Part shown: positions 1-64,000 of the stretch, piece by piece | Layout of the letters: each line of letters begins with the position of its first letter | Numbering within the stretch: the stretch's first letter is position 1 | Assembly: GCF_001424045.1 (NCBI RefSeq) | Contig: NZ_LMQB01000023.1 | Location: 620,001 to 684,000 of the forward strand | DNA from: Rhizobium sp. Leaf371 | GTDB lineage: Bacteria; Pseudomonadota; Alphaproteobacteria; Rhizobiales; Rhizobiaceae | Length of the DNA stretch: 64,000 nt | Direction: 5' to 3' | Translations under genes and position numbers: made by a program | Notes under the pieces: generated by a model | Databases searched by the model: none | What the model saw: only the letters and a program-made list of their open reading frames with translations | Told to the model about the DNA's origin: nothing

Positions 1-1051
1 GGCCCTTTCGATTCGTACGCCGGCTTTTGCCCGCGATCGCTGCCCGTGACGAGATCATGTCAGGCATGTGACCAAATAATCTCCATATTAACAACGGCTT
101 GCTGAAGTTTGTGACACGTTCGCCTCATATAAGCCGGCGCCTTCGGAGTGAATCCGAGTCAAGCGATTTTTTATTTTTCTTGCATTTCGGGGTAGCTCCG
201 AAAGGCCCAAAAACAAAGCCTTTGATTCGACTGCGATTCTCAAATGGCGGGCTCGGGCGATTGCAAAACGCCGGTTGAGAGTCAACGGCCAAGGCCCCGC
301 CGGCCGTAAATATGGCGATTGATCTTGGATCATGATCCTGCCTAAATGATTTCAGCAAGAGATGTGGGACAGCGGATTTTCGTTGTCGGCAACGAGCCCT
401 GACAAGGGCTTTGCAGCCTCCACGCTTCTTGTACTGAGGTGGACATCACAATTTTCCATCAGCTTAAGAGAAGTCCCACCCTGAACGGCTTGCCGCTCGG
501 AGACGGGAAATTGCATCTTAAGGTTGAAGGCGTAACGAGCGTCGCCGGCAATGACAGGCCGTCGATCGAGAGTGAAATCAGTGCTGCGAAAGCAGTGGTG
601 GGAGATCACGCCCGGCGGATGCGCCGGAGGACGGGCCTGCTGCAGACTGCCCCGGACCATGCGGTTCGCGACAATTTGCGGCAGTCGAGACGAGAGCGAT
701 GTTGAGGTGGCGGCAACGACACCCGACGGGCTCAAACGGTCTCCCGGCCAAACGGGGACCCGGATGGCGAGGCCGATTGCGGCCGATGCCGGAGGGGTTT
801 GGCGGGGGGATCGGAAACGAGCGGGGCACGAGGGTCCCGGCCGTTTGAAACAGGTTCATGGTGATGCCGCCTGCAAGCGGCGCACCCGACACGAGACTGC
901 CGGCAATCAAAGCCGGTACGGGACAGACATTGGAAGGCGGCACATGCTTGGAAATTCGGTGACCTCGGGGCGCACATTCGCTGCTGGCGAACATGCTCGG
1001 CCGATCAAGAGCGGGCAGAACGAACAGACGACGACAGGAGAGCAGGCCATC
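1..1051. other. Long leader region upstream of dnaA, no convincing gene
   Basis: About 1 kb without a gene I can support. The first 290 bases are relatively AT-rich and hold most of the recognisable signals: a cluster of GANTC sites and a weak hairpin at 142-158 followed by a T-rich run near 167-178, which could be the terminator of a gene lying left of the window. The reading frame of dnaA stays open upstream to about 551, but the peptide it would encode is rich in Arg and Gly and resembles no DnaA N-terminus. I did not find rpsT, the usual upstream neighbour of dnaA in this family, so it must lie further left or elsewhere. No clear DnaA box (TTATCCACA) was seen. Confidence 0.6.
150..283. 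promoter_or_regulatory. Cluster of five GANTC (CcrM methylation) sites upstream of dnaA
   Basis: GANTC occurs at 150-154, 156-160, 224-228, 235-239 and 279-283, with a sixth at 10-14. Random expectation is roughly one per 256 bp or fewer in GC-rich DNA. In alphaproteobacteria GANTC is methylated by CcrM, and its methylation state in promoters links transcription to replication, with dnaA of Caulobacter the classic case. Cell-cycle control of this dnaA is an inference from position and density. Confidence 0.6.
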
Positions 1052-2503
1052 ATGACCCAGAGCGCACTTTTCGATCGGGTCAGCGCTCTCCTCAAGGCTC
1101 AGGTCGGTCCTGACGTCTTTGCAAGCTGGTTCGGCCGGCTGAAGCTGCACTCCATGTCGAAGAGCGTCGTGCGCCTTTCCGTGCCCACCACTTTCCTCAA
1201 ATCCTGGATCAACAACCGCTATCTCGACCAGATCACGACGCTCTTCCAGCAGGAAGATGCCGAGATCCTGAAGGTCGAGATCGTGGTGCGCAGCGCGATG
1301 CGCGGCACCCGTGCGCCGAGCGAGGCCGACATGGTCGCCGGCGACGCCGCGCCCTCCGCCCCGAGCACGACATCGGCGCGCAAGACCGGCGTGCAGAGCA
1401 TCGGCCAGCAGGCCAGCGCCGCCCTGCCGGCGGCCGCCAAGCTTCCCGTCGCCACGCCCCTGTTCGGCTCGCCGCTCGATCCGCGCTACAGCTTTGCAAG
1501 CTTCGTCGAGGGCTCGTCCAACCGCGTCGCCCTGGCGGCGGCCAAGACGATCGCGGAAGCGGGTGCGGGCGCCGTGCGGTTCAATCCGCTCTTCATCCAT
1601 TCCTCCGTCGGCCTCGGCAAGACACACCTCCTGCAGGCGATCGCCATTGCCGCGATCCAGAGCCCGCGCGCCTCGCGCGTCGTCTATCTCACGGCTGAAT
1701 ATTTCATGTGGCGCTTCGCCACCGCCATTCGCGACAATGACGCCCTGTCGCTGAAGGAAACGCTGCGCAATATCGACCTGCTCGTCATCGACGACATGCA
1801 GTTCCTGCAGGGCAAGTCGATCCAGCACGAGTTCTGCCATCTGCTCAACATGCTGCTCGACAGCGCCAAGCAGGTGGTCGTGGCCGCCGACCGGGCGCCC
1901 TGGGAGCTGGAATCGCTCGATCCGCGCGTCCGCTCGCGCCTGCAGGGCGGCGTCGCCATCGAGATGGACGGCCCCGACTACGAGATGCGGCTGGAGATCC
2001 TGAAGCGTCGCCTCGACGTGGCGCGCGAGGAGGATCCCTCGCTCGACATTCCCGCCGATATTCTGAGCCACGTCGCCCGCAGCATCACCGCCAGCGGCCG
2101 CGAACTGGAAGGCGCGTTCAACCAGCTCCTGTTCCGCATGTCGTTCGAGCCGCAGCTTTCGATCGAGCGGGTCGATGAACTTCTCGGCCATCTCGTCAAT
2201 GCCGGCGAGCCGCGCCGCGTGCGGATCGAGGATATCCAGCGCGTCGTCGCCAAGCATTACAACGTGTCGCGCCAGGAGCTCGTCTCCAACCGCCGCACCC
2301 GCGTCATCGTCAAGCCGCGCCAGATCGCCATGTATCTGGCCAAGACACTGACGCCCCGCTCCTTCCCGGAAATCGGCCGCCGGTTCGGCGGACGCGATCA
2401 CACGACCGTGCTGCACGCCGTGCGCAAGATCGAGGACCTGATCTCCGGCGACACGAAACTGTGCCACGAGATCGAGCTTCTGAAGCGCCTGATCAACGAA
2501 TAG
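1052..2503 (+). CDS. dnaA: Chromosomal replication initiator protein DnaA
   Basis: AAA+ ATPase that binds DnaA boxes and opens the origin. The 483-residue protein has the usual four parts: an N-terminal DnaB/self-interaction domain (about 1-75, with the [10 protein letters not shown] segment); a low-complexity Ala/Ser linker (about 85-135); an AAA+ core with Walker A GLGKTH near residues 187-192 and Walker B LLVIDD near 243-248; and a C-terminal DNA-binding domain with the signature [12 protein letters not shown]. The start is the ATG at 1052, preceded by an AGGAG at 1036-1040, because the homologous region begins there; the in-frame open stretch back to 551 is not DnaA-like. Length matches rhizobial DnaA. 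The gene is monocistronic, with its own terminator just downstream. Confidence 0.97.
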
Positions 2504-2526
2504 GCCGTTTTTCGAGAGACATCGAC

Positions 2527-2552
2527 GGCGTCGGAGCGATCCGGCGCCTTTT
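2527..2552 (+). terminator. Rho-independent terminator of dnaA
   Basis: A nine-pair stem (2527-2535 with 2540-2548, one G-U pair) and GCGA loop is followed by TTTTCT. It lies 24 bases after the dnaA stop and before the end of the convergent aminopeptidase gene. Confidence 0.75.
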
Positions 2553-2573
2553 CTCGTTTCCGCTGACGGTTGC

Positions 2574-4022
<1,449 letters not shown>

Positions 4023-4122
4023 GAAAAACTCCTGAAAACGAGGCTGCGGCCGCTTGTCGCGACGCCCCTCCTGCGAAGAGGGGTGGCGGACATGGGTGCC
4101 GGAGATGGGTTCGGCGACGCAA

Positions 4123-4143
4123 TTAACACTCTGTTAGGGTTAA
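4123..4143. promoter_or_regulatory. CtrA-like site between aminopeptidase gene and tadD
   Basis: TTAA at 4123-4126, seven bases, then TTAG at 4134-4137 matches seven of eight conserved positions of the alphaproteobacterial CtrA site TTAA-N7-TTAA; another TTAA follows at 4140-4143. It lies about 80 bases before the tadD start. A perfect version lies before cpaB, which supports the reading. Confidence 0.5.
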
Positions 4144-4223
4144 CAGATTATTGATGATGACACGATTGCGCCGTGAAAGTTGATGCGTGCCGGTGCTTCC
4201 CCATTTTCTCCGGGAGCTTTGCC

Positions 4224-5120
4224 ATGGCGGCACCATTTGACCACCTTCGTCTCGACCAGCCTCGGCTTCACCCGCCGCGTTCGCGCCGCGCGATGCGCGC
4301 ATCCGCCCACCTGTCCCTCTCCGCCATCCTGATCGCCGGCCTTCTGGCCGGCTGCGCCGCCCCGCGCAAGGAGCTGACCACCGGCTCGATTTCGACCGGG
4401 GCCTCCGCCGGCCTCACGGCTGTCAACAGCGCATCGATGAATGCGGGACAGCTGGATGCCGCCGCTCAGAGCCTCGGCAAGGCCTATCAGAAGAACCCGA
4501 AGGACCGGACGATCGGCCTCAACTATGCCAATGTGCTGCGCTCGACCGGGCGCAACGATCAGGCGCTCGCCGTCATGCAGCAGGTGGCGATCCAGTATCC
4601 CGCCGACCGCGAGGTGCTCGCCGCCTATGGCAAGTCGCAGGCCGCTGCCGGCCAGCTCGAACCGGCCCTCGCCACCGTCGGCCGCGCGCAGACGCCCGAC
4701 CGTCCGGACTGGAAGCTGAAATCGGCGGAAGGCGCCATTCTCGACCAGCTCGGCCGGTCGCCGGAAGCCCGCCAGCGCTACCGCGAGGCGCTCGACATCC
4801 AGCCGAACGAGCCGTCCGTGCTCTCCAATCTCGGCATGTCCTACCTCCTGTCGAAGGATCTGAAGACGGCGGAGACCTATCTGCGCAAGGCGTCGGAACA
4901 GCCGGGTGCCGACAGCGGCGTGCGCCAGAACCTCGCGCTTGCCATCGGCCTGCAGGGCCGCTTCCCGGAAGCCGAGGCCATCGCCCGCCAGGAGCTTTCC
5001 CCCCAGCAGGCCGAGGCGAACGTCGCCTATCTCCGCTCGATCCTGTCGCAGCAGAACGCCTGGCAGAAGCTTGCCAAGGACGGCAAGCCCGCAAAGGCGA
5101 CCGAGACGGGCACGAACTGA
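4224..5120 (+). CDS. tadD: Tad pilus assembly lipoprotein with TPR repeats (TadD)
   Basis: Predicted outer-membrane lipoprotein that helps assembly of the Tad secretin. A hydrophobic signal segment ends in the lipobox LLAGC; the rest is tetratricopeptide repeats (for example LGKAYQKNPKDRTIGLNYANV and YREALDIQPNEPSVLSNLG). The ATG at 4224 has a GGGAG eight bases upstream; a start at 4293 (MRASAHLS) gives a shorter signal peptide but lacks a ribosome binding site, and one at 4173 is less likely. It is the only cpa/tad gene here on the plus strand, convergent with tadC, with a shared bidirectional terminator between. A CtrA-like site precedes it. Confidence 0.85.
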   Translation: MAAPFDHLRLDQPRLHPPRSRRAMRASAHLSLSAILIAGLLAGCAAPRKELTTGSISTGASAGLTAVNSASMNAGQLDAAAQSLGKAYQKNPKDRTIGLNYANVLRSTGRNDQALAVMQQVAIQYPADREVLAAYGKSQAAAGQLEPALATVGRAQTPDRPDWKLKSAEGAILDQLGRSPEARQRYREALDIQPNEPSVLSNLGMSYLLSKDLKTAETYLRKASEQPGADSGVRQNLALAIGLQGRFPEAEAIARQELSPQQAEANVAYLRSILSQQNAWQKLAKDGKPAKATETGTN

Positions 5121-5136
5121 GCCTCCCGCCTTCAAC

Positions 5137-5181
5137 GCAAAAAGCGCCCGCATCCTTTTCCGGATCGCGGGCGCTTTTGCG
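5137..5181. terminator. Bidirectional terminator between tadD and tadC
   Basis: Long hairpin with arms AAAAGCGCCCG and CGGGCGCTTTT around a loop containing CATCC/GGAT pairing. The A and T tracts on either side let it serve both convergent genes. Confidence 0.85.
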
Positions 5182-5190
5182 TCTTGTGCC

Positions 5191-6162
5191 TCACATGCGG
5201 TCTGCGACCTGGATGCCGGCCGGGCCGAGGATGACGGCGATGAGCACCGGCAGGAAGAACAGGATCATCGGCACCGTCAGCTTCGGCGGCAAAGCGGAGG
5301 CTTTCTTTTCGGCCTGGTTCATGCGCTGGTCGCGGCTCTCCTGGGCGAGCACGCGCAGCGCCTGCGCGATGGGCGTTCCGTATCGGTCCGCCTGGATAAG
5401 GGCCTGCGTCACCGCCTTCACGTCCTCGAGACCGGTTCGAAGCCCGAGATTTTCGAGCGCGACGCGGCGATCGGGCAGGAAGGAGAGCTCGGCCGTCGTC
5501 AGCACCATTTCCTCCGCCAGCGCCGGCGACTGTCCGGCGATCTCATCGGCCACGCGGCGCATGCCGAGCTCCATGGAGATGCCGGATTCCACGCAGATCA
5601 GCAGCAGATCCAGCGCATCCGGCCAGGCGCGGCGAATGGAGGACTGGCGTTTGCTGACCGCATTGCTGATGAAGATGTTGGGCAGGTAGAAGCCGACATA
5701 GGCCGCGACGATGACGCCGAGGAGACGCATGGCGGGCGGGCGATCGGCAAAGGCGCCGAGGCCGAAGACATAGACCACGGCGACGGCGAGCAGGATGAAG
5801 GGCAGGACGAAGCGGGCGAACAGGAAGATGTTGAGTGCGTTCTGCGACCGGTAGCCGGCCATCTTCAGGCGGTTGACGGTCTTGTCGTCCACCAGCGCCT
5901 TGCGCAGGTTCAACCGCTCGACCACCTGCAGCACGGACGTGTTGTTCTTGGCCCGCAGCGAGGCGCGTCCGGTGGTGGTTTCGTTGTTCAGCCGCGCGCG
6001 TTCGCGGGCGCGGATCTGCTCGCGCTCGGAGGCGACGGATTTCATGCGCTTCTGCAGATTGTCGCCTTCGAGAAAGGGCGCTGCCAGCGTGTAGATCGTC
6101 GCCATGACGGCGATGGAGACGAGGACCGCGACGATGGCCGTCGGCGTGATGAAGCCCAGCAT
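5191..6162 (-). CDS. tadC: Tad pilus inner-membrane platform protein TadC
   Basis: Type II secretion F-domain membrane protein that pairs with TadB to form the inner-membrane platform of the Flp/Tad pilus. The 323 residues show an N-terminal membrane segment, two membrane segments around residues 110-170, the F domain motif DLLLICVESGISMELGMRR, and a C-terminal membrane helix ending in GPAGI. The start ATG follows an AGGGA. It is the last gene of the minus-strand pilus operon, 12 bases after tadB; its position corresponds to ctpI of Agrobacterium. Confidence 0.93.
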   Translation of the reverse strand: MLGFITPTAIVAVLVSIAVMATIYTLAAPFLEGDNLQKRMKSVASEREQIRARERARLNNETTTGRASLRAKNNTSVLQVVERLNLRKALVDDKTVNRLKMAGYRSQNALNIFLFARFVLPFILLAVAVVYVFGLGAFADRPPAMRLLGVIVAAYVGFYLPNIFISNAVSKRQSSIRRAWPDALDLLLICVESGISMELGMRRVADEIAGQSPALAEEMVLTTAELSFLPDRRVALENLGLRTGLEDVKAVTQALIQADRYGTPIAQALRVLAQESRDQRMNQAEKKASALPPKLTVPMILFFLPVLIAVILGPAGIQVADRM

Positions 6163-6174
6163 GACGCGAAATCC

Positions 6175-7185
6175 CTACATATCGAAGTTGATCATCTGCC
6201 GCATGACAAGGACGCCCATACTCATCCAGATTCCGGAAAGCCCCATGATCAGATGGCCGCGCGGATCGGTGAACAGCACCATGATGTAGGCGGGCGAACT
6301 GAGGTAGACGAGCAGCGTGACGATGAAGGGCAGCGCGCCGATGATGCAGGCAGACGCCTTGGCTTCCATCGACAGCGCCTGGACCTTCGCCTTCATCTTG
6401 CGCCGTTCGCGCAGCACCTTGGCCAGGTTGGTCAGGGCCTCCGACAGGTTGCCGCCGGCCTGGGACTGGATGGTGATGACCACCGAGAAGAAGTTGACCT
6501 CCTGCAGCGGCACCGTGTTGATCATGCGGGCGCAGGCCTCCGGGACGGTCATGCCGACGCCCTGCGCCTCGATGACGCGGCGGAATTCCGTCTTGACCGG
6601 CTCCTGTCCGTCGCTGGAGATCAAGCGGATGGCGTCGCTGAGCGGCAGGCCGGACTTGATGGACCGCACCATGACCTCGAGGGAGTTCGGAAACTCCTCG
6701 ATGAACTTCTTGCAGCGCCGGTTCACCAGATAGCCGACGACCCAGCGCGGCAGGCCGAGCGAGGCAAAGATGGCGACGCCGGCGGCAATCAGCAGGGACC
6801 CGCCGACGACGAGTGCTGTCACGAAGGCGACGAAGCCGAAGATGCCGCTGAAGACGTAGAACCGGGTGATCGAAAGGGAAAGCCCGGCCTGTGTCAGCCG
6901 CACCTTGATCGGCGGCTTGGCCCGCTCGGACTTTTCCTTCTGCTTCTTCTGGAGATCCTTCAGCGAATCCTGCACCGACTTGCGGCGCTTGGACAGCTCG
7001 TTCATGCGATCGCGGGCGGCCTTGATATTGACCCGGTCCGTCTCCGCCGCCTTGATCTTGCGAAAGCGGACGTCCGCCTTCTTCTCGTCCTGAATGCGCG
7101 AGAACAGGAAGCCATAGGCAAGGCCCGCCGCGGACACGGCAACGAGAGCGGCGATGGCGATGATCTGCGGGTCGAGACCGAACAT
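6175..7185 (-). CDS. tadB: Tad pilus inner-membrane platform protein TadB
   Basis: F-domain membrane protein, partner of TadC. The 336 residues include an N-terminal membrane helix, a long charged basic stretch (about 30-95, rich in Lys and Glu, probably coiled and cytoplasmic), paired membrane helices, the F-domain segment EVMVRSIKSGLPLSDAIRL, and a C-terminal membrane pair. An AAGGAG ribosome binding site lies before the ATG, four bases after the cpaF stop, so the genes are probably translationally coupled. Confidence 0.93.
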   Translation of the reverse strand: MFGLDPQIIAIAALVAVSAAGLAYGFLFSRIQDEKKADVRFRKIKAAETDRVNIKAARDRMNELSKRRKSVQDSLKDLQKKQKEKSERAKPPIKVRLTQAGLSLSITRFYVFSGIFGFVAFVTALVVGGSLLIAAGVAIFASLGLPRWVVGYLVNRRCKKFIEEFPNSLEVMVRSIKSGLPLSDAIRLISSDGQEPVKTEFRRVIEAQGVGMTVPEACARMINTVPLQEVNFFSVVITIQSQAGGNLSEALTNLAKVLRERRKMKAKVQALSMEAKASACIIGALPFIVTLLVYLSSPAYIMVLFTDPRGHLIMGLSGIWMSMGVLVMRQMINFDM

Positions 7186-7189
7186 CCCG

Positions 7190-8650
7190 CTACTCCTTGT
7201 TCAGAGTGTCGAGCGTGGCGGCGAGACGCTTGTCCTCGTTGAAATAGCGGGCGCGATCCCAGAAATGCGGCCGGCCGATGCCCGAGCCCTTGTGGCGTCC
7301 GACGATCTTGCCGACGGCGTCCTCGCCCTCGATCTCGTAGCGCATCAGGTCCTGGGTGATGATCACGTCGCCTTCCATGCCGACCACCTCGGTGATGTGG
7401 GTGATGCGTCGCGACCCGTCGCGCAGTCGGGCCGCCTGGATGATCACGTCGATCGACCCGGCGATGATCTCGCGCACGGTGCGGGCGGGCAGCGTATAGC
7501 CGCCCATGGCGATCATCGATTCCATACGGGCAAGGCATTCGCGCGGCGTGTTGGCGTGGATCGTGCCCATGGAGCCGTCATGGCCGGTGTTCATGGCCTG
7601 GAGCAGGTCGAACACCTCGGCGCCACGGACTTCGCCGACGATGATGCGTTCGGGCCGCATGCGGAGACAGTTCTTGATGAGGTCGCGCATGGTGATTTCG
7701 CCCTCACCCTCGATATTGGGCGGGCGGGTTTCCAGGCGCACCACATGCGGCTGCTGCAGCTGGAGTTCGGCGGTGTCCTCGCAGGTGATGACGCGCTCGT
7801 CGGCATCGATATAGCCGGTGAGGCAATTGAGCAGCGTCGTCTTGCCGGAACCCGTGCCGCCGGAGATGACGACATTGCAGCGGACGCGTCCGATGATCTG
7901 CAGGAGAACGGCGCCTTCCGGCGTGATCGCGCCGAACCGCACGAGCTGGTCGAGCTTGAGCTTGTCCTTCTTGAACTTGCGGATGGTGAGCGCGGCGCCA
8001 TCGATGGCCAGTGGCGGGGCGATGACGTTGACACGCGAGCCGTCCGGAAGACGCGCGTCGCAGATCGGCGAGCTTTCATCGACGCGGCGGCCGACCTGGG
8101 AGACGATGCGCTGGCAGATCGACAAAAGCTGGGCATTGTCGCGGAAGCGGACGTCGCTCTCGATGGTCTTGCCGTTGACTTCGATGAAGGTCTGCCCGGC
8201 ACCGTTGACCATGATGTCGGCGATATCGTCGCGGGCGAGCAGCGGCTCGAGCGGCCCGTAGCCGAGCACGTCGTTGCAGATATCCTCGAGCAGCTCCTCC
8301 TGCTCGGAGATCGACATCGCGAAGTTCTTGATCGTGATGATATCGTTGACGATATCGCGGATTTCCTCGCGCGCGCTCTCGCCGTCGAGCTTGGCGAGCT
8401 GCGACAGATCGATCGTGTCGATCAGCGCCGAGAAGACCTGCGCCTTGGTGTCGTAATAATCGTCGGTGCGCGGCGCGCGCTTGCGGGGAGCGGGTGGCGA
8501 CGGCTGGCGAACGAGGGCCGCCGCATCGCGGGCGCTCTCCGGCAGAACCGGGGCTGCCGGTCGCTCCAGAACGGCCGTGGCCGCCGACGCCAGGGCGGGC
8601 GGCGGGCTCTGTATCCGGCCGGTGCTGTCGTTTCCGCGCTTACCAAACAT
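7190..8650 (-). CDS. cpaF: Tad pilus motor ATPase CpaF (TadA)
   Basis: Cytoplasmic hexameric secretion ATPase of the GspE/VirB11 superfamily that powers pilus extension, and in Caulobacter also retraction. All boxes are present: Walker [13 protein letters not shown] (about 264-275), Asp box [11 protein letters not shown], Walker [10 protein letters not shown] and His box [12 protein letters not shown] Pro/Ala-rich N-terminal tail of about 60 residues precedes the conserved region. Length 486 is typical. The gene lies between cpaE and tadB in one operon. Confidence 0.97.
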
Positions 8651-8696
8651 GGCTGTTCACCTGGTTCCGTCTCATCGTCGCATTCCCTCAGGGTCC

Positions 8697-9986
8697 TCAG
8701 CCGCGCCCGAGAAGGCCGAGCACCATGCCGAGGCCGGCCTTCTTCGGTTTCTTGGCGGTGACCCGGCCCGTCAGCAGATGCGCGAGCTGGGAGAAGATCT
8801 CGGCCGTCGGCGCCTTCTTGTCGGTCTCCGCGATCATGCGTCCGCTGTTGGCCGCAGAACCGAACAGCACCGCATCGAAGGGAATGATCGCCGCCGCCTC
8901 GACTTCGAGCGATTCGCAGAAATCGCTGACCGGGATTTCCGGCCGCTTGGGCATGCCGACCTGATTGAGCACCAGATGCGGCGCCTTGTCGTTCGGGCGC
9001 AGCTTGCGGATGCTGTCGAACAGGTTCTTGGCGTTGCGCAGATTGGCGAGATCGGGAACGGCGGTGATGACGAGCTCGTCCGCCTCGCCGACGACGTTGC
9101 GCGTCCAGGCGTTCCAGGTGTGCGGCACGTCGAGGACCGACACCGGCGCGTTGCGCTGCAGGATTTCGGCCAGCGCCTGGAAGGCATTGCCGTCGAAATC
9201 ATAGGCGCGGTCGAGCATGGACGGGGCCGCGAGCAAAGAGAGATGCTCGGAGCATTTGGTGAGCAGCCGGTCGAGGAAGACCTCGTCGAGGCGTTCCGGC
9301 GAGAACACCGCCTCGGCCACGCCCTGCGGCGGGTCCTGGTCGAAATTGATGTTGGCGGTACCATAGGGCAGATCGAGATCGGCAAGGACGGTCTCGGTGG
9401 AGAAGAGGTGGGAGATGCCCCAGGCGCAATTGTGCGCGAGCGTCGAGGAGCCGACGCCGCCCTTTGCCCCGATGAAGGCGATGCTGCGGCCCAGAGGCTC
9501 GGCCTCGGGATCGACGAAGATCGAGGAGATCGCGCCCATCAGATCCGCCATGGCGACGGGCGCCACGAGATATTCGGAAATGCCGTTGCGGATCAGCTCC
9601 CGGTAGAGGCCGATATCGTTGTAGCGGCCGATCAGGATGACTTTGGTGCTGGGATCGCAGACCTGCGCGAGCGGCGCGAGTTCCTGCATCAGGGCGCCCG
9701 GTTCGGAGGCCGTTTCGAGGATGATGAGGTTGGGCGTCGGCATGGTCGAGAACATGTTGGCGGCCGCGGCCATATTGCCGCTGTTGATGCGGAAGCCGAC
9801 CTTTGCCATGCGCCGGTCCTGCCCGCAGCGCTCGAGGCTGCGCTGCACGGCCTCTGTTTCGCAGAAGGCGTGGATGGAGATGCGGGGCAGCGGACGCAGG
9901 TGTTCGATATCCTGCGGCAGGACGATGTCGGCCGGGGCCGCCGCGCCGCCGCTCAGGCTCTCGATCTTGTAATCTATGGCGCTCAT
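8697..9986 (-). CDS. cpaE: Pilus assembly ATPase CpaE (TadZ), MinD/ParA-like
   Basis: Localisation factor for the Tad pilus. It has a receiver-like N-terminal domain (about 38-150) without a typical phosphorylatable pattern that I can verify, and a MinD/ParA-type ATPase domain beginning FIGAKGGVGSST (about 171-182), a deviant Walker A. A downstream LDVPHTWNAWT segment corresponds to switch II. Length 429 fits. In Caulobacter CpaE places the pilus apparatus at the pole; the same role here is inferred. Confidence 0.93.
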   Translation of the reverse strand: MSAIDYKIESLSGGAAAPADIVLPQDIEHLRPLPRISIHAFCETEAVQRSLERCGQDRRMAKVGFRINSGNMAAAANMFSTMPTPNLIILETASEPGALMQELAPLAQVCDPSTKVILIGRYNDIGLYRELIRNGISEYLVAPVAMADLMGAISSIFVDPEAEPLGRSIAFIGAKGGVGSSTLAHNCAWGISHLFSTETVLADLDLPYGTANINFDQDPPQGVAEAVFSPERLDEVFLDRLLTKCSEHLSLLAAPSMLDRAYDFDGNAFQALAEILQRNAPVSVLDVPHTWNAWTRNVVGEADELVITAVPDLANLRNAKNLFDSIRKLRPNDKAPHLVLNQVGMPKRPEIPVSDFCESLEVEAAAIIPFDAVLFGSAANSGRMIAETDKKAPTAEIFSQLAHLLTGRVTAKKPKKAGLGMVLGLLGRG

Positions 9987-10013
9987 GTGGTGCCCCGCGA
10001 CGCGTTCGCTGCG

Positions 10014-10745
10014 TCAGTTGGTCGTGATGGAAATCGTGGTGTTCGGGGTCGCCGACAGGCCCCGATAGTCGCTGATGACCTGACCGCGCCGGGCCGCATC
10101 GATGGGCGATTGCGCCTGGGGGCCGAGAAGATCCATGGGATTGGCAAGTTGGGCGGCAAGGTTCGCCTGGCTGGCGCAGCCGAAATTGCTCCAGTTGCGG
10201 TTCTGCGTCGTGTCCTTGACGAGGTCCTCCGGCCAGGCGCCGCAGGGCTCCGTGGAGGCGGTGATCGCCGTGAAGCTGAGGCGCACGGGTGCTGCATCGC
10301 CGCTGGCGGCCGCATCGTAACGGGTTTCCAGAAGCCGGTTCGCCGGAACACCCATCTGGACCAGGAGCGCGCGAATGTCGGGGCGCACGGCCTCGACCGC
10401 GGCGCCGTTGCGGGAGCCGCTGGGCAGCATGATCTGGACGACGCCATTGGCCGAGCCGCGATAGGTCTGGGCAAAACCCTTGATGACCTGGCGCGTGCCG
10501 ACCGGCAGCCGGCGGTCGCCGGAGGCGATGGGGATGTCGATCGACCGTTCGCTTTCGCCGACGACGATCGGATGCCGGGTGCGATAGTCATCGGGAATGG
10601 CGCCCGTCGACAGGTCGTCGCGCTTCGCACAGGCCGCAAGGCTTGCCGCGATGCCGAGGCTGAGAAGAGCGATACGGGCAATGCGGATGGGGGACGGCAT
10701 GGCCGAACGCCTTTCGAAACTGGGGAGTGCACTGGATGAAGTCAT
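10014..10745 (-). CDS. cpaD: Pilus biogenesis lipoprotein CpaD
   Basis: Outer-membrane lipoprotein of the Tad machinery. A signal segment ends ASLAACAKRD with a lipobox cysteine; the body carries the CpaD pattern with RHPIVVGESERSIDIP near the N-terminus and a late NFGCASQANLAAQLANP segment. Two starts are possible: ATG 10745, 12 bases after the cpaC stop with a GGGGA upstream, or ATG 10700, preceded by AAAGG, which would give a more compact lipoprotein signal. The longer form is listed. In the operon it sits between cpaC and cpaE. Confidence 0.88.
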   Translation of the reverse strand: MTSSSALPSFERRSAMPSPIRIARIALLSLGIAASLAACAKRDDLSTGAIPDDYRTRHPIVVGESERSIDIPIASGDRRLPVGTRQVIKGFAQTYRGSANGVVQIMLPSGSRNGAAVEAVRPDIRALLVQMGVPANRLLETRYDAAASGDAAPVRLSFTAITASTEPCGAWPEDLVKDTTQNRNWSNFGCASQANLAAQLANPMDLLGPQAQSPIDAARRGQVISDYRGLSATPNTTISITTN

Positions 10746-10757
10746 GTCCGTCCCCGC

Positions 10758-12329
10758 CTATTTGTAAATGAAGCCGACATTGCCGTGATATTGACCGACC
10801 GGCTGCGCACCCCGATTGCCGTAGAGACGATTGACTTCGCCGAGGAAGAAGCCGGGAAGATCCGCAGACGGATTGAAATTGTCGTCGGGCCGCGAGATCT
10901 GGTTGCGGGCGACGGGACGCACGAGATAGGGCGTGGCGATGATGACCAGTTCCGTTTCGTTGCGCTGGAAATCGCGCGAGCGGAACAGCGTGCCGAAGAT
11001 CGGGATCTTGGCAAATCCGGGGACGCCGGAAATCGCCTGGCGGATATTGTCCTGCACGAGGCCGCCGATGACGATGGAGCCGCCGGAGGGAAGCTCGACG
11101 CTGGTCGATGCCTCGCGCTTACGGATCGACATGTAGTTCTGGCCGGGGATGCGGGGATAGGTGCCGCTGACGACGCTGCCCTCGAAGGTCGGCTCCGACA
11201 CGTTGGTCTCGATGTCGAGCGCGATCCGTCCCGGGCCGAGAACGACCGGCTTGAAGTTCAGCTCGACGCCGTATTCGACCGTTTCGACCTTGCGTTCCAG
11301 GACAGGCTTCACCAGCCCGGTCGTCTTGTCTTCCTCTTCGGTGACTTCCTGACCGGCCGGGATGCGATAGTCGCCACCGACGAAGAACTTGGCGCTCTTT
11401 CCCGAAATGGCCGTCAGGCTCGGCTCTGCCAGCGTCCGCATGACACCGGCCTGCTCCATCGCATTGATGTAGCTGGCGAGCCCGACGGCACCATTGGCGA
11501 TGCTGCCCGTGATGAGGGACGAGGCGGGATTGATGGCATTGCCCAGATTGGCGGGATTCTGGAACGAGATCTCAGCGTTCTTGCCCCTCACGGCACCGGA
11601 GAAGCCGAGCTGCTTCAGGATCTGGCGCGAGACTTCGGCGACCGTGACCTTCAACATGACCTGGTCTTCGCCGTCGATCGTCAGGAGGTTGACGATCTTG
11701 GATTTCTGGCGGTCTTCCGCATAGATGTCGGCATCGCCATTGGTGCCCTGCGCGGTGATGTTGCGGGTCGTCGCCTCGCCGCCCTGGAGGAAGGCCTGCG
11801 CCAGTTCCACCACGCGCGTCGAATCGAGCGGCGTGCGGACCGAGCCGGTGAGCACGATATTGTCCGAGACGATCTCGACGTTGATGTCGGAGTCCGGCAG
11901 GTAGCGCCGCAGATTGGATTCGAGCGTCGAGACGTCGCGCTCGATTTCCAGATCGAGGCTGACGATTTCCTCGCCATTGGCCCCGAAGATGAAGATATTG
12001 GTCTGCCCGACGGACTTGCCGAAGAGATAGATGCGGCGGGAGGTGCGCGTCACCGCATCGGCAAGCGACGGGTCGGCGACGAGAATATCATGCGCATCCG
12101 TCGGCAGGTCGATGACGACGGCCTTGTTGAGGCCGAGCTTGATGGTCTTCTTGACGCCGGGACCGCTGTCGACGATGCGCACCAGCGCGCTGTCTGCCGC
12201 CAGAGCGACGCCGGCAAAGCCCGGCATGACCGGCGCGGCGGTGAGGGCCAGGGCCATGGCGAGCGCGCCGGAAAGCGGAGCGCGCAGCGTCTTCCCGAAG
12301 GTCATGGAGGTCTTTCCTCGGCTGGCCAT
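10758..12329 (-). CDS. cpaC: Tad pilus outer-membrane secretin CpaC (RcpA)
   Basis: Forms the outer-membrane channel of the Flp/Tad pilus. After a signal peptide (ending near VALAADS) comes the pilus N-terminal domain (about 50-125, with IYLFGKSVGQTNIFIFG), a BON-like segment (SDNIVLTGSVRTPL), then the secretin domain with VPGFAKIPIFGTLFRS near the end. Length 523. Its ATG shares one base with the cpaB stop (TAATG), indicating translational coupling. Its N-terminal domain resembles the separate protein encoded at 14360-14797. Confidence 0.95.
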   Translation of the reverse strand: MASRGKTSMTFGKTLRAPLSGALAMALALTAAPVMPGFAGVALAADSALVRIVDSGPGVKKTIKLGLNKAVVIDLPTDAHDILVADPSLADAVTRTSRRIYLFGKSVGQTNIFIFGANGEEIVSLDLEIERDVSTLESNLRRYLPDSDINVEIVSDNIVLTGSVRTPLDSTRVVELAQAFLQGGEATTRNITAQGTNGDADIYAEDRQKSKIVNLLTIDGEDQVMLKVTVAEVSRQILKQLGFSGAVRGKNAEISFQNPANLGNAINPASSLITGSIANGAVGLASYINAMEQAGVMRTLAEPSLTAISGKSAKFFVGGDYRIPAGQEVTEEEDKTTGLVKPVLERKVETVEYGVELNFKPVVLGPGRIALDIETNVSEPTFEGSVVSGTYPRIPGQNYMSIRKREASTSVELPSGGSIVIGGLVQDNIRQAISGVPGFAKIPIFGTLFRSRDFQRNETELVIIATPYLVRPVARNQISRPDDNFNPSADLPGFFLGEVNRLYGNRGAQPVGQYHGNVGFIYK

Positions 12330-13141
12330 TATTGCATCGCTCCCGTCTTGGTCTCGCCGTCTGAGGAGACGATGGAGCCGGATTTGATCAGCTGGACGGC
12401 CGGGCGGCTGCCGCCGGAGAGCAGGTAATCGGCACCGATGGTGTCGGGCTCCTGCGCATCGGCGACCGAGCGCAGAGCGAGCGACAGGCGATCGGCCATC
12501 TGCTGGGCGACGGCGAGGACCTTGGACTGGTCGGGCGTCAGCTCGAGGGTTGCGGTCGTGCCGATGACGGTCTTGGAGCCGTCGTCCTTTTCCTCGATCT
12601 GCTGATCGACGGCGAGGATGCGGACGTTGCTCAGCACGGTTTCCGTATTGAATGCCTTACCTTCACCCTTGCGGACCATGATCACATCGACGCGGTCGTT
12701 CGGCAGGATGAAACCGCCGGCGCCCGTGGCCACGGTGATTTCGGTCGCAACGGCGCGCTTTCCGGCCGGAAGAATGGAGGAGAGGATACGGCCGGAGGCA
12801 TCGGCGATCTTTTCGGCGCGAACCGGCTCGCCATTGAGAAGCGGCAGGCGCACGACGGAGCCCTGCAGCTGGGTCACGGCATCCGGGCGGGCTTCGTCGG
12901 TGATGAAGCCATCGACGATGCCGTCCTTCGGCCAGGCCATCCAGCGGATCGTATCCGCACTGAGACGCGAGCCGACCGGAAGGCTCTTGGCCATGACGAG
13001 GACGTTGACGGTGGGCTCGCGCTCGACGACAGGCTCCGACTGCTCGATGACGGTCGGGCCGGTGATGCTCATCGCCAGCAGGCCGGCAAGGCCGGCCGAA
13101 ACGACCGCAACTGCCAAAATGAAAATGCGCGCCGGTTTCAT
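12329..13141 (-). CDS. cpaB: Flp pilus assembly protein CpaB (RcpC)
   Basis: Periplasmic SAF-domain protein anchored by one N-terminal membrane helix (about 6-26). The SAF domain (about 45-110) contains VLVMAKSLPVGSRL; the following region has GAGGFILPNDRVDVIMVRKG, typical of CpaB. It is the first gene of the cpaB-to-tadC run. The 142-bp gap to cpaA holds a perfect CtrA-type site and probably a promoter. Confidence 0.93.
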   Translation of the reverse strand: MKPARIFILAVAVVSAGLAGLLAMSITGPTVIEQSEPVVEREPTVNVLVMAKSLPVGSRLSADTIRWMAWPKDGIVDGFITDEARPDAVTQLQGSVVRLPLLNGEPVRAEKIADASGRILSSILPAGKRAVATEITVATGAGGFILPNDRVDVIMVRKGEGKAFNTETVLSNVRILAVDQQIEEKDDGSKTVIGTTATLELTPDQSKVLAVAQQMADRLSLALRSVADAQEPDTIGADYLLSGGSRPAVQLIKSGSIVSSDGETKTGAMQ

Positions 13142-13227
13142 GGAATTACCGAACCCTTCCCCTGATCATTGGGAAAGGCTACGGCGTAAAGGTATAAGTA
13201 AGGTTAACGAAACCAAACCATTTATAC

Positions 13228-13242
13228 TTAACAAGGTGTTAA
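13228..13242. promoter_or_regulatory. CtrA-type site TTAA-N7-TTAA upstream of cpaB
   Basis: TTAA at 13228-13231 and TTAA at 13239-13242 are separated by exactly seven bases. This is the full binding consensus of the cell-cycle regulator CtrA. It lies about 87 bases before the cpaB start, within a 142-bp non-coding gap. Cell-cycle timing of pilus assembly is known in Caulobacter; here it is inferred from the motif. Confidence 0.6.
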
Positions 13243-13283
13243 GATCGACGCTGAGCGAAGAGTGATGTTCGGTTTCCGACAGT

Positions 13284-13796
13284 TCAGCGAAGTTGCGCCA
13301 GCGCCAGTTGCATCAGGGGCGAGTCCGGGAAGGTCAGGAAGGCGCCGCAGCCGATGGCGACGCCATAGGGCACCTTGGAGCCGTGGAACAGTTGTTCGGG
13401 AACCGGAATGCGGTAGGCGAGGATGAAGTTTTCCCGGCTGCGCAGTAGCAGAATGGCGAATACCAGGACGCCGCCCAGAAAGGATACGGCCACCAGGAAG
13501 GTCAGAAGGCTCGCATTCCAGCCGAACCAGACGGCGCTCGCGGTCAGAAGCTTGGCATCGCCGCCGCCCATGACGTTCAGGGCGAACAGCGCGAAGCAGA
13601 CGATGAAAACGCTCAACCCTGCGGCAAGATGCAGACCGATCGCCGTCATATCGAGACCAGCCAGAGGCGCGATCACGACGAAGGCTCCGAGCAGAATGGC
13701 GGAGACCCGGTTGGGAATCGTCATGGAGAGAAAGTCGGAGCAGGCGGCAAAGGCCAGGCACAACGGAAAAATGACGAAAATCGCAGCCTGAACCAT
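13284..13796 (-). CDS. cpaA: Prepilin peptidase CpaA (TadV type)
   Basis: Membrane aspartyl protease that cleaves Flp prepilin. The 170 residues contain several membrane helices and both catalytic aspartates: D in CSDFLSMTIPNR (about residue 20) and D in the GxGD-type motif GGGDAKLL (about 85). The start is ATG 13796, which has GGAG six bases upstream; a TTG four codons earlier is unlikely. It follows pilA, with a hairpin between them that should make pilA transcripts more abundant. Confidence 0.93.
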   Translation of the reverse strand: MVQAAIFVIFPLCLAFAACSDFLSMTIPNRVSAILLGAFVVIAPLAGLDMTAIGLHLAAGLSVFIVCFALFALNVMGGGDAKLLTASAVWFGWNASLLTFLVAVSFLGGVLVFAILLLRSRENFILAYRIPVPEQLFHGSKVPYGVAIGCGAFLTFPDSPLMQLALAQLR

Positions 13797-13886
13797 GTCT
13801 TGCTCCAAACGAGCCTCACCTCTACAGGCTTCAGCTTAAGGAATTGCAAAGTCGACCGCACGAGACTGCATCCAAGCGCGCAAACG

Positions 13887-13914
13887 AAAAATGGCCGCCT
13901 GTTCGGGCAGCCAT
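13887..13914 (-). terminator. Terminator or attenuator between pilA and cpaA
   Basis: On the minus strand a nine-pair stem (arms ATGGCTGCC and GGCGGCCAT, one G-U pair) is followed by a T run. It lies 22 bases after the pilA stop, so most transcription from pilA should end here with some read-through into cpaA. Confidence 0.8.
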
Positions 13915-13935
13915 CGTTCGTTCTGCAAAGCAGAC

Positions 13936-14112
13936 TTACTTGGTCGAATTGCCGAGCTTCGTGGCAATGTTGCCGAAGGCCGTGTTGATCTGGGTCCCGA
14001 GCGTCGTTGCGCCGGCAACGATTGCCAGGGCGATCAGCGATGCGATCAGGCCGTATTCGATTGCGGTCGCGCCGGACTCATCCTTGAGGAAACGTGCGAA
14101 AATTGCAGTCAT
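13936..14112 (-). CDS. pilA: Flp/Fap-type pilin PilA
   Basis: Major pilin subunit of the Tad pilus, only 58 residues. It reads MTAIFARFLKDESG, then a hydrophobic segment starting ATAIEYGLIASLIALA. The class IVb Flp cleavage site lies after Gly14, giving a mature N-terminus with the conserved Glu5-Tyr6 pair (E19, Y20 of the precursor). An AGGAG lies eight bases before the ATG. It is followed by a strong hairpin and then cpaA, the usual order. Corresponds to ctpA in Agrobacterium. Confidence 0.96.
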   Translation of the reverse strand: MTAIFARFLKDESGATAIEYGLIASLIALAIVAGATTLGTQINTAFGNIATKLGNSTK

Positions 14113-14224
14113 GTCATTTCTCCTACTTCACTGTTCCGTGTTCAGCACTCCCTCCGACATGTCTCTGCCGGCCGGTTACAAACAACTTACACAACGCATA
14201 TTTCGAGCGACTTAAAGAAAATCG

Positions 14225-14238
14225 TTACCACGCGGTAA
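14225..14238. promoter_or_regulatory. Small inverted repeat between pilA and the divergent gene
   Basis: TTACC-ACGC-GGTAA, perfect five-base arms, in the 247-bp gap between pilA and the plus-strand secretin-domain gene. It might be an operator for either; it is too short to be sure. Confidence 0.25.
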
Positions 14239-14359
14239 ATGGCGGGAAAATTCTCCGCCGCCTGTCGCCCGCCAAGGCACGCGTGTCGCGGGCCTTTAAG
14301 GCTTCATTCACCAAAAGCGAGGATGGTGGCGCATCGGCATCACCGGATCCTGCACCGCC

Positions 14360-14797
14360 ATGGCTTTCATCTCGCCCCTTCGCCTTCTCTCGTCCAAACA
14401 GGGCCTCGACCAGGCTCGCCGCAGCGGGATTCTGGGGGTTGCGACCTGCCTTGCGGGCTTCCTCTACACGGGGGCGGCGATGGCGCAGGATGCGGCGCTG
14501 ATGAACGTCTATCTCAACCACGCAAGGGTTCTCAAACTCGATCGCAGCGTCAGCCGCGTGATCATCGGCAGTGCCGAGATCGCCGATGCGACCGTTGCCG
14601 ACGCCCAGACCATCGTCTTGACCGGTAAGTCCGTGGGAACGACCAACATCGTCATTCTCGACCAGAACGACAATCCGATCGTCGATCAGCGCATCCTCGT
14701 CTCGACGGACGAAGGCAACACGCTGCGCGTCTATCGCTCCACCGCGCGTGCCATTCTCACCTGCACGCCGAGCTGCGAAGAGCAGACGAAAAAGTAA
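14360..14797 (+). CDS. Stand-alone pilus/secretin N-terminal domain protein
   Basis: Exported 145-residue protein. A signal peptide ends GAAMAQ near residue 42. The rest is one domain of the T2SS/T3SS pilus N-terminal type: HARVLKLDRSVSRVIIGSAEIADATVADAQ, read together with LTGKSVGTTNIVILD, closely parallels the N-domain of CpaC encoded at 10758-12329 (VVIDLPTDAHDILVADPSLADAV and LFGKSVGQTNIFIFG). Two cysteines occur near the C-terminus (CTPSC), which could form a disulphide. It lacks a secretin channel domain. Location divergent from pilA and ahead of two TadE genes suggests a periplasmic accessory role in the same pilus, perhaps at the secretin; that is inference. Confidence 0.85.
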   Translation: MAFISPLRLLSSKQGLDQARRSGILGVATCLAGFLYTGAAMAQDAALMNVYLNHARVLKLDRSVSRVIIGSAEIADATVADAQTIVLTGKSVGTTNIVILDQNDNPIVDQRILVSTDEGNTLRVYRSTARAILTCTPSCEEQTKK

Positions 14798-14905
14798 ACG
14801 CTCCCTGCCCCATGCGGGCCTTTTCGCACCCTCTTTAGAGCAATATGTCGTCTCGACGTTACGAAGTCGAAACGCTTTCCCGGTAAGCTGCCATTCACGC
14901 AGAAC

Positions 14906-15520
14906 ATGGCGGGTACAATGGCGCTTACCAAACGGGACGACGACGCGGATTTGAGGACGGCACCGGCACGCCGGACCCTTGCCGGTCGCTTTGCGCGCGA
15001 TCGCAAGGGCGCGGCCGCCATCGAGTTCGCCATTCTCGTCATCCCCTTCATGATGGTCATCTTCGCCTCGATCGAGACCTTCGTCGCCTTTACCGGCGAG
15101 CAGATCCTTGCCAATGCGACGCAGACCATGGCCCGCAAGATCCGCACCGGCCTGTTGCCCGTCAATATGAGCCAGACCCAGTTTCGCAGTGCCTTCTGCA
15201 GCGAGCTGACGGCCATGCTGAGCTGCTCGGCGACCGAGCCCGGAACACCGTCGAAGCTTCTGATCGACGTGCGCAGCTATGCAAGCTTCGGCGACATCCC
15301 GACCGCCATTCCGCGCAAGGGCACCGATCTCGACACGACCGGCTTCACCTACGCGCCCGGCGGCCCCGGATCGATCAACCTGATCCGTGCCTATTACCGC
15401 TGGACCGTCGTAACCGATCTCGTCCGGCCCTATGTCACCAATCTGCGCGCGGCCGGCACGTCCATGCCGAACGACTATCTGATGGCGACGACCGCCGCCT
15501 TCATGAACGAGAAGTATTGA
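14906..15520 (+). CDS. TadE-family pseudopilin
   Basis: Minor pilin-like protein of the Tad system, 204 residues. A basic leader ends in KGAAAIEFAILVIPFMMVIFA, the TadE pattern with a Glu five residues into the mature hydrophobic helix; processing after KG by CpaA is expected. The remainder is periplasmic with two cysteines (AFCSELTAMLSCS). The start may be ATG 14906 or ATG 14918 (MALTK); neither has a strong ribosome binding site. One base separates its stop from the next TadE-like gene, so they are one operon. Confidence 0.88.
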   Translation: MAGTMALTKRDDDADLRTAPARRTLAGRFARDRKGAAAIEFAILVIPFMMVIFASIETFVAFTGEQILANATQTMARKIRTGLLPVNMSQTQFRSAFCSELTAMLSCSATEPGTPSKLLIDVRSYASFGDIPTAIPRKGTDLDTTGFTYAPGGPGSINLIRAYYRWTVVTDLVRPYVTNLRAAGTSMPNDYLMATTAAFMNEKY

Positions 15521-15521
15521 T

Positions 15522-16124
15522 ATGGACGGCGCAGACCGCAGCCAAAGCCGCAGCATCACTCCATGCCTTCTCTCACGGCTCCGCCGGCTTGCCCGCGATC
15601 GCCGGGGGACGAGCGGCATCGAGTTCGCGCTGATCGCGCCGATCCTCCTGATGATCTATCTCGGCGCGTTCGAGCTTTCGGTCGGTTTCAACATGTCGCA
15701 GAAGGTGTCCCAGGCGACCGGCACCGTCGCCGATATTCTCAGTCAGAAGACGGAAGTGACGCCGAGCGAACTCGACGGCATGAAGAATGTCGCGCTCAGC
15801 ATCATGGCACCCTTTCCAGTCGGCAAATATGCGCTCAAGGTCTCCGGCATCCGTGTGACGGCGCCGGGCGTCGGCACGGTCGCCTGGTCGCGCGACGAAA
15901 AGGGGGGAACGCCCTATGCGGTCAACGCCCTCGTTGCCGTTCCCACGGACCTCACCGTGCTCAACACCTTCGTCGTGCGCGCGGAATTCTCCGTGCCCTA
16001 CGAGCTGGTGCTGTTGACGCCGCCCGGCGTCAAGGCAAATTCCGTCCAGATCCTGAACCTGTCGGAGAGCTATTACTACCGCCAGCGTGTCGGCCTCGGG
16101 ATCAGCTGCTCGCTCTGCAGGTAG
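15522..16124 (+). CDS. Second TadE/TadF-type pseudopilin
   Basis: 200-residue protein with a basic leader followed by [25 protein letters not shown], that is, a prepilin-like cleavage after SG and a mature helix with the conserved Glu. The C-terminal domain is periplasmic and ends LGISCSLCR, with a CxxC pair. It follows the first TadE gene by one base. Which of TadE, TadF or TadG it matches best cannot be decided by eye; no long TadG with a von Willebrand domain is present here. Confidence 0.85.
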
Positions 16125-16287
16125 TCCCGTCCGCTCCACCGCCCTCCCTCGCCGCGTCGCCTCGCCATCGGCCGGTTTGCAAAAGGGTAAGGCGAAGCGT
16201 ATCTCTTGCCGCCAATGTCGGCCCGGTTCAGGTGCCGATCCCATGGCGCCGACCTCAAGCGGCCAATCGTTCAGGAGACTGCGGGGC

Positions 16288-17505
16288 GTGCGGGCTTTTC
16301 TCTTCGTTCTGGATTCCCTCGGCATCGGCGGCGCGCCGGATGCGGCCGCGTTCGGCGATGCGGGTGCCGATACGCTCGGACACATCGCCGAATTCTGCGC
16401 TGCCGGGGCCGCCGACCGGCAAGGGCTGCGCAGCGGCCCGCTCACCCTTCCCAACCTGGCGGCACGCGGGCTTTACCATGCAGCACGGCTTTCGAGCGGC
16501 AGCATTCCGGCCGGCGTCACCCTTCCAGAAACCGTCGATGGCGTCCATGGCGCGGCCGAAGAGGTCTCGCGCGGGAAAGACACGCCCTCGGGCCATTGGG
16601 AGATCGCGGGAACGCCGGTGCGGTTCGACTGGGGCTATTTCCCGAGCGAGGGCGACGCCTTTCCGGAAGAGCTGGTCGCACGGATCTGCGCGGCGGGCGA
16701 TGTGCCCGGCATTCTCGGCAACTGCCATGCCTCGGGAACCGACATCGTCGCGCGGCTCGGCGAAGAGCATGTGCGTACGGGAAAGCCGATCTGCTACACC
16801 TCGTCGGACTCCGTCTTCCAGATCGCCGCGCATGAGGAGAGCTTTGGCCTGGAACGCCTGCTGGCCTTCTGCCAGACGGTTCGCCGACTGTTGGACGATG
16901 CCAATATCGGGCGGGTGATCGCACGGCCTTTTGTCGGCCGGAGCGCGCAGGACTTCACCCGCACCGGAAACCGGCGCGACTATTCCGTGCTGCCGCCGGA
17001 GCCGACGCTGCTCGACCGGCTGACGGCGGCCGGCCGCACGGTGCACGCGGTCGGCAAGATCGCCGATATCTTCGCGCATCAGGGCATCGGCCGCTCGATC
17101 AAGGCGAACGGCAACGAGGCGCTGTTCGACGCCAGCCTGAGGGCGATCACCGAGGCCGAAGACGGCGACCTCGTGTTCACGAATTTCGTCGATTTCGACA
17201 TGCTCTACGGACATCGCCGCGATGTGGCGGGCTATGCGGCGGCCCTCGAGGCCTTCGACCGCCGACTGCCCGACCTCGATGCGGTGCTGCAGCCGGGGGA
17301 TATCGTCATCCTTACCGGCGACCATGGCTGCGACCCGACCTGGCGCGGCACCGACCATACGCGCGAGCGCGTGCCCGTGCTGCTCTTCGGCCCCGGTGTC
17401 GCGAGCCGCTCGATCGGCATCATCCCGGGCTTTGCCGGGATCGGCGAGACGGTGGCCACGCACCTCGGCATCGCACCCGGCCACCATGGAAGGAGTTTCC
17501 TGTGA
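16288..17505 (+). CDS. deoB: Phosphopentomutase DeoB
   Basis: Interconverts ribose-1-P/ribose-5-P and their deoxy forms, joining nucleoside breakdown to the pentose pathway and to DeoC. An alkaline-phosphatase-superfamily metalloenzyme with [15 protein letters not shown] at the N-terminus, GHWEIAG around the middle, and the late metal-binding GDHGCDPT and [13 protein letters not shown] segments. The start is the GTG at 16288 with AGGAG at 16272; this gives 405 residues, the normal size. Its stop overlaps the start of add (GTGA). First gene of deoB-add-upp. Confidence 0.95.
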
Positions 17506-18470
17506 CGCTGCACCTGAAGAAAGCCGAACTGCACTGCCATATCGAAGGGGCGGCACCGCCAGCCCTTGCCTTGGCACAGGCGCAAAAATACGGCGTCGAC
17601 GTCTCTGGGCTGATCGAGGACGGGTCCTATGTCTGGAGCGATTTCAGCGCCTTCATCGTCTGCTATGATCGTGTCGCCTCGCTGTTTCGCACGGAGGAAG
17701 ACTACGCCCTGCTGGCGGAAACCTATCTGACCGATCTTAGTGCGGCCGGCACGATCTACAGCGAGATCATCGTGTCGCCCGACCACGGCAACACGATCGG
17801 CATCGGCGCGGATGCCTATCTCCGCGGGCTTGCAGCGGGCATCGAGGCGGCCAAGGCGAAGACCGGCATCGAGGGCCGGATGATCATCACCATCATCCGG
17901 CATCTGGGCGCAGAGCCGGCCGAGCGGACCGCGCTCTACGCCGCCCGGCGGGATCATCCGCTCGTTACCGGCTTCAATCTGGCGGGTGAGGAACGGATGT
18001 ACCGGGTCGCGGATTTCGCGCGCGCCTACGACATCGCCCGCGATGCGGGGCTCGGCCTCACCATCCATGCCGGCGAGATGGCCGGGGCGGAAAGCGTGCG
18101 CGATGCGCTCGACATCGTCAGGCCGTCGCGCATCAGCCATGGCGTGCGCGCGATCGAGGATGCCGATCTCGTCCGGCGGATCGCGGCGGACGGCGTGGTG
18201 CTGGAAACCTGCCCCGGGTCCAACATCGCGCTCGGCGTCTTTCCCGGCTTCCATGCCCACCCGTTGCGGGCGCTGCGCGATTCCGGGTGCCGTGTCACGC
18301 TGAATGCGGACGACCCACCCTTCTTCCATACGTCGCTCGCCCAGGAATACGAGATCGCCTCTGAGGTCATGGGGTTTGGTGACGACGAGATCGATGCCAT
18401 GACCCGCACCGCCATCGAAGCGGCCTTCGTCGACGAGGACACGCGCGCCACGCTGCTTTCGAAGCTCTGA
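17502..18470 (+). CDS. add: Adenosine deaminase
   Basis: Deaminates adenosine and deoxyadenosine to inosine forms. Zinc ligands appear in [10 protein letters not shown] (about residue 12) and TIHAGE; the catalytic RISHGVRA and NADDPPFF segments are also present. At 322 residues it matches the short alphaproteobacterial form. The GTG start overlaps the deoB stop by four bases (GTGA), so the two are translationally coupled. Confidence 0.94.
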
Positions 18471-18593
18471 GCTTCCGCCGGACACCCGATCGACGCCCGA
18501 TCGGTTGGGGACGGCGGCGCGGCGGACTTGCGGCGGCGGGTCTTTCCGTGGAAAAAGGAGGGCACCCATACGTCGCGGCAAAAGGCTTCCAGC

Positions 18594-19223
18594 ATGACCA
18601 GCGTTACCGTCATCGACCATCCGCTCGTCCAGCACAAGCTGACGATCATGCGCAAGAAGGAAACCTCGACCGCGGGTTTTCGGCGGCTGCTGCGCGAGAT
18701 CTCCACCCTCCTCTGCTACGAGGTGACGCGCGATCTGGAACTGACGATGGAGACCATCGAAACGCCGATGCAGCAGATCGAAGCGCCGGTGCTCGAAGGC
18801 AAGAAGCTGGTGTTCGCCTCGATCCTGCGGGCCGGCAACGGCCTTCTCGAAGGCATGCTGGAACTGGTGCCCTCCGCCCGCGTCTCGCATGTCGGCGTCT
18901 ATCGCGACCATGAGACGCTGGAAGCCGTCGAGTATTATTTCAAGGCGCCGGAGAACATGGCGGAGCGGCTGGTGATCGTCGTCGATCCGATGCTGGCGAC
19001 CGGCAATTCCTCGATCGCCGCGATCGACAAGCTGAAGGAGCGCGGCGCCGTGAACCTGCGGTTCCTGTGCCTTCTCGCCGCCCCCGAAGGCATCGCCAAT
19101 TTTCACGCCGTCCATCCCGACGTGCCGATCTTCACCGCCGCGATCGACAGCCATCTCAACGAGAAGGGCTATATCATGCCCGGCCTCGGCGACGCGGGCG
19201 ACCGGATGTACGGAACGAAGTAA
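18594..19223 (+). CDS. upp: Uracil phosphoribosyltransferase
   Basis: Makes UMP from uracil and PRPP. The type I PRTase PRPP loop [12 protein letters not shown] is present, and the C-terminus [13 protein letters not shown] is characteristic of Upp. Start ATG 18594 ([10 protein letters not shown]) gives 209 residues, exactly the usual length. It follows add by 123 bases and ends before a strong terminator, so it is the last gene of the salvage operon, possibly with its own promoter. Confidence 0.97.
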
Positions 19224-19247
19224 GATCCGTTAACTCTCAGCCTCAAG

Positions 19248-19282
19248 AGACGGTGCGGACAGCGCCGTCTTTGCCGGTTTTT
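19248..19282 (+). terminator. Rho-independent terminator after upp
   Basis: Stem AGACGGTGC / GCGCCGTCT (nine pairs, one G-U) with a GGACA loop at 19248-19270, followed by a T-rich stretch to 19282. Confidence 0.75.
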
Positions 19283-19337
19283 AAACATCCCGCGCGGTAG
19301 ACAGGGACCATCGTCCTTTCGTTCGGGAGTTGCGGGC

Positions 19338-19871
19338 ATGCTGAGCCGCGCGCTGATGATGGCCGGCCTTGCCTGTCTTTGCGCCTATACCCTGCCCATG
19401 GTCACCGGCCGCTATCTCGACCGGACGGCGACGGCGGAACCCTCCGCGTCGAGCGCGCGCATGTCAGGCGATCGCGCCGCGATCCCGGCCGCTTCCGGCG
19501 CGCGCGAAGTCGTGCTTCCGGCCGGACCGGGCGGGCATTTCGATGCCACCCTCGAACTGAACGGCCGGAGCGTGCACGGCCTGATCGATACGGGTGCGAC
19601 CGTCGTCGCGCTCAACGAGACCACCGCACGGCGGATCGGCCTTTCGCTCTCGACGCTCGACTATTCCATCTCGGTCACCACCGCGAACGGCCTGGCGAAG
19701 GCGGCTTCGGTAACGCTGAAGCGCGTCAAGATCGGCAGCATCGCCGTGGACAACGTGCAGGCGATGGTGCTGCCGGATGCCGCCCTTTCGGGGACCCTGG
19801 TCGGCATGAGCTTCCTCAACCGCCTCTCGTCCTTCGCCGTGGAGGACGGAGCCTTGCGTCTCAGGCGCTGA
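19338..19871 (+). CDS. Retropepsin-like aspartic protease (TIGR02281 type), exported or membrane anchored
   Basis: 177 residues. A hydrophobic N-terminal segment (about 5-25) anchors or exports it; the protease domain contains the single-copy aspartyl motif LIDTGATVVALNE (about 94-106), and the late ALSGTLVGMSFLNRL segment matches the family. Single-domain enzymes of this kind act as homodimers. A GGGAG precedes the ATG. Its substrate is unknown; a cell-envelope role is a guess. It converges on deoA with two bases between them. Confidence 0.85.
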   Translation: MLSRALMMAGLACLCAYTLPMVTGRYLDRTATAEPSASSARMSGDRAAIPAASGAREVVLPAGPGGHFDATLELNGRSVHGLIDTGATVVALNETTARRIGLSLSTLDYSISVTTANGLAKAASVTLKRVKIGSIAVDNVQAMVLPDAALSGTLVGMSFLNRLSSFAVEDGALRLRR

Positions 19872-19873
19872 CG

Positions 19874-21187
19874 TCAGGCGGTCAGGCGCGACAGGATGAT
19901 CGGACGCGGGGCGGAAGCGCCGTCTTCGATCGTATAGGCGGCTATGAAAGCGGCCGTCGCCTCGTCTGCGGCAGCGTCATCGGCGGCGTGGACGTTCGCC
20001 ACGATCTGCCCCGCATCCACACGGGTTCCGAGCGGCAGGATGTCGGAAAAGCCGACGCTGTGGTCGATCGACTGGTCGGCGCGGGTGCGCCCACCCCCGA
20101 GCGCAATCACGGCCATTCCGATCGCGCGTGCGTCGCAGGTCGCGAGAACACCGGCGCGTTCGGCAACAACGGGCCGGGCAACGGGGGCGCTCACCAGATA
20201 GGCTTCCGGGCGCTCCACGAAATCCGCAGGTCCACCCAGTGCCGAAACCATGCGGCCAAAGGTGTCGAGCGCCGCGCCGCTCTCGAGCGCCCGCCGCGCC
20301 GCATCCTGGCTTTCGACCGGACCCGACGTGACGCCGGCAACGAGCAACATTTCGGAGGCGAGCGCCATCACCACCTGCTCCAGCCGCGAGCCCTGCTTTT
20401 CGCCACGCAGGAAGGCGAGGCAATTGAGGATTTCGAGCGAATTTCCGACAGCATCCGCCAGCGGCTCGCTCATGTCGGTGATCAAGGCCGTCGTGCGCAG
20501 GCCGGCGCCATTGGCGACATCGACCAGCGCGCGCGCGAGGATCTCGGCTTCGCCCTGCGAGGCCATGAACGCGCCGCTGCCGACCTTGACGTCGAGCACG
20601 AGGGAGCCGAGGCCGGCGGCCAGCTTCTTCGACAGGATGGACGCGGTGATCAGCGGCACCGAATCCACGGTCGCGGTGATGTCGCGGATGGCGTAGAGCC
20701 GGCGATCGGCCGGCGCGAGATTGGCCGTCTGCCCGATGATGGCGCAGCCGACGGTTTCCACGACATGGCGCAGGGTCTCCGGCGAGGGCGCGATATCATA
20801 GCCGGGAATGGATTCGAGCTTGTCCAGCGTGCCGCCGGTATGGCCGAGGCCGCGGCCGGAGATCATGGGCACGACGAGGCCGCAGGCTGCAAGGATCGGC
20901 GCGAGCATGAGCGAGACATTGTCGCCGACGCCGCCCGTCGAGTGCTTGTCGGCGATGGGCCGCCCGAGCGCGCGATAGTCGAGCACCGTGCCGCTGTCGC
21001 GCATGGCAAGCGTGAGCGCCACCGTTTCGGCGCTGGTCATGCCGGAGAACCATGTCGCCATGGCGAAGGCTGCCACCTGGGCGTCGGCAATGGCGCCATC
21101 GGCGATCCCGGCCACGAAGGCCGCGATGTCACCGGGATCGAGGGCGAGGCGATCGCGTTTGCGGCGGATGATCTCCTGCGGGATCAT
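19874..21187 (-). CDS. deoA: Thymidine phosphorylase
   Basis: Phosphorolyses thymidine and deoxyuridine to the base and deoxyribose-1-P, which DeoB and DeoC then process. The family signature STGGVGDNVSLMLAP and the SGRGLGHTGGTLDKLES glycine-rich stretch are present. Start ATG 21187 (MIPQEIIRRKR) gives 437 residues as expected; a TTG nine codons upstream is inside deoC. It begins four bases after the deoC stop. Last gene of the minus-strand nucleoside operon. Confidence 0.95.
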   Translation of the reverse strand: MIPQEIIRRKRDRLALDPGDIAAFVAGIADGAIADAQVAAFAMATWFSGMTSAETVALTLAMRDSGTVLDYRALGRPIADKHSTGGVGDNVSLMLAPILAACGLVVPMISGRGLGHTGGTLDKLESIPGYDIAPSPETLRHVVETVGCAIIGQTANLAPADRRLYAIRDITATVDSVPLITASILSKKLAAGLGSLVLDVKVGSGAFMASQGEAEILARALVDVANGAGLRTTALITDMSEPLADAVGNSLEILNCLAFLRGEKQGSRLEQVVMALASEMLLVAGVTSGPVESQDAARRALESGAALDTFGRMVSALGGPADFVERPEAYLVSAPVARPVVAERAGVLATCDARAIGMAVIALGGGRTRADQSIDHSVGFSDILPLGTRVDAGQIVANVHAADDAAADEATAAFIAAYTIEDGASAPRPIILSRLTA

Positions 21188-21191
21188 CGCC

Positions 21192-21968
21192 TCAATACGC
21201 CGCGGGTGCGGCAAGGGACTCGCGCCCCTCGATGACCGAGAGGATATCGGCCAGCAGACCCGACGCGCCGAAGCGGAAGGTCGAGGGCATCAGCCAGTCC
21301 GGGCCGTGAATGGTGGCGGCGAGCGTCAGATAGAGCCGGGCGTCCGCCACGGTCTTCACACCGCCGGCCGGCTTGAAGCCGACATGGCGTCCGCTTTCGC
21401 GAATGGCGGTCAGCATGATGTCGGCCGCCTCCAGCGTCGCATTGACGGCGACCTTGCCGGTGGAGGTCTTGATGAAATCGGCCCCTTCCTGGATGGCGAG
21501 GTGAGAGGCGTTGCGGATCAGCCCGCGCTCCTTCAATTCGCCGGTCTCCAGAATGGTCTTCAAGAGGACCGTCTCTCCGCAGGCCGTGCGGACGGCGCTG
21601 ATCATATCGCGCACCGCCTGCTCGTCGCCGGTCATCAGGGCGCGATAGGGAATGACGAGGTCGATCTCGTCGGCACCGTCGGCAATCGCGCCGGTGGTTT
21701 CGGCAACGACCTCCTCGATTTTCAGCTCGCCCGAGGGAAAATTGACGACGGTCGCGATGTGCACCGGGCTCGAAGGCCCGAGGATCTCGCGTGCCTGGCG
21801 CACGAAGCGCGGCCAGATGCAGATCGCGGCCACGGGACCGTGCGGCGTGCGGGCCTTGGCGCACAGCGCCTCGATCGCCTCCGGCGTGCAGTCGTCGTTG
21901 AGATCGGTCAAGTCGAGCAGGGACAGCGCAAGAGAGGCGAGCTGCCGGTTGCTGGCTTCCAGTGTCAT
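21192..21968 (-). CDS. deoC: Deoxyribose-phosphate aldolase
   Basis: Splits deoxyribose-5-P to glyceraldehyde-3-P and acetaldehyde. A class I aldolase TIM barrel with the Schiff-base lysine in FIKTSTGKVAVNAT and the late FKPAGGVKT. Start ATG 21968 (MTLEASNRQL) has AGGGAGG just upstream and gives 258 residues, normal for the family. An 86-base gap separates it from cdd. Confidence 0.95.
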   Translation of the reverse strand: MTLEASNRQLASLALSLLDLTDLNDDCTPEAIEALCAKARTPHGPVAAICIWPRFVRQAREILGPSSPVHIATVVNFPSGELKIEEVVAETTGAIADGADEIDLVIPYRALMTGDEQAVRDMISAVRTACGETVLLKTILETGELKERGLIRNASHLAIQEGADFIKTSTGKVAVNATLEAADIMLTAIRESGRHVGFKPAGGVKTVADARLYLTLAATIHGPDWLMPSTFRFGASGLLADILSVIEGRESLAAPAAY

Positions 21969-22054
21969 AGGTGCCTCCCTTGGGCGGGTTCGGTCCTGAT
22001 GCGGTAGAGGTTTTGCCGGGGTTTGGCAAAGCCAATCGCAGCCGGAGACCCAGA

Positions 22055-22447
22055 TCAGCCGATCGTATCGGTGGCGAAGGAGTGCGGCAGCAGGTCGGAG
22101 AGGACGACCGTCTTCTTCACCCCGGTCTCGTCGCAGAGATAGATCGGCGTGCCGGCTTCGGCAAATTCCGACAGGCGCTGGCGGCAGCCGCCGCAGGGCG
22201 GGCAGAGCGGCAGCTTCTCGGCGATGACGGCGACTTCCAGGATCTTTCTGGCGCCGCCCATGATCATGTGACTGATCGCCGTGGTTTCGGCACACCAGCC
22301 CTCGGGAAAGGAGAGGTTCTCGATGTTGGCGCCGGCATAGATCGTGCCGTCCTCGGCGCGGATGGCCGCCCCCACCGGGAATTTGGAATAGGGCGCGTGC
22401 GCCAGCGCCATGGCCTTGCGTGCGGCTTCGAAGAGATCGGTCGCCAT
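22055..22447 (-). CDS. cdd: Cytidine deaminase
   Basis: Deaminates cytidine and deoxycytidine. Zinc site residues lie in WCAETTAISHM and PPCGGCRQRLSEF. Start ATG 22447 (MATDLFEAAR) is preceded by AAGGAG and gives 130 residues, the compact homotetrameric type; an in-frame ATG at 22468 lies within the preceding permease gene. The four-base spacing after the permease stop shows it shares the transporter transcript. Confidence 0.94.
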   Translation of the reverse strand: MATDLFEAARKAMALAHAPYSKFPVGAAIRAEDGTIYAGANIENLSFPEGWCAETTAISHMIMGGARKILEVAVIAEKLPLCPPCGGCRQRLSEFAEAGTPIYLCDETGVKKTVVLSDLLPHSFATDTIG

Positions 22448-22451
22448 GGGA

Positions 22452-23423
22452 TCAGCGCTCCTTGACATAGGGCACCCCGCCGGCCTTGGGCGGCACGGCC
22501 TTGCCGATGAACCCGGCGAGAAGGATGACGGTGAGAATATAGGGCAGCGCCTGCATGAGCTGCACCGGGATCTGCCCGATCAGCGGCAGCGGATTGCCCT
22601 GCAGGCGGATGGCCAGCGCATCGAGGAAGCCGAAGAGCAGGCAGGCGAGCATGACGTTGAGCGGCTTCCACTTGGCAAAGATCAGCGCGGCAAGCGCGAT
22701 ATAGCCCTTGCCCGCCGTCATGCCCTTGACGAAGCCGGCGGTCATGGCAAGCGACAGGTAGGCGCCGCCGAGGCCGGCGAGAATGCCGCAGCAGATGACG
22801 GCGCGATAGCGCATCCAGACGACCGAGATGCCGGCCGTATCCACCGCGCCCGGATTTTCGCCGACGGCGCGCAGGCGCAGGCCGAACCGGGTGCGATAGA
22901 GGATCCACCAGGTGATCGGCACCATGGCGAAGGCGAGATAGGTGAGGAAGAAGTGGCCGGAGATCAGATCCGCATAGATCGGCCCGATGACCGGAACCGG
23001 GCGGATCTCGTCGGCGAAGGGGAAGGTGATGGTGCTGAAGCGCGCATCGCCCGCCAAAGCGGGCGTGCGTCCGCCCTGGCGGAACCAGGCTTCGCCAAGA
23101 ATGATGGTGGAGCCGAAGACGATGAAGTTGATGGCGACGCCCGAGACGATCTGGCTGCCGCGCTGGGTGATCGAGGCATAGCCGTGCACCAGCGACAGCA
23201 GGACCGAGATGAGGATGGCGGCAAACAGCCCGGCCCAGACCGAGCCGGTGACGGCGGCAACGGCTCCGGCGGCAAAGGCGGCACCCAGCATCTTGCCCTC
23301 AAGCCCGATGTCGAAGACGCCGGCACGCTCGGTGAAGAGCCCGCCCAGCGCTGCGAAGATCAAGGGCACGGAGACGCGGATGGTCGATTCGAGCACCGTC
23401 ACCAGCATGTGAAAGACATCCAT
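22452..23423 (-). CDS. Nucleoside ABC transporter permease (second subunit, NupQ/YufQ type)
   Basis: Integral membrane subunit of 323 residues with about nine hydrophobic segments. The N-terminal ESTIRVSVPLIFAALGGLFTE segment (the 'ERAG' loop, TERAGVFDIGLEGKML) is a hallmark of the BMP-family nucleoside transporter permeases. It follows the first permease by three bases. With that permease, the ATPase and the basic-membrane-protein binding protein it should import purine or pyrimidine nucleosides for the adjoining deo/cdd enzymes. Confidence 0.9.
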   Translation of the reverse strand: MDVFHMLVTVLESTIRVSVPLIFAALGGLFTERAGVFDIGLEGKMLGAAFAAGAVAAVTGSVWAGLFAAILISVLLSLVHGYASITQRGSQIVSGVAINFIVFGSTIILGEAWFRQGGRTPALAGDARFSTITFPFADEIRPVPVIGPIYADLISGHFFLTYLAFAMVPITWWILYRTRFGLRLRAVGENPGAVDTAGISVVWMRYRAVICCGILAGLGGAYLSLAMTAGFVKGMTAGKGYIALAALIFAKWKPLNVMLACLLFGFLDALAIRLQGNPLPLIGQIPVQLMQALPYILTVILLAGFIGKAVPPKAGGVPYVKER

Positions 23424-23426
23424 GGA

Positions 23427-24560
23427 TCAGGCTCCCTTGGCGGCGGCGGCGGCCGATCTGCTGCTGGCGACGGTGGCGAAGATGCGGCCGATCGCCGGGC
23501 GGAACATGTTTTCGAGCGCGCCGGCAAAGAGGATGACGAGGCCCTGGATGATGACGATCATGTCGCGCGAGATGGTCGGCATTTCGAAGGCGATCTCGGC
23601 GCCGCCCTGGTAGAGCATGCCGAAGAGGATGGCGGCGGGAATGATGCCGGCCGGGTGCGAGCGGCCCATGAGCGCGACCGCGATGCCGACGAAGCCGGCG
23701 CCCTGCACGAAATCGAGCTGCATGCGGAACTGCTCGCCCATGATCGGGTTCAGCGCCATCATGCCGCAGAGCCCGCCCGAAATCATCATGGCGATGACCG
23801 TGATGCGCGCATCCTTGATGCCGGCATAGCGGGCGGCCGACGGACTGTGGCCCATGACGCGCATCTCGTAGCCGAGCCGCGTGCGCCAGATCAGCAGCCA
23901 GCAGCCGAAGGCGGCCAGCAGCGCGAGGAGGAAGGAGATGTTGAACGGCGCGTTGCCGATGTCGAGACCGAAAATGCCGAGCAGCCAGTCGAGCTTCGGC
24001 AACTGCCCGCCGGCCTCGAAGGTGCGGGTCTGCGGCGCCATGGAGCCGAGCGGCTTCAGGACCCGGGTCAGGAGGTAGACCATCAGGCTCGAGGCGATGA
24101 AATTGAACATGATGGTGGTGATGACGATATGGCTGCCGCGCTTGGCCTGCAGCCAGCCGGGCAGGAAGGCCCACATGGCCCCGAAGGCGGCGGAGCCGAG
24201 GATTGCCAGTGGGAAGACGACATACCAGGGCATGAGGCGATCGAGCCAGAGGCAGACGAGCGCCACGCCGATGCCGCCAACGTAAGCTTGGCCTTCGCCA
24301 CCGATGTTGAAGAGGCCGGCATGGGAGGCGACCGCGACGGCCAGGCCCGTGAAGATGAAGGTCGTGGCATAGTAAAGCGTGAAGCCGATATATTCGCCGC
24401 GTCCGAAAGCGCCGTTGATCAGGTGATAGGCGGCCTCCAGCGGATTCTCGCCGACGAGCAGCACGACGAGGCCGGCGACGAGGAAGGCGACGACGAGATT
24501 GATGAGCGGGATGAGCCCGTATTCGGCCCAGCCGGGCAATTTGGCGTAAGGATTGCTCAC
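23427..24560 (-). CDS. Nucleoside ABC transporter permease (first subunit, NupP/YufP type)
   Basis: 377-residue polytopic membrane protein. It carries the FNIGGEGQAYVGG motif after ASHAGL, typical of BPD_transp_2 permeases in nucleoside and sugar import. Its start overlaps the ATPase stop by four bases (ATGA), showing translational coupling. It is the heterodimer partner of the permease encoded immediately after it. Confidence 0.9.
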   Translation of the reverse strand: MSNPYAKLPGWAEYGLIPLINLVVAFLVAGLVVLLVGENPLEAAYHLINGAFGRGEYIGFTLYYATTFIFTGLAVAVASHAGLFNIGGEGQAYVGGIGVALVCLWLDRLMPWYVVFPLAILGSAAFGAMWAFLPGWLQAKRGSHIVITTIMFNFIASSLMVYLLTRVLKPLGSMAPQTRTFEAGGQLPKLDWLLGIFGLDIGNAPFNISFLLALLAAFGCWLLIWRTRLGYEMRVMGHSPSAARYAGIKDARITVIAMMISGGLCGMMALNPIMGEQFRMQLDFVQGAGFVGIAVALMGRSHPAGIIPAAILFGMLYQGGAEIAFEMPTISRDMIVIIQGLVILFAGALENMFRPAIGRIFATVASSRSAAAAAKGA

Positions 24561-26104
24561 TGCGCGGCCTCCATGCCCGTTTTGGCGCGGTTTTCGACGC
24601 CGGCCATCAACAGGCCGAGATCGCCCTCGTCGGCATCCGACGTCCGCTCGCCGACCACGCGTCCGGCGAACATGACGAGGATACGGTCCGACAGAGCGCG
24701 AATCTCGTCCAGCTCCACCGAGACGAGCAGAACCGCCTTGCCCTGATCGCGCATCTCGATGATCCGTTTGTGAATGAACTCGATGGCGCCGACATCGACG
24801 CCGCGGGTGGGCTGGCCGATGATCAGCACGTCCGGATTGCGCTCCATCTCGCGGGCCAGCACGATCTTCTGCTGATTACCGCCCGAGAAGTTGGCCGTCT
24901 TCAGGCGGGGGTTCGGCGGGCGAATGTCATATTGGGCGATCTTGTCCTCGGCATCCGCGCGCATGGCGGCGATATCGAGCAGGGCACCCTTCTTGTAGGC
25001 GGGATCGCGATGGTAGCCGAGGATGGCGTTTTCGCTTTCCTCGAACTTGAGCACCAGCCCGACGTGATGGCGGTCTTCCGGCACATGGGCGAGGCCGCGG
25101 GTGCGCAGCTCCGCCGGGTCCGCAAGACCGGTGACATCGACGGTGGAGCCGTTGAGCTCGACCGTGCCGCCGGTGGCGCGGCGGATGCCGGCAATGGCTT
25201 CGAGCAGCTCGGACTGGCCGTTGCCCGCGACGCCGGCGATGCCGACGATCTCACCGGCGCGCAGATCGAAGGACACGTTATCGACCATTGTGACGCCGCG
25301 ACCATCGCGAACCGTGAGGTTGCGCACCGAAAGCTTGACGTCGCCGGGACGCGCCTCGCCCTTTTCGACCCGCAGCAGGACGCGCCGCCCGACCATCAGC
25401 TCGGCAAGCTCCTCGACGGAGGTCTTGTCCGTCTCGCGCGTCGCGACCATTTGGCCGCGCCGCATGACGGAGACCGCATCGGTGACGGCCATGATCTCGC
25501 GCAGCTTGTGGGTGATCAGGATGATCGTCTTGCCCTGGTTCTTCAGCTGTTCGAGGATGCGGAACAGGTGATCGGCTTCCGGCGGCGTCAGAACGCCGGT
25601 CGGCTCGTCGAGGATGAGGATATCGGCCTTGCGATAGAGGGCCTTGAGGATTTCCACGCGCTGCTGCAGGCCGACGGGAAGTTCCTCGATGACGGCATCG
25701 GGATTGACCTCCAGCGCGTATTCCTTCTCCAGGCGCTTCAGCTCGATGCGGGCCTTGGAGATCGAGGCGTTCAGCACCTGGCTGTCCTCGGCACCGAGCA
25801 TGACGTTTTCGAGCACGGTGAAGTTTTCGACCAGCATGAAATGCTGGTGCACCATGCCGATACCGCTGGCGATCGCCGCGTTCGGGTCCTTGATCGTCAG
25901 CACCTTGCCATCGACGAGGATCTCGCCGTGATCGGCCTGGTAGAAGCCGTAGAGGATCGACATCAGGGTCGATTTGCCGGCGCCGTTTTCGCCGATGATC
26001 CCGTGGATCGTGCCCTTGCGGACGACGAGATCGATCTGTTTGTTGGCGTGGACAGGGCCGAAGCTCTTGTCGATGCCCCGAAGCTCAATCGCGATATCGC
26101 TCAT
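24557..26104 (-). CDS. Nucleoside ABC transporter ATP-binding protein, two ATPase domains (NupO/YufO type)
   Basis: 515 residues with two fused nucleotide-binding domains. The first has an intact Walker A GENGAGKSTLMS (about 38-49) and a signature that reads VGLQQRVEILKAL in place of LSGGQ. The second has a degenerate P loop GVAGNGQSELLEA and an intact LSGGQ-like NFSGGNQQKIVLARE, the usual arrangement in sugar/nucleoside importers. Start ATG 26104 (MSDIAIELRG) fits homologues; the open frame continues upstream without similarity. First gene of the operon running to deoA. Confidence 0.92.
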   Translation of the reverse strand: MSDIAIELRGIDKSFGPVHANKQIDLVVRKGTIHGIIGENGAGKSTLMSILYGFYQADHGEILVDGKVLTIKDPNAAIASGIGMVHQHFMLVENFTVLENVMLGAEDSQVLNASISKARIELKRLEKEYALEVNPDAVIEELPVGLQQRVEILKALYRKADILILDEPTGVLTPPEADHLFRILEQLKNQGKTIILITHKLREIMAVTDAVSVMRRGQMVATRETDKTSVEELAELMVGRRVLLRVEKGEARPGDVKLSVRNLTVRDGRGVTMVDNVSFDLRAGEIVGIAGVAGNGQSELLEAIAGIRRATGGTVELNGSTVDVTGLADPAELRTRGLAHVPEDRHHVGLVLKFEESENAILGYHRDPAYKKGALLDIAAMRADAEDKIAQYDIRPPNPRLKTANFSGGNQQKIVLAREMERNPDVLIIGQPTRGVDVGAIEFIHKRIIEMRDQGKAVLLVSVELDEIRALSDRILVMFAGRVVGERTSDADEGDLGLLMAGVENRAKTGMEAAQ

Positions 26105-26336
26105 GGCAGCCGCATCCCCGTTCCCGGCACCCGTTGTCGGCAGGCCATGCCGCCGGGTGCTTGCTTGATTGTCCGACCGTCCGCTTGAGGAAAGCGGGTG
26201 GTCGAGGCTAACATCGATCATGACGATCGAAAGCGCTAAATCGGCGGATCGACCGTTTCGCGTTTGACGTTCCGCCGGGCGGACCCTCTATAACGACGGC
26301 AGACAATCCGCCAGTGACAAAGAGAGGATGACGATC

Positions 26337-26546
26337 ATGACGAGCGAAGAGACGCGGATGACGACCATTGAGGAAACGATCGCGCATCAGGCCCGCACGA
26401 TCGAGGACCTGTCGCAGCAGCTTGCCGATCAATGGAAGATCATGGAACAGGTCCGCACGAAACTCGACCGCCTGACCGAGCGGTTCCTGACGCTGGAAGA
26501 GACCTCGCTGGAGGCCCCCGCCATCACCCGACCACCGCATTACTGA
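26337..26546 (+). CDS. slyX: SlyX family protein
   Basis: Small 69-residue protein with a predicted coiled coil (IEETIAHQARTIEDLSQQLA then KIMEQVRTKLDRLTERFLTLEE) and the typical C-terminal PPHY tail. Function is unknown. The start ATG 26337 is chosen because AGAGAGG lies nine bases upstream; an in-frame ATG at 26328 abuts that motif. It sits alone on the plus strand between two minus-strand nucleoside-uptake genes. Confidence 0.85.
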   Translation: MTSEETRMTTIEETIAHQARTIEDLSQQLADQWKIMEQVRTKLDRLTERFLTLEETSLEAPAITRPPHY

Positions 26547-26617
26547 GATGCCGCGCCACGGGAAAGGCACCGCCGGCCGCAGGGGCCGACAGCGCGCTTC
26601 CCGCATCGTGGAAGATC

Positions 26618-27610
26618 TCAATAGGCGCAGGCTTCATCCGTCATGTAGTCGTGAACCTGGATCGTGCCGGCGATGATATCGGCCTTGGCCTTATCGACGG
26701 CCGTCTGCATTTCCGGGGTGATCAGCGCCTTGTTGTTGTCGTCGACGGCATAACCGACGCCGTCTTCCTTCAGGCCGAGATTGGAGATGCCAGGCTTGAA
26801 CGCGTCGTTCTTGGCGCTCGTGAAGCTGTCATAGACGGCCACGTCGACACGCTTCAGCATGGAGGTCAGGACCTTGCCGGGCTGCATGCCGTTCTGGTTC
26901 GAGTCGACGCCGATGCCGAGCTTGCCGGCATCTGCCGCCGCTTGGAGCACGCCGACACCGGTGCCGCCGGCGGCGTGGTAGACGACGTCCGAGCCCTGGT
27001 CGAACTGCGACTTGGCGATTTCACCGCCCTTGACCGGGTCGTTCCAGGCTTCCGGCGTCGTGCCGGTATAGGCTTCGAGAACCTTGACGTCGGCGCCGGT
27101 GGACTTGGCACCGCCGATATAGCCACAGGCGAACTTGTGGATCAGGGGGATATCCATGCCGCCGATGAAGGAGACGGTCTTCGACTTGGAGGCGAGGCCG
27201 GCGAGAACGCCGACGAGGTAGGACCCTTCCTGCTCCTTGAAGACGACCGACTTCACGTTCGGCTTGTCCACGACCATGTCGATGATGGCGAACTTGGTGT
27301 CGGGATATTCGGCAGCCACCTTTTCGAGCGCGGCCGCCCAGGAGAAGCCGGCCATGACGATCGGGTTGTTGCCGTCGCCGGCGAAGCGGCGGAGCGCCTG
27401 TTCGCGCTGCGCGTCGTTGGCGATTTCGAATTCGCGATAGGCAATGCCGGTTTCGGCCTTGAACTTCTCGGCGCCGTTGAAGGCGGATTCGTTGAAGGAC
27501 TTATCGAACTTGCCGCCGAGGTCGTAGATGACCGCCGGCTTGATGTCGGCAGCCAGCGCCGTGGCCGACATCATCGAGAAAGCAAGGAGACCGAGGAGGG
27601 TTTTCTTCAT
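26618..27610 (-). CDS. BMP-family nucleoside-binding lipoprotein/periplasmic protein of ABC transporter
   Basis: Solute-binding component of the nucleoside importer encoded downstream. Start ATG 27610 gives a signal peptide (MKKTLLGLLAFSMMSATALA). The mature protein has the basic-membrane-protein features YDLGGKFDKSFNESAFNGAE and FIGGMDIPLIHKFACGY. It has two cysteines (FACGY and the C-terminal EACAY) but no lipobox, so it is soluble in the periplasm. 330 residues. It is separated from the ATPase by slyX on the other strand, so it probably has its own transcript. Confidence 0.92.
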   Translation of the reverse strand: MKKTLLGLLAFSMMSATALAADIKPAVIYDLGGKFDKSFNESAFNGAEKFKAETGIAYREFEIANDAQREQALRRFAGDGNNPIVMAGFSWAAALEKVAAEYPDTKFAIIDMVVDKPNVKSVVFKEQEGSYLVGVLAGLASKSKTVSFIGGMDIPLIHKFACGYIGGAKSTGADVKVLEAYTGTTPEAWNDPVKGGEIAKSQFDQGSDVVYHAAGGTGVGVLQAAADAGKLGIGVDSNQNGMQPGKVLTSMLKRVDVAVYDSFTSAKNDAFKPGISNLGLKEDGVGYAVDDNNKALITPEMQTAVDKAKADIIAGTIQVHDYMTDEACAY

Positions 27611-27832
27611 TGTGCAGCCCTGTTTGTTACCATGTGTTTTCTGGGTCCTCCCGCACGCTTCTCTTATATCGGAAGCATGTCTGCGGAACCGGCCGCGCTT
27701 GAGGGCGGGCTTGGTTGAGGTGTATCCTTGCACGGGCTTTTAGAAAATACACCCGAAATTTTTCAACTGGTAAAAAATAGACAGAGCATAGAAATCGATG
27801 ACGGTCCCGGATGGGGCACCCGGTCGAAATCG

Positions 27833-27868
27833 CGAAAAGGCCGTCGCGTGATCCTCCGCGACGGCCTT
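27833..27868 (-). terminator. Terminator of the siderophore receptor gene
   Basis: Perfect 12-pair stem AAGGCCGTCGCG / CGCGACGGCCTT (27837-27868) with an eight-base loop; on the minus strand it is followed by TTTT. It lies 22 bases beyond the receptor stop codon. Confidence 0.85.
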
Positions 27869-27890
27869 CGATCTTTGGTGAGGCAGGATT

Positions 27891-30104
27891 TCAGAACGAC
27901 TTGCTGAGCTTCAGCGTGACCGTGCGCTGCTCGCCATAGCCGCAGGTAAACTCGCCCTGGCAGCTCTTCACATAGTCCTTGTCGAACAGGTTGGCGACGT
28001 TGAGCGCGGCGCGCCAGCCATTCTTCTCGTAGCGAATGGCGGCGTCGGCCACCACGGCATCGGGGACCTTCAGCGTATTCGTCATGTTCGCGAAGGACTG
28101 GCCCTGATACCGCAGGCCGCCGCCGATGCTGATGCCTTCGAGCGCGCTTTCGGTGACCATATACTCGATCCAGAGCGACGCCTGCTGCTCGGGCACGAGG
28201 AACGGCCGGTTGCCGATGAGCGACGCGTCGCCGTCCTCGGTGATTTCCAGATCGTTGTAGGTGTAGCTGGCGAGCATCCGCCAGTTCTGGCTCAGATTGG
28301 CCTTGCCCTCGAGCTCGAAGCCGGTGGACGTGACCTCGCCGAGCTGCCGCTGGAAGGAGGGCGGGCCGGCATAGGTCGTCGTCACGTTCTGCTTGACGAT
28401 CTGGTAGACCGACGCGGTGAGCGAGCCGTCGAAGAAGGTCGGCTCGTATTTGACCCCGCCTTCGACCTGATAACCATCCTCCGGTTCGAGCGCACCGCCG
28501 CTGCCGGCGAGCGTGCCGATCTGCGGATTGAAGAAGGTCGCAACGGAAACATAGGGCGTCAGACCATTATCGAACGCGTAGGCGAGGCCTGCCCGTCCGC
28601 TAAGCGCACCGTCACGGGTGGAATAGGATCCTGTCGCCAGCCGCGAGCGGTTCTCGATATCGACATAGTCGTAGCGACCGTTGAGCGTCAGGAGCCAGCC
28701 ACCGCCAAAGCGGATCTGATCCTGCGCGTAGAGGCCCGCCTGCTCCAGCCGCGTCACGCCGTCGAGATAGGTGAAATAGGCCGGGAGCAGCACGCCGTAG
28801 ACCGGATCGAGCGGATCGAGATCCGAGGCCGGAAAGGCGGAGGCCTGCGCCTGATCGATCTTGACGTTCTTGTAATCGACGCCGATCATCAGCGCATGAT
28901 CGAGCGGCCCCGTCGAGACGGTGGTTTCCAGCCGCGTATCGACATTGAAGCTGTCGACGCCGGTGTCGTGCCTGAAGCCGAGCCGGGCGAGATCGTTGGT
29001 CACCGGATTATAGGCATAGGGGTAGACAAGCTCCTCGACCTTGTCGAGATGGGCAAAGCGCAGGTTCTGCGACAGCTTCCAGCCGTTGTCGAACTCGTGG
29101 GCGAACGCGTAGCCGATCATCTGCTGGTCGTAGCGCCCGGAATCGCGATCCGGCTCGCCGAAGAAGAAATCGCGATCGATTTTGCCGCCGAACGGGCCAT
29201 CCACGACGGTTCCGGCATAGGGCAGGAAGCCGTTGCCGACATGGGTCTGATCGAGCGACGACGCGACGGCATAGACCGTCAGCGATGTCGCGTCATCCGG
29301 GGCATAGGTGATCTGCGGCATCAGGAAACCGCGCAGATCCTCGGAATAATCCGAATAATTGTCGCCGCCGGCCACCTTGCCGGTGACGCGATAGGTCACG
29401 GCGTCGTTGGCCTTCCGGTTGACGTCGAAGCCGAAGAAGGCATTGCCGAAGTTGTTGATGCCGATCTCGACCTCGGTCAGCGCCTCGTCCTGCGGCCGCT
29501 TGCGGATGAGATCGACGATGCCGCCGGGGTTTGCGCCGCCATAGAGAACGGATGCCGGGCCCTTCAAGACATCGACGCGCTCCAGCATGTAGGCATCCGT
29601 CTGGAAACCGCCGAAGCCATAGGAAAACAGATTGAGGCCATCCAGGAAGACGCCGGTCTGCGTGGCATCGAAGCCGCGGATGTAAAACCAGTCCGTATCG
29701 GGATCGGAGCCAAAGGGTTCGGTGGTGACGCCGGGCGTGTAGCGCAGAGCTTCGTCGATCTTGGTCACGACCCCGCGATCGTCGAGCTCCTGGCGGCCGA
29801 TGACGGAGACGGACTGCGGAACGGCCTTGAGCGGCGCCGCAGACTTCGATCCCGCCGTCGTGTCGCGGGCGACATAACCATCGACGGGGCCGGTTGCCGA
29901 CTGGGTGGTTGCCTGCCCGCCGCGAACGACGATGGCATCGAGCTGTGTCGGCTGCTGGCCTGAACCCTGCGCCGTGCTGGCCGGCTGCTCCTGCGCCGAC
30001 GCCGCCGCGGCGCCGAGCATCACGGCCCAGGCTGCGGTTCCGGCCAGCAGGCGAGCCCTCAAGTTCCGGCGCTGCTTTTGAAGCGTATCGATCGTCCCCG
30101 TCAT
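27891..30104 (-). CDS. TonB-dependent ferric-siderophore receptor (FhuA/FoxA type)
   Basis: Outer-membrane gated porin of 737 residues. Signal peptide ends near ASAQEQ; a plausible TonB box follows at LDAIVVRG. The plug domain has KAVPQSVSVIGRQELDDRG and the barrel ends in a C-terminal aromatic (LKLSKSF). A late CQGEFTCGYGEQRTV cysteine pair is typical of the hydroxamate/ferrichrome-like receptor subgroup. GAGGGGAC lies upstream of the ATG. A TGA-N9-TCA iron-response box lies 68 bases upstream. The downstream-encoded AraC regulator on the same strand probably senses the same siderophore. The exact ligand cannot be read from sequence. Confidence 0.92.
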   Translation of the reverse strand: MTGTIDTLQKQRRNLRARLLAGTAAWAVMLGAAAASAQEQPASTAQGSGQQPTQLDAIVVRGGQATTQSATGPVDGYVARDTTAGSKSAAPLKAVPQSVSVIGRQELDDRGVVTKIDEALRYTPGVTTEPFGSDPDTDWFYIRGFDATQTGVFLDGLNLFSYGFGGFQTDAYMLERVDVLKGPASVLYGGANPGGIVDLIRKRPQDEALTEVEIGINNFGNAFFGFDVNRKANDAVTYRVTGKVAGGDNYSDYSEDLRGFLMPQITYAPDDATSLTVYAVASSLDQTHVGNGFLPYAGTVVDGPFGGKIDRDFFFGEPDRDSGRYDQQMIGYAFAHEFDNGWKLSQNLRFAHLDKVEELVYPYAYNPVTNDLARLGFRHDTGVDSFNVDTRLETTVSTGPLDHALMIGVDYKNVKIDQAQASAFPASDLDPLDPVYGVLLPAYFTYLDGVTRLEQAGLYAQDQIRFGGGWLLTLNGRYDYVDIENRSRLATGSYSTRDGALSGRAGLAYAFDNGLTPYVSVATFFNPQIGTLAGSGGALEPEDGYQVEGGVKYEPTFFDGSLTASVYQIVKQNVTTTYAGPPSFQRQLGEVTSTGFELEGKANLSQNWRMLASYTYNDLEITEDGDASLIGNRPFLVPEQQASLWIEYMVTESALEGISIGGGLRYQGQSFANMTNTLKVPDAVVADAAIRYEKNGWRAALNVANLFDKDYVKSCQGEFTCGYGEQRTVTLKLSKSF

Positions 30105-30171
30105 CTCTGTCCCCTCGTCTCGCCGACCTTGGGAACGCCCCTGTTCCCTTCACACGATCGCCTCATGAAGA

Positions 30172-30186
30172 TGAGGAAATCTCTCA
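30172..30186. promoter_or_regulatory. IRO-type (RirA) box upstream of the siderophore receptor
   Basis: TGA-GGAAATCTC-TCA fits the rhizobial iron-responsive operator TGA-N9-TCA, with extended arms ATGAG and CTCAT. It is 68 bases before the receptor ATG. RirA represses iron-uptake genes in iron-replete rhizobia; its binding here is inferred. Confidence 0.6.
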
Positions 30187-30365
30187 TGTTTCGGATAGCG
30201 CAAATACCCGCCGCCGGATTGATCCGTTTTGCGGATTTTGAACGATTCCGAGGCGATGTCCGTGCGGAGCGGAAACGGGACGGGAACTGCGGTAAATCCG
30301 CCACGCGGGCGCGACCTGCCCTGACACAGGCTCTCAATCCTGTTTCTACCGCTGTGCCCGCCATT

Positions 30366-31265
30366 CTAGCGGCCGCGCAGCCACCGGCCCGGCGTGGTAC
30401 CCGACATCTTGCGGAAGGCGCGGGTGAAATGCGCCTGATCGGCAAAGCCGGTGATGGCCGCGACCTCGCTGAGGCTCGCCGTGCGGGCCACGAGCAGGGT
30501 CTTGGCCCGCTCGATCCGCGCCTTCATCTGCCACTGGTGCGGCGGCATGCCGGTCGAGGCCTTGAACGCCTGGCTGAAATGCGACTGGGATAGGCCGGTG
30601 AGGTCGGCGAGTTCCTCCAGCCGGATGCCGCGCAGGCAATGGGTCTCGATGAATTCTGTCGCCCGACGAAGCTGCCAGGGCGCGAGCGCCCCGCGCAGCC
30701 GTCGCCCGGATGGCGGGACGCGCATCAGCGCGATGAACAGTCCGAGCGCCAGCCCGTCGCCATAGAGATCGTGCAGCGGATCGGGATCGGCGCATTCGGC
30801 CGCAAGCAGATCGGCAAGGGCCAGAAGCCGCGGATCGGCGAACATCAGCCGGGGTTGCTCGATCATGAAAGGATCGAGCTGGCTGCCCATGCGCTGGCCG
30901 AGCGCGGAAATGTCGAAATGAAGATCGAGATGCCGGATCGCCCGGATGCCCTCAAGCTCGGCCCGCAGTTCCATGCCGGCGGGAATGTAGGACAGGCGGC
31001 GGCAGGGCGAACCCGGCCGGTCGCTCTCCCCTCTTCGTGCGGCGCCCGCGCCGATCGATGCCATGGCAAGGCTGCGGGTGGGGTCGCCGGTGGTTTCGAG
31101 CACCGCGAAAAGGCGCGGCGCATCGGCAACATAGGAACCGCCGGCCAGCCGGGCGCACTGCACGTCCCAGAGGTCGGCGACGGCGCCATTGAAGATGCGC
31201 CGGTTCCAGGTTCCGATCTGGTCGAAACCGGAAATCCTGTTGTTCATCCTGGGCTGGAAGGTCAT
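30366..31265 (-). CDS. AraC-family transcriptional regulator, probably of siderophore uptake
   Basis: 299 residues. The C-terminal domain (about 195-299) contains both helix-turn-helix motifs of AraC proteins: LEELADLTGLSQSHFSQAF and LSEVAAITGFADQAHFTRAF, followed by GTTPGRWL. The N-terminal effector domain resembles those of PchR-like or other rhizobial regulators of siderophore receptors, but I cannot assign a ligand. ATG 31265 or ATG 31247 (MNNRIS) could start it; neither has a strong ribosome binding site. It lies 261 bases upstream of the receptor, on the same strand, and has its own TGA-N9-TCA box. Confidence 0.88.
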   Translation of the reverse strand: MTFQPRMNNRISGFDQIGTWNRRIFNGAVADLWDVQCARLAGGSYVADAPRLFAVLETTGDPTRSLAMASIGAGAARRGESDRPGSPCRRLSYIPAGMELRAELEGIRAIRHLDLHFDISALGQRMGSQLDPFMIEQPRLMFADPRLLALADLLAAECADPDPLHDLYGDGLALGLFIALMRVPPSGRRLRGALAPWQLRRATEFIETHCLRGIRLEELADLTGLSQSHFSQAFKASTGMPPHQWQMKARIERAKTLLVARTASLSEVAAITGFADQAHFTRAFRKMSGTTPGRWLRGR

Positions 31266-31290
31266 CAGCGCTGTCGCGGCATCCGGGGTT

Positions 31291-31315
31291 AAACATGAAA
31301 GTTATTGTCATGTTT
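31291..31315. promoter_or_regulatory. IRO-type (RirA) palindrome upstream of the AraC regulator
   Basis: Perfect eight-base arms AAACATGA and TCATGTTT around nine bases. The core TGA-N9-TCA at 31296-31310 is the rhizobial iron-responsive operator consensus. It lies 26 bases before the AraC-family start, a position suited to repression, or it may be an autoregulatory site. Confidence 0.6.
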
Positions 31316-31428
31316 ATAGGCAGAAGCGTCAAAGGATGCAATGCCGGGCGACATTGACGGCGAACGCGATGCTACCGCCCGCGACGGCGCGCGGGCGGCG
31401 TGTTCATGGACGGATCACATCCCGGACA

Positions 31429-32085
31429 TCAGAGGGCAGGCACTGGGCAGCTCACGCCGGTTCCCCGCAGGCCGCAATAGCCGTTGGGGTTCTTGGCCAG
31501 ATATTGCTGATGCTCGGGCTCGGCAAAATAGAAGGTGCCGGCCATCGCGATCTCCGTGGTGATCGCCTCCCGGTGGCCCGCTTTCTTCAACTGGGCCTGA
31601 TAGGCGTCGCGCGCGGTCTTCGCCTCGGCGAGCTGCGCCTCGTCCCCGACATAGATGGCGGACCGGTAGGTGGTGCCGACATCGTTGCCCTGGCGCATGC
31701 CCTGTGTCGGGTCATGTTCTTCGAAGAACACCTTCAAGATTTCGCCGAAGGCGACGAGCTTGGGATCGTAGACGACGAGAACCACCTCTGTGTGGCCCGT
31801 CAGCCCCGTCGTCGTTTCCTGATAGGTCGGGTTCTTGGTGAAGCCGCCGGCATAGCCGACGGCGGTGACATGGACGCCCGGCAGCTGCCACATCAGGCGC
31901 TCGGCGCCCCAGAAGCAGCCCATGCCGAGCAGCACGGTCTTCATGCCTTCGGGATAGGGCCCCTGGAGCGGCTGCCCGTTGACGGCGTGGTGCGTGGCGG
32001 TCGGCAAGGGTGTCTCGCGTCCGGGCAGCGCATTCTGCGGCTCGGGCATGGTGGTCTTCTTGCTGAAAAGCTCGGTCAGAAACAT
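31429..32085 (-). CDS. msrA: Peptide methionine-S-sulfoxide reductase MsrA
   Basis: Repairs methionine (S)-sulfoxide in oxidised proteins. The catalytic [11 protein letters not shown] motif is at about residue 54; resolving cysteines lie in [12 protein letters not shown] near the C-terminus. Start ATG 32085 ([10 protein letters not shown]) with GGGAGACG upstream gives 218 residues, typical for the longer MsrA with an N-terminal extension. Monocistronic as far as can be seen. Confidence 0.96.
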
Positions 32086-32240
32086 TGAGATTCGTCTCCC
32101 TTTCAAGATGATCGTTCGAAGATTTAAATCACGTCAGGTCTCAGACGTGTCGAGCGTGCGCGTCGATCGGCCGCTTGTCGCCTGCCGGCATCCGGACCTG
32201 CGCGAAACCGTCTTTCGCAAGCCGCCTTAGGCCAGCCAGT

Positions 32241-32552
32241 TCAGGCCAATCGGGGCTTGCGCGTCCTGCGATACCCGGCCATCCAGAACAGCAGCGCCAG
32301 GCTCAGAAAGACCGCAAAGGCCGGCTGTTGCAGACACCAGCGGACGACCGGCTGCAGCATGGCGAAATCGCCGCCCGGCCGCTCCAGTGCCTCCACCGCC
32401 TCCAGCCAGGATGCGCTGACGGATGCCACCGCGATCCCGAGCGGCGTCACGACCACGGCCGTCTCCGCAACCGAGCGGATCGCATCCACGGTTCCCGCAA
32501 CAATCGCGGCGATCAAGGCGAGACCGCTCAGCAGCCTGAAGAGAATTGCCAT
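32241..32552 (-). CDS. Hypothetical small membrane protein
   Basis: 103 residues with two hydrophobic helices (about 4-30 and 80-95) joined by a polar loop containing ERPGGDFAMLQPVVRWCLQQ, and a basic C-terminal tail (GYRRTRKPRLA). The ATG at 32552 is preferred to a GTG one codon earlier. I recognise similar proteins only as uncharacterised rhizobial proteins. The ribosome binding site is weak (ACAGG). Confidence 0.6.
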   Translation of the reverse strand: MAILFRLLSGLALIAAIVAGTVDAIRSVAETAVVVTPLGIAVASVSASWLEAVEALERPGGDFAMLQPVVRWCLQQPAFAVFLSLALLFWMAGYRRTRKPRLA

Positions 32553-32920
32553 CACCTGTTTCCGCTATCCTGCCTGCCGCCCGTCCCGGCCGAATCGACC
32601 TCGTCCCGCCGGAACGCCCGCGCGGCGTCTCTTCCGTCTGGCAGCGCATTTCCCGTTAAAGATAGGTTGCCGCCGCGCAAGCGCAATGGCAAGCCGGAGC
32701 AACCGGCCTCGGGCCGGCTTCGCGCAGCTTGAGAAGTGCTCGGGGCCCATCGGAAAAATCTGTCAGATTTCGGTTGATCGCGGTGAGATCATCGGTATAT
32801 ATCGCGCCGTTCGCAGGATTTTCCCTTTACAGGGTTTTCAGTGAACCGTTGCACCCGGTCGCGATCTCTCGCCATCCGCGCAACACGCTCATCGTCTAAA
32901 CCAGCGATGACGGATATCAC
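32553..32920. other. Non-coding gap before tRNA-Ser
   Basis: 368 bases without a supportable gene. It must hold the tRNA promoter. A small hairpin CCCT-TTAC-AGGG flanked by T runs lies around 32821-32840. Nothing else is evident. Confidence 0.5.
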
Positions 32921-33010
32921 GGACAGGTGGCCGAGTGGTTTAAGGCGCACGCCTGGAAAGTGTGTGTGCGTGAGAGCGTACCGCGGGTTCGAATCCCGCC
33001 CTGTCCGCCA
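32921..33010 (+). tRNA. tRNA-Ser, anticodon GGA
   Basis: 90 nt including an encoded CCA. The acceptor stem pairs GGACAGG (32921-32927) with CCTGTCC (33000-33006), then discriminator G and CCA. The anticodon loop CTGGAAA sits between CACGC and GTGTG, with anticodon GGA at 32955-32957; a long variable arm and the T arm GCGGGTTCGAATCCCGC follow. A T run at 33012-33018 should end transcription. No integrase or duplicated 3' end was found here. Confidence 0.97.
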
Positions 33011-33130
33011 GTCTTTTTTCTCCTCTTCGTTCATCTCCGCGGCGCAATGCCTGTGGATCGGCAGTCTGCGGTATGGCGATTTCGGAAATCGTGTTATCGG
33101 ACCGTTTTCGTGAAGCAAGGGACAGAGAGT

Positions 33131-33361
33131 GTGAGCGAACAGACCGTAGCCGAGGTAACCGAGAAGATTTATGCGTCGCTCCAGTCGGACAATGCCGATA
33201 TCGACGTGCATATTGCGAGCCTCAAGGCAGCGCTTGCGCGGGAGGGCGCGACGGAAGCGGTGTTCGACTCCGCCAAGCTCGCACAGAACAATCGCTCCGG
33301 CCGCAAGATGATGCAGGCGTATTTCCGGCAGCGTGGGGTCCGGGTGAGCTTTTCGTCCTGA
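33131..33361 (+). CDS. Hypothetical protein, conserved-looking small protein
   Basis: 76 residues starting at GTG 33131 (VSEQTVAEVTEKIYASL), preceded by AAGGGAC. It is hydrophilic with mixed helices and a basic end (NNRSGRKMMQAYFRQRGV). No known domain is recognised. A reading frame through the tRNA would extend it upstream but is not credible. Confidence 0.6.
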   Translation: MSEQTVAEVTEKIYASLQSDNADIDVHIASLKAALAREGATEAVFDSAKLAQNNRSGRKMMQAYFRQRGVRVSFSS

Positions 33362-33435
33362 CGGACCTCGAACAGGAGCGGGCGACGCAGACGCCTTGTC
33401 CGCTCTCTACCGTCACGCAGGCGGCATAACACGTC

Positions 33436-33993
33436 TCAGGGATTCTTGCTTCTGCCCGGACCTGCGGGCGCCGTCTCGCGCGTTCCCTGCGGCTTGAACT
33501 CCACGAGGATCGACTTCAGCTCGATCTCGCGCACGCGCCGGGCGGCTTCGTCGGGAGAGACCCAGGCAAGCACGCGTTCGCCGCGCTCCTTGAAGTCGTC
33601 GCTGATGCTTTTCACCTCGATCTGAAAGAGATCGACGATGCAGGGCGCGACGTCGCCGTCATCGAGCCATTTCAGATAGGTGTAGCGGCCGATCGGCTTC
33701 TTGCGCGTGCGGCCGCGGACGCCGGCTTCCTGCCAGGCCTCGATCGCCGCCGCGCGATACGGCTTCTTCTTCTTCATCGGCCAGCCCTTGGGAATGGCCC
33801 AGCGCCGGCTCTCCCGCGTCGTGATCACGAGGATCTCGATCGCGTCGCCGCTTCCGACATAGCGAAAGCAGACGGCGCCATATTGCTGGCGAAAGCTGCC
33901 CTGAAACAGCTTCGCCGGCATGGTGGCCAGCTGCTGCAGCAGATGACCGGCCTGGTTCGTCTGCTTCTTCGTAACCTTTTTTGGAAGTTTCAT
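33436..33993 (-). CDS. NUDIX hydrolase-fold protein with altered Nudix box
   Basis: 185 residues. The region GWPMKKKKPYRAAAIEAWQEAGV (written in part) lies where the Nudix box GX5EX7REUXEEXGU belongs, and the flanking RRWAIPKG strand and WLDDGDVAP loop fit the fold. The box departs from consensus: the first Glu is Lys, the Arg of REU is Ile, and one of the EE pair is Gln, so metal binding may be changed. ATG 33993 (MKLPKKVTKK) is preferred; ATG 34038 is possible. It is divergent from orfA-pit and shares the Pho-box region. Similar proteins adjoin phoU-like/pit genes in rhizobia. Confidence 0.8.
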   Translation of the reverse strand: MKLPKKVTKKQTNQAGHLLQQLATMPAKLFQGSFRQQYGAVCFRYVGSGDAIEILVITTRESRRWAIPKGWPMKKKKPYRAAAIEAWQEAGVRGRTRKKPIGRYTYLKWLDDGDVAPCIVDLFQIEVKSISDDFKERGERVLAWVSPDEAARRVREIELKSILVEFKPQGTRETAPAGPGRSKNP

Positions 33994-34040
33994 GCCGTCA
34001 AATCGACGCTCTGCGTTGCCTGAGGGTGCGGATACCATTT

Positions 34041-34058
34041 ATGACAGTTTTGTGACAC
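34041..34058. promoter_or_regulatory. Pho box (PhoB site) upstream of orfA-pit
   Basis: On the minus strand two seven-base repeats GTGTCAC and CTGTCAT are separated by AAAA, fitting the PhoB consensus CTGTCAT-N4-CTGTCAT. It is 28 bases before the orfA start and 48 bases before the divergent NUDIX gene. In Sinorhizobium meliloti orfA-pit is repressed by PhoB under phosphate limitation; the same control is inferred here. Confidence 0.7.
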
Positions 34059-34085
34059 TGACATAATGCTGCAGGCCCGACCGAC

Positions 34086-34730
34086 ATGATGAGCATATTC
34101 CGAAAGCTGATGCCCCGCGAAGACAGGTTCTTCGATCTGTTCGCCGAACATTCGCGGCTGGTGGTGGAGGCGGCCGGCGCGCTCGGCGACCTGCTCAACG
34201 GCATCGCGCTGGACGAGAACTGCGCGCGCATCGTCGCGCTGGAGGACAAGGCGGATGCGATCACGCGCGACGTGCTGCTTGCCGTGCGCCGCAGCTTCAT
34301 CACGCCGTTCGATCGCAGCGACATCCAGGATCTGATCCAGTCGATGGATGATGCCATCGACATGATGCACAAGACGGTGAAAACCATCCGCCTGTTCGAG
34401 CAGACGGAATTCGATCCCGTGATGCGGGAGATGGGCGGCGAGATCGTCAAGGCGGCAAACCTCATCGCCCAGGCCATTCCGCTGCTCGACAAGGTCGGCG
34501 CCAATGCGCAGCGTCTGAGCGTCATCGCCGAGGATGTCACGCGGGTCGAGGGCCGCTCCGACGAGCTGCACGAACAGGGGCTCAAGGATCTGTTCCGCCG
34601 TCATGGCGCTTCGGGCAATGCGATGGCCTACATGATCGGCGCCGAGATCTATGGCGAGCTGGAGAAGGTGGTCGACCGGTTCGAGGACGTTGCCAATGAA
34701 ATCAGCGGCATCGTGATCGAGAACGTCTGA
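34086..34730 (+). CDS. PhoU-like DUF47 protein (OrfA), phosphate transport accessory
   Basis: 214-residue all-helical protein of the DUF47/PhoU-like family. Characteristic acidic segments are EDKADAITRD and SDIQDLIQSMDDAIDMMHK, which coordinate metal in PhoU proteins, and the end GELEKVVDRFEDVANEI. It is coupled to pit: its TGA overlaps the pit ATG by one base. It probably modulates the Pit transporter. Confidence 0.93.
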   Translation: MMSIFRKLMPREDRFFDLFAEHSRLVVEAAGALGDLLNGIALDENCARIVALEDKADAITRDVLLAVRRSFITPFDRSDIQDLIQSMDDAIDMMHKTVKTIRLFEQTEFDPVMREMGGEIVKAANLIAQAIPLLDKVGANAQRLSVIAEDVTRVEGRSDELHEQGLKDLFRRHGASGNAMAYMIGAEIYGELEKVVDRFEDVANEISGIVIENV

Positions 34731-35734
34731 TGGACGCTTCGCTGGCTTTTCCGCTGCTGGTCGGCCTCATCGCGATCGCCCTGTTCTTCGATTTCCTCAA
34801 CGGGCTTCACGATGCGGCCAATTCGATCGCCACCATCGTATCGACGCGCGTGCTGCGGCCGCAATATGCCGTCCTCTGGGCCGCGTTCTTCAATTTCATC
34901 GCCTTCCTGTTCTTCGGCCTGCATGTCGCGGAAACGCTCGGCACCGGCATCATCGATCCCGGCATCGTCTCGCCGCTCGTCATCTTCGCCGCGCTGATGG
35001 GCGCCATCGTCTGGAACATCGTCACCTGGATCTTCGGCATTCCCTCCAGCTCCTCGCATGCGCTGGTCGGCGGGCTGGTCGGTGCCGGGTTGAGCAAGGT
35101 CGGCTTCTCGTCGATCGTCTGGAGCGGTCTCGGCAAGACGGTGGGCGCCATCTTCCTGTCGCCGGCCATCGGGTTCTTTCTCGCCCTGGTCCTGGTTCTC
35201 GCCGTGTCCTGGGTTTTCGTGCGCCAGACGCCCTTTGCCGTCGATCGCACGTTTCGCGTCATGCAGTTCATCTCCGCCTCGCTCTATTCGCTCGGCCATG
35301 GCGGCAACGATGCGCAGAAGACGATGGGCATCATCGCCGTGCTGCTGTTCAGCCAGGGCTATCTCGGATCGAGCTTCTACGTGCCGTTCTGGGTGGTCAT
35401 CACCTGCCAATCGGCCATGGCGCTCGGCACGCTGCTCGGCGGCTGGCGCATCGTCCATACCATGGGCTCGAAGATCACGCGGCTGAACCCGATGCAGGGT
35501 TTCTGCGCGGAAACGGGTGGCGCGCTGACGCTGTTCGGCGCAACCTGGCTCGGCATTCCCGTCTCCACCACCCACACCATCACCGGCGCGATCATCGGTG
35601 TCGGCGCCGCGCGGCGCGTCTCGGCCGTCCGCTGGGGCCTGGCCGGCAACATCGTCATCGCCTGGGTCGTCACCATGCCGGCGGCAGCGCTCATCTCGGC
35701 GGCATTCTACGGGCTGGGCGTGCTGCTTTCCTGA
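34730..35734 (+). CDS. pit: Low-affinity inorganic phosphate transporter Pit
   Basis: 334-residue membrane protein with about ten hydrophobic helices. Both repeated PHO4/Pit signatures are present: FDFLNGLHDAANSIAT near the N-terminus and SLGHGGNDAQKTMGI in the second half. It should move metal-phosphate with protons. The stop codon lies within the first unit of a 13-bp tandem repeat. Operon with the DUF47 gene. Confidence 0.96.
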   Translation: MDASLAFPLLVGLIAIALFFDFLNGLHDAANSIATIVSTRVLRPQYAVLWAAFFNFIAFLFFGLHVAETLGTGIIDPGIVSPLVIFAALMGAIVWNIVTWIFGIPSSSSHALVGGLVGAGLSKVGFSSIVWSGLGKTVGAIFLSPAIGFFLALVLVLAVSWVFVRQTPFAVDRTFRVMQFISASLYSLGHGGNDAQKTMGIIAVLLFSQGYLGSSFYVPFWVVITCQSAMALGTLLGGWRIVHTMGSKITRLNPMQGFCAETGGALTLFGATWLGIPVSTTHTITGAIIGVGAARRVSAVRWGLAGNIVIAWVVTMPAAALISAAFYGLGVLLS

Positions 35735-35795
35735 AAGCCTGGCCTGAAAGCCTGGCCTGAAAGCCTGGCCTGAAAGCCTGGCCTGAAAGCCTGGA
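35731..35795. repeat. 13-bp tandem repeat, five copies, at the 3' end of pit
   Basis: Five consecutive copies of CTGAAAGCCTGGC (35731-35795; the last ends in A instead of C). The first copy contains the pit stop codon. The unit length is not a multiple of three, and the array fills most of the 97-bp gap to the convergent diguanylate cyclase gene. No terminator hairpin is evident there. Confidence 0.95.
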
Positions 35796-35831
35796 CGATC
35801 GGCCGCGCGGCTGGAAACGTCGGTCAACGAG

Positions 35832-36785
35832 CTACCCCGTCGCCCGGGGCCCCTCAGCATCGATGCCGATCTGGTCGCGGCCCCGCATCTTGGCGGCATA
35901 AAGCGCCAGATCGGCACGCCTGTAGAGATCGGCCGGATCGTCGCCTGCCCGTGCGCCGGCAAGTCCGGCCGAGAAGGTGTAGCGAAAACTCGCCTGTTCG
36001 CGCACCGGGCGGGACTGGCGCACCTCGGTCAACATGCGGGACAGGATGGCCTCCGCTTCCCAGGTCGTCGTGTTCGGCAGAACCAGCACGAATTCCTCAC
36101 CTCCGACGCGGCCGAGCACGTCCGTCTTGCGCACGAGCCGCTGGATCGTCGCAGCGAAATTCTTCAGCACGGCGTCGCCGATGCTGTGGCCGAAGCGATC
36201 GTTGATATATTTGAAATTGTCGATATCGAGGACGGCGATACAGCCGACCGACGCGATCTGTCCGGTGGGCGCCGGAGGCGCGGCCGACGTCGTCTTCACG
36301 AGCGCATCGAGCTTCGACATCACGAATCGCCGGCTGGCGATGCCGGTCAGGTCATCGGTTTCCGACGCCTTGATCGCCATGTCGCGGGCCTGGCGCAACT
36401 CGCGCTCGTCCGGCCTGAGCGACGTGATGTCGGATGCGACGCAGAGCATCCACCCGTCGGCATGCATGGTCTCCGTCATCCAGAGCCAGCGGCCGTCGTG
36501 AAGATCGGTCTCGAAGGCGCGGAAGCCGGTCTTGCCGCGTCGCCCCGTCACCGAGCGCAGCCAGGCCTCGAAATCCTCCGCCGCGATGACGGTGCCGCGG
36601 CGCGCCGCGAAATTCCGTCGCATCAGATCGGGCCAGAGCGGGTGCTCCTCTTCCGCGATATGCCAGGCGGCCCGAAAGGCGGCATTGGCAAAGCGCAGAC
36701 GATCGTCCTGATCATAGACGGCGACCATGACGTCGGTGCCATCCATGAGATGCGCCAGATGCAGCATTGCTTCATTATCGACCAA
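35832..36785 (-). CDS. Diguanylate cyclase with PAS-like sensor domain
   Basis: Makes c-di-GMP. The N-terminal third (about 10-125) looks like a PAS fold (MVAVYDQDDRLRFANAAFRAAW, then WLWMTETMHADGWMLCVASDIT). The GGDEF domain begins DDLTGIASRRF and carries an active GGEEF; an RxxD inhibitory site (RKTD) lies five residues before it. A TTG start at 36785 has AGGA upstream; an ATG at 36767 lacks a ribosome binding site. About 317 residues, soluble. Confidence 0.92.
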   Translation of the reverse strand: MVDNEAMLHLAHLMDGTDVMVAVYDQDDRLRFANAAFRAAWHIAEEEHPLWPDLMRRNFAARRGTVIAAEDFEAWLRSVTGRRGKTGFRAFETDLHDGRWLWMTETMHADGWMLCVASDITSLRPDERELRQARDMAIKASETDDLTGIASRRFVMSKLDALVKTTSAAPPAPTGQIASVGCIAVLDIDNFKYINDRFGHSIGDAVLKNFAATIQRLVRKTDVLGRVGGEEFVLVLPNTTTWEAEAILSRMLTEVRQSRPVREQASFRYTFSAGLAGARAGDDPADLYRRADLALYAAKMRGRDQIGIDAEGPRATG

Positions 36786-37045
36786 GGCTTCCGTTCCTCA
36801 CCGAGGGGTAACCCTCTGATTACAGCGCGCGCATGAACAAAGGATCAAGCACGAATGTGCAATCCGAACGGAGATTGTCGTTCACATCACGGTGCGCAAA
36901 ACAAGGGTGTGCCTGCAGGCCCGGGTTTTCGCGACGCTGACAGGCTGGCCTTAACCAACCTTGCTTGCCGCTGGAACTATCCACAGCATCCCCGGTTGCG
37001 GAGGATCGGCGAGCGGCCGAAGCAGATCGGGGAGCCCGTGTGCGC

Positions 37046-37288
37046 ATGCCAAGATACTACTTTCAGATCGTCGAGCGGAACGCCGTGCTGGACGATCTCG
37101 ACGGTGCGGACGTCGCCTCGCTCGCGGAAGCGCGGCGCGAAGCGGAGCGTGCGATCCGGGAGATCGCGGCGGAACATCTGAAGATCGAACGCAAGCTCGA
37201 ACTGACATCGATCCAGATCCGGGACGAGGCCGGGGACGTCGTCGCCTCCGTTACCTATGACGAGGCCATGGACGATATTTTGCCGTAG
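37046..37288 (+). CDS. DUF6894-type small protein
   Basis: 80 residues: MPRYYFQIVERNAVLDDLDG then a helix ASLAEARREAERAIREIAAE and IQIRDEAGDVVASVTYDEA. The MPRYYF start and the D..G..F/L pattern are typical of a widespread rhizobial family of unknown function. GGGGAG precedes the ATG at 37046. It lies upstream of a Crp/Fnr regulator, 171 bases away, and may be independent of it. Confidence 0.75.
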   Translation: MPRYYFQIVERNAVLDDLDGADVASLAEARREAERAIREIAAEHLKIERKLELTSIQIRDEAGDVVASVTYDEAMDDILP

Positions 37289-37459
37289 CCCGAGGGAACC
37301 TCGACCGGCAAAACGGATTGTTCCCGCCAAGCGCGCAGCGTCCGTACGGTACTTGACCAATCGCCGCATGCCTTTGCAAACCGGCAGGCACTCTTGGATA
37401 ATGCCGATCTCGCATAACGCGCTGACATCTTTTATTTTTCCAGAGACCCTACCATCTCC

Positions 37460-38143
37460 ATGAAGAACGGCCTTCTCGCTTCCCTGTCTCCGCCCGATCT
37501 CGACATCATGCTCGGCCAACTCGAAGAGATCGATCTGGCGCAGGGGCAAATCCTCTATCAGCCTTTCGAAAAGATCTCGTATGCCTACTTCTTTCTCGGT
37601 GGCCTCTCCTCCGAGGTGATCCGGGATTCCAGCGGACAGCGGGTGGAAATCGGCTGCGTCGGGCGGGAGGGGCTTTCGGGCCTGCCGCTTCTGCTCGGCA
37701 TCGGCGAAGCACCCCACCAGGCCTTCATGCAGATCGGCGGGCCGGCGCTGCGCATCAGCGCGGAGGGGCTCGACCGCGTGCTCAGGGAGCATCCCTCGAT
37801 CCGCAGCGTGCTGATGAAGTTCGTGCATATCTTCATGATGCAGGTTGCTTCTACGGCGCTGGCGGATGCCCGCTACACGATCAACGCGCGGCTGGCGCGC
37901 TGGATTCTCATGGCCCATGACCGCGCCGGCGACGACGACCTGTCGCTCACACATGATTTTCTGGCGCTGATGCTCGGCGTGCGCCGCCCGAGCGTAACCA
38001 CGGCGCTGCATATCCTGGAGGGGGACAATCTGATCCGCTCCAGCCGCGGCACCGTGACCGTGCGCGACCGCCCGGGTCTGGAACGGCTCGCGGGCGGCTC
38101 CTACGGCTTTGCGGAGGCCGAATACAAGCGCGTCATCGGATGA
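37460..38143 (+). CDS. Crp/Fnr-family transcriptional regulator
   Basis: 227 residues. A cyclic-nucleotide-binding-like beta barrel (about 15-125, with EIGCVGREGLSGLPLLLG) is followed by a helix and a winged helix-turn-helix containing LALMLGVRRPSVTTALHILE. No FNR-type cysteine cluster is present, so it is not an iron-sulphur oxygen sensor. The type is common in rhizobia in several copies with unknown ligand. It is convergent with the EAL gene, 20 bases away. Confidence 0.9.
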   Translation: MKNGLLASLSPPDLDIMLGQLEEIDLAQGQILYQPFEKISYAYFFLGGLSSEVIRDSSGQRVEIGCVGREGLSGLPLLLGIGEAPHQAFMQIGGPALRISAEGLDRVLREHPSIRSVLMKFVHIFMMQVASTALADARYTINARLARWILMAHDRAGDDDLSLTHDFLALMLGVRRPSVTTALHILEGDNLIRSSRGTVTVRDRPGLERLAGGSYGFAEAEYKRVIG

Positions 38144-38162
38144 CGAAGCGCCCGTCCATGCC

Positions 38163-38954
38163 TCAGTGCGCAGTCGCCATGGGCGCGAATGCCGGCTGCC
38201 CGAGCGCCATCGATCCCGGCGCGGGCTGGGCGAGCGCTTCGAAGCTTGGACGCGCGAAGAAATAGCCCTGCATCAGCCGCACGCCGAGATCTTCGAGCGC
38301 GCGCGCCTCGCCTGCCGTCTCGATGCCCTCGCAAAGCGGGGTGACGCCCAGATCGTGCAGCATGGCCACGGTATGGCGAACGATGGTCCGGCGGACCGCG
38401 TCGGTGTCGATATTGCGGATCAGGTCCATATCGAGCTTGGCGATGTCGGGCTGAAATTTCGCCAGCAGCGCCAGACCCGCATGTCCCGCGCCGAAATCGT
38501 CGATCGCCGTGCGAAAGCCCATCTCGCGATAGGTGTTCAGGATGTTGAGGATATGCGCCGTGTCCAGGATCTCGCTTTCGGTGAATTCGAAAATGATGTT
38601 CTTCGGCGAGAATTTCGTTCGCGCAGCGGCCGCCAGCGTCAGGCGAATGCAGGCGCGCGGCTCGTAGACGGCATTGGGCAGGAAGTTGATCGACAGGCCG
38701 ACATCGCTCTGCGTGCCGTAAAGCCGGGAGGCGAGTTCGATCGCCTTCACCCGGCACTGCTGATCGAAGGCATACCGGTTCTGGGTATCGACGGCGGAGA
38801 GAACGGTGCCGGCGCCCTCGCCGGCCAGACCGCGGACCAGCGCTTCGTGGGCAAACGTTGTCTTCGTCGCGACATCGACGATCGGCTGGAACGCCATGGA
38901 AAACGGTATGTGGAAATCCGCGCCGTCGCGACATCCCTGGCAGGTTGATGGCAT
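38163..38954 (-). CDS. EAL-domain c-di-GMP phosphodiesterase
   Basis: 263 residues, almost entirely an EAL domain. The catalytic set looks complete: EALVRG, SINFLPN, IIFEFTESE, AIDDFGAGHAG, IAKLDMDLIR, CEGIET and LMQGYFFARP. The N-terminus carries a CxxC (CQGCRDGAD), which could bind metal or sense redox state. GGGGAAG lies upstream of the ATG. No membrane segment. With the diguanylate cyclase 1.4 kb away it may form a local c-di-GMP pair. Confidence 0.93.
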   Translation of the reverse strand: MPSTCQGCRDGADFHIPFSMAFQPIVDVATKTTFAHEALVRGLAGEGAGTVLSAVDTQNRYAFDQQCRVKAIELASRLYGTQSDVGLSINFLPNAVYEPRACIRLTLAAAARTKFSPKNIIFEFTESEILDTAHILNILNTYREMGFRTAIDDFGAGHAGLALLAKFQPDIAKLDMDLIRNIDTDAVRRTIVRHTVAMLHDLGVTPLCEGIETAGEARALEDLGVRLMQGYFFARPSFEALAQPAPGSMALGQPAFAPMATAH

Positions 38955-39149
38955 TGAACTTCCCCAACTCTCGTTGGGCCCGATAAAACGCTACCGATGT
39001 GAACGCCGTCTTAAGGTGCGCGTCTTGAGTGTGCCGATCACGCTCTCCGTACGGTTGCAGACCAAGGGTCGGCACGGAATCGACGGAGGTGCGGGAACAG
39101 CATCCGCCTCTGGCGTGTTGACGCTTCAGAATCGATAAAGGAAAACGCA

Positions 39150-39308
39150 ATGGCAGACCATCGGGCACCGGCTTTCAGAAGGATGATGACCTTCGTCATC
39201 ACGCTCCTCCTTGCCGGCGCCGTGCTCGCCGGCGTCTACCTGTTCGTGTCGAGCCCCGGCGAGGTGCGGGATCCGTCGCCGGCGGGAACCACCCAACAGA
39301 CGCCCTGA
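39150..39308 (+). CDS. Small single-pass membrane protein
   Basis: 52 residues: MADHRAPAFRR, then one hydrophobic helix MMTFVITLLLAGAVLAGVYL, then a polar tail rich in Pro and Thr (SSPGEVRDPSPAGTTQQTP). AAAGGA lies ten bases before the ATG. Function unknown. It converges on rhaI. The ribosome binding site and composition suggest a genuine gene. Confidence 0.6.
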   Translation: MADHRAPAFRRMMTFVITLLLAGAVLAGVYLFVSSPGEVRDPSPAGTTQQTP

Positions 39309-39322
39309 CCGGCGTTCACTGC

Positions 39323-40615
39323 TCAGACGATACCGCCACCTCCGGCGCGCGCTGCCGGCCGTTCAGCGCCGATCCTCTGGCGATAGCCGCTCTTGCGGTA
39401 GGCGGCGATCGGGTCGATCGCCCCGCCTTGACGACGGCGCGCTTCAGCGAGGATCGCCTCCACATCCGTGCGAAACGCGCGCTTCAGCGTGTCCGACGCC
39501 ATCAAGGCGTCGTTTTCGTCCTGATATCCGTCCAGGGCCGCGCGATCGACGAGGAGGGCCTGCGCATAGGCGCGGCGGATCTCGTTGGCACTGGAGATCA
39601 GGCTCTCGATCGGATCGGTGACATTGTGCGACTGGTCGATCATGTGCGCCGGGTCGAAGTCGCGGATGCCGTGATGCTCAGCGTCCACGAGTTCGTTGAA
39701 CACCAGAAAGAGGCGATAGGGATCGACCGAGCCTGCGTCCAGATCGTCGTCGCCATATTTCGAATCGTTGAAATGGAAGCCACCGAGCTTGCCGAACTGG
39801 GTAAGCCGGGCAACAATCATCTCGATATTGACGTTCGGCGCATGGTGCCCGAGATCGACCAGGCACTGGGCCTTCGGGCCGAGCGTGGAGGCGATGAGGT
39901 AGCTCGTGCCCCAGTCCTGCACGACCGTCGAATAGAAGGCCGGCTCGTACATCTTGTGTTCTGAGAACAGGCGCCAGTCGTCCGGCAGAGCCGCATAGAT
40001 ATCGCCCATCGAGGCGAGGTATCGCTCGAAGCTGCGGGTAAAATGGCTCTGGCCGGGGAAGTTCGAGCCATCGCCGACCCAGACCGTCAGCGCCTTCGAG
40101 CCGATGGCGCGGCCGATCTCGATGCATTCGAGATTGTGCTCGACCGCCTGCGACCGCGTTCCCGCATCGGCATGGCTGAGCGAGCCGAACTTGTAGGATA
40201 GCGCCTGGCCTTCCGCGTCGGAGAAGGTGTTGGAGTTCATGGCATCGAAATGCAGTCCGTAGCCCTCCGCTGCCGCGAGCAAGTCGGCCGGATCGGCCTT
40301 GTCCCAGGGGATATGCAGGGAAACGCCGGGGGTCGCGCGCGTCAACTCGTTGATGACGGCGCAATCGGCCAGCTTGTCGAAGATGCCGCGCGGCTCGCCG
40401 ATGCCCGGAAACCGGGCAAAGCGCGTGCCGCCGGTGCCCACGCCCCAGGAGGGGACGGCGACATGAAAGGCCGACACCTTCTGCGTCACGGCCTCGATGT
40501 CGATGCCCCGGCGCGACAGATGCTCGCCGAGCGCCTGATAATCCGCAGCCTGCGCCGCGGCACGGCTTTCGTTATGCCCGGCGATCAGGTCGGGCGCGAT
40601 ACGGTGATCGGTCAT
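39323..40615 (-). CDS. rhaI: L-rhamnose isomerase (rhizobial/Pseudomonas stutzeri type)
   Basis: Converts L-rhamnose to L-rhamnulose. The 430-residue TIM barrel has the metal-site segments FSEHKMYEPAFYSTVVQDWG, VDLGHHAPNVNIE and GGFHFNDSKYGDDDLDAG of this isomerase class, distinct from E. coli RhaA. AGGAGG precedes the ATG. It lies 33 bases after rhaD in a two-gene operon divergent from rhaR. Confidence 0.95.
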   Translation of the reverse strand: MTDHRIAPDLIAGHNESRAAAQAADYQALGEHLSRRGIDIEAVTQKVSAFHVAVPSWGVGTGGTRFARFPGIGEPRGIFDKLADCAVINELTRATPGVSLHIPWDKADPADLLAAAEGYGLHFDAMNSNTFSDAEGQALSYKFGSLSHADAGTRSQAVEHNLECIEIGRAIGSKALTVWVGDGSNFPGQSHFTRSFERYLASMGDIYAALPDDWRLFSEHKMYEPAFYSTVVQDWGTSYLIASTLGPKAQCLVDLGHHAPNVNIEMIVARLTQFGKLGGFHFNDSKYGDDDLDAGSVDPYRLFLVFNELVDAEHHGIRDFDPAHMIDQSHNVTDPIESLISSANEIRRAYAQALLVDRAALDGYQDENDALMASDTLKRAFRTDVEAILAEARRRQGGAIDPIAAYRKSGYRQRIGAERPAARAGGGGIV

Positions 40616-40648
40616 GATGGTCTCCTCCTCCCTTGGTCCTGATACGCT

Positions 40649-42748
40649 CTAGCGCGGAAAGCTCTGCGCGTTGCCGCCATCGACATTGATGATGTTGCCG
40701 GTCGATTTGGCCGACAGGTCGGAGGCGAGGAAGTAGATGGCTTCGGCGACGTCCTCGGGCAGGATGTTGACCTTCAGCATGGAGCGCTTGCGATAATGCT
40801 CCTCGAGATCGCTGACCTCGATCTTGGACGAGGCCGCGCGCTGCTCGCGCCACTCGCCGTCCCAGATCTTGGAACCGCGCAGCACCGCATCCGGATTGAC
40901 CGTGTTGACGCGAATGCCGCCTTCGGCCCCTTCGAGCGCAAGGCACCGCGCGAGATGGATCTCGGCAGCCTTCGCCGTGCAATAGGCCGAGGCATTCGGC
41001 GAGGAGGCGAGACCGTTCTTGGAGGCGACGAAGACGACGTTGCCGCCGAGCTTCTGGCGACGGAACAGGCGGAAGGCCTCGCGCGAGACGAGGAAGTAAC
41101 CGGTCGCGAGAATGTCGATATTGCGGTTCCACATGGCGAGATCGGTCTCTTCGACCGGGGCGGAGGACGCGATGCCGGCATTGGAGACGAGGATATCGAT
41201 GCCGCCGAACTCCACGAGACCGCGCGTGAACGCTTCGGCCACCTGATGTTCGTCGGTGACGTCGAGCTTGACGCTGCGCACGGCGTCGGCACCGTAGCGC
41301 TTGGCGAAATCGGCCTGCGCGCCGTCGAGCGCGGTCTGGTCGATATCGGCGAGCACGACGCAGGCGCCTTCCGCGATCAGGCGCGTGGCCGTGGCGCGAC
41401 CGATGCCGCCGGCACCGCCGGTGACGAAGGCGACGCGGCCGGCCAGGCTTTTCGGCTTCGGCATGCGCTGGAGCTTGGCCTCCTCGAGCAGCCAGTATTC
41501 GATGTCGAAGGCTTCCTGTTCCGGCAGGCCCTGATAGTCCGACACGGTGGAGGCGCCGCGCATGACGTTGATGGCATTGACGTAGAATTCGGCTGCGATC
41601 CGGGCCGTTGCCTTGTCGCGGGCAAAGGACAGCATGCCGACGCCGGGAATGAGGAAGATCACCGGGTTCGGATCGCGCATGGCCGGCGAATTGTCGTGGC
41701 GGCAGGTCTCGTAATAGCGGGCGTAATCGGCCCGATAGGCCTCGAGCGCCGCATCGAGATGGTCAACCACCGCATCGATACCACCTTCGGCTTTTGCATC
41801 GAAATCGAGAATCAGCGGGCGGATCTTGGTGCGCAGGAAATGATCCGGGCAGGAAGTGCCGAGCGCGCCGAGACGCTTCAGGTCGGCCGAATTGACGAAT
41901 TCCAGCACGGCCGTCTGATCGTCGAAATGACCGAGCTTCCTTTCCTCGCGGCCGATGCGACCGCGGATCTCCGGCATGAGCCGCGCAGCGATGGCACGGC
42001 GGCGGGTCTCATCGAGGCTGGTCGTGACCGCGCCGCCGAAGACGGTCTTGCCCTCGGTCTTGGTTGCGAACCAGTCGATCGCGCGGTTGATGATGTCGAG
42101 CGTCAGCTCGTAGCAGGCTTTCGCGTCGTCGGCCCAGGTGAAGAGGCCGTGGCTTTCGAGCACGACGCCCTTGGCATTCGGGTTTTCGGCAACGAAGGCC
42201 GCGAGATCGAGCCCGAGCTGGAAGCCCGGACGACGCCAGGGAAGCCAGCCGATTTCGTCGCCGAAGACGTCCTTCGTCAGGTCGCGCGAGTTTTTCGACG
42301 CCGCGATGGCGATGATCGCGTCGGGGTGCATGTGATCGACATGGGCGAAGGGCACGAAACCGTGCAGCGGCGTATCGATGGAGGCCGCGCGCGGGTTGAG
42401 CGCAAAGGTGCAGTGCGGCAGGAAGCCGACCATGCGGTCTTCATCGGCAATGCCGGTGTAAAGGTTTTTCAGCGCTTCCAGCTTGTCGAGATAGAGCGTC
42501 GCAAAGCCGTCGAGCTTGATCGTGCCGACATCGCCGCCCGAACCCTTGACCCAGAGGACGCGCACCGGCTCCCCCGTCAGCGGATCGGCTTCGGTCACCT
42601 TGGCCGACGTGTTGCCGCCGCCGTAATTGGTGATGCGCTTGTCGGCGCCCAAAAGGTTCGAGCGATAAAGAAGCTTGCCCGGCTCATCGAGATCCTTGGC
42701 AACGGTGTCATCCCAACGGCTTTCGAGACGGTGGCTCTGTTCCGACAT
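40649..42748 (-). CDS. rhaD: Bifunctional rhamnulose-1-P aldolase / alcohol dehydrogenase RhaD
   Basis: 699-residue fusion. The N-terminal class II aldolase domain (about 30-400) contains GGGNTSAKV and zinc-binding HVDHMHPDA; the C-terminal short-chain dehydrogenase domain (about 430-699) has VAFVTGGAGGIGRA, SNAGIA and the catalytic YCTAKAAEI. It cleaves rhamnulose-1-P to DHAP and lactaldehyde and probably oxidises or reduces the aldehyde. GGAGG lies before the ATG. First gene of the rhaDI operon. Confidence 0.95.
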   Translation of the reverse strand: MSEQSHRLESRWDDTVAKDLDEPGKLLYRSNLLGADKRITNYGGGNTSAKVTEADPLTGEPVRVLWVKGSGGDVGTIKLDGFATLYLDKLEALKNLYTGIADEDRMVGFLPHCTFALNPRAASIDTPLHGFVPFAHVDHMHPDAIIAIAASKNSRDLTKDVFGDEIGWLPWRRPGFQLGLDLAAFVAENPNAKGVVLESHGLFTWADDAKACYELTLDIINRAIDWFATKTEGKTVFGGAVTTSLDETRRRAIAARLMPEIRGRIGREERKLGHFDDQTAVLEFVNSADLKRLGALGTSCPDHFLRTKIRPLILDFDAKAEGGIDAVVDHLDAALEAYRADYARYYETCRHDNSPAMRDPNPVIFLIPGVGMLSFARDKATARIAAEFYVNAINVMRGASTVSDYQGLPEQEAFDIEYWLLEEAKLQRMPKPKSLAGRVAFVTGGAGGIGRATATRLIAEGACVVLADIDQTALDGAQADFAKRYGADAVRSVKLDVTDEHQVAEAFTRGLVEFGGIDILVSNAGIASSAPVEETDLAMWNRNIDILATGYFLVSREAFRLFRRQKLGGNVVFVASKNGLASSPNASAYCTAKAAEIHLARCLALEGAEGGIRVNTVNPDAVLRGSKIWDGEWREQRAASSKIEVSDLEEHYRKRSMLKVNILPEDVAEAIYFLASDLSAKSTGNIINVDGGNAQSFPR

Positions 42749-42833
42749 GTCATCCTCCCATGTGATCGGAACCCCTGCGTTGGACGCAGGTCGGCCCCGT
42801 GTTGACGACGATATCGCGCAGGAGACGCTGCCA

Positions 42834-42906
42834 TGTCAATCATATTCGATCATAAATGTTCATTGTGCAGCGCAATATAGAAAATTCTGATCGTTATTGA
42901 TTGACA
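42834..42906. promoter_or_regulatory. Paired inverted sites in the rhaD-rhaR divergent promoter
   Basis: TGTCAATCA at 42834-42842 and its exact complement TGATTGACA at 42898-42906 flank a 55-bp AT-rich core between the two divergent starts. The geometry suits a regulator, probably RhaR, controlling both directions; the assignment is inference. Confidence 0.45.
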
Positions 42907-42948
42907 GCCTCTGCGGAATTCGCATAACTCGCTGTCGAGGAGACATCC

Positions 42949-43761
42949 ATGCACGAACGCGAACGCCATCGCATCATCTTGAGCGCCGTCCAGGAAAAAC
43001 CTGTGGTGACGGTGCAGGATATTGCGGAATTGACGGACGCGTCGGAGGCGACGATCCGCCGCGACATCGCCTCGCTGCATGTGCAGGGAAAGCTGCGCCG
43101 GGTTCGCGGCGGTGCGGAAGCCGTGCACCCGCCGCAGATCGGCAATCTTGCGGCGCGACCCTTCAGGGTTTCCGAATCGATCAATTCCGATAAAAAGCGC
43201 GCAATCGCCCGCATGGCCGTCGATCTCTGCGAAGAGGGCGACGCCGTGATCATCAACGGGGGCACGACGACCTTCCAGATGGTGCACTTCATGGCGGCCC
43301 GCCGGCTGCAGGTCATGACCAACTCGTTTGCGATCGCCGAACATCTCGTCAAGCATTCCAAATGCACGGTGACGGTGCCGGGCGGCACGATCTATCGCGA
43401 CCAGAGCCTGATCCTGTCGCCGTTCGAAAACGATGCCATCCGGAATTTCTCGGCGCGCCGCATGTTCGTGGGCGCGCAAGGGGCGAGCGCCCTCGGCATC
43501 ATGGAGTCCGACGCTCTGGTGATCCAGAGCGAGCAGCGACTGATGCGACAGGCCGACGAGCTGGTCGTGATGATCGACTCGGGCAAGTTCGCGCGGCGCT
43601 CCAGCCTCATTCTCTGCCCGCTCGAAAACGTTTCCACCATCATTACCGACAGCGCCGTGTCTGAGGAGGCCGTGCGCATGGTGGAGGCCGCGGGGGTGAA
43701 GCTCGTCACGGTTCCCGTGACGGCGTCGGATACGAAGGATCATACCGCATCGGTCGCATGA
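42949..43761 (+). CDS. rhaR: DeoR-family regulator of rhamnose genes RhaR
   Basis: 270 residues. The N-terminal winged helix-turn-helix has the DeoR pattern VTVQDIAELTDASEATIRRD; the C-terminal sugar-phosphate sensor domain contains AVIINGGTTTFQM and GAQGASALGIMESD. It should repress the rhamnose genes and be released by a phosphorylated intermediate. AGGAG lies before the ATG. First gene of rhaRSTPQUK, 37 bases ahead of rhaS. Confidence 0.94.
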   Translation: MHERERHRIILSAVQEKPVVTVQDIAELTDASEATIRRDIASLHVQGKLRRVRGGAEAVHPPQIGNLAARPFRVSESINSDKKRAIARMAVDLCEEGDAVIINGGTTTFQMVHFMAARRLQVMTNSFAIAEHLVKHSKCTVTVPGGTIYRDQSLILSPFENDAIRNFSARRMFVGAQGASALGIMESDALVIQSEQRLMRQADELVVMIDSGKFARRSSLILCPLENVSTIITDSAVSEEAVRMVEAAGVKLVTVPVTASDTKDHTASVA

Positions 43762-43797
43762 GCGGCCGGGCTTATCGTCAACTGGGAGGAAGACAGC

Positions 43798-44793
43798 ATG
43801 AAACTCGCACAAAAGCTTGCCATCGGGGTGGTGTTCGCCATGGCCGCATTCGGCTCTGCCGCACATGCCGCCGAGGTCAAGATCGGCCTCGTCGTGAAAT
43901 CGCTCGGCAACGGCTTCTTCGAGGCCGCCAACAAGGGCGCGCAGGAAGCGGCCAAAGAACTCGGCGATGTCGAGATCATCTATACCGGCCCGACCAGCAC
44001 CACGGCCGAAGGCCAGATCGAGGTGATCAATGCGCTGATCGCCCAGGGCGTCAACGCCATCGCCATTTCCGCAAATGACCCCGACGCCGTCGTCCCGGCG
44101 CTGAAGAAGGCCGCACAGCGCGGCATCAAGGTCATTTCCTGGGATTCGGGCGTGGCACCCGAAGGCCGCATCCTGCAGCTCAACCCGTCCTCCAACGCGC
44201 TGATCGGCAAGATGTGCCTGCAGCTCGCCAAGGACCATCTGGAAGGCGGCAAGGGCGACTTCGCCATCCTCTCGGCCACGACGACATCCACGAACCAGAA
44301 CATCTGGATCGAGGAAATGAAGAAGCAGCTGAAGGACTTCCCCGGCCTCAACCTCGTCACCACCGTCTATGGCGACGACCTTTCGGACAAGAGCTACCGC
44401 GAAGCGCAAGGCCTGATGACCTCCAATCCGAACGTCAAGGTCATCGTCGCCCCGACCACGGTCGGCGTTCTCGCGGCCTCGCAAGCCGTCAAGGATGCGG
44501 GCAAGATCGGCCAGGTCTATGTGACCGGTCTCGGCCTTCCCTCCGAAATGGCCGGCGCCATCAAGTCCGGCGCGACGAAGGAATTCGCGATCTGGAACCC
44601 GATCGATCTCGGCTACTCCGCCGCCCAGATCGCCTATCACCTCGTCAAGGGCGACACGGACGGTGCGCCGGGCTCGGAAATCGAAGCCGGCCGCATGGGC
44701 AAGATCAAGGTCGGCGAGAACGGCGAAGCCGCCATGGCCGACCCCTTCGTCTACAATGCCGGAAACATCGACCAGTTCTCCAAGGTATTCTGA
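43798..44793 (+). CDS. rhaS: Rhamnose ABC transporter substrate-binding protein RhaS
   Basis: Periplasmic rhamnose-binding protein, 331 residues, type I sugar-binding fold. The signal peptide ends GSAAHAAE near residue 23; the mature part starts VKIGLVVKSLGNGFFEAANKG. GGGAGG precedes the ATG. A hairpin after the gene probably keeps its expression above that of the membrane components. Confidence 0.95.
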   Translation: MKLAQKLAIGVVFAMAAFGSAAHAAEVKIGLVVKSLGNGFFEAANKGAQEAAKELGDVEIIYTGPTSTTAEGQIEVINALIAQGVNAIAISANDPDAVVPALKKAAQRGIKVISWDSGVAPEGRILQLNPSSNALIGKMCLQLAKDHLEGGKGDFAILSATTTSTNQNIWIEEMKKQLKDFPGLNLVTTVYGDDLSDKSYREAQGLMTSNPNVKVIVAPTTVGVLAASQAVKDAGKIGQVYVTGLGLPSEMAGAIKSGATKEFAIWNPIDLGYSAAQIAYHLVKGDTDGAPGSEIEAGRMGKIKVGENGEAAMADPFVYNAGNIDQFSKVF

Positions 44794-44842
44794 GCGAGGC
44801 CTTCTGGCCCGCAAGGATGCCAGGATGACGTGACCAGACAAT

Positions 44843-44868
44843 CCGGCGGCGCCCAAGGGTGCCGCCGG
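44843..44868 (+). terminator. Hairpin between rhaS and rhaT (partial terminator or mRNA stabiliser)
   Basis: Eight perfect pairs CCGGCGGC / GCCGCCGG extended by three inner pairs around a CAAG loop, followed by pyrimidine-rich TCCTCTCTTTCC rather than a pure T run. Such hairpins after binding-protein genes commonly lower expression of downstream transporter genes. Confidence 0.6.
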
Positions 44869-44888
44869 TCCTCTCTTTCCGACCGGAC

Positions 44889-46424
44889 ATGGACATGATG
44901 GCCCTTCAACACCCCGTCGCCGAGGATCGCTTGGCCGTGCCCGCCATTCTGGAAATGCGCGGCATTTCGCAGATCTTTCCGGGCGTCAAGGCGCTCGACG
45001 GCGTCGATATCGCGCTTTATCCGGGCACCGTGACCGCTCTCATCGGCGAGAACGGCGCCGGCAAGTCGACGCTGGTGAAGATCCTGACCGGCATCTACCG
45101 CCCGAGCGAGGGCGAGATCCGGATCGACGGCGCGCCCGTCACCTTTTCCGACGCGCAGGCCGCCATCGACGCCGGCGTGACCGCCATCCACCAGGAAACC
45201 GTGCTCTTCGACGAGCTGACGGTGGCCGAAAACATCTTTCTCGGCCATGCGCCGCGCACGCGGTTCGGAACCATCGACTGGACGCGCATGAACGGGCGGG
45301 CGCGCGATCTCCTGCGCTCGCTCGAAAGCACGATCGAGCCGACGATCCGGCTGAAGGACCTGTCGATCGCGCAGCGCCATCTGGTCGCGATCTCGCGCGC
45401 GCTGTCGATCGAGGCGCGCATCGTCATCATGGACGAGCCGACGGCAGCACTCTCCCGCAAGGAGATCGACGATCTCTTCCGGATCGTGCGCGACCTGAAA
45501 CGCCAGGGCAAAGCCATCCTCTTCATCAGCCACAAGTTCGACGAGGTCTACGAGATCGCCGAGAACTACGTGGTCTTCCGCGACGGCAAGGCGGTGGGAC
45601 ATGGCGCGCTGGCAGCGACGGCGCAGGACGACATCGTCCGCCTGATGGTCGGCCGCACCGTGGCCGACGCCTTTCCGAAGGTCGCGGTGGCACCCGGCGC
45701 GCCGGTGCTCGACGTCTCCGGCTACTGCCATCCGACCGAGTTCCACGATATCTCCTTCACGCTTCACCGCGGCGAGATCCTCGGCATCTACGGGCTCATC
45801 GGCGCCGGGCGCTCGGAACTCTGCCAGTCGCTGTTCGGCATCACGGCGCCGGCGAGCGGCACGGTGCAGATCGAGGGCCGGCCGGTGACGATCCGCTCGC
45901 CGCGCGACGCGATCCGGGCCGGCATCGTCTATGTGCCGGAGGAGCGCGGCCGCCACGGGCTGGCGCTGCCCATGCCGATCTTCCAGAACATGACGCTGCC
46001 CTCGCTCGGTCGGACGTCGCGCGCCGGCTTCCTGCGGCTGGCCGACGAGTTCGCGCTCGCCCGCAAATATGCCGAGCGGCTGGACCTGCGCGCCGCCGCC
46101 CTCTCCGTGCCGGTCGGTACGCTGTCGGGCGGCAACCAGCAGAAGGTGGTCATCGGCAAATGGCTCGCGACGCAGCCGAAGGTGATCATTCTCGACGAGC
46201 CGACCAAGGGCATCGACATCGGCTCCAAGGCCGCCGTTCACGCCTTCATCAGCGAGCTTGCCGCCGAAGGCCTGTCGATCGTGATGATCTCGTCGGAACT
46301 GCCGGAGATTCTCGGCATGTCGGACCGGGTGATGGTGATGAAGGAAGGCCTGTCGGCCGGCATCCATGCGCGTGCCGGGCTGACGCCGGAAATTCTGGTC
46401 CGCGCCGCCACCGGCAACGCGTGA
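44889..46424 (+). CDS. rhaT: Rhamnose ABC transporter ATPase RhaT
   Basis: About 511 residues with two fused ATPase domains. The first has Walker A GENGAGKSTLVK and Walker B RIVIMDEPTAAL; the second has GLIGAGRSELCQ and SGGNQQKVVIGKW with LDEPTKGIDIG. Homology begins near AILEMRGISQIFPG. ATG 44889, 44895 or 44898 could start it; none has a clear ribosome binding site, and a GTG at 44859 is buried in the hairpin. It is unrelated to the RhaT proton symporter of E. coli. Confidence 0.92.
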   Translation: MDMMALQHPVAEDRLAVPAILEMRGISQIFPGVKALDGVDIALYPGTVTALIGENGAGKSTLVKILTGIYRPSEGEIRIDGAPVTFSDAQAAIDAGVTAIHQETVLFDELTVAENIFLGHAPRTRFGTIDWTRMNGRARDLLRSLESTIEPTIRLKDLSIAQRHLVAISRALSIEARIVIMDEPTAALSRKEIDDLFRIVRDLKRQGKAILFISHKFDEVYEIAENYVVFRDGKAVGHGALAATAQDDIVRLMVGRTVADAFPKVAVAPGAPVLDVSGYCHPTEFHDISFTLHRGEILGIYGLIGAGRSELCQSLFGITAPASGTVQIEGRPVTIRSPRDAIRAGIVYVPEERGRHGLALPMPIFQNMTLPSLGRTSRAGFLRLADEFALARKYAERLDLRAAALSVPVGTLSGGNQQKVVIGKWLATQPKVIILDEPTKGIDIGSKAAVHAFISELAAEGLSIVMISSELPEILGMSDRVMVMKEGLSAGIHARAGLTPEILVRAATGNA

Positions 46425-46434
46425 GGAGTACACC

Positions 46435-47448
46435 ATGACCCTTCTGAAGAAACGCGAAACCCTGCTCTTCCTCATCATCGCCCTGATGGTGATCGCCTTT
46501 TCCACGCGCGCGCCCGGCTTCGGGAACCCCCGCAATCTCGCCGTCATCTTCAACGACACCGCCATCCTGATCATCCTGGCGCTGGCGCAGATGACGGTCG
46601 TTCTGACGAAGTCGATCGACCTTTCGGTTGCCGCCAACCTCGCCTTTAGCGGCATGGCGGTGGCGATGCTGAACGCGGCGGTGCCCGGCCTGCCGCTCGT
46701 TCTTCTGATCCTGCTGGCCATCGGCATCGGGGCCGCCCTCGGCGCCATCAACGGCTTTCTCGTCTGGCGGCTCGAAATGCCGCCGATCGTGGTGACGCTG
46801 GGCACGCTGACCATCTATCGCGGCATGGCCTTCGTTCTCTCGGGCGGCGCCTGGGTGAATGCGCACCAGATGACGCCGGAGTTTCTCAACGTGCCCCGGC
46901 TGGCGGTCGCCGGGCTTCCGGTCCTCTCCTGGGTCGCGGTGCTCGTCGTCGTGCTGGTCTATCTGATGGCGCGCTACACGCCCTTCGGCCGCTCGGCCTA
47001 TGCGGCGGGCGGCAATCCCGTGGCCGCCGTCTATGCCGGGATCGATGTGGGCTATACTCGGTTCCTCGCCTTCACGCTGTCGGGCGCGCTTGCCGGTCTC
47101 AGCGGCTATCTCTGGGTGTCGCGCTATGCGGTCGCCTATGTCGACATCGCCATCGGCTTCGAGCTCGACAGCGTCGCGGCCTGCGTCATCGGCGGAATCT
47201 CGATCGCGGGCGGCGTCGGCAGCGTCATCGGCACCGTGCTCGGCGCCCTGTTCCTCGGCGTCATCAAGAACGCGCTTCCGGTCATCGGCATCTCGCCCTT
47301 CACCCAGATGGCGATCTCCGGCTCGGTCATCATTCTCGCCGTCGTGTTCAACGCCCGGCGCGAGCGCAACCGCGGGCGCATCATCCTGCGCAACCGGGCC
47401 GCGGAAGACGGCGGCCCCGACACGATCAACAAGGCGGCCCTGGCATGA
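46435..47448 (+). CDS. rhaP: Rhamnose ABC transporter permease RhaP
   Basis: 337-residue membrane subunit of the carbohydrate-uptake (CUT2/RbsC) type. It has about nine hydrophobic helices, [16 protein letters not shown] near the N-terminus and the [19 protein letters not shown] glycine-rich loop. GAGGAG precedes the ATG. Its stop overlaps the rhaQ start (ATGA). Confidence 0.92.
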
Positions 47449-48473
47449 GCGCGATCCCCTCGACATCTCCCCAGCCCGAACCGTCGCAGCCCGCACGCCG
47501 CGCCATTCCCGACCGGCTGGGCACGCCGCTTCGCCGGCTGCTCGCCAGCTGGGAAGTGCTGCTTCTCGGCGTGGCGGTCGCGATCTTCGTGTTCAATTCG
47601 CTGGCCTCGCCCTATTTTCTCGATGCCTGGAACCTCTCGGACGCCACCTTCAACTTCACCGAAAAGGCGATGATCGCCTTTGCCATGGCGCTGCTGGTGA
47701 TCGCCGGCGAGATCGACCTTTCGGTCGCCGCCATCATCGCGCTCGCCTCGACCGCCATGGGCGCGGCAGCCCAAGCAGGCGTCGGCGCGGCAGGGCTGGT
47801 CGCCATCGGCGTCTGTGTCGGTCTTGCCTGCGGCACCGTCAACGGCGTGCTCGTTTCCGGCATGAAGCTGCCCTCCATCGTCGTGACCATCGGCACGATG
47901 AGCCTGTTTCGCGGCCTCTCCTATATCGTGCTCGGCGACAAGGCCTATGGCGGCTACCCCGCCGACTTCGCCTTCTTCGGGCAGGGCTATGTCGTCTGGG
48001 TGTTTTCGTTCGAGTTCGTGCTGTTCCTCGTGCTGGCCGGCCTCTTCGCCGTGCTCCTGCATGCGACGAATTTCGGGCGGCAGGTCAAGGTGATCGGCAA
48101 CAACGAGTTCGCCGCGCGCTTTTCCGGCATTCCGGTCGAGCGGATCAAGTTCATCCTGTTCCTGCTCACCGGCCTGATGAGCGGCATCGCCGCCGTCTGC
48201 CTCACCTCCCGCCTCGGTTCCACCCGGCCGTCGATCGCGCAGGGATGGGAGCTGGAGGTCGTGACCATGGTGGTGCTCGGCGGCGTCTCCATTCTCGGCG
48301 GCTCCGGCACGATCGGCGGCGTCGTCATCGCCGCCTTCGTCATGGGCCTCGTCACCTTCGGGCTCGGGCTGCTCAACGTGCCGGGCATCGTCATGTCGAT
48401 CTTTATCGGCCTGCTCCTCATCATCACCATCGCGCTGCCGATCCTGGCGCGCCGCATCAAGGCGAGGTCCTGA
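47445..48473 (+). CDS. rhaQ: Rhamnose ABC transporter permease RhaQ
   Basis: 342-residue RbsC-type permease, partner of RhaP. It contains [19 protein letters not shown] and [19 protein letters not shown], the paired signature of this family. Start overlaps rhaP by four bases and its stop overlaps the rhaU start by one base (TGATG). Confidence 0.92.
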
Positions 48474-48814
48474 TGACGCCCGACATGACCCTCGAACGCC
48501 ACGCCTTCGTCATGAAGCTGCATGCGGGCCAGGAGGCGGAATATCGCCGCCGCCACGACGCGATCTGGCCTGAACTGAGCGCGCTGCTCGCGCAGGCCGG
48601 GGTTCGCGACTATTCGATCTTTCTCGACCCGGAGACTCTGACGCTGTTCGGCGTGCTCTCGCGCGCCCGCGACCACCAGATGGCCGCCCTGCCCGAGCAC
48701 CCGGTGATGAAGCGCTGGTGGGCGCATATGGCCGATATCATGCAGACACATCCCGACAATGCGCCGGTGTCGCGCGACCTGATCCCCGTCTTTCATCTGC
48801 CGGAACAGCCATGA
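48473..48814 (+). CDS. rhaU: L-rhamnose mutarotase RhaU
   Basis: Interconverts alpha- and beta-L-rhamnose. 113 residues with the RhaM-family signature [14 protein letters not shown], the central [18 protein letters not shown] and the end [12 protein letters not shown] 48473 has GAGG upstream and overlaps the rhaQ stop; ATG 48485 (MTLERHAF) is an alternative that matches the family length slightly better. In Rhizobium leguminosarum it is needed for growth on rhamnose. Confidence 0.93.
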
Positions 48815-50223
48815 CCCGCAGGACCGATCGGGCGCCGGGCCGGGTCGCCGTCTTCGACGTCGGCAAGACCAATGCCAAGCTCGTCGTCTACGATACGTCC
48901 AGCGGTCGCGAACTCGTATCCCACCGGATGGCGAACCGCGTGATCGGGACGGGCCCCTATCCCCATTACGATACGGATGCGCTCTGGGCGTTCCTCCTCG
49001 CATCGCTCGAGGCGGTGGCGGAGACGCCGGGGTTCGATGCGATCTCCGTCACGACCCATGGTGCAGCCGCCGCCCTTCTCGATGCGCAGGGCGCGCTGGC
49101 GATGCCCGTGCTCGACTACGAGCATGATTATCCTCCGGAGATCCGGGCCGCCTATGACGACCTCCGCCCGGACTTCATCGAAACCTTTTCTCCGAGACTG
49201 GCCATGGGGCTCAACCTCGGCGCCCAGCTGCATTATCAGAAGACCGCGTTTCCTGCGGAATTCGCGCGGGTCCGCACCATCGTCACCTATGCGCAATACT
49301 GGTCCGGCCGGCTCAGCGGCTGCTTTGCGACGGAGGTGACGTCGCTCGGATGCCATACGGATCTCTGGAACCCGGCTCTTTCGCAGTTTTCGAGCTTGGT
49401 CGAGACGCTCGACCTCTCCGGGCTCATGGCGCCGGTACGATCCGGCTTCGACGTGCTGGGGCCGCTTCTTCCACAGCTTGCTATGGACATCGGGCTCGAC
49501 GCGGGCCGGGATGTCCCGGTCCATTGCGGCATCCACGATAGCAACGCCTCGCTGCTGCCGCATCTGATGGTGCGCGAGGCGCCCTTCTCGGTCGTCTCCA
49601 CCGGTACATGGGTCGTCTCCTTCGGCGTCGGCGGCGATCTCGGACAACTCGATCCCGCACGCGACACGCTTGCCAATGTCGATGCCTTCGGCCGCGCGGT
49701 TCCATCGGCACGGTTCATGGGCGGGCGGGAATACGAAATGCTGACGGCCGGACGGGAGACCCTGCAGGCCGGAACCGGCGATGCATCGTCACCCTTGGCG
49801 GTAATGACGCGCGGCATGATGCTTCTGCCATCGGTGGTGACCGGCTGCGGCCCCTTCCCGGCGATGACGGCGGAATGGGTCTCGGCGGAAGGCGCAACGG
49901 ATGACGAGCGCCAGGCGGCGATCTGCCTCTATCTCGCGCTGATGACGCAGGAGAGCCTGCGGCTTCTCGATGCCGGCGGGCCGATCCTGGTCGAAGGACC
50001 GTTTGCGAAGAACGGCCTTTATCTCAGCGCACTCTCCGCCTTTTCCGGCCGGCAGGTGCTGGCGCTGGAGGGCTCGACGGGAACGAGCCTCGGTGCTGCC
50101 CTGCTTGCGGGAAAGGCGGCGCCTGTCGCATCCGCATCCGCCGAGGCGGTGACGCCGCTTGGTCCGTGGGACGAAATCGAGACCTACCGGAAACTCTGGT
50201 CCGCGCGGATCGCGGCCCGATAA
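48811..50223 (+). CDS. rhaK: L-rhamnulose kinase RhaK (FGGY family)
   Basis: 470 residues, FGGY/ASKHA fold. The N-terminal phosphate loop is [30 protein letters not shown] and [14 protein letters not shown] follow; the late [14 protein letters not shown] is the adenosine motif. Start overlaps the rhaU stop by four bases (ATGA). In R. leguminosarum this kinase also affects function of the rhamnose transporter. Last gene of the operon. Confidence 0.94.
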
Positions 50224-50284
50224 ATCACCATTGGGTTTGCGCAGCGCTCCGTCTAAGCGCTCCGCTTCGGCCTGAGCAGAGAGT

Positions 50285-50905
50285 TCAGGCGGTGCGCAGC
50301 GCGATATAGGCGGCCGTCGCGCCCAGCATGCTCGCCGCGCCCCGGTTGAGGATCATCAGCGCCTTCGGCCGGCGCAGGAACTGGCGTGCCCGGGACGCGA
50401 GCACGATATAGGGGATCAGCACCGAAAGCAGCACCACGAAGGTGGTCAGTACGAGAAAGATGTAGTCGCGCGGTCCGATGGCACCGAGATCGATCAGCGT
50501 CGGCACCAGCGCGACATAGAACAGCATCGTCTTCGGATTGCCGAGCGTCACCAGAAGCCCCGAGAGGAAGGCGAGGCCCGGAGACGTGCGCACCCGGTTT
50601 TCCTCCACATCCTGCGCCATCAGGCCCGACATCCAGAGTTTCCAGGCGATGAAGCCGAGATAGAGTGCGCCGAGGATCTTGATGACGAGGAAGGCCGTGG
50701 TGAAGGTCTGCGCCACATAAGCGAGACCGAGGACGACGCCCGTGAGATAGACGAGATCTCCCAGCACGAGGCCAAGGCCCATCAGGAACGTATCGCGAAA
50801 GCCGGAGCCGAGCGCTCGCGCGACGATCGCCGTCATGCCGGGACCGGGAATGGCCGCCGCAACGAAGAGGGCCGCGGCATAGGCAAGAAGACTGGCGAGG
50901 GTCAA
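50285..50905 (-). CDS. LysE/RhtB-family amino-acid exporter
   Basis: 206 residues, about six membrane helices. The family hallmark AAAIPGPGMTAIVARALG follows the first helix; GFIAWKLWMSG and LVTLGNPKTMLFYVALVP are also typical. The start is placed at TTG 50905 (read as MTLASLLAYAAAL), which has AAAGG eight bases before and gives the standard length; a GTG at 50968 would add 21 non-conserved residues. Substrate unknown. Confidence 0.9.
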   Translation of the reverse strand: MTLASLLAYAAALFVAAAIPGPGMTAIVARALGSGFRDTFLMGLGLVLGDLVYLTGVVLGLAYVAQTFTTAFLVIKILGALYLGFIAWKLWMSGLMAQDVEENRVRTSPGLAFLSGLLVTLGNPKTMLFYVALVPTLIDLGAIGPRDYIFLVLTTFVVLLSVLIPYIVLASRARQFLRRPKALMILNRGAASMLGATAAYIALRTA

Positions 50906-51067
50906 GGAGAGAGCCTTTCCGCTGATGGCCGCTGATGGCCCGGTGAGCTTCCGGAGTCTTTTCGGCACACGCGCATCTGTCTGGTTCGTTCAGAACCAGA
51001 AAGCGCTCGTCTTCGCTTTTTTCCGTTGTTTTTCTAGAAAAACGCTTCGCCTTTTGCCGTTAAGACT

Positions 51068-51973
51068 CTAGCGCCTTTCCTCCGTGTCGCCAAGAGCCAG
51101 CGCCCGCCGCAGGCTTTGTCCGGCCCGATCGAGACGCTGCTGCGCGGTGGCGCGATCCGGGACGCCCGAGGCGAGGAGGACGGCGAGCTTGACGGAGCCG
51201 CCAGCCACTTCGAGATGGCGCACGGCCTCAAGCGGATCGACGGAGGCGATAGCGGCCACCATGCGGGTGGCGCGCTGGCGCAGCTTTGCATTGTCGGGCC
51301 GAAGATTGACCATATGGCCATCATGGACATGGCCGAGCCCGATGCCGACAAGGGTGGAAATCATGTTGAGCGCGATCTTCTGGGCGGTGCCCGCGCCCAG
51401 GCGCGTCGAGCCGGAAATCACCTCGGGCGGCGTTTCCAGCAGCACGGCGACATCGGCCATCTCGAACAGCCGCGCGCCGGGATTGTTGGCAATGGCCACG
51501 ATGGTGGCGCCGCCCTCCCGCGCCGCCTGCGCGCAACCGAGCGCATAGGGTGTCCCGCCGCTGGCGGAGACGATGAGGATGCAATCCCCGGCACCGACGC
51601 CCGCCTGCTCGGTGTCGCGCACGCCAAGGTCGCGATCATCCTCATAGCCGCCCGTAAGATCGGCAAGGCTCGCCGTGCCGCCGGCGAGGAGAACGACGAC
51701 CGAAGGCTGTGCGAGACCGTATGTGCCCGGCAGTTCGAGCGCATCGACCATGGCCATCAGCCCGGAACTGCCGGCACCGGCATAGACGAGGCGGCCACCG
51801 CTTCCCAGCGCCTCGGTGGCGAGAGACGCCGCCCGCGCCAGCGGCTCGATGGCCGCATCGACCGCGCGCGCCGCGGCCTGCTGGCCTTCCGCCAGAAGCT
51901 TCAGGATCGCGACTGGCTCCCGCGTATCGAGATCCTGTGCTTGCGCATGGCCCTCTTCCGTCCTGTTCGCCAC
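51068..51973 (-). CDS. murQ: N-acetylmuramic acid 6-phosphate etherase
   Basis: Removes D-lactate from MurNAc-6-P, giving GlcNAc-6-P in peptidoglycan recycling. The SIS-domain protein has 301 residues with VYAGAGSSGLMAMVDALELPG, GGYEDDRDLG, IVSASGGTPYALG and LRPDNAKLRQRA, all MurQ features. The start is a GTG with GGGAGG six bases upstream. It is divergent from the kinase-regulator-nagA operon across a 201-bp promoter region. Confidence 0.95.
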   Translation of the reverse strand: MANRTEEGHAQAQDLDTREPVAILKLLAEGQQAAARAVDAAIEPLARAASLATEALGSGGRLVYAGAGSSGLMAMVDALELPGTYGLAQPSVVVLLAGGTASLADLTGGYEDDRDLGVRDTEQAGVGAGDCILIVSASGGTPYALGCAQAAREGGATIVAIANNPGARLFEMADVAVLLETPPEVISGSTRLGAGTAQKIALNMISTLVGIGLGHVHDGHMVNLRPDNAKLRQRATRMVAAIASVDPLEAVRHLEVAGGSVKLAVLLASGVPDRATAQQRLDRAGQSLRRALALGDTEERR

Positions 51974-52001
51974 GCGACCCTCCCTGCATCACAAGTCCAA
52001 A

Positions 52002-52157
52002 TGAATACCAATAGGCCACCGGAAATCAAGAGCGTCGCGTCAATCCAAAGCGCAATGCAGAATCCCAAGCGGCTAGCCTGATGAATTTACCCGATAAAAG
52101 TGGCTTTCCACATTTTGTTGATTTTCGTCTTGGTAAATGGTCCTTTTTTGGTATTAT
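52002..52157. promoter_or_regulatory. Divergent murQ / kinase promoter with inverted TTGGTATT elements
   Basis: TTGGTATTCAT on the minus strand (52002-52012) and TTGGTATTAT on the plus strand (52148-52157) face opposite directions, each near a gene start. A further TTGGTAAATGGTCC lies at 52130-52143. These may be operators for the GntR-type regulator encoded downstream, or promoter elements. Confidence 0.35.
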
Positions 52158-52174
52158 CGGGCCGGAGGTTTTCC

Positions 52175-53074
52175 ATGGGTCTTTATCGTGTCGGAATCGA
52201 TGGTGGCGGGACGCGGTGCCGGGCAGCGGTGGCCGGCGCGGACGGCCGTCTTCTCGGGCGCGGCATCAGCGGTGCTGCCAATATCCTGACCGATCCGGAA
52301 ACAGCGCTGGCCCATATCCGGCTGGCGACGGAAGCGGCTTTCCAGGAGGCGGGGCTTCCCATGTCGGCGATCGCCTCGGCGTCCGCCGTCCTTGGTCTCG
52401 CCGGCAACAATGTGGCCGAGGCCGTGTCGTTCATCGCCGGGCGTCTCCCGTTTGCGCGAGCGCAGATCGTGTCCGACGTCGTGATCGCGCTGCAGGGCGC
52501 GCTCGGCGACCGGGATGGCGCGGTGGCAAGTCTCGGAACGGGCACCGTCTACAGCATTCGGCAAAAGGGCGGGATCTCCATGCTCGGCGGTCACGGCTTC
52601 AAGGTGGGCGATCTTGGCAGCGGCGCGCGGCTGGGGCAAGGCCTTCTGCAGGAAGCGCTGCTCGCCCATGACGGCATTCGCCCGTCCTCTTCCCTGACCG
52701 AGACGGTGCTTGCGGCGTTCGGCCACTCGACGGCGGCCATCATCGCCTTTGCCCATACCGCGCATCCGGCCGATTACGGCCGCTACGCGCCGAGCATTTT
52801 TTCGGCCGCCGACGCAGGCGATGCCGTCGCGATCGACCTCGTGCGGGCGGCTGCGCAGCGGATCGACCAGACGCTCGACGCCATCGTCGCCCGCGGCGTC
52901 GAAACTGTCTGCCTCGTCGGCGGGCTCGCGCCGCTCTACAGGCCCTGGCTGGCCGAGCGGCCCGGCATCGCGTTCGCCGAACCGCGCGCAGACGCGCTGA
53001 CGGGAGCCGTGGCACTGGCGGTCCAGGGCTTGCCCACGGACACGTCTTCGAAACAGGTGGAGGCGACGCAATGA
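52175..53074 (+). CDS. BadF-family amino-sugar kinase (GlcNAc or MurNAc kinase)
   Basis: 299-residue ASKHA kinase of the BadF/BadG/BcrA/BcrD group. It starts MGLYRVGIDGGGTRCRAAVAG, with LGTGTVYSIRQ and GHGFKVGDLGSGARLG further on. GGAGG precedes ATG 52175. Members of this family phosphorylate GlcNAc at C6, and the clostridial MurK next to murQ uses MurNAc as well, so this enzyme probably supplies MurNAc-6-P to MurQ and GlcNAc-6-P to NagA. Its stop overlaps the regulator start (ATGA). Confidence 0.9.
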   Translation: MGLYRVGIDGGGTRCRAAVAGADGRLLGRGISGAANILTDPETALAHIRLATEAAFQEAGLPMSAIASASAVLGLAGNNVAEAVSFIAGRLPFARAQIVSDVVIALQGALGDRDGAVASLGTGTVYSIRQKGGISMLGGHGFKVGDLGSGARLGQGLLQEALLAHDGIRPSSSLTETVLAAFGHSTAAIIAFAHTAHPADYGRYAPSIFSAADAGDAVAIDLVRAAAQRIDQTLDAIVARGVETVCLVGGLAPLYRPWLAERPGIAFAEPRADALTGAVALAVQGLPTDTSSKQVEATQ

Positions 53075-53835
53075 GCGATCACCTGGCGCATCTCCTGCCG
53101 CTCGAAGGCCTGCAGGGCGCGGGGGCCGGGCCCCTGTATCTCAAGCTGCGCCAGTCTCTCGAAGAGGCGATCCAGTCGGGGAAGCTCAACCATGGCGACG
53201 CGCTGCCGCCGGAGCGCGACCTTGCCGAATATGCCCAGATCAGCCGGGTCACCGTGCGGAAAGCCGTGGACGATCTCGTGCGCGACGGGCTTCTCGTGCG
53301 CCGTCACGGCTCCGGCACCTTCGTCGTCAAGCCGCTGGCGCGCGTGCAGCAATCCCTTTCGCGCCTCACCTCCTTCACCGAGGACATGGCGCGGCGCGGG
53401 CTGACCACGCGGGCCCAATGGATCGAGCGGGGGCTTTTTGCCGCCTCGCCGGACGAGATGATGACGCTCGGCCTGCCGGCCGACGCGCTCGTCGCGCGGC
53501 TCGGGCGGCTGCGGATCGCCGACGACATGCCGCTTGCCATCGAGCGGGCCAGCATCTCGGCGGAATTTCTGCCCGATCCGATGCGGGTCACGACCTCGCT
53601 CTATGCCGAACTCGACACGTCGCACGCCCGCCCGGTGCGCGCGGTGCAGCGGATCTCGGCCTGCGGGCTGAAGGATCCGGACGCCGCGATGCTGGGCGTT
53701 GCCAGCGGGTCGGCCAGCCTGTCGATCGAGCGCATCTCCTATCTGGCCTCCGGCCGCGTGGTGGAGTTCACCCGTTCGCTCTATCGCGGCGATGCCTATG
53801 ATTTCGTGGCTGAACTCAGCCTTTCCGACACCTGA
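53071..53835 (+). CDS. GntR-family regulator with UTRA domain (NagR/HutC type)
   Basis: 254 residues. The N-terminal winged helix has LPPERDLAEYAQISRVTVRKAVDDLVRDGLL (quoted in part) and the HGSGTFV wing; the C-terminal UTRA effector domain contains RLGRLRIADDMPLAIERASI and ends in VVEFTRSLYRGDAYDF. NagR/DasR proteins of this type bind GlcN-6-P or GlcNAc-6-P, matching the pathway. Translationally coupled to the kinase gene. Confidence 0.93.
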   Translation: MSDHLAHLLPLEGLQGAGAGPLYLKLRQSLEEAIQSGKLNHGDALPPERDLAEYAQISRVTVRKAVDDLVRDGLLVRRHGSGTFVVKPLARVQQSLSRLTSFTEDMARRGLTTRAQWIERGLFAASPDEMMTLGLPADALVARLGRLRIADDMPLAIERASISAEFLPDPMRVTTSLYAELDTSHARPVRAVQRISACGLKDPDAAMLGVASGSASLSIERISYLASGRVVEFTRSLYRGDAYDFVAELSLSDT

Positions 53836-53876
53836 AGCGGCTCCACGCGAAGACGGCCTTTAAGGACATGCACGAC

Positions 53877-54908
53877 ATGACGACCGACCAGACCCATATG
53901 CGCCGCGAGATCAACGAGATCCCGGAAGCTGCCGCCCGTCTTCTCGAAGGGTCCCGCAATGCGCTCGATGCCGCGGGTGCGGCACTGGCCGCGCACGATC
54001 CGGCCTTCCTGGTGACCATTGCCCGCGGTTCGTCCGACCATGCCGCCCTGTTCCTGAAATATGCGATCGAACTGACCACGGGGCGCCCCGTCGCCTCGCT
54101 CGGGCCGTCGCTCGCCTCGATCTACGGCGCGAAGATGGCGCTTTCCGGCGCCGGCTCGATCGCCATTTCGCAATCCGGCAAGAGCCCGGACATCGTTGCC
54201 ATGGCCGAGGCCGCAACCAAGGCCGGCGCCGTTACCATTGCGCTCACCAATACGCTGCCCTCGCCGATCGCCGAAGCGAGCACCCATCCGGTGCATATCA
54301 TGGCCGGCCCGGAGATCGCCGTCGCCGCGACCAAATCCTATGTCAACTCGATCATCGCCGGTCTCGCCGTTCTCGCGGCCTGGACGAAGGATGCGGCCCT
54401 CGACCGCGCGGTGCGCGAGCTGCCCACCCATCTTGCCCGTGCCGTGACGCTCGACTGGAGCGCGCTGTTCGACGGGATCGGAACGTCGGATTCGCTCTAT
54501 GTGCTCGGCCGCGGACCGGCGCTCGCCATCGCCAGCGAAGCCGCCCTGAAGTTCAAGGAAACGTCCGGTCTGCATGCCGAGGCCTATTCTGCAGCCGAGG
54601 TGCTGCACGGGCCGGTGGCGCTCGTGGAGAAACGCTTTCCGGTTCTGGGTCTCGCCGCGCGTGACGCAGCCGAGGCCTCCGTCACCGGCATTCTCGACGA
54701 TCTCGCCGGCAAGGGCGCGCGGGCCTTCCTGACCGCGGACGCCCATGGCCGCGCAGCACCTTTGCCCTTCGTTGCGACCGGACATCCGCTGACCGACGCG
54801 CTCTGCCTCATCCTCCCCTTCTACGGCTTCGTGGAGGCATGGTCGCGCGCCAAGGGCTTCAACCCCGATCAGCCGGCAGCGCTGAAGAAAGTGACGGAAA
54901 CGCGATGA
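53877..54908 (+). CDS. SIS-domain glucosamine-6-phosphate deaminase (NagB-II type)
   Basis: 343 residues with two SIS domains and no glutaminase domain: VTIARGSSDHAALFLKYAIE with ISQSGKSPDIVAMAEAA, then YVLGRGPALAIASEAALKFKE with AAEVLHGP. This architecture matches NagB-II, which turns GlcN-6-P into fructose-6-P and ammonia, rather than GlmS. Start ATG 53877 (MTTDQTHMRREI) fits the AAGGA ten bases upstream; ATG 53868 abuts that motif. Stop overlaps the nagA start. Confidence 0.88.
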   Translation: MTTDQTHMRREINEIPEAAARLLEGSRNALDAAGAALAAHDPAFLVTIARGSSDHAALFLKYAIELTTGRPVASLGPSLASIYGAKMALSGAGSIAISQSGKSPDIVAMAEAATKAGAVTIALTNTLPSPIAEASTHPVHIMAGPEIAVAATKSYVNSIIAGLAVLAAWTKDAALDRAVRELPTHLARAVTLDWSALFDGIGTSDSLYVLGRGPALAIASEAALKFKETSGLHAEAYSAAEVLHGPVALVEKRFPVLGLAARDAAEASVTGILDDLAGKGARAFLTADAHGRAAPLPFVATGHPLTDALCLILPFYGFVEAWSRAKGFNPDQPAALKKVTETR

Positions 54909-56080
54909 ACGCACAGCGCGACGACACGGCCTTCGCCGTTACCGGTGCCCGGATCTTCGACGGGCAGGACTGGCATGCCGGACAGGCGCTCCTCGTCGGC
55001 GCCGGCGTCGTGACCGGCATCGTCGCGCTGGAGGCGCTGCCGGAGGGAATCGAAACGGTTTCCGCCAAGGGGCAGATCCTGGTGCCCGGCTTCATCGACC
55101 TGCAGGTCAATGGCGGCGGCGGCGCGCTGCTCAACGATGCGCCGAGCGTCGATGTGATCCGCACGATCTGCGCCGCGCATGCGCGCTTCGGCACGACGGC
55201 TCTTCTGCCGACGCTCATCACCGATACGCCGGATGTGCGCAGCCTTGCGATATCGGCCGCGCGCGAGGCGCGGGCTGCAGGCGTTCCCGGTTTCATCGGC
55301 TTGCACCTCGAAGGCCCGCATCTGTCGGTCGCGCGCAAGGGCGTCCATGACCCCGATCTGATCCGGCCGATGGAGGCCGACGATCTCGACGTCATCCTCG
55401 CCTGCGCTTCGCTGTTCGATGCCGTCATGGTCACGGTGGCGCCCGAGAATGCGACGCTGGAACAGGTGGCGGCCATGAGCAAGGCCGGCATCACCGTCAG
55501 CCTCGGCCACACGGCTGCCGACTACGAGACGGTGGCGACCTATGCGCTGGCCGGCGCGCGCACCGTGACCCATCTCTTCAACGCCATGAGCCCGCTCGGA
55601 CATCGCGAGCCCGGCTGCGTCGGCGCGGCGCTCGATCTGGGCACGCTGCATGCCGGGATCATCGCCGACGGGTTTCACGTCGATCCGGTGTCGATGGGCA
55701 TCGCGTTGCGGGCAAAGGTCGGGCCGGGCCGCATCTTTCTGGTCACCGACGCCATGTCGACCATCGGCTCGGACCAGACCAGATTTCTGCTCAACGGGCG
55801 CGAGATCTTTCGCCGCGAGGGCCGGCTGACGCTGGTCGACGGGACGCTGGCCGGTGCCGACATCGACATGCTGTCCTCCGTCCGCTTCGTGCACCGGACG
55901 CTCGACCTGCCGCTCGGCGAGGCGATCCGGATGGCATCCGCCTATCCCGCCGACGCGATCGGCCTTTCGGCCGTCAAGGGTCGGCTTCTGCCGGGGCTCG
56001 ATGCGGACTTCGTTCTGCTGACGGACGATCTCGACATGGTCGCGACCTATATCGGCGGCCATGCCGTGTTTTCGGCCTGA
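54905..56080 (+). CDS. nagA: N-acetylglucosamine-6-phosphate deacetylase
   Basis: Amidohydrolase of 391 residues that makes GlcN-6-P. Metal and catalytic segments are present: DLQVNGGGGALLND, GLHLEGPHLSVARKG, SLGHTAADYE, THLFNAMSPLGHREPG and FLVTDAMSTIG. ATG 54905 overlaps the deaminase stop by four bases (ATGA), so the substrate-linked pair is co-translated. Last gene of the plus-strand operon; convergent with cutC. Confidence 0.95.
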   Translation: MNAQRDDTAFAVTGARIFDGQDWHAGQALLVGAGVVTGIVALEALPEGIETVSAKGQILVPGFIDLQVNGGGGALLNDAPSVDVIRTICAAHARFGTTALLPTLITDTPDVRSLAISAAREARAAGVPGFIGLHLEGPHLSVARKGVHDPDLIRPMEADDLDVILACASLFDAVMVTVAPENATLEQVAAMSKAGITVSLGHTAADYETVATYALAGARTVTHLFNAMSPLGHREPGCVGAALDLGTLHAGIIADGFHVDPVSMGIALRAKVGPGRIFLVTDAMSTIGSDQTRFLLNGREIFRREGRLTLVDGTLAGADIDMLSSVRFVHRTLDLPLGEAIRMASAYPADAIGLSAVKGRLLPGLDADFVLLTDDLDMVATYIGGHAVFSA

Positions 56081-56095
56081 GGCAGCGATTTTCGG

Positions 56096-56809
56096 TCAGA
56101 GCGCGGCCTTCAGTGCCCGGACGACAGCGGCATCGGTCCGCCGCGCGGCCTCAGGCGCAAAGCCGAGGTCCACGAGGCGGCGGTCGGCTGTCGGAACCGA
56201 GACCGAACAGGAGGCGTGAACCTCGCGGACGCTGGTGGCGAGCACAGGCCCGACGGTCGAGAGCGTGACGCCGGAGCCCGGCATGATCGACAGGCGCCCA
56301 TCTGCCCTGCGGACAAGATCCGCAATGGCCGCGATGCCGTTTGCGGCCGTCGTCTCGCCGCCCGAGGTGAGAATGCGCTCAAAGCCGAGATCGATCGCCG
56401 TCTCCAGCGCGGCCGCCTGATCCGGCACGAGATCGAAGGCGCGGTGGAGGGTGCGTCCCAAGCCATTCGCGCGCTGCGCGAGACGGGCGAGCCCGGCGGC
56501 ATCGAGGGTGCGGTCGCCAAGGCTTGCGCCAAGAACCACGCCGGCCAGACCGGCCTGCCGTGCGGCATCGATCTCCGCTTCCATCATGGCGATCTCGGTC
56601 TCGTCAAAGACGAAATCGCCGGCACGCGGACGGATCATCGCATAGACCGGCACGGACATGCGGCCGGCGAGCCGCATGAGACCGGCCGACGGCGTCAGGC
56701 CGCCGAGCGCCAAAGCGGAGCAGAGCTCGATCCGGTCGGCGCCGCCGTCCACCGCGGCCACGAGACCCGCGGCGTCATCAACGCAGACTTCGAGCAGAAC
56801 GGGGCTCAT
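56096..56809 (-). CDS. cutC: CutC-family TIM-barrel protein
   Basis: 237 residues with the CutC pattern: LLEVCVDDAAGLVAAVDGGADRIELCSAL (quoted in part), GGLTPSAGLM, YAMIRPRAGDF, LHRAFDLV and ILTSGGETTAANG. The family was named for copper tolerance in E. coli, but that role is disputed and the conserved pocket looks enzymatic. Here its start overlaps the stop of a ROK kinase gene within an amino-sugar locus, which argues for a sugar-linked role. No copper gene is nearby. Confidence 0.93.
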   Translation of the reverse strand: MSPVLLEVCVDDAAGLVAAVDGGADRIELCSALALGGLTPSAGLMRLAGRMSVPVYAMIRPRAGDFVFDETEIAMMEAEIDAARQAGLAGVVLGASLGDRTLDAAGLARLAQRANGLGRTLHRAFDLVPDQAAALETAIDLGFERILTSGGETTAANGIAAIADLVRRADGRLSIMPGSGVTLSTVGPVLATSVREVHASCSVSVPTADRRLVDLGFAPEAARRTDAAVVRALKAAL

Positions 56810-57717
56810 CGGTCATCTCCCGTGAGTGCGAGCAGGGCAGCACCGATCAGGCCGGGTTCGATCCGGCATTCTCCCGGCACGACCAGCGGACGATCGAACT
56901 TGCGCAGAATGCGGGTGCGGACGGTCCGGTCGATCGCCTCGATCAGCGATGTGACGCCCGACAGGCCGCCGCCGACGGGCACGATGGTCGCACCGGTGAT
57001 GTTGATCGCGAGCGCCAAAGGCGAGGAAACAAGATCGACCAGCACCTCGATGGTGCGGGCGGCGTCCGGATCGCCGGCCTGCCAGCGCGCGGTGATGTCG
57101 TGGCTCGGCAGCGTCTCCTTGTGAAGCGCCTGGTGAAGCCGCTCCATGCCGCGCGCGGCACCGATCGTGTCGACGCAGCCGCTCTGACCGCAGCCGCAGG
57201 CAAAGGCGGGAATGGCGACCGGCGGGTTTCCGGCCGTAGCGGCGACGGCCGGGCCATGGCCCCATTCGCCGGCAAAGCCGCCCTGGCCGTTGATCAGCCG
57301 TCCATTGGCGACAAGACCGCCACCGACGCCCGTGCCGAGAATGACACCGAAGACGATGCGGTGTCCGCGTCCGGCACCGAGCCCGGCTTCGGCGAGCGCG
57401 AAGCAATCCGCATCATTGGCGATCAGGACCGGCATCTGAAGTCGGTTGCCCAGATCGCGGGCAAGCGGCCGCTGGTCGAGGCAGGGAATATTCGCGACCG
57501 TGATGGCCTGCGTCTCCGGATCGACCACGCCGGCAATCGACAGGGCGATGCGCTCCGGCCGGATGCCGGCCTCGGCGAAGGCATCCTCCAGCGCGGCGAC
57601 GAAGGCATCGAAATCGTGCAGCGGCGTCGGCCGGCGTGTCAGCGGACGAATGTCGTCCGGCGAGGTGGCGACGGCACCCTTGATGGCGGAACCGCCGATG
57701 TCGAAACAGACGATCAT
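56806..57717 (-). CDS. ROK-family sugar kinase (GlcNAc/ManNAc or glucokinase-like)
   Basis: 303 residues. Phosphate loop CFDIGGSAIKGAVA at the N-terminus, ANDADCFALAEAGLGAGRGHR, the GGGLVANGRLINGQGGFAGEWGH ROK region (quoted in part), and the zinc-binding CGCGQSGCV are all present. Operon neighbours suggest an N-acetylhexosamine substrate, which would make it a second amino-sugar kinase beside the BadF-type one. Overlaps both the amidase stop and the cutC start by four bases. Confidence 0.93.
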   Translation of the reverse strand: MIVCFDIGGSAIKGAVATSPDDIRPLTRRPTPLHDFDAFVAALEDAFAEAGIRPERIALSIAGVVDPETQAITVANIPCLDQRPLARDLGNRLQMPVLIANDADCFALAEAGLGAGRGHRIVFGVILGTGVGGGLVANGRLINGQGGFAGEWGHGPAVAATAGNPPVAIPAFACGCGQSGCVDTIGAARGMERLHQALHKETLPSHDITARWQAGDPDAARTIEVLVDLVSSPLALAINITGATIVPVGGGLSGVTSLIEAIDRTVRTRILRKFDRPLVVPGECRIEPGLIGAALLALTGDDR

Positions 57718-59078
57718 GCCTCACCCCTTATGATGTGTTCGGCCGCGAGCGCGACCGACAGGAGCCTGCGATCTTCCCCCTGCGGCGCCGAGAGAAGGAA
57801 ACCGGCCGGCATGCCGGCATCGCCCGTTCCGCAGGGGATGGAGATGCCGCAGCCATCGAGGAAGTTGCCGACCAGCGTGTTGCGCAGCGTCCGGAAATTC
57901 GTCTCCACGAACAGCGCGTCGTCTGCCAGAAGCGGCGCGATCGGCGGAGCGACGTGGGGCAGCGTCGGGTGGGCGAGCAGGTCGCGCGGGCCGAGCATGC
58001 CGGAAAAGGCGGCGATCATCTTTCGGCGAGCGGCGGTCAGGGCGATATAGTCGGCCATGGCCGTCTTCTCGCCCATGCGCGTGCGGACCACGACGCGTGG
58101 GTCCATCCTTTCCGCATCCGGCCCCGCGAGCCGCTCGCGATGAAGCGCGAAGGCTTCGGCGGTCACGAGAGCGCCATGACGGGCAAAGAGCTCGAAGATC
58201 TCGGCAAAGAGCGGCACCGGCCGGTGCTCGATACGCGCCCCGGCAGCGGCAAGACGCGCGAGCGCTGCCTCGAAAGCCGCGACGACGCCGGGCTCCGCTC
58301 CATCGAACATCACGGTCTGCGGCACGACGAGCGTCAGCCCGTCCACCTCGCCGCGGCCAGCCTCTGGCACGCTCACGCCGCGCATGGCGGCATCGACCCA
58401 GACGGCATCCTGCACCGTCCGGCAGAGGGGCCCGAGCGAATCGAGGCTTGCGGCCAAGGGAAAGACGCCGTCCATGGCATAACGGCCGCGCGTTGCCTTA
58501 TAGCCGACGATGCCGTTGAGGGCTGCGGGAATGCGGATGGAGCCGCCCGTGTCGGTGCCGATCGCAACCGGCACGAGGCCGGACGCCACGGCCACGGCCG
58601 AGCCGGAGGAAGAGCCACCGGGAATGCGCGGCACGTCGGTGGAGGCCGCATTGGCGGGCGTGCCGTAATGCGGGTTGATGCCGAGGCCGGAAAAGGCGAA
58701 TTCGCTCATATTGGTCCGCCCGACGGCCACCATGCCGGCAGCGGCAAGTGCTGCGACGACGGCGGCGTCCTTCGTCGCCGGCCCTTCGTCGAGCACGACC
58801 GAGCCCGCCCGGGTGACGGCACCTTCCGTGTCGAACAGGTCCTTCCAGGCGACGGGGATGCCATCGAGAAGACCGCGCGAACGGCCGGCTCCCAAGCGCA
58901 GACGCGCGGCCTCGGCCTCCCGCAACGCACGTGGCCCGAGAACCTCGGTAAAGATCGCCGGGTCGGCCGCGGCGATCCGGTCGAGCACCGCTTCCGTCAG
59001 CGCGACCGGGTCGAGCGCACCGTTCTGGAGGAGCACGGCAAGGCTGGCGACGGAGAGATCCGTCCGGATATCGTTCAT
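57714..59078 (-). CDS. Amidase-signature family hydrolase
   Basis: 454 residues. The Ser-cisSer-Lys triad can be placed: Lys in IPVAWKDLFDTEGA, and the serines in the signature PGGSSSGSAVAVASG followed by GTDTGGSIRIPA. Family members hydrolyse amides from indoleacetamide to allophanate, and form GatA; this one lacks the GatB/GatC partners nearby, so it is not tRNA amidotransferase. It leads a coupled operon with the ROK kinase and cutC, which suggests an amide-bearing sugar or peptide substrate; that is inference. Confidence 0.85.
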   Translation of the reverse strand: MNDIRTDLSVASLAVLLQNGALDPVALTEAVLDRIAAADPAIFTEVLGPRALREAEAARLRLGAGRSRGLLDGIPVAWKDLFDTEGAVTRAGSVVLDEGPATKDAAVVAALAAAGMVAVGRTNMSEFAFSGLGINPHYGTPANAASTDVPRIPGGSSSGSAVAVASGLVPVAIGTDTGGSIRIPAALNGIVGYKATRGRYAMDGVFPLAASLDSLGPLCRTVQDAVWVDAAMRGVSVPEAGRGEVDGLTLVVPQTVMFDGAEPGVVAAFEAALARLAAAGARIEHRPVPLFAEIFELFARHGALVTAEAFALHRERLAGPDAERMDPRVVVRTRMGEKTAMADYIALTAARRKMIAAFSGMLGPRDLLAHPTLPHVAPPIAPLLADDALFVETNFRTLRNTLVGNFLDGCGISIPCGTGDAGMPAGFLLSAPQGEDRRLLSVALAAEHIIRGEA

Positions 59079-59276
59079 GGGGTGCTCCGACGAGATTGCT
59101 GCTCTCTCCTACTGCATTCTCACGAAAACCAAAATCGGCCGTGGTGATTTCTGCGGGACTGCGAGCGGGGGAGCGCCGGGAAGAGCATGGTATCGACAGG
59201 CTTCTTGCGAGGACGGCCAAGGCGCTCTACATCATCTGTTGCGCTGCAGCATGCGCGTCGATCCTGGAGCCGCCGG

Positions 59277-60038
59277 ATGATCTTTCACGCCGCCCGACTG
59301 TCATTGGCCAATCTTTTCTCACCGGAAACGCGCGCCGCGTTCTGGAAGACGCTGGGCCTGACGATCCTTGCGCTCGTGCTGCTCTGGCTCGGTCTTCGCG
59401 AGAGCTTCGTCTATTTCGTCGCCCCGCTCGTCACCGAGATGCTGCCGGGCACGCCGGAATGGGCCGGCTGGTTCACCTTCATCCTCATCATCCTCGCCAG
59501 CATCGGGCTGGCGCTCGTGCTGGCCCTGCTGCTCGCGCCGGTCACGGCGCTGATCGCCGGGCTCTTCCTCGATGATGTTGCGGAGGTGATCGAGACCCGG
59601 GATTACCCGAACGAGCCCGCCGGCCGGTCCCTGCCGATCGGCGAGGCGATCCGCGGCACGCTGAAATTTCTCGGCGTCGTGATCGTCGGCAATCTGATCG
59701 CGCTCTTTCTACTGCTGGTGCCGGGTATCAACCTCGTCGCCTTCTTTCTCGTCAACGGCTACCTGCTCGGGCGGGAATTCTTCGAGTTTGCCGCCATGCG
59801 GTTCCGGCCGCCCGAAGAAGCCCGCGCTTTCCGCTCCAAGCACCGCACGACGATCTTCCTCGCGGGGCTGCTTCTCGCCGCCTTTCTCGCGGTTCCGATC
59901 GTCAACCTGCTCACCCCGCTCTTTGCGGCCGGGCTGATGGTGCATCTGCACAAGGCGCTTTCGGCGCGCGATCCCGAATTCGGCTATCCCCGCATCCGCC
60001 CCTCGGTACGCCCGCCTCTGCAAAGCACTTCTCTCTAA
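59277..60038 (+). CDS. EI24/CysZ-like membrane protein
   Basis: 253 residues with about four to five strong membrane segments (for example LGLTILALVLLWLGL, FTFILIILASIGLALVLALLL and LKFLGVVIVGNLIALFLLLVP). The NGYLLGREFFEFAAMR motif and the late NLLTPLFAAGLMVHLHK fit the EI24 family, which includes the sulphate channel CysZ. GGAG lies before ATG 59277. Whether it carries sulphate is unknown; no cys genes are nearby. Confidence 0.85.
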   Translation: MIFHAARLSLANLFSPETRAAFWKTLGLTILALVLLWLGLRESFVYFVAPLVTEMLPGTPEWAGWFTFILIILASIGLALVLALLLAPVTALIAGLFLDDVAEVIETRDYPNEPAGRSLPIGEAIRGTLKFLGVVIVGNLIALFLLLVPGINLVAFFLVNGYLLGREFFEFAAMRFRPPEEARAFRSKHRTTIFLAGLLLAAFLAVPIVNLLTPLFAAGLMVHLHKALSARDPEFGYPRIRPSVRPPLQSTSL

Positions 60039-60327
60039 GCCAACCCGGCTGGGACATGGTGCAATCTATAGGAATGGATGGCATCCGAAGATCAACCAAA
60101 AGGGGTGTCTTCCAACTCGTCTGTCTTTATTTGCTCGTTTTTTCTTACGACAGCAGAAAACAGAATAGAACGTCGCGTTCCATTCTCGACTTAGTAATGT
60201 CTTAAAAATCTTAGCGTATAAGATCGTTTGGTCCCCGAAACACGCGGGCGGACAGACAGCGTTCGCTTCCTTGCTGATGCGCTGTTGTGGAGGCGCGTGT
60301 GCAGGGAGGCGGTGAGGAAAAAGCGGC
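60039..60327. other. AT-rich intergenic region with inverted repeat
   Basis: 289 bases, lower in GC than the surroundings. An inverted repeat GAATAGAACG-TCG-CGTTCCATTC lies at 60163-60185 (one mismatched pair) and may be an operator or a weak terminator. No small gene with a ribosome binding site was found. Confidence 0.5.
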
Positions 60328-61293
60328 ATGGTGAAACGTATCGAGAGGCACGAGGCTCGGATCGGCATGTTCATCGAGTCGCTCGAGGGATCCTGGCAGG
60401 ACAACCCGATCGGCCAGCGCCGCTTCCTTCTGACATCGGATACCCAGGTCGATCTCATCAAGAACAGCCGGATCACCGGCATCTACATCAACCTTGCCAA
60501 GGGTGTCGATGTCGATGGCTCCAGCCGTGGCCTCGCCAGTGTGCCCTCGCCGAACCCTTCCCCACGAAAACGGTCGCTTGCGGAGGAGCGCAAGGCCACC
60601 GCCAAAATCGTTCAGGCCTCGGTCAAGCGACTCGAAGGTGCCTTCGATCGGAGCCGAAGCGGCGAGCCGATCGATATCGAGAGCGTGTCCGAGATCGTCG
60701 GCGACATATCGACCCAGATCGGCGACAGCCCGGCCATCCTGCTCGACATCACCCGCCTGAAATCGAAGGACAAGGTGACCTTCGTGCATTCCGTCGCGGT
60801 ATCGGCGCTGCTCGTGCATTTCGCACGGCATCTGCAATTCGAGGAGCCGCTCGTGCGGGTGCTCGGTTTTGCAGGCCTCGTGCATGATATCGGCAAGCTG
60901 GCGATTCCCACCGAGATTCTCAACAAAACCGCCGCCCTCACTGCGGAGGAACGCGATGTCATCATGCAGCACCCGGCCGTCGGACACGATATCCTCAAGC
61001 GGCAGGGCAACCTGCCGGGCGTCGTGCTCGACATCTGTCGCCATCATCACGAGCGCATGAACGGCAAGGGATATCCGGACGGCATCCCCGCTGCCGATCT
61101 TTCGATCTATGTCCGGATGAGCACGATCTGCGACGTCTACGAGGCCGTGACCTCGGTTCGGCCCTACAAGAAGCCCTGGTCGTCCGCCATGGCCCTCTCC
61201 TGGATGCTGCAGCATGGCGATCATTTCGATCTTCAGCTGCTCTGGAAGTTCATCCTCAGCCTGGATTCGGAACTGACCCGCGGCGTGGCCTGA
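60328..61293 (+). CDS. HD-GYP domain c-di-GMP phosphodiesterase
   Basis: 321 residues. The N-terminal part (about 1-130) resembles the DUF3391 domain found in front of many HD-GYP proteins. The catalytic domain has GLVHDIGKLAIP (HD), MQHPAVGHDIL, and HHHERMNGKGYPDGI with the GYP signature. It should break c-di-GMP to GMP. GAGGAAA lies upstream of the ATG. It is soluble and probably monocistronic. Confidence 0.95.
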   Translation: MVKRIERHEARIGMFIESLEGSWQDNPIGQRRFLLTSDTQVDLIKNSRITGIYINLAKGVDVDGSSRGLASVPSPNPSPRKRSLAEERKATAKIVQASVKRLEGAFDRSRSGEPIDIESVSEIVGDISTQIGDSPAILLDITRLKSKDKVTFVHSVAVSALLVHFARHLQFEEPLVRVLGFAGLVHDIGKLAIPTEILNKTAALTAEERDVIMQHPAVGHDILKRQGNLPGVVLDICRHHHERMNGKGYPDGIPAADLSIYVRMSTICDVYEAVTSVRPYKKPWSSAMALSWMLQHGDHFDLQLLWKFILSLDSELTRGVA

Positions 61294-61387
61294 AAACCGG
61301 CCGAGGCCGGTGAAGAAAATCCTCACATTCCCCATCCGACCGCTTTAAGGTGTCCCTGTCACAATCAGGACGGATACCCGCAAGCCG

Positions 61388-62209
61388 ATGAAGAATACGC
61401 GTCTCTTTTCCAACATGGGTGGCCTGCCGGGCCAGAGCGAACTCCTCTCCAGCAAGGCGGTGTTTACCACGGCCTATGCGGTCATTCCCGGCAGCGTCAT
61501 GCGCGACATCGTCACCAGCGTGCTGCCGCACTGGACGGGAACACGCGCCTGGATCATCTCGCGCCCGCTGACCGGCTTTTCCGAGACCTTTTCGCAATAC
61601 ATCATGGAGGTGGCACCGGGCGGGGGCAGCGACAGGCCGGAACCCGATGCGCGCGCCTCCGCCGCCATCTTCGTGGTGGACGGGGAGATGGTCATCACCT
61701 TCGAAGGCGAGGAGAAGGCCCTTCGGACCGGCTCCTTTGCCTATCTGCCCGCCGGACGGGCCTGGACGCTGAAGAACACGGGCGAAGTGCCGGCAAAATT
61801 CCACTGGGTGCGCAAGGCCTTCGAGGTGGTCGATGGGCTCGAAGCGCCGCCTGCCGTCTTTACCCATGAAGACGACTGCGAGATCAGCGCCATGCCGGAT
61901 ACCGACGGTCGCTGGGCGACGACACGGTTCCTCGATCCGAACGACGTGCGCTACGACATGCATCTGAACATCGTCACCTTCGAGCCGGGCGCGGTCATTC
62001 CTTTCCTCGAAACGCATGTGATGGAACATGGGCTCTACGTGCTGGAGGGCCGGGCGGTCTACCGGCTGAACGAGGACTGGGTGGAGGTGGAGGCGGGCGA
62101 TTATATGTGGCTGCGCGCCTTCTGCCCGCAGGCCTGCTATGCCGGCGGCCCCGGGCGCTTCCGCTACCTGCTGTACAAGGATGTCAACCGGCACACCAAG
62201 CTCTGGTAG
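61388..62209 (+). CDS. (S)-ureidoglycine aminohydrolase (AllE/UAH, bicupin)
   Basis: 273 residues with two cupin domains. The C-terminal cupin has ETHVMEHGLYVLEGRAVYRL (metal-binding His/Glu) and ends WLRAFCPQACYAGGPGRF, both characteristic of the enzyme that releases ammonia from ureidoglycine in allantoin breakdown. The start ATG has only a weak ribosome binding site. No other allantoin gene lies in the window, so its partners must be elsewhere. Confidence 0.92.
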   Translation: MKNTRLFSNMGGLPGQSELLSSKAVFTTAYAVIPGSVMRDIVTSVLPHWTGTRAWIISRPLTGFSETFSQYIMEVAPGGGSDRPEPDARASAAIFVVDGEMVITFEGEEKALRTGSFAYLPAGRAWTLKNTGEVPAKFHWVRKAFEVVDGLEAPPAVFTHEDDCEISAMPDTDGRWATTRFLDPNDVRYDMHLNIVTFEPGAVIPFLETHVMEHGLYVLEGRAVYRLNEDWVEVEAGDYMWLRAFCPQACYAGGPGRFRYLLYKDVNRHTKLW

Positions 62210-62225
62210 CGGCCAGCGGCCACCC

Positions 62226-62300
62226 CATCTGCCTGGCGCCCATCTGCCTGGCGCCCATCTGCCTGGCGCCCGTCTGCCTGGCGCCCGTCTGCCTGGCGAA
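62226..62300. repeat. 15-bp tandem repeat, five copies, after the aminohydrolase gene
   Basis: Five adjacent units of CATCTGCCTGGCGCC (62226-62240 onward); units four and five begin CGTC, and the last ends GAA. The array begins 17 bases after the stop codon. No gene reads through it. Confidence 0.95.
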
Positions 62301-62333
62301 CGACGTTCACGCCCATCGCCTCGATGTCATGGG

Positions 62334-63367
<1,034 letters not shown>

Positions 63368-63371
<4 letters not shown>

Positions 63372-64000
63372 GCGAACTCCTCCGCAGACAGGACGGTGCG
63401 GCGGAGTGCGGCGCGCTCCGGCTCCTCCAGAATGCACAGAGCGGCCTGCGTGCCGATCTTGCGCAGCGGCGGCCGCTCCAGACAGGCGGATCGGGCAAAG
63501 GCGCAACGCGGCGCGAAGCCACACCCCTCGCCGATCCTGTCGGGTGTCGGCGGCATGCCGGGAATGGATTTCAGCCGGGCGAGACGCGGGCCGGTCAGGG
63601 GCGGGATGGAGCCCATCAAGCCCCAGCTATAGGGATGGAGCGGGCTTGCGAACATCGCTTCCGTTTCGCCGCGCTCGACGATACGGCCCGCATACATCAC
63701 GGCAACGCGGTCGGCGACCTCGGAGACGACGCCCATATCATGCGTGATCAGGATGATGGCGGAGCCGAAATCCTTGCGCAGACGCAGCAGCAGATCGAGC
63801 ACCTGCGCCTGTACGGTCACGTCGAGCGCCGTGGTCGGCTCGTCCGCCACCAAGAGGGCGGGATTGCAGGAAAGCGCCATGGCGATGACGGCGCGCTGGC
63901 GCATGCCGCCGGAAAGCTGGTGGGGATAGCGGTCCACCGCTTCCTGCGGATTGGAGAGACCGACCTCGCCCAGAAGCTCGACGGCGCGTTTTCTGGCGGC
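63368..64000 (-). CDS. Peptide/oligopeptide ABC transporter ATPase (DppD/OppD type), 5' part outside window
   Basis: Only the C-terminal 210 or so residues are present; the frame runs open through position 64000, so the gene continues to the right. Visible are the ABC signature HQLSGGMRQRAVIAMAL, Walker B LLVADEPTTALD, the switch ITHDMGVVSEVADRVAVMYAGR, and the C-terminal CGFAPRCAFARSAC cysteine motif. The permeases and binding protein should lie further right. Confidence 0.93.

Follow-up and report, generated by a model that had tools for sequence, protein, structure and literature searches.

An amidase-ROK kinase-CutC operon beside nag genes in Rhizobium sp. Leaf371 and a candidate role for CutC in the catabolism of amide-linked N-acetylglucosamine

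In Rhizobium sp. Leaf371, genes for an amidase-signature (AS) amidase, a ROK family sugar kinase and a CutC family protein form a compact operon next to N-acetylglucosamine (GlcNAc) catabolic genes, and in a survey of cutC loci the gene is recurrently linked with ROK kinases, glycosylasparaginase-class genes, N-glycan glycosidases and nag genes. CutC occurs from bacteria to humans and its function is unsettled; its neighborhoods indicate the end of N-glycoprotein breakdown, and CutC at these loci is likely to serve GlcNAc or N-glycan catabolism. The genes concerned lie as follows within the window, i.e., the whole 64,000-nucleotide stretch that was analyzed (contig NZ_LMQB01000023.1, positions 620,001 to 684,000).

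51068 to 51973, minus strand: murQ, MurNAc-6-phosphate etherase (NF003915, 313.7 bits against a cut-off of 168)
52175 to 53074, plus strand: nagK, BadF-type GlcNAc kinase (NF046058, 7.9e-57, under cut-off)
53071 to 53835, plus strand: GntR-UTRA transcriptional regulator (PF00392, PF07702)
53868 to 54908, plus strand: nagB-II type SIS-domain glucosamine-6-phosphate deaminase (PF01380, 4.2e-28)
54905 to 56080, plus strand: nagA, GlcNAc-6-phosphate deacetylase (TIGR00221, 293.9 bits against a cut-off of 225.65)
56096 to 56809, minus strand: cutC, CutC family TIM barrel, 237 aa (PF03932, 1.6e-67)
56806 to 57717, minus strand: ROK family sugar kinase, 303 aa (PF00480, 3.1e-52)
57714 to 59078, minus strand: AS amidase, 454 aa (PF01425, 7.3e-79; NF004766)

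The open reading frame coordinates bear out the sequence-only reading that the amidase, ROK and cutC genes have four bases in common at each junction (57714-57717 and 56806-56809) and converge on nagA, with 15 bases between the ends of nagA and cutC. Amidase-ROK-cutC is also seen beside nagA-nagB-GntR in other Rhizobiaceae and, since the same arrangement recurs there, the order is not due to chance. In the annotated record of Sinorhizobium meliloti pSymB the same operon is present, with an IS element separating cutC from nagA. The adjoining plus-strand operon is of the same type as the NagK-NagB-II-NagA pathway (NCBIfam models named SO3507 and SO3506), but its NagK and NagB-II fall under the curated cut-offs of those models; NF046058 is the sole NCBIfam match of nagK, whose start was set at ATG 52175 from the sequence, and the best NCBIfam model for the nagB-II gene is NF046059 NagB-II (1.8e-80, under cut-off). 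Since this operon has its own kinase, the ROK kinase is an extra one. Its best NCBIfam model is the PRK13310 GlcNAc kinase (186.8 bits, missing the NagK equivalog cut-off of 380), and its top PDB match is N-acetyl-D-glucosamine kinase 7p7i (2.5e-44). The amidase passes the NF004766 (PRK06102) cut-off with 696 against 559 bits. No glycoside hydrolase was found among the nine window proteins scanned by profile.

We surveyed 109 non-redundant cutC stretches of 5 to 20 kb each, calling neighbors by profiles made for this work. The coupling of cutC to a kinase and an amidase proved wide for ROK, which took the -1 slot at 28 of the 109 loci, every time on cutC's strand, and narrower for the AS amidase, found at -2 in 10 of 109, the same number that hold the full triplet. 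At any other upstream offset ROK occurred at most three times, and at +1 to +8 never. The AS amidase is restricted to Rhizobiaceae-type loci, and the pairing of ROK with CutC extends further. A glycosylasparaginase-class gene occupied -1 in 14 of 109 loci (12 on the same strand) and +1 in one. NagA lay at -1 in 4 and at +1 in 10 of 109, GH20 at -3 in 7 of 109 and GH2 at +1 in 5, while M81 was at -2 in 8 of 109, yet also at -8 in 5. By Pfam, the 87 same-strand genes at -1 comprised 27 ROK, 12 Asparaginase_2, 9 MFS and 4 Amidohydro_1 and, more rarely, GH20 (2), GH29 (1) and GH85 (1). The earlier proposal that cutC belongs with amino-sugar catabolism is thus upheld: glycosylasparaginase-class, GH20, GH92, GH2 or nag genes occurred within three genes of cutC in 44 of 109 loci; when the six positions lying six to eight genes away were counted instead, the same five kinds turned up in 5 of 109. 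With ten marker families, the counts were 66 and 16 of 109 or, after removal of the 29 loci found via similarity to the window's CutC, 46 and 10 of 80. The ten families were absent within three genes of cutC in 43 of 109 loci, some of which are gene-calling misses (e.g., L043, where ROK was detected otherwise); these marker-less loci include some that carry YecM and several consecutive conserved genes.

The nag genes of the window are flanked by murQ and a BadF-type kinase, and murQ travels with the cluster in other Rhizobiaceae too. Both facts would suit cell-wall recycling in the window, in which the amidase acts on a muropeptide or other amide and ROK on MurNAc or GlcNAc, followed by MurQ and NagA. 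We consider this improbable, given that 9 of 11 MurQ matches within eight genes of cutC are at +5, in the Rhizobiaceae type, that ROK-CutC and glycosylasparaginase-CutC links exist without MurQ, and that AS amidases are not known to act as muramyl-L-alanine amidases.

The sequence-only reading had also held that finding cutC mainly beside copper genes elsewhere would count against it. In a crude test, with regular expressions for P-type ATPase, HMA and multicopper-oxidase motifs, copper-type motifs were found in just 2 of the 109 stretches (one CPx P-type ATPase motif, one multicopper-oxidase-like motif). That CutC is a homeostasis protein for copper or another metal, its position here being incidental, is therefore very improbable. 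It is favored by the family name, by two widespread cysteines (C30, 94%, and C9, 81% conserved in 108 CutC sequences), by the copper-type ATPase motif lying two genes from cutC at L113 and by the suggestion, in the accessible text of PMC4993169, that the CutC of Syn3.0 may bind zinc. In the same 108 sequences conservation of CutC peaks at Glu, Arg, His, Asp and Gly residues rather than at Cys, which argues against it. In addition, the E. coli cutC region holds the promoter of a small RNA, MicL, that targets lpp (PMC8216713, excerpted text, citing Guo 2014), and this would confound cutC mutant phenotypes, again to the detriment of the copper explanation.

Glycosylasparaginase is the enzyme that cuts GlcNAc-Asn; an E. 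faecalis locus encoding one was reportedly described by Combret in 2024. We compared two PF01112 neighbors of cutC with structures: that at L143 matched Elizabethkingia glycosylasparaginase at 7e-120 (best isoaspartyl peptidase chain, 1.6e-36) and that at L075 matched glycosylasparaginase at 3.2e-36 (best L-asparaginase chain, 1.5e-26), and so, as judged from these matches, both are of glycosylasparaginase type. The proposed amide cleavage step fits, since at other cutC loci the neighboring slot is held by a glycosylasparaginase-class gene. Genome co-occurrence, in counts for which the Fisher tests ignore phylogeny, points the same way: in Bacteroidota a glycosylasparaginase-class gene is present in 33 of 34 genomes with cutC against 24 of 84 without it (pairs at most 1 kb apart in 14 of 34), and in Pseudomonadota cutC is present in 18 of 24 genomes with such a gene against 51 of 374 others. 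Among N-glycan loci of Bacteroidota, a Hymenobacter tibetensis plasmid carries GH92, ROK, glycosylasparaginase directly before cutC, NagB, GH18 and SusC. Elsewhere, Loktanella and Peteryoungia have GH20-M81-MFS-CutC, and a Kozakia locus has nagA, ROK, CutC, GH20 and nagB. H. volaticus offers a further named cutC locus supporting the link. Unlike these Bacteroidota loci and the Xanthomonas nix/nag clusters, the window's own genome (98.97% complete) gave no PF01112 (Asparaginase_2) match; there, the AS amidase occupies the equivalent slot.

It might instead be that the three genes are co-transcribed, the amidase serving an unrelated nitrogen source and the pathway being common to ROK and CutC alone. 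Of 22 NF004766 matches over cut-off, 14 lie away from cutC and 8 adjoin it, and an ABC transporter ATPase is found within five genes of the amidase in 5 of 10 of these stretches away from cutC (those of the 14 in which the amidase was called; in 4 it was uncalled). In the amidase tree, nag-linked members form no clade cleanly apart from the others. We nevertheless regard this alternative as somewhat unlikely, because the amidase sits inside the operon at 10 of the 109 loci, because one genome keeps an amidase convergent with nagA while its ROK-cutC pair is elsewhere (L184 and L071), and because possession of such an amidase and possession of cutC go together (13 of 23 against 8 of 78).

We infer that the operon may be a catabolic branch for GlcNAc whose amide-linked partner is an amino acid or some small molecule. 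A GlcNAc amide is, by a modest preference, the probable substrate, and the likeliest one would be GlcNAc-Asn (aspartylglucosamine), the stub remaining from N-glycoprotein breakdown. The AS amidase would cleave the amide bond, freeing the acid together with 1-amino-GlcNAc, a glycosylamine; CutC would hydrolyze the C1-amine, on either the free sugar or the 6-phosphate, to GlcNAc or GlcNAc-6-phosphate and ammonia; the ROK kinase, before or after CutC, would supply the 6-phosphate, and the adjoining NagA and NagB-II would lead to fructose-6-phosphate. The order in the sequence-only reading, with CutC following the kinase and acting on a sugar phosphate, is thus one of the possible orders. We see the complete branch, with CutC acting on the released glycosylamine, as evenly poised, and advance glycosylamine hydrolysis as the CutC reaction only tentatively.

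The closest comparison is the alf-2 cluster of Lactobacillus casei (AsnA2, SugK; PMC6960285, accessible text), in which GlcNAc-Asn amide cleavage and a ROK GlcNAc kinase are likewise combined, with a GntR regulator, to feed GlcNAc catabolism, and where use of Fuc-GlcNAc-Asn requires both glycosylasparaginase and kinase. The window operon similarly holds an amidohydrolase and a ROK kinase in one cluster, but the amidohydrolase family differs, an AS amidase replacing glycosylasparaginase, and CutC is added; the alf-2 genes given in that text include no CutC. Its authors state that 1-amino-GlcNAc cannot be metabolized and is unstable under acidic conditions, and propose that it decays non-enzymatically, which leaves room for an enzyme where the cytoplasm is neutral. 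If the proposed branch is correct, it would supply an enzyme for this step. Neither the literature matches listed, from a collection with few subscription journals, nor the excerpts consulted gave CutC a role in GlcNAc-Asn breakdown; nearest is a predicted Xanthomonas nix/nag network joining VirK with CutC, NixI and an asparaginase (PMC5700972, in the text available).

Several observations count against the proposed branch, besides the 43 loci lacking all ten marker families and the many amidase family members away from cutC. Five gammaproteobacterial and Bacteroidota glycosylasparaginases that we inspected have an N-terminus resembling a twin-arginine signal, so the amide would there be cut outside the cytoplasm, and no signal was seen in the CutC proteins inspected. 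The Syn3.0 minimal cell retains a cutC (PMC4993169), and N-glycan use is not obvious in this cell. On a Parabacteroides plasmid, cutC adjoins ATP synthase and efflux genes. On two Embleya (Actinomycetota) plasmids the profiles detected no glycosylasparaginase-class, nag or glycosidase gene, just ROK and ABC ATPase matches more than 3 kb from cutC, and on one Persicobacter plasmid they detected cutC alone.

The cutC product is predicted to be a TIM barrel (AlphaFold2, pLDDT 96.7). The best Foldseek matches of the model were the human, Shigella, B. anthracis and S. agalactiae CutC proteins, with query-normalized TM-scores of 0.79-0.95 to solved CutC chains, and the fold is common to 3iwp (human), 1twd (Shigella), 4r9x and 2bdq. 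These entries carry a copper homeostasis annotation, and the titles examined name no catalytic function. With the PRK11572 equivalog the window's CutC scored 167 bits, missing the cut-off of 311. R26, E28, R60, H122, D126 and H198 are each at least 99% conserved in the 108 sequences (E7, 94%), recur when the human and Shigella proteins are aligned, and sit in the model within or directly after barrel strands, a pattern that looks like that of an enzyme. A class I (Schiff-base) aldolase, an idea from DERA-like Foldseek matches, was set aside because no Lys was conserved at 80% or more in these sequences. Comparison with a viral structure library gave nothing informative.

As an enzyme, CutC could also epimerize or isomerize GlcNAc or GlcNAc-6-phosphate, or act on it as a mutarotase, much as NanE does beside NanK, with the amidase serving the entry of a different amide. 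A ROK kinase together with a TIM-barrel enzyme resembles the nanK-nanE pair, and the nearest non-CutC Foldseek folds include enzymes of sugar phosphates, MfnB MJ1099 and deoxyribose-phosphate aldolases. CutC also matched NanE (PF04131) weakly, at a probability of 28.7 when hhalign was run against a NanE profile of three rows; on this weak match, CutC as NanE itself was not favored. We judge a NanE-like role unlikely, since the 50 Foldseek matches listed contain no NanE chain, five of the six congeners examined encode a complete NanE at another site in addition to cutC, N-glycan trimming is not known to yield ManNAc, and such a role does not account for the glycosylasparaginase link. The hydrolase proposal can be extended, doubtfully, to the family as a whole, every CutC acting on 1-amino-GlcNAc or its 6-phosphate after cleavage of the N-linked GlcNAc amide. 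If so, human CUTC, which has the same conserved residues, would process cytosolic glycosylamines from N-glycan release, and naming any CutC after copper would be a mistake.

As to regulation, TGGTNTAGACCA is a DasR/NagR-like operator, and it had no match across the nag region. Two other candidate sites were predicted from the letters of the window.

52000 to 52011, minus strand: second TTGGTATT half-site
52148 to 52159, plus strand: TTGGTATT half-site upstream of nagK, possible GntR site

The six matches of TTGGTATT in the window are within chance, as 12 of 100 shuffles reach that number. A poor TTGGTATT half-site precedes the amidase.

The sequence-only reading had described three overlapping minus-strand genes that converge on nagA, and both their coordinates and the overlaps, with 4 bases in common at the amidase/ROK and at the ROK/cutC junction, were confirmed. 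Pfam assignments were unambiguous for all three:

56096-56809, minus strand, cutC (Pfam CutC)
56806-57717, minus strand, ROK kinase (Pfam ROK)
57714-59078, minus strand, amidase (Pfam Amidase)

Beside the operon, the plus strand carries nagK (BadF type), a GntR-UTRA regulator gene, nagB-II (SIS) and nagA, with 15 bases between the end of nagA and cutC; murQ lies upstream of these nag genes in divergent orientation. Inverted TTGGTATT half-sites at 52000-52011 and 52148-52159, between murQ and nagK, are possible operators of the GntR protein. The closest CutC among named genomes was that of Ferranicluibacter rubi (86% identity). The amidase-ROK-cutC order by nag genes is also present in other Rhizobiaceae, and the annotated record of Sinorhizobium meliloti pSymB shows the same order with an IS element separating cutC from nagA. 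Elsewhere in the window, the translated frames at 39323-50223 look like a cluster for rhamnose catabolism, with an isomerase, an aldolase-dehydrogenase, a DeoR-type regulator, an ABC transporter, a mutarotase and a kinase.

The CutC family (PF03932) was present in 8 of 289 genomes sampled from the window's class, 23 of 101 relatives, 69 of 398 Pseudomonadota and 34 of 118 Bacteroidota, the last including G745 (the centre of the draw, its cutC known beforehand) and G782 (whose match is split in two and contains stops). For neighborhood analysis, a similarity search with the window's CutC supplied 38 cutC loci in named genomes, and 86 further stretches, mostly ~20 kb, were added from relatives, Pseudomonadota (40 of the 69 cutC genomes, picked for family spread, and 5 more via another fetch) and Bacteroidota (20 of the 34). 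Our own gene caller called cutC in 123 of 125 sequences, the window among them, and removal of CutC proteins ≥80% identical left 109 loci; since 29 of these stem from the similarity search, the set is weighted to Rhizobiales.

Neighbors were counted by gene slot, upstream (-) or downstream (+) of cutC and regardless of strand, with profiles built from the surveyed loci. ROK was at -1 in 28 of 109 loci, every one on cutC's strand, with ≤3 at any other upstream offset and 0 from +1 to +8. The AS amidase was at -2 in 10. Genes of the glycosylasparaginase class occupied -1 in 14 loci (12 on the same strand) and +1 in 1. Also found were M81 peptidase (8 at -2, 5 at -8), GH20 (7 at -3), GH2 (5 at +1) and NagA (4 at -1, 10 at +1). 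At least one of ten marker families (these seven, GH92, NagB-II and NagK) lay ≤3 genes from cutC in 66/109 loci, versus 16/109 in the six slots at offsets 6-8. With ROK, amidase and M81 dropped, the figures were 44/109 and 5/109; without loci from the similarity search, 46/80 and 10; and where every offset was present (38 loci), 25 and 8. None of the ten lay this close in 43/109 loci, some of which reflect missed gene calls, as at L043, where ROK was seen on separate inspection. An independent Pfam tally gave, for 87 same-strand -1 genes, ROK (27), Asparaginase_2 (12), MFS (9), Amidohydro_1 (4), GH20 (2), and GH29, GH85 and M81 (1 each); for 69 at -2, Amidase (10), M81 (8), glucokinase (3) and Asparaginase_2 (2); and for 53 at +1, GH2 mannosidase-type domains (5). 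A conserved GH20-M81 peptidase-MFS-CutC operon with an RpiR regulator was observed at L041, L046, L047, L049, L052, L157 and L162, and the MlrC-like M81 protein may add a third, unrelated amide-cutting enzyme to those adjoining cutC. At L070 (~10321-15147), genes for a lyase, two CoA-transferase subunits and a thiolase precede ROK-cutC; this catabolic operon looks unrelated.

Glycosylasparaginase, which cuts GlcNAc-Asn, was the best PDB chain for both PF01112 neighbors compared (L143, 7e-120 vs 1.6e-36 for the best other; L075, 3.2e-36 vs 1.5e-26). With these two as a check, we applied our own rule, assigning to the class those matches that begin at ~23-33 and extend into the far part of the PF01112 profile; matches beginning at 1-3 were taken as isoaspartyl-peptidase type, and pieces beginning at 171-176 or near 251, the second halves of split matches, were excluded. 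In Bacteroidota the class occurred in 33/34 cutC genomes vs 24/84 others (Fisher 1.3e-12, relatedness ignored), with the two genes ≤1 kb apart in 14/34 pairs (~0.03 expected). In Pseudomonadota, leaving out partial matches in G620 and G558, cutC occurred in 18/24 class genomes vs 51/374 others (Fisher 1.5e-10, relatedness ignored), and match coordinates placed the genes ≤2.5 kb apart in ten pairs. A PF01112 search of the window's own genome gave 0 matches.

From 62 plasmid records with a CutC match, 17 of 30 listed were examined, annotated ones being favored. Nine of the ten annotated records, S. meliloti among them, had related genes around cutC; in the tenth, from Parabacteroides, the neighbors were ATP synthase and efflux genes. 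Six of the seven unannotated plasmids (all except L168) were scanned with profiles.

Gene content around cutC on plasmids (source in brackets)
Loktanella, Peteryoungia: RpiR-SDR-GH20-M81-MFS-CutC (record annotation)
Sphingomonas: CutC-GntR-SIS-NagA (record annotation)
Hymenobacter tibetensis: N(4)-(beta-N-acetylglucosaminyl)-L-asparaginase immediately before CutC; GH92, ROK, NagB, GH18, SusC nearby (record annotation)
H. volaticus: N(4)-(beta-N-acetylglucosaminyl)-L-asparaginase immediately before CutC (record annotation)
Asticcacaulis: BadF-type kinase and GH2 gene nearby (record annotation)
Palleronia: ROK protein, M81, two ABC ATPases (one oligopeptide type) nearby (record annotation)
Kozakia: nagA, ROK, GH20, nagB nearby (record annotation)
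Novosphingobium: glycosylasparaginase class, GH92, NagB, NagA and cutC in 16.7 kb (profile scan)
Photobacterium: GH20 adjoining (profile scan)
Persicobacter, one of two: GH92 ~3.3 kb away (profile scan)

The profile scan found no marker near cutC on the other Persicobacter plasmid, and only ROK and ABC ATPase matches, >3 kb from cutC, on two Embleya plasmids.

The alf-2 pathway of Lactobacillus casei depends on a glycosylasparaginase together with a ROK kinase that has GlcNAc kinase activity; the 1-amino-GlcNAc formed between the two steps is described as converted non-enzymatically, as labile at acidic pH and as not metabolizable in itself (PMC6960285). The operon differs from this known GlcNAc-amide pathway in having an AS amidase for the glycosylasparaginase and CutC as an extra member. 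We propose that CutC would perform the 1-amino-GlcNAc conversion where the cytoplasm is not acid, that the AS amidase would substitute for the absent glycosylasparaginase, and that the ROK step could come either before or after that of CutC. The short amino-sugar pathway first suggested is supported in part and narrowed to catabolism of GlcNAc amides (N-glycan stubs); the role of CutC itself is a proposal, and is the testable part of the pathway. In Xanthomonas, a predicted interaction network joins VirK with CutC, NixI and asparaginase; the available portion of that paper terms NixI and asparaginase N-glycan-catalysis related and gives CutC no such role (PMC5700972). A complication for the CutC mechanism is that, by eye, the N-termini of five gammaproteobacterial or Bacteroidota glycosylasparaginases (L143, L066, L103, L136, L138) resemble a twin-arginine signal (RRxFL), whereas four CutC proteins inspected, like the alphaproteobacterial glycosylasparaginases L075 and L093, show no such signal.

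Among 108 CutC sequences, R26, E28, R60, H122, D126 and H198 were ≥99% conserved and E7 94%, and all seven are also kept in human and Shigella CutC. The cysteines C30 and C9 reached 94% and 81%, and no lysine reached 80%. In the predicted model (pLDDT 96.7) the conserved residues lie in or just past barrel strands, with D126 placed on a short helix that follows strand 5, and the closest folds beyond the CutC family were MfnB and deoxyribose-phosphate aldolases. NanE genes of relatives at L174, L176 and L178 lie in ~525-residue open frames, longer than NanE alone, and are perhaps NanE-kinase fusions.

With regard to the disputed copper role, no copper family was among the 25 families listed in each Pfam tally (-1, -2 and +1). 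In motif searches, one cutC (L113) had a CPx P-type ATPase motif in its vicinity and a second (L103) a multicopper-oxidase-like motif; both loci also carry a glycosylasparaginase-class gene. In E. coli, the small RNA MicL, which targets lpp mRNA, has its promoter inside the cutC region, and this confounds cutC deletion phenotypes (PMC8216713, citing Guo 2014). The CutC of Syn3.0 is described as without a cysteine thought essential for copper, with zinc suggested instead (PMC4993169); its retention in this minimal cell points to a role broader than N-glycan food, perhaps, we infer, the disposal of unwanted glycosylamines.

The window's amidase is a member of NF004766, with members over the cut-off in 21/101 relatives. 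This type tracks cutC among relatives (13/23 cutC genomes vs 8/78 others), and 8 of 22 matches adjoin it. Since the family is not tied to cutC and nag-linked amidases were not cleanly apart from others in the amidase tree, the amidase substrate is the weakest link. The 14 matches away from cutC were fetched, and the amidase gene was called in 10, 5 of which had an ABC transporter ATPase ≤5 genes away. In one genome (G303), nagA-nagB converge with an amidase gene that stands alone (L184), and ROK-cutC lies at a separate place (L071), as if the amidase-ROK-cutC operon had been split.
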